Of a DNA stretch of 31,032 nucleotides, positions 1 to 31,032 are shown piece after piece. The notes beneath the pieces are model-generated. The model saw only the letters and a list, made by a program, of their open reading frames with translations, was not told where the DNA came from and did not search any database. The DNA comes from a virus, in IMG/VR virus record IMGVR_UViG_3300008108_000405, positions 1 through 31,032 of that record. One strand, given 5' to 3'. Made by a program: the position numbers and the translations under genes. Position 1 is the stretch's first letter; the number at the start of each line of letters is the position of its first letter.

Positions 1-1
1 C

Positions 2-517
2 ATGGGAAAAGAAGCAGGCAATCCTCCTCCTATTGTTTTATCAAACGGCTACGGTGATTATGTCTTTAAAAATATACCTGTAATTGTTACGCAATTTAGT
101 TGTGAATTACCATCAGATGTAAACTATATTGCTACCAACGTTGGTGCAGAAGGATCCATGGGCGGATTTGGTATGGCCTCAGGCGGTGGCATGTCATCTA
201 TTGAAAGCATATCGGCAACTACAGGAGCACTCGCTGGACTAGCAGGAGCAGTTGGTGCAGGCAAAGCGGCAAGAGCATTAGGAGCAGTTAGCGCAGCATC
301 AGGAGTAGTCAATGGTGTTAAAAATTTATTAAGTGCAGCCGGCGGTGGCGGTGGCGGCTTAGGCGGCGCAGCCTCAAACGGAGCAACACATGTACCTGTA
401 AAAAGTACTATTTCAGTAACAGTGCGACCTATCTATAGTAGAGAAGATGTTAGGAAATTTAATCTTGGCGATTTTGTCAACGGCAAATATGTCAATAATA
501 TTCCGGGGTATAATTAA
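2..517 (+). CDS. Probable tail-tube-cap / baseplate protein (gp48-like), likely C-terminal part
   Basis: An ATG lies at position 2, but only one base precedes it, so the true start may be outside the window. The 171 residues open with a segment containing YVFKNIPVIV and LPSDVNYI, a pattern I associate with baseplate tail-tube-cap type proteins of marine T4-like phages. A Gly/Ala-rich stretch follows (about residues 48-125), with a polyglycine run near 115-120 that is probably a flexible linker or hydrophobic insertion. The end (about 130-171) holds HVPVKSTISVTVRPIYSR and resembles the closing strands of a tail-tube-like fold. The stop overlaps the ATG of the gp53-like gene at 517, so the two are translationally coupled. 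The baseplate assignment rests on context and on remembered motif patterns; the exact equivalence (gp48 or gp54) is uncertain. Confidence 0.6.
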   Translation: MGKEAGNPPPIVLSNGYGDYVFKNIPVIVTQFSCELPSDVNYIATNVGAEGSMGGFGMASGGGMSSIESISATTGALAGLAGAVGAGKAARALGAVSAASGVVNGVKNLLSAAGGGGGGLGGAASNGATHVPVKSTISVTVRPIYSREDVRKFNLGDFVNGKYVNNIPGYN

Positions 518-816
518 TGGCTACTTATAAAAATACAAGTCCGTGGAAAGATACACAAATAAAAAATAACTATCTAGGCATACTTCGTATTAGAACAGTG
601 CCTGCAGAATCAGATGACTATCTCTACGCAATAGAACCTCAATATAATTTTAGACCCGACTTGTTAGCCTACGACCTTTACAAAGAACCTAAACTTTGGT
701 GGGTTTTTATGCAAAGAAATTTAGACACATTACAAGATCCAATTTATGATTTTGTTGCTGGAACTAAGATATACATACCTAAAGGCGATAGTTTAAACAA
801 ACTGTTGGGATTATAA
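517..816 (+). CDS. 53: gp53-like baseplate wedge protein
   Basis: A 99-residue protein. Residues about 40-70 carry the features of the T4-like gp53 family: a pattern close to RPDLLAYDLYKEPKLWWVF, followed by QRNLDTLQDPIYDFVAGTKI, which resembles a LysM-like ending (a turn, then 'G..I.IP'). In T4, gp53 joins neighbouring wedges during baseplate assembly; the role here is inferred from that family. The start overlaps the preceding stop (TAATG at 515-519), with a GGGG-containing ribosome-binding site just upstream. It is shorter than T4 gp53 (196 residues), as is common in marine relatives. Neighbouring hub and spike genes support the call. Confidence 0.8.
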   Translation: MATYKNTSPWKDTQIKNNYLGILRIRTVPAESDDYLYAIEPQYNFRPDLLAYDLYKEPKLWWVFMQRNLDTLQDPIYDFVAGTKIYIPKGDSLNKLLGL

Positions 817-817
817 C

Positions 818-3298
818 ATGGGATTTTTTGATGAAGTTAGAGGTGCAGCAACTACAGCATCTAGCCAAGTAACTAAAGTATTATCGGGAAATTCTGCAGT
901 TACACAAGGCATTGCTAGTGCAACACAATCTGCGGAATCTTTGAAAAATGCTGCTCTTAGCGGATTATCTAATGTGGGTACTAATATTGCAGGATTAGTC
1001 CCAGGTATTGCAAACTCCGCCACTTCCGCACTAGGCAGCATTGCAGCAGGACAGCCTACTCTTGACGTAAAAGGTTACACTTCAGGGTTTAAAGCATCTG
1101 TTCCAGGAACGCCTCCGTTCCCTAATGTTTTAAATCAATATACTTCGTTTAACTATATGTTTACATTAAGTGTACTTCCTTTAGAACACATTAATGATCC
1201 AAATTCAACTTACAGAAAAGGCGATTTAGGACCAATTATTATTAAGTCTGCCGGTGCCGCCCCAGAAAAAGATCTTGTATCAACTGCCTATGGCAAATAC
1301 GATTTTTATGTTGAAAATTTAAAAATCAGCGGCATGGTTGGTTTAAACAAAGGCACAGGAAATTCTAATGCGTTAAGCATGAGTTTTACAATCATTGAAC
1401 CTTATAGTATGGGACTGTTCTTCCAGGCTATGCAGACAGCAGCATTGCAGTCTGGGTACTTAAATTATCTTGATGTGCCTGTATTGTTGACTATAGAGTT
1501 TAAAGGACACATTGATGCTAATTTGTTAAACCAACAAATTGACAACACTAAAAAAATGATTCCTTTAAAACTTAGAGAAATAGGAATGCGAGTCACAGGA
1601 AAAGGTTGTACTTATGATGTAGAAGCTTATCCATGGAATGAGCAGGCATTTTCATCTTCTTATTCTCAAACTAAAACAGACGTTAATATTAGTTGTAACA
1701 AAGGTGGTCCTTATACAGTACAAGAAATGTTACAAAAAGGACAGAAAAGTCTACAAAAAGTTCTTAATGATAGATTAGATGAAGAACGTAAAAAAGGAAA
1801 TAAACAATTTTCAGATGAAGTAATAATTTTATTTCCTTCAGATCTTGCAACAGGTGATGCTGCTACCAGTGCCGATGCTGCGCCTAATGAAGCAGCGGAC
1901 AAACCAGCTACGGCCAAGCCCGGAGACTCTGCATCGTCTGGGATATTTAAAAAGTTAGGAATTGGTCGAGGAGACAATACTACTCTAGTCCAGTTAAACG
2001 CAGCTACCGTTAATAACATTGGTAAGTCTGGTATGGGCTTTAATCTTTACAACAAAGGCGATACCCCCTTTGCTAAAGATAACCTTGCCTATGACGAAGC
2101 AACAGGAATTTATAAACGAGGCAACGTACAGATTGATCCAAACAATGCAGATTTTAAATTTCCACAAGGATCTACAGTACAAGATATTATTAATCAAGTT
2201 ATATTAATGAGTGACTATGGTCGCCAAGCATTAAACAAATCAAACTGGACTCCGCAAGGACAAGTAGTATGGTGGAGAGTTGAAACACAATATTTTATGA
2301 AATCTAGTCCTGAAGATAATAAAGTAGGACAGAAACCCAAATTAATTGTCTATAGAGTTGTACCTTATTTGGTAGATGCATCTGTTTTTATACCACCTAA
2401 TGACAAGGCACCTGGTTTAGAAAACAAAAAGAAAGAAGCACTTAAAGAATACAATTACATTTATACTGGTAAAAATATTGATGTACTAGATTTTCAAATT
2501 GATTTTAAAGCAGGCTTTTATAGAGCATTGAATGCAGATGGCGGTAAAGAATCAGAATCTAATCAAGGAATGTCAGCTGCTCAAGGAGCCGGCACAGTTA
2601 AACAAGAAGCACAAGATGGCAAAAATCCTTCAGGCAGTACTCCTAATACTCAAGAAACTCCTGTTACTAATAAAACAGATAAAATAGGATCGGCTAGTCA
2701 TAAAAATGGCGGAACAGGGGTTGATGATGCTGCTACTATCGCCGCTAGGCAATTCCATGAACTAGCTACTCAAGGTACCGACATGATTAATTTAAACATG
2801 ACAATACTTGGAGATCCTTATTATATTAGCGATAGTGGATTAGGTAACTATTCCGCAGGCGCAACTGAAAAACAAAACATTAACACTGACGGTGCTATGG
2901 ACTATCAAACAGGCGAAGTGTTAATTAGTGTTAACTTTAGAACACCAATAGATCTAAACACTAAAACTGGCTTTTATAATTTTGGTGATACTAAACCTGT
3001 ACAACAATTTAGCGGATTGTTTAGAGTACTTCAAGTTGAAAGTATTTTTAATCGAGGAAAGTTTACTCAACAGCTAAGTTTAGTTAGAATAGTAGGACAA
3101 GACAATAAAAATGCTCCAGAAGGAGAACCGGCACTGCCAAAAGTAGCGCAACCAGATCAACCAGATGGAGAAGATGCTGGAGCAGACATTGATGCAATTG
3201 AAGCAGCAGCAGCCGAAGAATACCCAGATGGTGCACCTCAGCTTTCAGATCAAGAAGTTGCAGCTAATAATGCAGCCCTTGGAGATTTTAACGGATAA
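818..3298 (+). CDS. Large baseplate hub-like structural protein
   Basis: 826 residues. The start is ATG at 818 with GGGA at 807-810, one base after the gp53 stop. Residues 1-95 are Ala/Ser/Gly-rich and of low complexity. Residues about 110-260 form a folded domain with FNYMFTLSVLPLEHI and DVPVLLTIEFKGHID. About 340-372 is an Ala/Asp-rich linker. About 430-570 is a second folded part. About 590-645 is a Ser/Thr/Asn/Gln-rich linker. About 651-760 contains 'MINLNMTILGDPYYI' and 'FRVLQVESIFNRGKFTQQL', the sort of closing strands seen in gp27-like hub proteins. The tail end is acidic. It lies directly upstream of the gp5-like spike, so a hub role (gp27 equivalent) is the best inference. No catalytic motif is seen. 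It could instead be another baseplate protein peculiar to this phage group. Confidence 0.6.
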   Translation: MGFFDEVRGAATTASSQVTKVLSGNSAVTQGIASATQSAESLKNAALSGLSNVGTNIAGLVPGIANSATSALGSIAAGQPTLDVKGYTSGFKASVPGTPPFPNVLNQYTSFNYMFTLSVLPLEHINDPNSTYRKGDLGPIIIKSAGAAPEKDLVSTAYGKYDFYVENLKISGMVGLNKGTGNSNALSMSFTIIEPYSMGLFFQAMQTAALQSGYLNYLDVPVLLTIEFKGHIDANLLNQQIDNTKKMIPLKLREIGMRVTGKGCTYDVEAYPWNEQAFSSSYSQTKTDVNISCNKGGPYTVQEMLQKGQKSLQKVLNDRLDEERKKGNKQFSDEVIILFPSDLATGDAATSADAAPNEAADKPATAKPGDSASSGIFKKLGIGRGDNTTLVQLNAATVNNIGKSGMGFNLYNKGDTPFAKDNLAYDEATGIYKRGNVQIDPNNADFKFPQGSTVQDIINQVILMSDYGRQALNKSNWTPQGQVVWWRVETQYFMKSSPEDNKVGQKPKLIVYRVVPYLVDASVFIPPNDKAPGLENKKKEALKEYNYIYTGKNIDVLDFQIDFKAGFYRALNADGGKESESNQGMSAAQGAGTVKQEAQDGKNPSGSTPNTQETPVTNKTDKIGSASHKNGGTGVDDAATIAARQFHELATQGTDMINLNMTILGDPYYISDSGLGNYSAGATEKQNINTDGAMDYQTGEVLISVNFRTPIDLNTKTGFYNFGDTKPVQQFSGLFRVLQVESIFNRGKFTQQLSLVRIVGQDNKNAPEGEPALPKVAQPDQPDGEDAGADIDAIEAAAAEEYPDGAPQLSDQEVAANNAALGDFNG

Positions 3299-3300
3299 TT

Positions 3301-4926
3301 ATGGCAGAAGAAACCAGACTAGGGCAAAACGAAAGTCCTCAAGACCCCGGCCCGTTTTTAGCAAAAGTAGTCAGTCACCTTGACCCTAACTACATGGGTG
3401 CTTTAGAAGTACAACTATTACACGAAGTAGGCAATGATGAGGATAGAGAAGGCCAGCTTAGAACTGTCAAGTATCTAAGTCCTTTTTATGGTGTGTCAAA
3501 CAGTGCGTATCTTGGCGAAGATCCTGACGACTACGACAACACACAGAAGTCCTATGGTATGTGGATGGTGCCTCCTGACATTGGCACTATTGTAATGGTA
3601 ATTTTTGTCGGAGGAGATGTACGTAAGGGCTACTGGATGGGCTGTGTGATTGAAGAAAATATGAATTTTTCTTTACCAGGACACGCTTCTACAAAATATG
3701 TAGTTGATGATACTAAAGAAACTGACGCCAAATACGAACGTGTGCCAACGGGAGAATATAATAAAATTATTCATCCAGTTACAGAAGATCCTACAAAAAT
3801 TGTCAAACCTGAAAGCCCGTTAGCAACAAAATTAGAAGCGCAAGGACTGCTAAAAGATGACATACGCGGTATAACATCTTCTTCTGCTCGTAGAGAAATT
3901 CCTAGTTCTGTTTTTGGTATTTCAACACCTGGGCCTGTAGATAAAACAGGTAAGCAGGGTAAAGTAGGAAAACACGAATACAAAATTCCAAATGCATTTG
4001 TCAGTCGGTTAGGTGGTAGTAGCTTTGTTATGGATGACGGAGACGACAAGTGGGAAAGAAAAACTCCTGCATCTGACGGCCCTCCTGACTACGTATCAGT
4101 TGAGGGAGGAGAAACTGCAGAACGAGATATTCCCCATAATGAGCTTGTTAGAATTAGAACTCGCACCGGTCATCAAATTTTACTACACAACAGTGAAGAT
4201 TTGATCTATATTGGTAATAGTAGAGGAACTGCTTGGATAGAATTATCTAGCGATGGTAAAATTGACATTTACGCAGAAGATAGTGTAAGTCTACATACTA
4301 AACAAGATTTAAATTTTTATGCTGACAGAGATATTAATATTGAAGCTGGCAGAAACTTAAACATTAAAGTTGCTGAAGAAATGCACACTCAGGTTTTAGG
4401 CGATCAAATTTTAATCGTGGACGCTAACCAACAGATACATGTCAAAGGTAATGTTAATGAAACTACTGACGGTTCTATAAAATTAACTGCTGGTGCAGAT
4501 TATGACATTAACGCAGGCGGCCATGTGTTTACTACGTCGGGCGGATCAAATGAAACAAGCGCCGGTGGAAATATTGTTGAAACAGCACCGCAAATTCATA
4601 TGAATGGTCCAGGTGCATCGTCAGCAGCATCAGCAGAATTACCTACTGCTCTTAAAACACACAGTCTACCAGATGAAGAAGGCAATGAACTTGCCCAGTC
4701 AATTATGCGTAGAATCCCTACACATGAGCCTTGGCCACATCACGAACACCTAGATCCTGAGAAGTTTAAACCAGATCAAACTGATCGTGATACTGAAAGT
4801 AGAAACGAGGGTAATACTAGTACAATGAATTTTACTCCTGAGTTTTGGTCAGAGTATACTACAGCAACTGATACATTTGAAAAAATAAAAGGACCTGAAG
4901 AGCAGGATGCAGACCCTTACATTTAA
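3301..4926 (+). CDS. 5: gp5-like baseplate hub/spike protein (OB fold plus beta-helix, no lysozyme domain)
   Basis: 541 residues, starting two bases after the hub gene. Residues about 20-130 look like the gp5/VgrG OB-fold domain: MGALEVQLLHEVG early, then a 'MWMVPPDIGTIVMVIFVGGD' strand pair. About 130-215 is a charged linker. In T4 gp5 the lysozyme domain sits between the OB fold and the C-terminal helix; here no lysozyme-like sequence is present. About 271-430 is a repetitive strand pattern (GTAWIELSSDGKIDIYAED, then DINIEAGRNLNIKV), typical of the triple-stranded beta-helix of the membrane-piercing needle. A Gly/Ser-rich cap follows, then a His-rich stretch near 470-485 (PTHEPWPHHEHLDP). 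The protein would form the central puncturing spike. No separate peptidoglycan-degrading activity is visible in this window. Confidence 0.88.
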   Translation: MAEETRLGQNESPQDPGPFLAKVVSHLDPNYMGALEVQLLHEVGNDEDREGQLRTVKYLSPFYGVSNSAYLGEDPDDYDNTQKSYGMWMVPPDIGTIVMVIFVGGDVRKGYWMGCVIEENMNFSLPGHASTKYVVDDTKETDAKYERVPTGEYNKIIHPVTEDPTKIVKPESPLATKLEAQGLLKDDIRGITSSSARREIPSSVFGISTPGPVDKTGKQGKVGKHEYKIPNAFVSRLGGSSFVMDDGDDKWERKTPASDGPPDYVSVEGGETAERDIPHNELVRIRTRTGHQILLHNSEDLIYIGNSRGTAWIELSSDGKIDIYAEDSVSLHTKQDLNFYADRDINIEAGRNLNIKVAEEMHTQVLGDQILIVDANQQIHVKGNVNETTDGSIKLTAGADYDINAGGHVFTTSGGSNETSAGGNIVETAPQIHMNGPGASSAASAELPTALKTHSLPDEEGNELAQSIMRRIPTHEPWPHHEHLDPEKFKPDQTDRDTESRNEGNTSTMNFTPEFWSEYTTATDTFEKIKGPEEQDADPYI

Positions 4927-4928
4927 CG

Positions 4929-4936
4929 GGTAAATA
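4929..4936 (+). promoter_or_regulatory. Weak late-promoter-like motif (GGTAAATA) before gp25
   Basis: GGTAAATA lies in the 15-nt gap before the gp25 gene. It keeps TAAATA but has G for A/C at the preceding base. A transcript starting in T4 geometry would have a leader of almost no length, which argues against a working promoter. Confidence 0.25.
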
Positions 4937-4941
4937 CAACT

Positions 4942-5388
4942 ATGACAGCTAGCCAAAGATTATATGATAAGATTGTTTTAAAAAGTGCAAACACTTCTGA
5001 ATCAATTCCGGGTACTAGAACTTATAAAGGTTTTAGCACAGTTGCTTCTACGGCTAATAGTTTTGCGCTCTACGACTTGGAACTAATTAAACAAGATTTG
5101 TTAAATCACTTTCATATACGACTAGGCGAAAGACTAGAGCAACCAGAGTTTGGCACTATTATATGGGACATATTGTTTGATCCGTTAACCGACGAACTAC
5201 GATCAGTTATTACAAAAAATGTAGAAACAATTGTAAATTATGATCCTAGAATACGTGCTGATCAAGTTATTGTAACCAGTTACGAAAGCGGTATACAAAT
5301 AGAATGTACCTTGGTATACTATCCCTACAACATTCAAGAATCAATACAGTTAAGATTTGATCAAGACAACGGTTTACTGCTAGTTTAA
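4942..5388 (+). CDS. 25: gp25-like baseplate wedge protein
   Basis: 148 residues. The gp25/GPW family core is clear at about residues 44-95: an 'LYDLELIKQDLLNHF' helix, then the strongly conserved 'GERLEQPEFGTIIWDILFDP' and 'DELRSVITKNVETIV'. This family forms the sheath-contacting, wedge-core component of contractile baseplates, including T4 gp25 and type VI secretion TssE. The length fits (T4 gp25 is 132 residues). The gene is separated from the spike gene by 15 nt, which hold a weak promoter-like octamer. No strong Shine-Dalgarno is visible apart from GGG at 4928-4930. It is followed by gp6, the usual gp25-gp6 order. Confidence 0.92.
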   Translation: MTASQRLYDKIVLKSANTSESIPGTRTYKGFSTVASTANSFALYDLELIKQDLLNHFHIRLGERLEQPEFGTIIWDILFDPLTDELRSVITKNVETIVNYDPRIRADQVIVTSYESGIQIECTLVYYPYNIQESIQLRFDQDNGLLLV

Positions 5389-5412
5389 TAAACTACCCAC
5401 ATAATTTTAATC

Positions 5413-5420
5413 GATAAATA
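5413..5420 (+). promoter_or_regulatory. Late-promoter-like octamer (GATAAATA) upstream of gp6
   Basis: GATAAATA in the 53-nt gap before gp6 matches the NATAAATA late-promoter motif reported for T4-like marine phages (T4 itself: TATAAATA). In T4 geometry, transcription would start about 6-7 nt downstream, near 5426-5427, giving a leader of about 15 nt that holds the GGGA ribosome-binding site. Confidence 0.6.
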
Positions 5421-5443
5421 CCTTATAAATGGGAATAAGGTAT
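5418..5443 (+). promoter_or_regulatory. Inverted repeat (9-bp stem) enclosing the gp6 ribosome-binding site
   Basis: ATACCTTAT (5418-5426) and ATAAGGTAT (5435-5443) are perfect reverse complements around an 8-nt loop, AAATGGGA. The GGGA ribosome-binding site is in the loop and the first two bases of the gp6 ATG are in the stem. The hairpin would form in read-through mRNA from gp25; an mRNA starting near 5426 would lack the left arm. Confidence 0.55.
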
Positions 5444-6122
5444 GTCAGCAACCGACAGACAAAATAGATTATTAGTAGCAGAAGACTGGAAACGAGTCTA
5501 TCAAAGTTTCCGAAATGCAGACTTCCAAAGCTACGACTTTGAAAATTTACGCAGGGTAATGATCAATTATATCAGGGAAAATTATCCTGAAGATTTCAAT
5601 GACTACATTGAATCTAGCGAATACCTTGCTCTTATTGATCTTATTGCTTTTCTTGGACAAAGTATTAGTTTCCGCATTGATTTAAATGCAAGAGACAACT
5701 TTTTAGAACTAGCAGAGCGTAGAGAAAGCATATTAAGACTGGCAAGACTATTAAGTTACAATGCAAAACGTAATGTTGCAGCATCTGGTTTATTAAAATT
5801 TACCACAGTTAGCACCACACAAACAGTTTACGATTCTAACGGAAGAAACTTATCAGGCCAGGTAGTTACATGGAATGACCCTGCAAATACCAACTGGTAT
5901 GATCAATTTGTAAAAATTCTTAATTCAGCATTGCCCGCAACTAGACAGTTTGGGAATCCTGACGACAAAAATGAAATTTTTGGAATTCCTACAGAACAAT
6001 ATAGATTCCAAAGCAGTAACACTGATGTTCCAATTTACAGTTTTTCTAAAACAGTAGACGGAAAAAATTTACCTTTTGAAATTGTTTCTACAGTGTTTAA
6101 AGGTTTAGACAAGGTATATTAA
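5442..6122 (+). CDS. 6: gp6-like baseplate wedge protein, N-terminal fragment (frameshifted)
   Basis: 226 residues ending at a TAA at 6120-6122. The N-terminus matches the gp6 wedge family of marine T4-like phages: 'LLVAEDWKRVYQSFRNADF', then 'FLGQSISFRIDLNARDNFL' and 'LARLLSYNAKRN' (about residues 10-115). These are the opening helices of the gp6/baseplate-J-like family. The start at 5442 has GGGA at 5431-5434. The fragment is far shorter than any gp6; the homologous sequence continues uninterrupted in the -1 frame from 6119 on (LNQGTFSI...). The complete gene would span 5442-8782 and encode about 1113 residues. One missing T in the run near 6119-6120 (TAT-TTA-AAT instead of TAT-TAA) would restore it. 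It is therefore either a sequencing or assembly indel or a real lesion. Confidence 0.85.
   Translation: MSATDRQNRLLVAEDWKRVYQSFRNADFQSYDFENLRRVMINYIRENYPEDFNDYIESSEYLALIDLIAFLGQSISFRIDLNARDNFLELAERRESILRLARLLSYNAKRNVAASGLLKFTTVSTTQTVYDSNGRNLSGQVVTWNDPANTNWYDQFVKILNSALPATRQFGNPDDKNEIFGIPTEQYRFQSSNTDVPIYSFSKTVDGKNLPFEIVSTVFKGLDKVY
6101..6122 (+). other. Frameshift junction inside gp6
   Basis: The two gp6 frames overlap only between the stop TAA of the -1 frame (6098-6100) and the frame-0 stop (6120-6122). The protein sequence is continuous across it: GLDKVY in frame 0, then LNQGTFSITQPS in frame -1. No canonical X-XXY-YYZ slippery heptamer is present in these 22 bases. A one-base deletion in the T run fits better than programmed frameshifting. 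Confidence 0.8.
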
Positions 6123-6202
6123 ATCAAGGAACATTTTCTATTACACAACCATCAACTAATGAAACAGTTGATATTGATGCAACCAACATTAATAACTCAG
6201 AT

Positions 6203-8782
6203 GTGTGGTTATATAGACTTGATCAGAACGGATTAGAGTCAGAATATTGGGCTCCTATTTCTTCCTTAGAGGGAAATAATACAATTTACAATAGCCTTAA
6301 CAAGTCGATAAGAAACATCTATAGTGTTATTACTCGTGCTGGAGATAGGGTAACTTTATCTTTCAGCGACGGAACTTTTGGTAACTTACCGTTAGGCACA
6401 TTTAGATCATATTATCGTGTGAGTAACGGAACAAGTTATATTGTTAATCCTAAAGACATTAAAAATGTTTCTATAGAAATCCCATATGTTTCTAATTTAA
6501 ATCAGTTAGAAACATTATCTGTTACTCTTAGTTTACAATCTTCAGTTAGTAATTCTGTTGAAGCTGAGTCAAACGCAAACATTAAATCTAGAGCACCGGC
6601 GACTTATTATACACAAAATCGTATGATCACGGGCGAGGACTATAATATTAGTCCATTAAGTGTCAGCCAAGAAGTTGTAAAAGTTAAAGCAGTTAATCGA
6701 TCAGCTAGCGGCATTAGTCGGTACTTTGATCTTGTAGACCCAACTGGCAAGTACAGTAAAACTAATCTCTTTGCAGACGACGGCGTGTTGTATAGAGAAG
6801 AATTTACTGATAGTTTTAGATTTAGTTACACAACAAGAACAGATATTGAAGCAATGATCTATAATCAACTTACTGAGTATTTAAAAAGTACATCATTAAG
6901 AGATTACTATTACACTAAATTTATTGCTATTGCTACGGATTCTTTGAATGTGTCTTTTTACAATAAAACAACTGATATAAATCAATGCACAGGCTACATT
7001 GGCGGCACTGCACCTGATCCATCCACCCCGTACAAAGTTGGAACTTTTTCAACTACACTTTTAAGATTTGTCACCAGTGGTGCCCTAGTTAAATTTGTTG
7101 CACCTACTGGAAAATATTTTGATAAAAGCAATAACAATGTACTTACAACCGGTGACGGTACTGCAAAAAATGCTAGTCGATATATTTGGACTAAGGTAAT
7201 TTCAGTAGCCGGTGACGGTACTAACAACGGCACCGGAGTATTAATTGACGGGTCTGGGACTATCATTTTTAATGACATAGTCCCTAGCGGAGCATTGCTT
7301 GCTGAAATAATCCCAGCATGGAGAACAACATTTGATACTAATACCGTATCGACAATGATCGATTTAGTTTTTGCTAATAAGCCGTTTGGTCTTCGCTACG
7401 ATGTTGAAGATCGTAATTGGAAAATTATTTTTGAGGTTAACCTTAATACTTCTTCTGATTTTAGTTTAGGCAAGCAAGGCGATAATTCTAATCAACAATT
7501 AGATTCTAGCTGGCTAGTATTGTTTACAACAGATACTGAATATTATACTGTTCAGTTTAGATTGTTACGTTATATATTTGAAAGCGATACGCAAGTACGA
7601 TTCTTCTTTGATGCTAGCGATAAAATTTATGATACTAGAACTAACACTGTAGAAAAAGACAAAATAAAAGTTTTAAGCATTAACTTAGATCCTGCTAGCG
7701 AATTTGGCACCACACCATTTACCTATGACAAAGATTGGGAAATTACCGAAGAATACACTGGATTAGATGGATATGTAGATACTAAAAAAATTCAAATATC
7801 ATTTAGTGATACAGACGACGACAGTGTTGTAGACAATCCTGACATTTTCTTAGAGATAGTTGATCCGCTAACTAATCCTACTTCAAAGTATGTTGTTCAA
7901 GAATTGTATATTATTGAACAACAGCAAGAAGATTATCGTTGGATAGATAACTCAACAGGTGTTGTTATAATATTATCTACTCAGCCAGTTACTGGTGTTA
8001 ACGGACAGTATTATTATTTTATCGACACAGATGTTGTTAAAGTTTACAGCTCAACAACTGGAACTTTTACACCGTCTTTAAATTATAAAGTATATGTTGG
8101 AAGATCAAATCTAAAGTTTCAGTACATTCACAATGCCGATTACGAATCTAGAATTGATCCAGGATTAACTAATCTAGTTGATATCTTTGTATTAACCAAA
8201 CAATATGATAGACAATACAGAGAATGGTTAAACGGATCTAGAGCAGTGCAACCATTACCACCTAGTAGTGATGCATTATACAACTTATTGTCACCTGATC
8301 TTAACAAGATCAAATCAATAAGTGATGAAATTGTTTATCATCCGGCAAAGTATAAAGTATTATTTGGACCAACATCTACTATTGATGTACAAGCTACTTT
8401 TAAAGTAGTAAAAAATTCAGAAATTGTTATCAGTGATAATGATGTTAAGTCAAGAGTATTATCTGCAATAAATGAATTTTTTAGCATTGAAAATTGGGAG
8501 TTTGGGGATAATTTTTATTTTAGTGAATTATTAACTTATGTAATGAATAGAATTGCTCCGAACATAGTTAACTTTTTAGTAGTACCTAAAAAGAACGATC
8601 TAACATTTGGTAGTTTATACGAGATTAGGTCTGAAAAAGATCAGATTTTTATAAATGGCGCAACAATAGATGACATTGAAATTATTAGTGCAGTAACGGC
8701 AAGTAAATTAAAATCATCTGGTAATATTACTATTGCAGAAACAACAACAAGTCAACAAAGTATAACAAGTGGAAGTAACTGA
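6203..8782 (+). CDS. 6: gp6-like baseplate wedge protein, main C-terminal part (frameshifted)
   Basis: The open frame runs back to about 6101. The first usable start in it is GTG at 6203, which lies inside the coding sequence (the V of DVWLYRLD) and has no Shine-Dalgarno, so this is not a convincing independent start. The 859 residues hold a baseplate-J-like segment ('APATYYTQNRMITGEDYN', about residues 130-147 of this part), a long middle region with no family I recognise, and a C-terminal part containing 'SAINEFFSIENWEFGDNFYFSEL', typical of the wedge dimerisation end of gp6/J proteins. In T4, gp6 dimers form the continuous inner ring joining the wedges. The stop TGA overlaps the ATG of the giant gene (TGATG at 8780-8784). 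The gene identity is secure; whether the break is real is open. Confidence 0.87.
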   Translation: MWLYRLDQNGLESEYWAPISSLEGNNTIYNSLNKSIRNIYSVITRAGDRVTLSFSDGTFGNLPLGTFRSYYRVSNGTSYIVNPKDIKNVSIEIPYVSNLNQLETLSVTLSLQSSVSNSVEAESNANIKSRAPATYYTQNRMITGEDYNISPLSVSQEVVKVKAVNRSASGISRYFDLVDPTGKYSKTNLFADDGVLYREEFTDSFRFSYTTRTDIEAMIYNQLTEYLKSTSLRDYYYTKFIAIATDSLNVSFYNKTTDINQCTGYIGGTAPDPSTPYKVGTFSTTLLRFVTSGALVKFVAPTGKYFDKSNNNVLTTGDGTAKNASRYIWTKVISVAGDGTNNGTGVLIDGSGTIIFNDIVPSGALLAEIIPAWRTTFDTNTVSTMIDLVFANKPFGLRYDVEDRNWKIIFEVNLNTSSDFSLGKQGDNSNQQLDSSWLVLFTTDTEYYTVQFRLLRYIFESDTQVRFFFDASDKIYDTRTNTVEKDKIKVLSINLDPASEFGTTPFTYDKDWEITEEYTGLDGYVDTKKIQISFSDTDDDSVVDNPDIFLEIVDPLTNPTSKYVVQELYIIEQQQEDYRWIDNSTGVVIILSTQPVTGVNGQYYYFIDTDVVKVYSSTTGTFTPSLNYKVYVGRSNLKFQYIHNADYESRIDPGLTNLVDIFVLTKQYDRQYREWLNGSRAVQPLPPSSDALYNLLSPDLNKIKSISDEIVYHPAKYKVLFGPTSTIDVQATFKVVKNSEIVISDNDVKSRVLSAINEFFSIENWEFGDNFYFSELLTYVMNRIAPNIVNFLVVPKKNDLTFGSLYEIRSEKDQIFINGATIDDIEIISAVTASKLKSSGNITIAETTTSQQSITSGSN

Positions 8783-11700
8783 TGGCAACAAAAAATCAAT
8801 CTGAATCAGCATTACCCGTTCCTGGTAACAACAATTCTAGGAAAACTTCGGATCTGTTACCTAGATTCTATAAAACAGACAGCAATAAGAAATTCTTTTC
8901 TGCTACATTAGATCAGTTAGTTCAACCTGGTACAGTAAAAAAAGTAAGTGGATATATTGGCAGACAAAATGCACCGTACGGCCCAACACCTATTGAAGTT
9001 GCAGGACAACAACTAGCAATTGAAAGTACATTTACTGTTGTTGCAGAAGATAACGGTGACAACTATGCTTATCTTTTTACTCCCGACGGCCTAACTAGAA
9101 ATCCTACAATTACATTATTTAGAGGTCAAACTTATAAATTTGAAATAGATGCGTTACACAATCCGTTTGCTATTAAAACACAACGAGTTGTAGGCACACT
9201 TGACAGATTTACCGAAGGTGTAACTGGCAACGGGACTGAACAAGGAACACTTACTTTTGTAGTAGGTATAGACACTCCTGATGTACTGTATTATGTAAAT
9301 GAAGCAGATGCTAATACAGGCGGAACGTTTCAGATTAAAGATATTGATGAAAACACTTTCCTTAATGTAGGTGCTGATATATTAGGTAAAAAATCTTATA
9401 CATTGTCTACAGGAACAGCGTTATCTAATGGAATGAAACTATTTTTCTCAGGTAATGTATCTCCAGAAATTTACAGTAGCGGCTATTGGTATGTTGAAGG
9501 TGTAGGTACTACAATCAAACTAGTATCAGAAGTTGATTTAGAAATTAGTGGAACATACACTGAAGAAACTGCATTGCTATTTGATGATAACCCGTTTGAC
9601 CTAGATCCATTTAGTACTATTACAAATACTCCTAAAGAAAAAGATTATATTGTAATCAACAGATCTAGCCCGGATCGAAATCCGTGGTCAAGATACAATA
9701 GATGGTTTCATAAAGATGTTATTACTGCGTCAGCGGAATCTGCTGGACAGTTTCCAGAGTTTGATCAAACTGCAAGAGCCAACAGACCTATTATCGAATT
9801 TAGTGCTGGATTAAAACTTTATAATTTTGGTCATCAAGCAAAGAAAAATGTTGACCTAATAGATAATTTTACCACTGATGTATTTTCTACAATAGAAGGT
9901 AGTCTTGGTTATAATATTGACGGAGTTGATGTTGTTAACAACATGCGTATCCTGTTTACCGCAGACCCTGACAGACTAGTTAATGGTCGAATTTTTAAAG
10001 TTAATTTTATAGAAGTAACAGTTCCTAATAGACAGTTTAATTTTAATGCAGTTACTGGTATAAATTTAACTACAAAAGTTATTACTACTAGTACTGTACA
10101 CGGTTTAACAACAGGTAATCAAGTTATATATTTGAACAACGGCGAATTAAATATTAACGGATTAACTCATAGAAGAGTTTATTATGTTCGAGTTGTTAAC
10201 GACACTGAGATACAATTATACACTAATAAATTATTATCCGTTGAAGCAAACATTTTTGATGTAGGCATTGGAACACACAGTTTTGAAGTGTTTACTGGGG
10301 TACGCCGCCAAATTAATCTAGTTGAAGAAGCTGATTCTGCCCCATTAGAAAACGAAACAATATTAGTAAATCTTGGACAAGTTGAAGAACTTATTCCTAA
10401 CTCTTTGTACGGCAATAGGGGAATGATGTACTGGTATAACGGTACTAAATGGAAACTTGGACCTATTAAATCTACTGCTAATCAGCAACCTTTATTTGAT
10501 ATATTTGACTCTAACGGTTATAGTTATAGTGACACTACAATTTATGACGGATCTAGTTTTAGAGGAACTAAAGTTTTTTCTTACAAAGTAGGCACTGGCA
10601 CCAATGATTCAGTATTAGGTTTTCCGTTATCTTATCAAAACATTAATAATGTCGGTGATATACAATTTGAATTTGACTTACTTAAAGATAGCTTTACCTA
10701 CAAAGACGTTGCTGATGTATTGTCAAAAACAACTAGTGTTGGATATTTAAAATTAGTTAATACTCTTACAAATTACACTTACGAGAACGGATGGAAAACA
10801 TCTCAGATAGATAATATACAACCTGTAGTAAGAATATTTAAAGAAGAATATCGAACGCTATTTGATGGATCTAAAAATCTTATTGTAAATAATTTTCCAG
10901 TAGATGTTTTTGATTTTAAAGATCAATTAACAGATTTAGAAATAAAGGTCTATGTTAATGGTCGCAGACAAAACAAAGACTCATTTACAGTTATCAACGG
11001 CCCAACTTATAAGACTGTAGTGTTAACTACAGATGTAACTAATGCCGATGTAGTTACTTTAAAATGTTATGCTAAACAGTTAAAGAATGATAAGGGATAT
11101 TATGAAACACCTATTAGTTTACAAAACAATCCTTTAAACAATGATGTTACACAGTTTACACTAGGTGAAGTCATTGATCACGTAGATACGATTGTAGATA
11201 ATATAACAACCTTTTCTGGAACATATCCAGGCAACGGAAACTTGCGAGACATTGGAAATTTAACTCCGTACGGTGCCCGATTTGTCCAGCATAGTGCTCC
11301 ACTAAACTTTAGCTTATATCATCTTGGATCTCAAACATCTAATATGTTTAAGAGTTTAGAACAAGCTAGAGATGATTACGGCAAATTCAAACGAGCATTT
11401 ATTACCTATGCATCTAATGCAGGAATTGACACTGATCCAAGACCGTTTGTAGATATTATTCTAACTGAGCTTGCCAAAGATAAACCTAAAACAAGTCCAT
11501 ATTATCTATCAGATATGTTTGGATATTCTGGTTCTAAGAGATTAGAATACACAGTGGTTGACGGCAGAATTAAAACATACCCATTAACTTCTGCGTTTAA
11601 CCTTGCTTTATTATCAAATAAAGCAGTTGGCGTTTACCTCAACGGCAATCAATTATTGCACGGCCGTGATTATACATTTGGAACAGATGTATTTTTTACT

Positions 11701-14700
11701 ATCTTAGTTGAGCTAGTTGAAGATGATTTAATTGAAGTTTACGAATACGAAAGTACCGACGGCACCTTCTGCCCACCAACTCCGACTAAACTAGGTTTAT
11801 ATCCTCTGTTTGAACCTAAAATATATACTGACGACACTTACCTTGAACCTACTACAGTTATTCAGGGCCACGATGGTAGCATAACAATAGCCTATGATGA
11901 CTACAGAGATGATCTAATCCTAGAATTAGAAATGAGAATTTTTAATAATATTAAAATTTCTTACAACTCTGATATTTTTAATATCTATGATTTTATTCCT
12001 GGGTATAGTAGAACAACTGAGTACTCTAAATTTGAAACTGATAATGTCCTGGGACAATTCTTTTTCCAATGGACAGCAAATGTTAACCAAGATTTTACAC
12101 AACCAAATATTGATTTATGGTCTAGATTAAATCCGTTTACATTTAATTATAGAGGTAATTTTGCTCCTAATGGCACTGATATTCCAGGATTCTGGCGCGG
12201 TGTATATCGCTGGATGTTAGATACAGATAGACCACATACCCATCCTTGGGAATGTTTAGGGTTTAGTATAGAACCAACATGGTGGCAAGATGTTTACGGA
12301 ACAGTGCCCTATACTAGTGACAACTATGTATTGTGGGAAGACATTCGCCAGGGTATTATTAGACAACCTGGCGTTCCTATTCGAATTTTAGAAAAGTTTG
12401 CTAAACCTATTCTTTCTTCAGGCAAACCTGTTGACGAAGACGGCAATTTAATTAGTCCATTATATGCAAGTTATGCAAATGGTCCTATAAAAGAAACTGC
12501 AGAAGGCTCATGGGTATTTGGTGATCAAGCACCTGTAGAGACTGCATGGAGACGTAGTAGTTATTATCCATTTGCATTAATGCAAACAGCATTGTTGTTA
12601 CATCCTAACAAAGTATTAGGTTCAACATTTGACAGAAGTAGAATTGTTAGAAATCTTAGCAATCAATTAATTTACAAAGATACAGGTAGAAGAATTAGAC
12701 TTGAAGACCTTGCTGTTACCTCAACCGCGTTAAGCTCTACAAGAGTATATACTGCTGGATTAGTGAATTATCTTGTAGATTATTTGACCAGTGATACTAC
12801 TGCTTTATTAGATCAGTATGCTGATGATTTACAATCTCTTACTACAAAAATTGCCGCAAAACTTGGCGGGTTTACATCGAAAACTAAATTTAAATTAATT
12901 CTTGACAGTAAAAATCCCAGTAGTTCTGGAGGAGTTTTTATTCCGGAAGAGAATTATAATATTTTCTTAAACACTAGTTCCCCTACAAATCGGTTAGCAT
13001 ACAGTGGCGTTGTTATTACAAAATATGCCGACGGTTATGAAATTAGAGGGTACATTAAAGATCAACCGTACTTTGTTTATTATCCCTATCAGCAAAATGA
13101 ACGGGTTATAAATGTCGGCGGAATTTCTGAAAGTTTTATTAACTGGGAGTCTGACAAATATTATACTGCCGGAAAACTTGTTAGATATAACAATCAATAT
13201 TTTAGAGTAAAGATCACTCATCAGTCAACTACTGAGTTTGATCCTGATTATTTTACCCGATTGGCTGCACTACCTGTTACAGGAGGCCGAGAGGCAATTA
13301 TTAGAAAGTCTTGGGATAAAAACACTAAGATTACAATTAGCTACGGAACAAAATTTAAACAAATACAAGAAGTTGTAGATTTCTTGCAAGGCTATGGGGC
13401 ATACTTACAAGAACAAGGATTTGTATTTGATGAATATAATCAAAATTTAAAAGCAGTTGACAGCTGGGAAACTTCAGTAAAAGAATTCTTATTTTGGTCC
13501 ACACAAAACTGGGCAGTAGGGTCGGCATTAGCAGTAAGTCCTTCGGCTAGATACATGCTAGTCAAATCTGACACGGCGGTAGTTGATAATATTCAAAATA
13601 GTTTCTATGGCTATAAAGTTTATCGTGTTGACGGTGAAAAAATAGATCCAGAATTTACAAACACTTACAGAGAAGAAAACGAGTTCTCACTCTCTCCTCA
13701 AAACACAAATCACGGATTGTATGGAGCAGTATTACATACAGTTCAAAAGGAACATGTGTTAATACTTGACAATGTAACACAGTTTAATGATATAATTTAT
13801 GATCAAGCTCCTGGATATAGACAAGAGCGAATTAAGATTCTAGGATATGTATCAGCTAATTGGAATGGTAGTTTTAACGTGCCTGGATTTATTTTTGATA
13901 CTGCTAGAATAGCTGACTGGACTCAATGGTCAGATTATAATCTAGGTGATATTGTAAAATATAAAGAATTTTATTATTCTGCAAAGTCATTCTTGCCTGG
14001 AGTAGCTGAGTTTGATAATTCCAGTTGGGTGTTATTAGAAGAAAAACCAAAAGCACAGTTGTTACCTAACTGGGATTATCGTGCCGAGCAATTTACAGAT
14101 TTTTATGATCTTGACAGCGATAATTTTGATTCTGAACAACAAAAAATGGCGCAACATTTGATTGGTTACCAGAAACGTCAGTATCTAGAAAATATTATTC
14201 AAGACGATCTTAGTCAGTATAAATTCTATCAAGGAATGATTTCTGAAAAAGGTACACAAAATGTTTTTAATAAATTATTTGATGTATTAAGTGCAGATGG
14301 CCAAGAAAGTTTAACATTTAACGAAGAGTGGGCAGTTCGTGTTGGTGCATACGGTGCAACTGATTCTTACAAAGAAATAGAGTTTAAATTAGACGAAAGT
14401 TTGTTTAAATTAAATCCGCAACCAATAGAATTAACTTCAACTATTAATCCTTCAATAGTTGACTTTGTTTATAGACAAGTTCCTACAGATATTGTTGTTA
14501 AACCAGTAGGGTATAATAATGAACCTTGGCCAGTAGAAGGCACAGAACAATATTTAAGAACGCCGGGGTATGTCAGATATGAAGATGTTAAATTAAATGT
14601 TGATTCTCTTGAAGATGTAATAGCATACGATATTTCCATGTTTGAAGAAGGTGATTATATTTGGTGCGCATTTGAAAATAAATTAAATTCTTTTAATGAT

Positions 14701-17700
14701 TATTGGAATGTTTATAGATTTACTAAAAATACTTTTGGAATTGCCGATGTCGAATACGCTTCTGGCACACTAACCCTTCAATGCGATAGAACTCCGAATG
14801 TAGCAGCTGGAGACATTATTGGAATTGAAAATGCCACTGCTATTCAAGGTTTTTATACAGTAGCATCTATAGTAAACAAAAATATTATCATCAAGACAAC
14901 TATTAAAGATTGGACATCCCCGTTTACTGATAGTTCTGAAATTTTAACATACAAGTTTATTAGATCTAGAATTGATAATGCTAACAATATTAACGATTTA
15001 TTACCACCAAAGATAAAAGCCGGCGAACTTATCTGGGCAGACAATAACGGTAACGGATTAAAAACTGTTTATGAAAATAATAAAGTCTATGGTCAAAAAA
15101 GTTTATCTAAGGCATCGCCGATTTTACCAAATGTAAATTTTGGTAAAAAAGTAGCAATGTCAGAAAATGGAAAAACTGCCGCTGTGGCCGATAATAATAA
15201 AGTAACAATCTTTGTTAAAAATTCCTTGGGCAACTGGCTAGAACAGGATATAATGACTGCTGACTTTGAATCGTCAGTAACTACTATTGCTAGATCTACT
15301 GCTAGTGGTACAAATATTATAACAGCCGACGACACTTATAGTTTTGAATTAAACGATCCTGTAATGTTTTCGGGAGTAACTGTCGGTAGTATTATTAGTG
15401 GTAGAACATATTTTGTTAAGACGAAGCCCAGTAACATTACATTCACAATATCTGAAACACCAGGTGGCCCTACATTTGAGCTAACTTCTGGTTCTATTGA
15501 AATGAATGTACACCTTAAATTAGAATACGGAACTGAAATGTGTTTTAGTCCTGATGCTGAATGGTTGGCTATTGCTGCTCCTAGAGCAAGCAATGTTCGG
15601 TCAGCCTGGCGAGGTGATTACGATGGCGGCCACGAATACAATGCCGGAGATGTTGTACAACTTAGAACAAACTTTACAACTGAGCGTTCTTTAAATTCTC
15701 ATTGGACAGCTAGAGGAAACATTCCTGCAGCAGATTGGAGTACTATAAATTCTTTTAGTCAAGATTGGTTAGCAACTGATTTAATTACAGTTAATAAACA
15801 ATTTGCAGACGCTGCTTACCTTACAAACAGTTACGAAAATCTTGGATATGTTGATTTATATAGAAGAGGATCTTTGGCAGGGTCATATGACCTAGTTCAT
15901 AGTTTTGTAAGCCCTAATCCGACACAGGGTGAACGTTTTGGTTCTAAAATGGTAATGGCTCAGACTGGTAGTGAATATGTATTAGCAGTTACTAGTCCTG
16001 GCACAGATACAGAATCAGTTGATTCTACAGTAGTTCAAGGGCGTGTTTACATGTATAGATACGGTACTGGCGCCGGCGACGATAGTTCTGTTAGATGGCA
16101 AATGGATTATGATAGAAATTATCAGGGAGCATTTGATTCTTCTAGAAGTTATCTGCAAGGTGATATTGTATTCTATGATTACAATTTATATGAGTGTGTT
16201 GGTAATACAGATTTTCAAAATCCTGCACCTGACCAATCAAGTCTTTGGTCCCCAGTAACAAAGTCAAATATTCTAGGGTATTTCCCTCAAGAATCAAGTT
16301 TATTTGATGTTAACAATAACGATCTAACGTTGGCAGCATTAGAAGGACAGACAATTGAATCTGTTCAGCCTGGCGATAAGTTTGGCGCAGCAATTGACAT
16401 GTCCAGTGACGGACAGACACTAATAATTTCTGCTCCAGGTGCAGACCAGGATACCTACGAAAACTATAAAGGCCCTTTTAGAACATCTTTAAAATATTTT
16501 GAAAATGATGTAGTTTATTACAACGGATACTACTATAAGTTTAATCAAACAGCTAGTGCAGATCCTATTATTTCTTTTAATACTACACATTGGGATAAAG
16601 TGTCTACAGAAACTAGAAGTATAAATTCGGGTAAAGTCTTTATCTATACTTACAACGGTGTTGGATACGAACTAACACAAACATTAACCAGCGACAACGT
16701 AGACATTGAAAGAGAAGACCAGTTTGGTGAATCTATTGCAGTATCCGCAACTGGTGGATACATTGCAGTAGGTACCTCATTATATGATTCTAACAAACGT
16801 GATGCAGGCCGAGTTATTATTTTTAAGAAAGGTACAACCTACACTAAGAATCAACTACTATACAGTTATACTAAAGAAACTTTTGAAAGATTTGGTGCTT
16901 TTGTAGACTTCATGAATGACGATGAAACTCTAGTAGTATTCTCAGGTAATGGTGATGTTGAACGTGTTACTACATTTGATCTAGGTAAATTAACTATTGA
17001 TAATAATACGCTTAGAATTGCTGACTTACAAGTTGACACTGGCCGAGTTGATATTTTTGACAAATACAACGAAAATTATATCTACGGTGAAAGCCTTGAC
17101 ACTTCTGTAACAAATGATGACACTGATAGATATGGTGCATCTATTGCAGTAGGTAATAATAACATCTATGTTAGTTCCCAACGCGACGATGGATCAACAT
17201 CTACATTTGTACAAAGAGAAGGTAAAGTTTATGCATACTATAAACTTGCTAATGCTACATCTTGGTCTGTACTACACCAAGAAGTTAAAAAACCAAATGT
17301 TCGTAAGATTAAAAAATCATATCTATACAACACAACTACTAGTAAGTTAATTTCTTATCTTGATGTTGTTGATCCTATACAGGGAAAAATCCCCGGACCA
17401 GCAGATCAAGAAATTAGATTTAAAACATATTTTGACCCTGCTGTTTATTCAGTAGGAACTAGCGCGGTTAATGTTGACGTTGGTATGAACTGGACAAAAT
17501 CGCAAGTTGGTATGTTATGGTGGGATTTAACTCGCGCCAAGTTCTTAGACAATCAAATTGGGGAAACAATTTATAGGTCAACTACTTGGAATAGGTTGTA
17601 TGAAACTGCCAGTATTGATATTTACGAGTGGGTTGAAAGCAAATTCTTACCTGCTGACTGGGACATCTTATCAGGTACTGATAAAGGAACTGCTGCCGGT

Positions 17701-20700
17701 ATTAGCGGAACATCAAAATATGGTAGTGCAGTATACAGTGTAAAAAAACGATACGATAATGTATCGAAAACTTTTATAAACACTTATTACTATTGGGTTA
17801 AAAATCCTACAATTACTCCTAATGTTTTAGACAGAAAACTATCTGCATTTAATGTTTCAAATTTAATTGCAGACCCAACCGGGCAAAATTATTCTTGTAT
17901 AGCGTTAACTGGCGCCAACACATTTAGTTTAATCAATGCTACTAGTTTAATTGAAGGTACTAGTTCAAATTTAAATATTCAATACTGGATTGTTGATGCT
18001 GATTACACACAACAAAATGCTCATAGTCAGTGGAAAATTATTAGTGAAAATCTTAATACTGTTATTCCTAGAGAAATAGAAAAGAAATGGGTTGACAGTT
18101 TAGTGGGTAAAGATGCGTTTGATAGAGTTGTTCCTGACCCTAGTTTGCCTATTAAACAACAATATGGCATTTTGTTTAGACCTAGACAGAGCATGTTTGT
18201 TAATAGAACTGAAGCATTAAAACAATATATCGAACGTGTAAATTCTGTACTAGCTACACGGTTAATTGCTGATGACTATGATACAAGCAATTTATTACTA
18301 GTAGATCCTTCACCTAGTCCTGTATTAGGATTATGGGATTCTTCAGTTGATACAGAAGCTGAATTAAGATTTATAGGTACTGCTAATCTTAGAGCTGCAA
18401 TCTTAGAACCTATTATCATTGATGGTAGAGTTTTTGGAGTTACAATTATTGATTCTGGGTACGGATATATTAATGCACCATACTTACATATAACAGGGCA
18501 AGGAAAGAATGCTAATGTTAAGACAATTATTAACGCCACTGGACAAGTTACAGGTATAGAAATTATCAATAAAGGTGAAGGTTACTTAGATAATACAATA
18601 TTTGAAATTAGACCATTCTCAGCGTTGGTACTCAGCGACTCTACTACTTTTGACAAGTGGAGTATATATGAATGGAATTCGGCAACAGTAACATGGGAAA
18701 GAACTAGAAGTCAGGGGTACGATGTTACAAAATACTGGTCTTATCAAGACTGGTATAGTGCCGGATACAATCAGTTTACTAAAATTGACCATGTTGTTGA
18801 AAACACCTATGAGTTAGCCACTCTCGATGTTGAAATTAATCAAATTGTTAAAGTTAACAATATAGGTACAGGCGGCTGGTTACTATTAGAAAAATACGCT
18901 AATATAGCAACAATTGATTATACTGAAAATTATAAAGTTATTGGTAGACAAAATGGAACAATAAAGTTTTCCAGCAGCCTATACAATTTTAGTAATTCTA
19001 TTATAGGATATGGTAGTGATTTGTACGACAGTACATATTATGATAATTTAGCTGTTAAAGAGCTAAGAATTATTATTGATACTATTAAAACTAAAATACT
19101 AGTTGACGATTTAAAAGTTGAATACTTAAAATTATTCTTTTCTAGTGTAAGGTATGCTCTGCAAGAACAAGCATTTGTTGATTGGGCATTTAAAACAAGT
19201 TTTGTTAAAGCTACACACAATGTTGGAGATTTAAAACAAAAAGTTACCTACAATAGTGACAACCTTGAAAGTTTTGAAGACTATGTTAATGAAGTTAAAC
19301 CTTATAGAACTCAAGTTAGAGAGTATATCAGCTCTTATTCAAAAGTAGATCCTAATCCAAATAGTGTAACTGACTTTGATCTTCCTCCATTGATTAATGA
19401 AAACTTTACAGTTGATCCGTTAACTGTTAAAATTTCTTCTACCGGAGCAATTGAAAGCGGGTACGCTGTTTTACAACAGTATCCGTGGAAACATTGGTAC
19501 GATCATGTTGGATTTAAAATTACCACTATTGAAATTGTTGACGGAGGCTCAGGCTATATCGACAATCCAGTAGTTAGGATTAATGGTGGGTTTGGGACTG
19601 GCGCAGTTGCTAAGGCTTATATATCTAATGGTAAAGTTAACAGAATACAATTGGTTAATTCTGGAACTGGTTTCTTAAAAGCTCCTGAAATTGTAATTGA
19701 CGGTGGTCTTGCAGTCGACGGAGTTCAAGCTAGAGCTGTGGCTATTATTGAAAGTGAAGTTGTACGTGCTAATAAGATTAGTATTAAATTTGATAGAACT
19801 AGCAAAACTTATTTTGTATCTGAAATTACAGAAACAGAAACATTTGTAGGAACTGGTTCAAGACTACAATTTGCTTTAAAATTCAGCCCATTAACTAAGA
19901 TTGGTACGTCGTCTGTTAAGTTATATCAAGTAGGATTAGATCCCGATAATGCAACAGTTACGGGGGTTGATGTTCTTAGAGAAGATTATACATTAACTAG
20001 TAAAAAATCAACTGCAAAAGGTTACACAAGTTATTCAGGATTGTTAACTTTAGCTACTGCTCCTGCAGTAGGCGAAACAATTAGAATAACTTATACAAAA
20101 GATTTTAACCACCTATCTGCAACTGATAGAATTAAATTCTATTATAACCCAACAACTGGAATGTTAGGCAAAGACGCAGACGACTTCTATGCTCAACTAA
20201 TGACAGGTGTTGACTACGGCGGAGTAAGCCTAACTGGATTAGGATTTAACATTGGCGGTGGATGGGATACTCTTCCTTTCTTTACTGACAGTTGGGACGG
20301 ATTTGATGCAGACTTTGACGACTACATTAAAGTTGTAGGATCAGACAGTGATGCACACTACGAGCACCAACTACCTTATACTCCTACTGCTGGAACAATT
20401 TTAAATGTTTATGTAAATGAACAACGAATTGATGATCCGTATTTTGATCTATATGATGGTTCTACTGTACAACCTAATGGCAGAAAAGTTGCGCCAGCCG
20501 GAGCAGTGATGAAAACTATCACTGCCAGCGGCACAACAGATATTTTCTATTTGCCAAACAACAGTGATGGTACTTATCTTGACATAAATGAAGGAGATAG
20601 AATTATATTCCGTAAGAATACTAGTGACGGAAGTATTACTCCTCGTCCAGAAGAATACGATACACAACTAAGTGGCGGAAATCTAGCATACACTACTGCT

Positions 20701-22869
20701 ACTGGCCTAGCCACAGACGACATTAATATTGATGGCGACGGATTTGTAACTGCAATGACTAGTAATGCCCCAGAAGAAGTTGTTCCTGGTCAAATTGTAG
20801 ATACAGTGGCCATCAAAGTGTTCCAACTACCAACGTCTGGATCTAGTAAGATATTGTTTAAAAATTATATTGGCAATGGATCTAATACTGAATTTAGTCT
20901 AGCACAGATTCCATTGCAATCAGCAAGTGTGTTTGTAAAATTAGACAATCTAATTTTAACACAAGGTGTTGATTATATAATTAATTGGGCACAGAAGAAA
21001 GTTGTACTTTCTGTAGCCCCTGCTAATAAGAAAATCGTCAGTGTAATTACATTTAGTATTGCTTCAGAATTTTTATTAGATACAAATTATTTTGTTTCTG
21101 ATGGTAGTACTTTGGAATATATCACAAATGCACCTTGGTCTAATGATGATTCTACTGCGTTTGGTAGCATTGTTCTTGTTAACGGAGCAACAGTAGCATA
21201 TGAATTATTTAGAACAGACAACAGCTATGCTAGACCAAATTGTGTAGGAATTAATTTAACTGCTGTTCCGGCAGTTGATGCATTAATAACATATATGATC
21301 ACTAGTGATGCTAATTCTTCTGCATCTGTTATTAAGACTGAAGAACTAGCAGTAGATGGTAGTACTACAGTATTTGATATAGTAAACCCAGTGGGACTTG
21401 CATTGCCGTATGAAAATAATATTCTTGTGTTAGTAGACGGAGAAATATTAATACCGTCTATGACAGAATATTTCACGATGAAAGATAATTCTTTAACGTA
21501 CAATCTTGCTAAGTTTAAGAGCGAACCTTTTGTAATTAACCCAGTTGACTGTAAAGTTTACATTGATGGAGAACTACTATCTTATAGTTCTCAATATGTG
21601 TTTGATTTGTCAGTTGTGTCAATAACATTAGATCCTTCAGTTTACAATGAAGGTAGCGTGTTAGCTATTGTCAATTACAGAGATAGTGAATATACTATTG
21701 ATAATGATAGTACTGTTGCTCAAATTACTTTTGCAACTGCTCCTCTTGCAAACAGCACAGTTGAAGTTGTTACTTTCTACAATCACAATGTAGAAAATAT
21801 CATTCGCACTAATGAATTTGTAGGCGTTACTAGCTCGTTAGATATCGATACTCCCGACTACTACAGATATCACAGCCTAGCTGGAAATCAATTAGAATTG
21901 TTTAAGTCTGTAAAATTTGATGACTATATTTGGGTTATTAAAAATAATCAAATGCTAACACATAGCGTTGATTATCATTTAAATTCAAATCTACGTAGTA
22001 TTACATTGGCTGTTCCGTTAATAAATTCAGACGTACTAGATGTAGTATTGTTTAGTGATGATCACATAACGCAAGGTTATGGTTGGATGCAGTTTAAAGA
22101 TATGTTAAATCGTACACACTACAAGAGAATTTCTAAAGCTAAGAGTACTAGATTAGCAGCAGATCTTGGACAGTTTGACATTCAGATAACAGTCGAAGAT
22201 GGATCAACTCTAGCACCGCCTAATCCTACTCTAAACTTACCAGGTGTAGTAGAAATACTTGGAGAAAGAATTGAGTACATGTCTAAAGTTGGAAACACAT
22301 TAAGTAGACTTCGTAGAGGTACATTAGGTACTGGCGTAAAAACAACCTATGTTGCAGGTACACTAGTTCAAGATATTGGGCCTACTGAAACTATACCTTA
22401 TGCTGATCAAACTATTGTCAAGAAAGGCGACCCAATAGATACTCCTCAGTTATATACTAATGGAACTTTAGAATTGCCGTATGTACCAAACATTAACGAT
22501 ATAGAAGTATTTGTAGCGGGCCGTAGACTTAAAAAATCTAGTTACCAGTTATTCCAACAAGAAGCAATACGTCAAGGTAAACTTGATGCTACGTTAGCTA
22601 GCAATGACAAAGATTATCCTGACAGTTCTGAGGGTGACATAACATTTGCTGCTGAATTTGCAGTTAATGGAACATCTACATTACAACTAACAGAACTACC
22701 GTTAATATTATTAGAAGATTCGTCAGAGAATAAGTTTGAAGTAATTGTTGTTAAGAAAATTGGACAAGTTTGGGAAGATCCTGGACGCACGTTACAGCAG
22801 TCTAATGGCGCTGTAGCTAAGTTCTTAAAAGACACTGAGACTAATTTCCCAGAATATCCTGTGGAATAA
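8782..22869 (+). CDS. Giant multidomain virion structural protein (4695 residues), probable baseplate/adsorption component
   Basis: One uninterrupted 14,088-bp gene, coupled to gp6 by TGATG, with GGAAG at 8771-8775 as ribosome-binding site. Parts seen, in order: about 300-370, a conserved-looking block (NPWSRYNRWFHKDVI); about 440-500, a 'HGLTTGNQVIYLNNG' strand module; about 819-880, 'NLRDIGNLTPYGARFVQHSA'; CBM5/12-like aromatic modules at about 1455-1497 and 1713-1755; about 1792-1840, 'LIGYQKRQYLENIIQDD'; 2119-2822, seven FG-GAP-like blades with three more aromatic modules in or between them; 3214-3276 and 3583-3643, paired GxGY modules; about 3876-4590, repeated 'VYVNG'-type strands; about 4462-4540, 'GERIEYMSKVGNTLSRLRRGT'. 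No enzyme motif or long hydrophobic segment is seen. In T4 the gene after gp6 is gp7 (1032 residues), a wedge protein; homology to gp7 is not demonstrated. I infer a very large peripheral baseplate or host-binding protein. It is not tape-measure-like: it is beta-rich, not helical. Confidence 0.8.
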   Translation: MATKNQSESALPVPGNNNSRKTSDLLPRFYKTDSNKKFFSATLDQLVQPGTVKKVSGYIGRQNAPYGPTPIEVAGQQLAIESTFTVVAEDNGDNYAYLFTPDGLTRNPTITLFRGQTYKFEIDALHNPFAIKTQRVVGTLDRFTEGVTGNGTEQGTLTFVVGIDTPDVLYYVNEADANTGGTFQIKDIDENTFLNVGADILGKKSYTLSTGTALSNGMKLFFSGNVSPEIYSSGYWYVEGVGTTIKLVSEVDLEISGTYTEETALLFDDNPFDLDPFSTITNTPKEKDYIVINRSSPDRNPWSRYNRWFHKDVITASAESAGQFPEFDQTARANRPIIEFSAGLKLYNFGHQAKKNVDLIDNFTTDVFSTIEGSLGYNIDGVDVVNNMRILFTADPDRLVNGRIFKVNFIEVTVPNRQFNFNAVTGINLTTKVITTSTVHGLTTGNQVIYLNNGELNINGLTHRRVYYVRVVNDTEIQLYTNKLLSVEANIFDVGIGTHSFEVFTGVRRQINLVEEADSAPLENETILVNLGQVEELIPNSLYGNRGMMYWYNGTKWKLGPIKSTANQQPLFDIFDSNGYSYSDTTIYDGSSFRGTKVFSYKVGTGTNDSVLGFPLSYQNINNVGDIQFEFDLLKDSFTYKDVADVLSKTTSVGYLKLVNTLTNYTYENGWKTSQIDNIQPVVRIFKEEYRTLFDGSKNLIVNNFPVDVFDFKDQLTDLEIKVYVNGRRQNKDSFTVINGPTYKTVVLTTDVTNADVVTLKCYAKQLKNDKGYYETPISLQNNPLNNDVTQFTLGEVIDHVDTIVDNITTFSGTYPGNGNLRDIGNLTPYGARFVQHSAPLNFSLYHLGSQTSNMFKSLEQARDDYGKFKRAFITYASNAGIDTDPRPFVDIILTELAKDKPKTSPYYLSDMFGYSGSKRLEYTVVDGRIKTYPLTSAFNLALLSNKAVGVYLNGNQLLHGRDYTFGTDVFFTILVELVEDDLIEVYEYESTDGTFCPPTPTKLGLYPLFEPKIYTDDTYLEPTTVIQGHDGSITIAYDDYRDDLILELEMRIFNNIKISYNSDIFNIYDFIPGYSRTTEYSKFETDNVLGQFFFQWTANVNQDFTQPNIDLWSRLNPFTFNYRGNFAPNGTDIPGFWRGVYRWMLDTDRPHTHPWECLGFSIEPTWWQDVYGTVPYTSDNYVLWEDIRQGIIRQPGVPIRILEKFAKPILSSGKPVDEDGNLISPLYASYANGPIKETAEGSWVFGDQAPVETAWRRSSYYPFALMQTALLLHPNKVLGSTFDRSRIVRNLSNQLIYKDTGRRIRLEDLAVTSTALSSTRVYTAGLVNYLVDYLTSDTTALLDQYADDLQSLTTKIAAKLGGFTSKTKFKLILDSKNPSSSGGVFIPEENYNIFLNTSSPTNRLAYSGVVITKYADGYEIRGYIKDQPYFVYYPYQQNERVINVGGISESFINWESDKYYTAGKLVRYNNQYFRVKITHQSTTEFDPDYFTRLAALPVTGGREAIIRKSWDKNTKITISYGTKFKQIQEVVDFLQGYGAYLQEQGFVFDEYNQNLKAVDSWETSVKEFLFWSTQNWAVGSALAVSPSARYMLVKSDTAVVDNIQNSFYGYKVYRVDGEKIDPEFTNTYREENEFSLSPQNTNHGLYGAVLHTVQKEHVLILDNVTQFNDIIYDQAPGYRQERIKILGYVSANWNGSFNVPGFIFDTARIADWTQWSDYNLGDIVKYKEFYYSAKSFLPGVAEFDNSSWVLLEEKPKAQLLPNWDYRAEQFTDFYDLDSDNFDSEQQKMAQHLIGYQKRQYLENIIQDDLSQYKFYQGMISEKGTQNVFNKLFDVLSADGQESLTFNEEWAVRVGAYGATDSYKEIEFKLDESLFKLNPQPIELTSTINPSIVDFVYRQVPTDIVVKPVGYNNEPWPVEGTEQYLRTPGYVRYEDVKLNVDSLEDVIAYDISMFEEGDYIWCAFENKLNSFNDYWNVYRFTKNTFGIADVEYASGTLTLQCDRTPNVAAGDIIGIENATAIQGFYTVASIVNKNIIIKTTIKDWTSPFTDSSEILTYKFIRSRIDNANNINDLLPPKIKAGELIWADNNGNGLKTVYENNKVYGQKSLSKASPILPNVNFGKKVAMSENGKTAAVADNNKVTIFVKNSLGNWLEQDIMTADFESSVTTIARSTASGTNIITADDTYSFELNDPVMFSGVTVGSIISGRTYFVKTKPSNITFTISETPGGPTFELTSGSIEMNVHLKLEYGTEMCFSPDAEWLAIAAPRASNVRSAWRGDYDGGHEYNAGDVVQLRTNFTTERSLNSHWTARGNIPAADWSTINSFSQDWLATDLITVNKQFADAAYLTNSYENLGYVDLYRRGSLAGSYDLVHSFVSPNPTQGERFGSKMVMAQTGSEYVLAVTSPGTDTESVDSTVVQGRVYMYRYGTGAGDDSSVRWQMDYDRNYQGAFDSSRSYLQGDIVFYDYNLYECVGNTDFQNPAPDQSSLWSPVTKSNILGYFPQESSLFDVNNNDLTLAALEGQTIESVQPGDKFGAAIDMSSDGQTLIISAPGADQDTYENYKGPFRTSLKYFENDVVYYNGYYYKFNQTASADPIISFNTTHWDKVSTETRSINSGKVFIYTYNGVGYELTQTLTSDNVDIEREDQFGESIAVSATGGYIAVGTSLYDSNKRDAGRVIIFKKGTTYTKNQLLYSYTKETFERFGAFVDFMNDDETLVVFSGNGDVERVTTFDLGKLTIDNNTLRIADLQVDTGRVDIFDKYNENYIYGESLDTSVTNDDTDRYGASIAVGNNNIYVSSQRDDGSTSTFVQREGKVYAYYKLANATSWSVLHQEVKKPNVRKIKKSYLYNTTTSKLISYLDVVDPIQGKIPGPADQEIRFKTYFDPAVYSVGTSAVNVDVGMNWTKSQVGMLWWDLTRAKFLDNQIGETIYRSTTWNRLYETASIDIYEWVESKFLPADWDILSGTDKGTAAGISGTSKYGSAVYSVKKRYDNVSKTFINTYYYWVKNPTITPNVLDRKLSAFNVSNLIADPTGQNYSCIALTGANTFSLINATSLIEGTSSNLNIQYWIVDADYTQQNAHSQWKIISENLNTVIPREIEKKWVDSLVGKDAFDRVVPDPSLPIKQQYGILFRPRQSMFVNRTEALKQYIERVNSVLATRLIADDYDTSNLLLVDPSPSPVLGLWDSSVDTEAELRFIGTANLRAAILEPIIIDGRVFGVTIIDSGYGYINAPYLHITGQGKNANVKTIINATGQVTGIEIINKGEGYLDNTIFEIRPFSALVLSDSTTFDKWSIYEWNSATVTWERTRSQGYDVTKYWSYQDWYSAGYNQFTKIDHVVENTYELATLDVEINQIVKVNNIGTGGWLLLEKYANIATIDYTENYKVIGRQNGTIKFSSSLYNFSNSIIGYGSDLYDSTYYDNLAVKELRIIIDTIKTKILVDDLKVEYLKLFFSSVRYALQEQAFVDWAFKTSFVKATHNVGDLKQKVTYNSDNLESFEDYVNEVKPYRTQVREYISSYSKVDPNPNSVTDFDLPPLINENFTVDPLTVKISSTGAIESGYAVLQQYPWKHWYDHVGFKITTIEIVDGGSGYIDNPVVRINGGFGTGAVAKAYISNGKVNRIQLVNSGTGFLKAPEIVIDGGLAVDGVQARAVAIIESEVVRANKISIKFDRTSKTYFVSEITETETFVGTGSRLQFALKFSPLTKIGTSSVKLYQVGLDPDNATVTGVDVLREDYTLTSKKSTAKGYTSYSGLLTLATAPAVGETIRITYTKDFNHLSATDRIKFYYNPTTGMLGKDADDFYAQLMTGVDYGGVSLTGLGFNIGGGWDTLPFFTDSWDGFDADFDDYIKVVGSDSDAHYEHQLPYTPTAGTILNVYVNEQRIDDPYFDLYDGSTVQPNGRKVAPAGAVMKTITASGTTDIFYLPNNSDGTYLDINEGDRIIFRKNTSDGSITPRPEEYDTQLSGGNLAYTTATGLATDDINIDGDGFVTAMTSNAPEEVVPGQIVDTVAIKVFQLPTSGSSKILFKNYIGNGSNTEFSLAQIPLQSASVFVKLDNLILTQGVDYIINWAQKKVVLSVAPANKKIVSVITFSIASEFLLDTNYFVSDGSTLEYITNAPWSNDDSTAFGSIVLVNGATVAYELFRTDNSYARPNCVGINLTAVPAVDALITYMITSDANSSASVIKTEELAVDGSTTVFDIVNPVGLALPYENNILVLVDGEILIPSMTEYFTMKDNSLTYNLAKFKSEPFVINPVDCKVYIDGELLSYSSQYVFDLSVVSITLDPSVYNEGSVLAIVNYRDSEYTIDNDSTVAQITFATAPLANSTVEVVTFYNHNVENIIRTNEFVGVTSSLDIDTPDYYRYHSLAGNQLELFKSVKFDDYIWVIKNNQMLTHSVDYHLNSNLRSITLAVPLINSDVLDVVLFSDDHITQGYGWMQFKDMLNRTHYKRISKAKSTRLAADLGQFDIQITVEDGSTLAPPNPTLNLPGVVEILGERIEYMSKVGNTLSRLRRGTLGTGVKTTYVAGTLVQDIGPTETIPYADQTIVKKGDPIDTPQLYTNGTLELPYVPNINDIEVFVAGRRLKKSSYQLFQQEAIRQGKLDATLASNDKDYPDSSEGDITFAAEFAVNGTSTLQLTELPLILLEDSSENKFEVIVVKKIGQVWEDPGRTLQQSNGAVAKFLKDTETNFPEYPVE
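13144..16605 (+). repeat. Five CBM5/12-like aromatic modules in the giant protein
   Basis: Five short segments share the pattern 'Y-x-x-G-D/K-x-V-x-Y/L-x-x-x-Y/F ... W' of type 5/12 carbohydrate-binding modules: residues about 1455-1497 (YYTAGKLVRYNNQYFRV), 1713-1755 (YNLGDIVKYKEFYYSA ... SSWVLL), 2276-2312 (YNAGDVVQLRTNF ... HWTARG), 2447-2492 (YLQGDIVFYDYNLYECV ... LWSPV) and 2562-2608 (YFENDVVYYNGYYYKF ... HWDKVS). The last three fall within or between propeller blades. Sugar binding is inferred from the pattern and not demonstrated. Confidence 0.6.
15136..17246 (+). repeat. Seven FG-GAP-like blade repeats (predicted beta-propeller) in the giant protein
   Basis: Seven units start with an F/Y-G pair: FGKKVAMSENGK (residue 2119), YGTEMCFSPDAE (2248), FGSKMVMAQTGS (2384), FGAAIDMSSDGQ (2532), FGESIAVSATGG (2647), FGAFVDFMNDDE (2702) and YGASIAVGNNN (2782). 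Each is followed by a hydrophobic strand (LAIAAP, VLAVTSP, LIISAPG, IAVGTS, LVVFSG and similar), and most then have a 'G-x-V-x-x-Y/F' strand (GYVDLY, GRVYMY, GKVFIY, GRVIIF, GRVDIF, GKVYAY). Seven repeats of this form match an integrin-alpha-like or FG-GAP propeller. The usual calcium-binding DxDxDG loops are not evident. Confidence 0.75.
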
Positions 22870-22872
22870 ATA
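22865..22872 (+). promoter_or_regulatory. Late-promoter-like octamer (AATAAATA) before the 22900 gene
   Basis: AATAAATA overlaps the stop codon of the giant gene and lies 27 nt before the ATG at 22900. It matches NATAAATA exactly and is well placed to give the fibre cassette its own late transcript. Confidence 0.5.
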
Positions 22873-22899
22873 TGATTAAATATACTAAAGAGAGCAATT

Positions 22900-23511
22900 A
22901 TGCAAGGTAAAGATTTATCCGGAATCCACATCGAAGGTCATATAAAGATACATGATCCAAAGAGCGGAGAAGTATTCATTAATAAACGTAATGCTATCCA
23001 TTATGAAAATATGAGTATTTCTCTAGCAGAAAGCATTGCCAATGCCGGGCAAGGATTCATCTATGAAATGTCATTTGGCAACGGTGGAACCACAATAGAC
23101 CCAACTGGTATTATTACCTACTTGACCCCTAATAGCACTGGAACAAACGCTAGTTTATACAACGAAACTTATAGTAAAGTGGTTGATGACCGCGCAGTTG
23201 TAAATTTAGATCCTACAAGAAATAAAATAGAAACACGACATGTAACTGGTACAAACTATACTGATGTCTTTATTACATGTCTATTAGACTACGGCGAGCC
23301 TGCAGCTCAAGAAGCTTTTGATAATACAAATAATAACGAAAGTGCTTATGTATTTGATGAATTAGGACTACGTGCATATAGTACAACGGGTACTGGTAGA
23401 TTGTTAACGCATGTTATCTTCCATCCTGTGCAGAAATCATTAAATCGTTTAATTCAAATTGACTATACTGTGCGTATTCAAAGTCTAACAGGTCTAAGTG
23501 AGGTAGCATAA
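22900..23511 (+). CDS. Virion structural protein, unassigned (baseplate region)
   Basis: 203 residues. The start is ATG at 22900 with AGAGAG at 22890-22895, 30 nt after the giant gene; a late-promoter-like octamer overlaps that gene's stop. I do not recognise a named family with certainty. The sequence is a compact globular beta-rich protein: an early 'IHIEGHIKIHDPKSGEVF' strand pair, 'FIYEMSFGNGGTTIDPTG' near residues 50-67, and a C-terminal 'LIQIDYTVRIQS' strand. No signal peptide, membrane segment or catalytic motif is seen. It sits between the giant protein and the fibre cassette, coupled to the first fibre gene by TAATG at 23509. A role linking fibres to the baseplate periphery is plausible from position only. 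Confidence 0.65.
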   Translation: MQGKDLSGIHIEGHIKIHDPKSGEVFINKRNAIHYENMSISLAESIANAGQGFIYEMSFGNGGTTIDPTGIITYLTPNSTGTNASLYNETYSKVVDDRAVVNLDPTRNKIETRHVTGTNYTDVFITCLLDYGEPAAQEAFDNTNNNESAYVFDELGLRAYSTTGTGRLLTHVIFHPVQKSLNRLIQIDYTVRIQSLTGLSEVA

Positions 23512-25652
23512 TGTCATATCAAATAGACCGTACCGATAAAACAAACTATGGTAGCATTACTGTAGCAGATCAAGAAATTAATCAAGAAACAAGTCTAGGG
23601 TTTGTTGGTAAAAATTATACAGGCTATGCAAAAACTTTTGGTGAAAACTTTTTACACTTATTAGAAAATTTTGCAAAAGCTACTGCACCAACAAATCCAG
23701 TAATTGGACAACTATGGTATGACACTAATTCTACAGCAAATCCTTCACAACCTCAGTTAAAAGTATACGATGGCACTAAATGGGTAGCAGCCGGTAACGT
23801 TGAACGTAAGCCCAATCAGCCAACTTCGGCAACAATCGGGGATTTGTGGGTAGATACTGCTAATCAACAACTATACTTGTGGTCAGGATCAACTTGGATC
23901 TTAGTGGGACCTCAATTTAGTGAAGGTACACAATCTGGACCTGTGGTTGAAAGTGTATTTGATACATTAAATTCACCACATGTTATTATAAAATTTATTG
24001 TAGGCGGAGAAATTGTTGTTATTATTAGCAAGGATGCATTTACGCCTAAAGTTACAATTGACGGATTTGCTGTTGTTAACCAAGGTATTAACATATCCAA
24101 AAAAGATTTTGATCTTGATGGTAACATGTTAAACAAACTATGGGGAACAGCAGAATCATCAGACGCATTAACAGTATCAAATGAAATAGTTCCTGCTGCA
24201 AATTTCCTTAGAGGTGATAAAGCAAGTACAACTAATTATGGTATTAGTATTAGAAATAACTCTGGACTTACATTTGGTTCAGATTTAAATGTATCACTAA
24301 GTACAGAAAGTGGAGATACTGTACTTTATAACAGCACTGCTGGAAAAAGTTTATTTGTTAAATTAAAAACACAATCTGGTGATGTTGAAAAAGTTATAAC
24401 TGTTACTAATACTAATATAGGTGTTAATAAGACTAATCCCACAGAAGCATTAGATGTGACTGGAAAAATTGTAGTTAGTGACGGATTAATAGTAACATCA
24501 ACAACAAACGCAACTAACCTACTAACAGGCAGTATTAAAACCGCTGGCGGCGCGAGCGTAACTAAAAGTTTGTTTGTAGGACAGGGTATTGACGTTACTG
24601 GTACAGTTGACTCAAATAATATCATTCCTAAAACAACTGGTGCATACGATCTAGGTAGCTCTACAAAGTCGTTTAATAGAATTTACGCTGACATGGTAGG
24701 CAATGTTGATAATTCAACACAGTTTGTAGGAACATTTACCGGAAGTTTTGCTGGATCTGTTACTGGTACCGCGTCTAGATTAACAAGTCCTACTGTGTTT
24801 AGTATTACTGGAGATGTTGCTAGTACCAATGCTATTAGTTTTACAGGTCAGCAACCTAGTGGTGTTGCTACTTTTATTACAGAACTTAGTGCAGATTTTA
24901 TTAATAATAAAACAACAGCTACGGATTCTTTAGCAACTGATCAAATTCTTATTAATAGACCTAGTGTTGGCCTAAGAAAAATAACAAAAACTACATTTTT
25001 AGCTCAGGCGGCAACGGTCCCTACAGCAGCAATATTTCCATTTGCAGGAACTGCAGTACCAAATGGATACTTGTTATGTGATGGCGCTGAAATATCAATT
25101 AGTAATTATCCAGAGTTATATGCCGTTATTGGATATACTTATAAAGCAGTGGGTAGTCTAGTAGGTCTTGCTACATTTGGATTACCTGATTTAAGGGGTA
25201 GATTTCCGTTAGGCGCTGATAACATGAATAATGGAATAGAAGTTCCATTATTACCAACCGGTGCAACTTCGGGACCAACCACTGTAGACGTAGATGATAA
25301 TTCTAGTTTAACTGCAAATCGAGTAACTGATGTTACGGCTGATACAATCGGTGAAGGCAACGGGGTTGAAGAACGTGCTATTAATACTAGTAATCTTCCA
25401 GAACACCAACACGATATGAAAGGATCTGCTGGTACGCAGTTTTATGCTATTAGAGATAACACGAGTTCTGAAATTATTCCTGACATTGATGCAGTGGACC
25501 ATACAACAACTGGTGGAAGCATTAGTGGTAACGCAAAATTTTTACCTAATAGTGGCGGCATACTGGGAGCAACGTCAACTGAGGTACCATTAAATGTAAT
25601 GAACCCATATCTAACAATTAATTATATTATTTTTACTGGTAGGATTGCATAA
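23511..25652 (+). CDS. Tail fibre-like protein with C-terminal tail-collar domain
   Basis: 713 residues. Residues 1-200 are the N-terminal module shared with the next two genes: 'VGKNYTGYAKTFGENF', 'HLLENFAKA', 'GQLWYDT', then 'GDLWVDTANQQLYLW'. About 200-500 is a Ser/Thr/Gly-rich, beta-repetitive shaft with short fibre-like units (PTEALDVTGKIVV, DLGSSTKSFNRIYADMVG). About 504-575 is a phage tail-collar domain: 'FPFAGTAVPNGYLLCDGAEI' followed by 'FGLPDLRGRFPLGAD'. About 632-634 is an HQH triplet (LPEHQHDMKG) resembling the HxH metal-binding elements of T4 gp12-type short fibres. The end is 'NPYLTINYIIFTGRIA', usual for collar proteins. It is probably a trimeric adsorption fibre attached through the N-terminal module. 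The start overlaps the previous stop. Confidence 0.85.
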   Translation: MSYQIDRTDKTNYGSITVADQEINQETSLGFVGKNYTGYAKTFGENFLHLLENFAKATAPTNPVIGQLWYDTNSTANPSQPQLKVYDGTKWVAAGNVERKPNQPTSATIGDLWVDTANQQLYLWSGSTWILVGPQFSEGTQSGPVVESVFDTLNSPHVIIKFIVGGEIVVIISKDAFTPKVTIDGFAVVNQGINISKKDFDLDGNMLNKLWGTAESSDALTVSNEIVPAANFLRGDKASTTNYGISIRNNSGLTFGSDLNVSLSTESGDTVLYNSTAGKSLFVKLKTQSGDVEKVITVTNTNIGVNKTNPTEALDVTGKIVVSDGLIVTSTTNATNLLTGSIKTAGGASVTKSLFVGQGIDVTGTVDSNNIIPKTTGAYDLGSSTKSFNRIYADMVGNVDNSTQFVGTFTGSFAGSVTGTASRLTSPTVFSITGDVASTNAISFTGQQPSGVATFITELSADFINNKTTATDSLATDQILINRPSVGLRKITKTTFLAQAATVPTAAIFPFAGTAVPNGYLLCDGAEISISNYPELYAVIGYTYKAVGSLVGLATFGLPDLRGRFPLGADNMNNGIEVPLLPTGATSGPTTVDVDDNSSLTANRVTDVTADTIGEGNGVEERAINTSNLPEHQHDMKGSAGTQFYAIRDNTSSEIIPDIDAVDHTTTGGSISGNAKFLPNSGGILGATSTEVPLNVMNPYLTINYIIFTGRIA

Positions 25653-27490
25653 TGGCATATAAAATAAACAAAACTGACGGTTCATTATTAACTGAAATTG
25701 TAGACAGCACAATTGATCAAACAGCTAGCGACCTTACACTTATAGGTAAAAATGTATCCGGCTTCGGCGAATTTATTAATGAAAACTTTGTAAAACTTCT
25801 TGAAAATTTTGCAGCCACTAGTTCCCCAAATAATCCTATTGCTGGTCAAATATGGTATGACACTAGTCAGAATAGATTAAAGGTCTACGACGGCGCAGGG
25901 TTTAGACAAGGCAGCGGCCCTATAGTATCAGGTGCAGTGCCGTCTAACTTAGTGCAAGGAGATTTATGGATTGACAGTTTAGAAAATCAATTGTATTTTT
26001 ATGACGGAACTGATAGACAACTCGCCGGCCCAATATATAAAGCAAGTCAAGATGTTTCTGGATTTACTGTTGACACAATTATTGATTCTAATAACTCAGA
26101 AAAAACTGTATTAAAACTTTGGGTTAATGGCATATTGTTAGGAATATTCAGTAGGAACACTATTGAATTTACACCTAAGGTTACAATTACTGATTTCTCA
26201 GGAACAATTAAACCTGGATTTAATGCAGGTACACTTGCAGGAATGAAATTTAATGTAACTTCTAGTAAAGCTGATGCACTAGTTGATACTCTAGGAAATC
26301 TATATACTTCTAATAGTTTTATGAGTACAACTGCTAATGCTACTACTACTGGACAGATTAGAATTCAAAATTCAACGCCGTTAATTCTTGGCGCTAATCA
26401 AAACTACGAAGTAACCGCAACTACAACTGCACTGGCAATAACTAGCAATAATGCTGGACAAAATTATCAAATTAAAATTAAAAATGCCGGCGGGACACGA
26501 GATGCAATCACGGTAAGAGCAACTACTGAACGTGTTGGTATTTTTAACGATAATCCTACATACACATTTGATGTAAATGGCGATGCAAGAATTACAGGTA
26601 ACCTTACAGTTGAAGGTGTAACTACTAGTATTGAAAGTACTAATTTAATTATTGAAGATAAAAACATTGTTATAGCAAATGTTGCTTCCCCGACAAATTT
26701 TACAGCTGATGGCGGCGGCATAACGATCAAAGGATCTACTGATAAAACAATTGTGTATAATCAGTCTAATAATAGATTTAATATTTCTGAATCTATCAAT
26801 CTTGCTTCAGGTAAGACACTACAAATTAATGGGGTTACTGTTATTTCAGGTAGTGCATTGGGTAGTGGAATCACTAGTGCTCCGGGAATTACAGCGTTTG
26901 GCCCCCAAACAGAAATAATAGTTGATAACTTATATCTAAATTCTAATAGAATACAGTCAATTAACACTGACGGTGACATTGAATTAGAACCAAACGGATT
27001 AGGGAATGTTGCACTTTACGGTAGTCCTAAAATTACAGGTCTTGCTACCCCAACAACAGGTACAGATGCAGCCAATAAAACCTACGTTGATAACACTGTA
27101 AATGCAAAAGCTCTTGCACTTAGTATGGATACAACAGGGTTAAATGATTTACAAATATCAAACTATTTGCAAGAAATTGCTCCAGTTGCTAATTATATTT
27201 TAGGAACACAGGCTAGAATACATTGTACACGACAAATAGCTACATACGCATCAACTCCGTTAACATCAAGTACATATCCTAGTACTAGCGGAGCTATTGT
27301 TAAGACTTATGTAGCAGTTAACAAAGCAGCTGGTTCAGAAAATCAGCCAGTTTTAGAAGATATTGCAGTGACATTAAATCTAGGAAATTCAACAGTAACA
27401 GTTGAAAGAACTACAAAATTATTTGAAATTAACATTATTACGGGCGTATGGACATATGTTTCGACTATCAGCGGCCCAACAATAACATGA
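25652..27490 (+). CDS. Tail fibre-like protein, second paralogue
   Basis: 612 residues, coupled by TAATG to the collar-domain gene; ribosome-binding site GTAGGA lies shortly upstream. The first about 200 residues align with both neighbours: 'LIGKNVSGFGEFINENFVKL', 'LLENFAAT', 'GQIWYDTSQNRLKVYDG', then 'GDLWIDSLENQLYFYDG' and 'FTPKVTITDFSG'. The middle is a beta-rich shaft. About 305-350 is 'YTFDVNGDARITGNLTVEG' followed by 'NLIIEDKNIVIAN', a pattern common in trimeric phage fibres. Further on are 'IELEPNGLGNVALYG' and 'GTDAANKTYVD', also fibre-like. The C-terminal about 130 residues are a separate globular part with no collar domain. Specificity and ligand are unknown. It is probably a structural fibre or fibre-associated protein in the same appendage system. 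Confidence 0.8.
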   Translation: MAYKINKTDGSLLTEIVDSTIDQTASDLTLIGKNVSGFGEFINENFVKLLENFAATSSPNNPIAGQIWYDTSQNRLKVYDGAGFRQGSGPIVSGAVPSNLVQGDLWIDSLENQLYFYDGTDRQLAGPIYKASQDVSGFTVDTIIDSNNSEKTVLKLWVNGILLGIFSRNTIEFTPKVTITDFSGTIKPGFNAGTLAGMKFNVTSSKADALVDTLGNLYTSNSFMSTTANATTTGQIRIQNSTPLILGANQNYEVTATTTALAITSNNAGQNYQIKIKNAGGTRDAITVRATTERVGIFNDNPTYTFDVNGDARITGNLTVEGVTTSIESTNLIIEDKNIVIANVASPTNFTADGGGITIKGSTDKTIVYNQSNNRFNISESINLASGKTLQINGVTVISGSALGSGITSAPGITAFGPQTEIIVDNLYLNSNRIQSINTDGDIELEPNGLGNVALYGSPKITGLATPTTGTDAANKTYVDNTVNAKALALSMDTTGLNDLQISNYLQEIAPVANYILGTQARIHCTRQIATYASTPLTSSTYPSTSGAIVKTYVAVNKAAGSENQPVLEDIAVTLNLGNSTVTVERTTKLFEINIITGVWTYVSTISGPTIT

Positions 27491-27500
27491 TTATAATACA

Positions 27501-27508
27501 GCTAAATA
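27501..27508 (+). promoter_or_regulatory. Late-promoter-like motif (GCTAAATA) before the third fibre gene
   Basis: GCTAAATA contains CTAAATA, a variant of the late motif known from marine T4-like phages. It lies 23 nt before the ATG at 27532, in one of the few intergenic gaps of this region. Confidence 0.45.
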
Positions 27509-27531
27509 CAACGAGTTAAGGGGTTGCTTGC

Positions 27532-28983
27532 ATGCCATACAGCATTAATAGATATAATAATACGTTACTAACCGTTGTTGAAGACGGGACCATTGATAGT
27601 ACGCTCGATATTAAACTTATCGGTAAGAACTACGCTGGTTACGGAGAAGTACAAAATGAAAATTTTGTAAACCTACTAGAAAATTTTTCAGGAACAACAG
27701 AACCCCCTCGCCCTATAAGCGGACAAATTTGGTTTGACAGCAATCTTAATAAGTTAAAATTCCGTGATAAAAACAATGCGTGGAGAACAACAGGTGGTGC
27801 CGAAGTTGGAGCAACTGAGCCTACAACAGCATTGTCTACGGGTGATTTCTGGTTCAAGACCAGCACAGATCAACTTTATGCATGGAATGGATCTGAATAT
27901 GTACTAATAGGTCCAGAAGCAGCATTGGGTCAAGGAACCACACTCTTACGTTCTAGAACAGTATCGGATACTATTGGCGGCTCACACGCTATTATTGAAT
28001 CTATTGTAGATGATGCTACTGTTTATATTATTTCGTCTGATGAATTTACATTAGATGGTACACTAAATCCTATAACCGGATTTAGTGTGATTAAGAAAGG
28101 CCTAACTCTTGTAAACACCGGAACAGACGGAATAACCACTTCCGATCATAGATATTGGGGTACTGCAAGCAATTCTTTAAAACTTGCCGGATTGCCCGAT
28201 TCGGCTTATCTTAAAGTTGCAGACTATGGCGGATTTGATGACACAGGATTTACACTAGGTGACAGCGATGATCTAGCAGTATTCATTGATGTTGACGGAG
28301 TAACTCCAGTTATTAAAAATACTCTTAGCAATACAATTAAATTTCAAACAACAAGCTCGGGTGTAAAGACTCCGTTAACACTAGTAGCAAATGATATTTT
28401 ACCAGGAACAACTGCAGTTTCTAACATTGGGTCAAGTTCGTACAAATATGCGACTGTATATGCAGCATCGTTTGATGGAGTAGCAACTCAATCAACAACA
28501 TTGTTTTTTAACGGCGGTTATCGATCAGCAGTGGGCGCCGCAAGTACTGCTAATTCAATAGTTGCTCGTGATGCCAGTGGTGATGTTTATGCTAATTTGT
28601 TTCAAGGTACTGCTACAGCAGCTAGATTTGCTGACTTAGCAGAAAAATATCTTGCAGATGCCGAGTACGACGTAGGCACAGTTGTTGCAGTCGGCGGCAA
28701 CAAAGAAGTCACTGCTGCCAAATACGGTGATCGTGCATTAGGTGCAGTAAGTGCTAACCCAGCTTTCATGATGAACAAAGATTTAGAAGGCGGGACATAT
28801 ATTGCTTTAAAAGGCCGTGTACCAGTTAAAGTACAAGGTGCAGTTCGTAAAGGCCAAAGACTAGTAGCCGCAAACAATGGAACAGCAGTTGCAGCAGTGC
28901 CACATGCAAATGATGTATTTGCCATAGCTTTAGAGTCAAGTGACGATACTGGTGTTAAATTGATTGAAGCAGTAATACTATAA
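27532..28983 (+). CDS. Tail fibre-like protein, third paralogue, with conserved C-terminal cap domain
   Basis: 483 residues. The start is ATG at 27532 with TAAGGGG at 27517-27523, 41 nt after the previous gene; a CTAAATA-type late-promoter-like octamer lies in the gap. Residues 1-200 are the shared N-terminal module ('LIGKNYAGYGEVQNENFVNL', 'GQIWFDSNLNKLKF', 'GDFWFKTSTDQLYAW'). About 200-360 is a short shaft including 'SNIGSSSYKYATVYAASFDG'. About 364-483 is a compact domain: 'ADLAEKYLADAEYDVGTVV', 'GDRALGAVSANPAFMMN', 'GTYIALKGRVPVKVQGAV'. It resembles C-terminal domains of marine phage fibre proteins and somewhat recalls Peptidase_G2-type autoprocessing ends, but I see no catalytic residues that I can name with confidence. 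Confidence 0.8.
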   Translation: MPYSINRYNNTLLTVVEDGTIDSTLDIKLIGKNYAGYGEVQNENFVNLLENFSGTTEPPRPISGQIWFDSNLNKLKFRDKNNAWRTTGGAEVGATEPTTALSTGDFWFKTSTDQLYAWNGSEYVLIGPEAALGQGTTLLRSRTVSDTIGGSHAIIESIVDDATVYIISSDEFTLDGTLNPITGFSVIKKGLTLVNTGTDGITTSDHRYWGTASNSLKLAGLPDSAYLKVADYGGFDDTGFTLGDSDDLAVFIDVDGVTPVIKNTLSNTIKFQTTSSGVKTPLTLVANDILPGTTAVSNIGSSSYKYATVYAASFDGVATQSTTLFFNGGYRSAVGAASTANSIVARDASGDVYANLFQGTATAARFADLAEKYLADAEYDVGTVVAVGGNKEVTAAKYGDRALGAVSANPAFMMNKDLEGGTYIALKGRVPVKVQGAVRKGQRLVAANNGTAVAAVPHANDVFAIALESSDDTGVKLIEAVIL

Positions 28984-28993
28984 GGGATAGAAA

Positions 28994-29797
28994 ATGACAG
29001 CAGGTGTTGGACAACTAATACAAGTTAATGACTTTAACTCTATTAGAACTAAAATTAACAATGTTATGGGAATAGGTACTGATGGGTACGGCCAAGCATT
29101 ATCTAGTGTTGATGCTACTTCTGGTTCTACACAAACTGCAACATTTTGGAATAATTTAAGAATAGATATTGCTAAATGTCGTGGCCATCAAACTGGCAAC
29201 AACGAGTTGTTAAACTTATCAGAGCCGGTTAGTACAACTCCTAGTGCAGGACAGGTACAAATTATATCAGAAGCAGTTAGGGCCCAATATGATACAATGG
29301 CAGATTCTTGTGTTACGAATATTAGATTCAGTGGAAGTAGAGTAGGAACTGCAGCATCTACTAAAGATACTAGCTGGACTAATCTGTTACAACAACAAGG
29401 CACAGTATTTATGGACTATACTGGAACAGGCCAAGCAATTGCTGGCACTCCTTCTAATTCATTTGGTACTTCAACTAGTATAGGTTTTTTTGATCTAACA
29501 ACTTCTAATCAACAAATTTATATTAAAAATGCCACTGCTGGTACGTATGCTGAAAATTATTATCGCGTATTAGCTAGACTTAATACAGCATTTGGATCTG
29601 GAACAGAACCTACATCTATTATATTCACCATAGAATTTACTGATGCAGATACTGGTGATCAAACCGGCCTTGGAGCACCTGTCGACGAATTCGTTACAGG
29701 TACATTGACCAGTACTGTATCTATGTTTAGACCATCAGGTAGTAACGTATCCGTTACTGGTCCGACCATCGCTTCCCCAACTTTCAGCGGCTCATAA
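28994..29797 (+). CDS. Probable virion structural protein, unassigned
   Basis: 267 residues. The start is ATG at 28994 with AAGGGA at 28982-28987; the gene begins 10 nt after the third fibre. The sequence is Thr/Ser/Gly-rich with few charged residues, as in fibre-associated proteins. An N-terminal helical part (VNDFNSIRTKINNVMGIG, about residues 12-29) leads into a beta-rich C-terminal half ending in a low-complexity GSNVSVTGPTIASPTFSGS tail. I recognise no named family. Its position at the end of the fibre cassette suggests a virion part or fibre accessory, possibly a C-terminal tip, but this is context only. Confidence 0.65.
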   Translation: MTAGVGQLIQVNDFNSIRTKINNVMGIGTDGYGQALSSVDATSGSTQTATFWNNLRIDIAKCRGHQTGNNELLNLSEPVSTTPSAGQVQIISEAVRAQYDTMADSCVTNIRFSGSRVGTAASTKDTSWTNLLQQQGTVFMDYTGTGQAIAGTPSNSFGTSTSIGFFDLTTSNQQIYIKNATAGTYAENYYRVLARLNTAFGSGTEPTSIIFTIEFTDADTGDQTGLGAPVDEFVTGTLTSTVSMFRPSGSNVSVTGPTIASPTFSGS

Positions 29798-29821
29798 ATT
29801 TTCTAACCCAGTAGATCGTTG

Positions 29822-29849
29822 CATAATTACAGTATAGATTGTAATTATG
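29822..29849 (+). promoter_or_regulatory. Inverted repeat (9-bp stem) adjoining the ribosome-binding site of the 29860 gene
   Basis: CATAATTAC (29822-29830) and GTAATTATG (29841-29849) are perfect reverse complements around a 10-nt loop containing TATAGATT (29833-29840), a partial late-promoter match (6 of 8 to TATAAATA). The right arm ends at the first G of the GGAG ribosome-binding site. There is no T run, so a simple rho-independent terminator is unlikely; a translational or transcriptional control site is more plausible. Confidence 0.45.
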
Positions 29850-29859
29850 GAGTATCTAC

Positions 29860-30204
29860 ATGAATGAGCAAGTTACTAAGGCCTTCAATATAGCCAACTT
29901 AATGGCTACTATGGCCAATCAAAAACGTATTTTAAAAGAAGAATTTGAACAAACACTGTTTTATTTTCATAACGGTGGCACATTTCAAGCTACTCCTGTA
30001 TTAATTTCCTATGTTCAAAGTCTAAAATTATTAGAGTTAGAAGAAACTGTAATAGTTGATAGTAATGGAATTCCAATTCTTGTAAAAAGTCTTTCTAACT
30101 TTTTAGAACAACTATTAGATTGTCATGTACGAGCTAATAATTTGTATTTTACAAAATACGAAGATTTAAAAAAATCTAGATCTGTAGAAAGTATCCTAGC
30201 ATAA
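29860..30204 (+). CDS. Small protein of unknown function
   Basis: 114 residues. The start is ATG at 29860 with GGAG at 29849-29852 (7 nt spacing). A perfect 9-bp inverted repeat ends at the first G of this ribosome-binding site. The protein is mostly helical with a Leu-rich middle (YVQSLKLLELEETVIVDSNG, about 46-65) and no visible catalytic motif, signal peptide or membrane segment. Its stop overlaps the ATG of the putative glycosyltransferase gene (TAATG at 30202-30206), so the two are probably co-translated and may act together. I do not recognise the family. It follows the structural cassette after a 62-nt gap, which suggests a new functional unit. Confidence 0.65.
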   Translation: MNEQVTKAFNIANLMATMANQKRILKEEFEQTLFYFHNGGTFQATPVLISYVQSLKLLELEETVIVDSNGIPILVKSLSNFLEQLLDCHVRANNLYFTKYEDLKKSRSVESILA

Positions 30205-31028
30205 TGACACAGGGAGTTTTAATTTTTGCATTTAACAGTGAGTTCAATTATCAAGAACTTGCACTGGCAGCAGCTAAACGAGTCAAAGAACATTTACAGT
30301 TACCAGTTAGTTTGGTAACTGATGCAACGACCTTGCTACCAGAAATATTTACATCCGTATTTGATAAAATAATTTTTTCTCAAGATACTTCTACACAAAC
30401 TAAAACCTTTTTTGATGGCGCTACTGCATCAAATGTTTACGTTTGGAAAAATGCAAATCGATATCAAAGTTACGATCTAACTCCATACGATGAAACACTA
30501 GTTATTGACGCAGATTATCTTGTTAACAGTAATTTTTTATTAAATTGTTTTAAGTTAAAAAAAGATTTTTTAATTTACAAAAATTCATATGACCTAACAG
30601 GATGGAGAACAGGCAACGAGTTTAACTATGTAAATCAACACTCTATACCATTCTACTGGGCAACAGTGCTGTATTTTAAAAAAACAGCAAAGACTCGTAT
30701 GCTGTTTGATCTAGTTGATTTTATAAGACAAAATTGGAACTATTATAGATTAATCTATCAAATTCCTGAAAAGAAATTTAGAAATGATTATGCATTTAGC
30801 ATTTCGTTACATATTTTAAATGGTTATGTTACCGATAATGTTGACACAATTCCCGGAAGAATGTATTATGTTACAGATAAGGATATTCTAATTGCCGCAA
30901 CAGACAATTCTTGCACCCTGTTAGTTGAAAAAGAACATGCAATGGGTGAATATACTGCCTTGAAAATTTCCGATGTTGATGTGCATGTAATGAACAAGCA
31001 CAGTATTTTAAGGGTGTTGAATGACTAA
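30204..31028 (+). CDS. GT-A-like putative glycosyltransferase
   Basis: 274 residues. The N-terminus (GVLIFAFNSEFNYQELALAA) has the alpha/beta start of a nucleotide-sugar-binding Rossmann-like fold, followed by LPVSLVTD. Residues 102-104 are an aspartate-rich DAD motif inside 'TLVIDADYLV', the position and hydrophobic setting of the metal-binding DxD of GT-A transferases. A conserved-looking 'FRNDYAFSISLHILNG' lies at about 192-207, a pattern resembling the acceptor-side acid/amide segment of GT8-like enzymes. This suggests modification of host or phage sugar, or of the virion; the substrate is unknown. It is coupled to the preceding small gene. No strong Shine-Dalgarno is visible. Weaker alternatives are a nucleotide-sugar-binding protein without activity or an unrelated alpha/beta fold. 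Confidence 0.6.
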   Translation: MTQGVLIFAFNSEFNYQELALAAAKRVKEHLQLPVSLVTDATTLLPEIFTSVFDKIIFSQDTSTQTKTFFDGATASNVYVWKNANRYQSYDLTPYDETLVIDADYLVNSNFLLNCFKLKKDFLIYKNSYDLTGWRTGNEFNYVNQHSIPFYWATVLYFKKTAKTRMLFDLVDFIRQNWNYYRLIYQIPEKKFRNDYAFSISLHILNGYVTDNVDTIPGRMYYVTDKDILIAATDNSCTLLVEKEHAMGEYTALKISDVDVHVMNKHSILRVLND

Positions 31029-31032
31029 GGGA
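31021..31032 (+). CDS. Probable start of the next gene (cut by the window edge)
   Basis: An ATG at 31021 overlaps the end of the putative glycosyltransferase gene by 8 nt. AAGGG at 31010-31014 is a good ribosome-binding site with 6-nt spacing. Only four codons (ATG ACT AAG GGA) are inside the window, so nothing can be said about the product. Confidence 0.45.

Follow-up and report, generated by a model that had tools for sequence, protein, structure and literature searches.

A start-covering hairpin at a late-promoter box before the baseplate gene gp6 of a T4-like phage, a probable promoter-dependent translational switch

Results

The leader of the baseplate wedge gene gp6, found in a 31,032-base virus record in IMG/VR (hereafter the window, meaning this whole stretch of DNA), is probably a promoter-dependent translational switch of the type described for the T4 genes e, soc and 49. 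The first-pass annotation of this DNA had proposed the same mechanism, in which a hairpin hides the gp6 start and a late promoter removes one arm of it, and among the explanations that we weighed this is the best one.

Organization of the gp6 leader

A perfect 9-bp inverted repeat (5418-5443, + strand) precedes gp6 in the window sequence. The left (5') arm, ATACCTTAT, occupies positions 5418-5426, and the right (3') arm, ATAAGGTAT, positions 5435-5443. Between them, the loop AAATGGGA (5427-5434) contains a Shine-Dalgarno (SD)-like GGGA at 5430-5433, which is separated from the gp6 AUG by 8 nt. The AUG lies at 5442-5444, with its A and U inside the stem, as part of the right arm, and its G outside. 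The left arm overlaps the end of a late-promoter box, GATAAATA, at 5413-5420 (+ strand), assigned by sequence match and by the presence of a TAAATA box before gp6 in the relatives. The 9-bp repeat, the GGGA in the loop, the start codon partly in the stem and the box had all been placed by the first-pass annotation, and every one of these positions was exact. In T4 late promoters, transcription starts six bases past the box; with this spacing, inferred from the established T4 promoters, the box end at 5420 gives a predicted start at 5426 (+ strand), the 3'-terminal base of the left arm. Assuming the T4 spacing, late RNA would then lack the left arm.

Upstream of the leader is a homologue of gene 25, a baseplate wedge gene (4942-5388, + strand; PF04965 GPW_gp25, 2.9e-9; phrog_261/phrog_43), which would be the source of read-through RNA into gp6; no terminator-like site was found between gene 25 and gp6. 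In our model, read-through RNA from gene 25 and beyond would carry both arms, which would pair and hold the AUG in the 9-bp stem, and gp6 would be poorly translated from this RNA. RNA started at the box, by contrast, would begin at about 5426 without the left arm, could not form the hairpin, and gp6 would be translated.

The gp6 gene of the window (5442-8782) is split near 6120 by a stop codon and a shift of frame: an N-terminal part of 226 aa ends at a stop (5442-6122, + strand; phrog_10646, 1.5e-86), and the remainder is in another frame (6203-8782, + strand), whereas the relatives have a single intact ORF of ~1,143-1,166 aa. Either a sequencing error or a genuine defect may account for the split. 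Downstream, a single ORF of 4,695 aa covers positions 8782-22869 of the window, with a partial match to phrog_10938 (virion structural protein). By gp6, the closest named phages are the T4-like jumbo phages Atu_ph07, PA5oct and RaK2, at <50% identity.

Predicted folding of the read-through and late RNAs

Opening positions -14 to +5 of the window's gp6 leader is predicted to cost 12.1 kcal/mol in the read-through RNA versus 4.4 kcal/mol in the late RNA, and the predicted clade medians, obtained with 44 leaders, are 9.9 and 4.2 kcal/mol, respectively. For the T4 genes, the corresponding costs go from 15.5 (long RNA) to 4.5 kcal/mol (late RNA) for e, from 16.5 to 3.3 for 49, and from 8.0 to 5.7 for soc. 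In a 300-nt read-through context at 37 C, the stem pairs have predicted probabilities of 0.62-1.0, and the predicted unpaired probabilities at this temperature are 0.08 and 0.07 for the A and U of the AUG. The isolated gp6 hairpin (-7.8 kcal/mol) is near that of soc (-8.5 kcal/mol) and weaker than that of T4 e (-12.3 kcal/mol). The logic of T4 gene e, as transferred to gp6 by the first-pass annotation, is thus supported in part, for the late box, the start-covering hairpin, the covariation described below and the energies, which lie within the range of T4 e, 49 and soc, while the loss of the left arm follows only with T4 spacing.

The SD-like GGGA is fully exposed in the loop (predicted unpaired probability of 1.0), so repression could be partial. 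The same exposure would suit a hairpin that is real but helpful, in which the GGGA loop, like the structures of T4 genes 25 and 38, aids ribosome loading on the read-through RNA. We consider this improbable: in T4 25 and 38 the stem lies between the SD and the AUG, where it shortens the spacing and enhances translation (PMC3014915), whereas gp6 has its AUG inside the stem and an SD-AUG spacing that is normal to begin with.

The late box is conserved before gp6

The gp6 relatives were gathered by protein similarity, and also with a DNA pattern formed by the box, GGGA and the first codons, pairing not being required. A TAAATA box was present at -40 to -18 in all of the 69 distinct gp6 leaders of the first set. 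In four long relatives, the ATAAATA-GGA-ATG pattern gave 45 matches versus 1 for the reversed control, and at 16 loci of ~10 kb each the gp6 box was nearly the sole ATAAATA or GCTAAATA on the gene strand. Relative G003 also carries a gp55-like late sigma factor (phrog_12791, 7e-77; L641, G003:8500-22000, at 6466-7290, - strand), divergent from the baseplate operon leading into gp6; the window itself is a 31-kb fragment. Because the box is conserved, the pattern is found 45 times versus once and G003 encodes a gp55-like sigma factor, the box before gp6 is very probably a late promoter. Similar boxes have been described elsewhere: ATAAATA ahead of structural genes in the jumbo phage CBB (PMC5259590), and NATAAATA as the corresponding box in cyanophages (PMC2984593). 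The low number of ATAAATA words in the window (3 versus 19.8 expected) was discarded as evidence, since it mostly reflects depletion of shorter words; on the + strand of the window 1.8 were expected from its sub-words and 2 were seen.

Among the named relatives, Munch has GATAAATA at -37 of gp6, and no late box was found close before gp6 in Atu_ph07, SCTP-2, Phosso, PA5oct and RaK2. The gp6 leaders of the sister clades and of more distant relatives keep the box and have no stem, indicating that the hairpin is clade-specific and dispensable, not essential for gp6.

Compensatory changes in the window's clade

In the window's clade the bases preceding the AUG vary (TAAGGT, GCAGAT, AAGCGT, AGGCGT and GCGGAT, among others), and the upstream segment varies alongside. 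With pairs counted at fixed distances from the box and the ATG, two registers were distinguished. In register A (14 leaders), the left arm starts at the fourth base of TAAATA; the positions box+6/-2 are CG, TA or TG and the positions box+9/-5 are TA or GC, both paired in 14/14 leaders, and the positions box+10/-6 (AT, TA or TG) are paired in 13 of the 14. In register B (21 leaders), the left arm ACGCT overlaps GCTAAATA and pairs with AGCGT, and six pairs hold in 20-21 of the 21 leaders. Three register B leaders (L020, L023 and L443) have CCGCT/AGCGG, shifted by two; a column alignment of this register, which misplaced them, was dropped. The hairpins of L204 and L450 reach 11 pairs. On the gp6 tree the two registers occur in scattered places, and well-supported branches force at least 4 and at least 2 changes.

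The native arm pairings scored 16.2, compared to 12.3 +- 0.5 when the arms were permuted among 43 related leaders, and none of 100,000 permutations reached the native mean; this was still the case (0/100,000) when each right-arm hexamer was represented by a single leader (n = 21), and 3 of 20,000 permutations did so when folding energy was used with 69 gp6 leaders, all of these being counts that overstate independence because the leaders are related sequences. Since the chimeric leaders generated by permutation share the box and the ATG, the three free pairs that these can provide do not account for the excess pairing. Moreover, most of the wobble pairs read U-G on the sense strand, the pattern that sense RNA should give. 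This comparison of leaders indicates that the gp6 pairing is conserved by compensatory change in the near clade only. Conservation of the repeat in relatives, on which the first-pass annotation had made its proposal depend, therefore held in the near clade, with compensatory changes, and did not extend to the distant gp6 leaders, which have the box and no stem.

The same evidence bears on two other functions for the repeat. One is that it works as DNA, either as a dyad bound by a regulator or as part of the late promoter, and the left arm does overlap or touch the promoter box in most leaders. This is very unlikely, however, because complementarity is kept while the arm sequences differ completely between relatives, because sense-strand U-G pairs are tolerated even though they break dyad symmetry, and because the right arm is tied to the start codon. 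We give an equally low probability to the idea that the hairpin is an RNase site for the processing or stability of a polycistronic baseplate RNA, with secondary effects on translation: although it sits between two same-strand cistrons, in most leaders the right arm extends over the AUG, and AU-rich stems of 8-11 bp are short for RNase III.

At L167 (7379-7410) and L200 (324-355), a small ORF has ATACGCT/AGCGTAT around its late box and start, with the layout of gp6 register B. The ORF of L167 belongs to phrog_37117, of unknown function.

Chance occurrence of the hairpin

In the window by itself, the hairpin is modestly unlikely. When the leader was dinucleotide-shuffled 20,000 times, 108 shuffles reached the same stem score (p ~0.005 for gp6, a per-gene value in a window with ~13 gene starts), and short repeats are common, with 17 perfect 9-bp inverted repeats (loops 3-12) counted in positions 1-31032 versus 2.4 in dinucleotide shuffles, which leaves the window by itself no more than suggestive. 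The comparison with the relatives argues that the hairpin is well beyond chance. Another shuffle left the box intact and randomized just the few bases that follow; its z was close to 0 both for the window and for a known positive, T4 gene 49. Because this shuffle is powerless when the arm touches the box, it was replaced by the chimeras. Coincidence, with a box that ends in ATA and a start that is often TATG giving three free pairs and an AT-rich leader supplying the rest, is the least probable reading of all, since the modest p value, the many 9-bp repeats of the window and the sister clades without a stem are outweighed by the shortfall of chimeras sharing box and ATG (0/100,000) and by the changes on both sides of the pairs.

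A second late gene with a start-hiding hairpin

When the folding of 43 late leaders from four long relatives was analyzed, most differed little between long and late RNA; the standouts were gp6 and one small ORF, plus a few singletons. This small ORF, a second late gene of the group, is a conserved ORF of ~94-106 aa (MSRPKPKVLLEYTN...), present at L534 (G001:247700-249100), L512 (G004) and L556-L635, for which no Pfam or PHROG match was found. Most of its 74 distinct leaders contain TAAATATATGCGTA ... TACGCATATG, and the hairpin at the late box, ATATGCGTA/TACGCATAT, covaries with ATACGTA/TACGTAT: a left G is combined with a right ACGC in 45 leaders and a left A with a right ACGT in 14, the crossed combinations occurring in 2 (59/61 matched). 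In the permutation test with the 74 distinct leaders, 0 of 20,000 permutations reached the native mean. Judged by these leaders, the start-hiding hairpin of the second late gene is stronger and better conserved than that of gp6, and as an independent case it strengthens the gp6 reading. The gene that precedes the second late gene in Phosso and Atu_ph07 is annotated as glutaredoxin, a nucleotide metabolism gene, which would fit read-through from earlier transcription at this locus. Among the named phages, most have the box at the second late gene, and no clear start-hiding stem was found.

A further hairpin was observed at L491 (3240-3290, - strand), near-perfect, with >20 bp and -32.5 kcal/mol, before a 253-aa ORF (2474-3235); it encloses a late box and ends just short of the start codon. 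By eye, this ORF gave the impression of a GIY-YIG endonuclease, which was unsupported by Pfam.

Discussion

The gp6 hairpin is real, and we regard it as a probable further case of the known switch of T4 e, soc and 49. As to its purpose, the baseplate genes upstream are, like gp6, probably late. In relative G003 a ACTAAATA box followed by an SD lies ahead of the upstream baseplate operon, so the read-through RNA may itself be late, and the switch may distinguish one late RNA from another. Because the upstream genes are probably late, the hairpin may serve to tie gp6 to its own promoter, uncoupling it from the upstream genes, rather than to silence it early. A broader idea, which we put forward tentatively, is that across a large group of T4-like jumbo phages, most of which are uncultured, promoter-opened, start-hiding hairpins could recur on chosen virion genes and genes of unknown function, rewritten in sequence and register, tying translation to the gene's own promoter within late operons and not silencing it early.

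The switch of T4 gene e is a textbook case based on few coliphage genes. Here, comparative sequence, beyond a single fold, backs a switch of the T4 e type for a structural gene of a distant group of phages, in which the arm sequences have been rewritten several times. The gp6 gene would allow one to test cleanly why a late gene should refuse translation from read-through RNA, and the design of its leader provides a sequence signature for finding similar genes. In the literature searched, mostly outside the subscription journals, we found no report of such a hairpin on gp6 or in jumbo phages.

A review of post-transcriptional control in T4 lists e, soc, 49 and I-TevI as having inhibitory structures of this kind and adds, as predictions, the leaders of gene e in close relatives of T4 (PMC3014915). 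The gp6 leader resembles that of T4 e in its late box, in a left arm that starts inside the box (T4 e TATAAATACCTTCTA...TAGGAGGTATT ATG), and in a right arm beside the start; with T4 spacing its late RNA would also lack the left arm, a loss that in T4 e lowers the opening cost by 11 kcal/mol. It differs from T4 e in that the SD is in the stem in e and in the loop in gp6, and in that e is a lysis gene and gp6 a baseplate wedge gene; for T4 e, moreover, early read-through and a 100-fold repression have been proven (PMC3014915). T4 49 and soc have the same layout with late boxes, their inhibition being established (PMC3014915) and that of gp6 predicted. T4 25 and 38 share with gp6 a structured leader RNA, and T4 25 is also a baseplate gene, but there the promoter removes no arm, and the gp6 stem is not placed as their enhancing stems are. 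Finally, the leaders of I-TevI and other homing endonucleases likewise hide the start in read-through RNA (PMC3014915), although those are mobile-element genes and gp6 is a virion gene.
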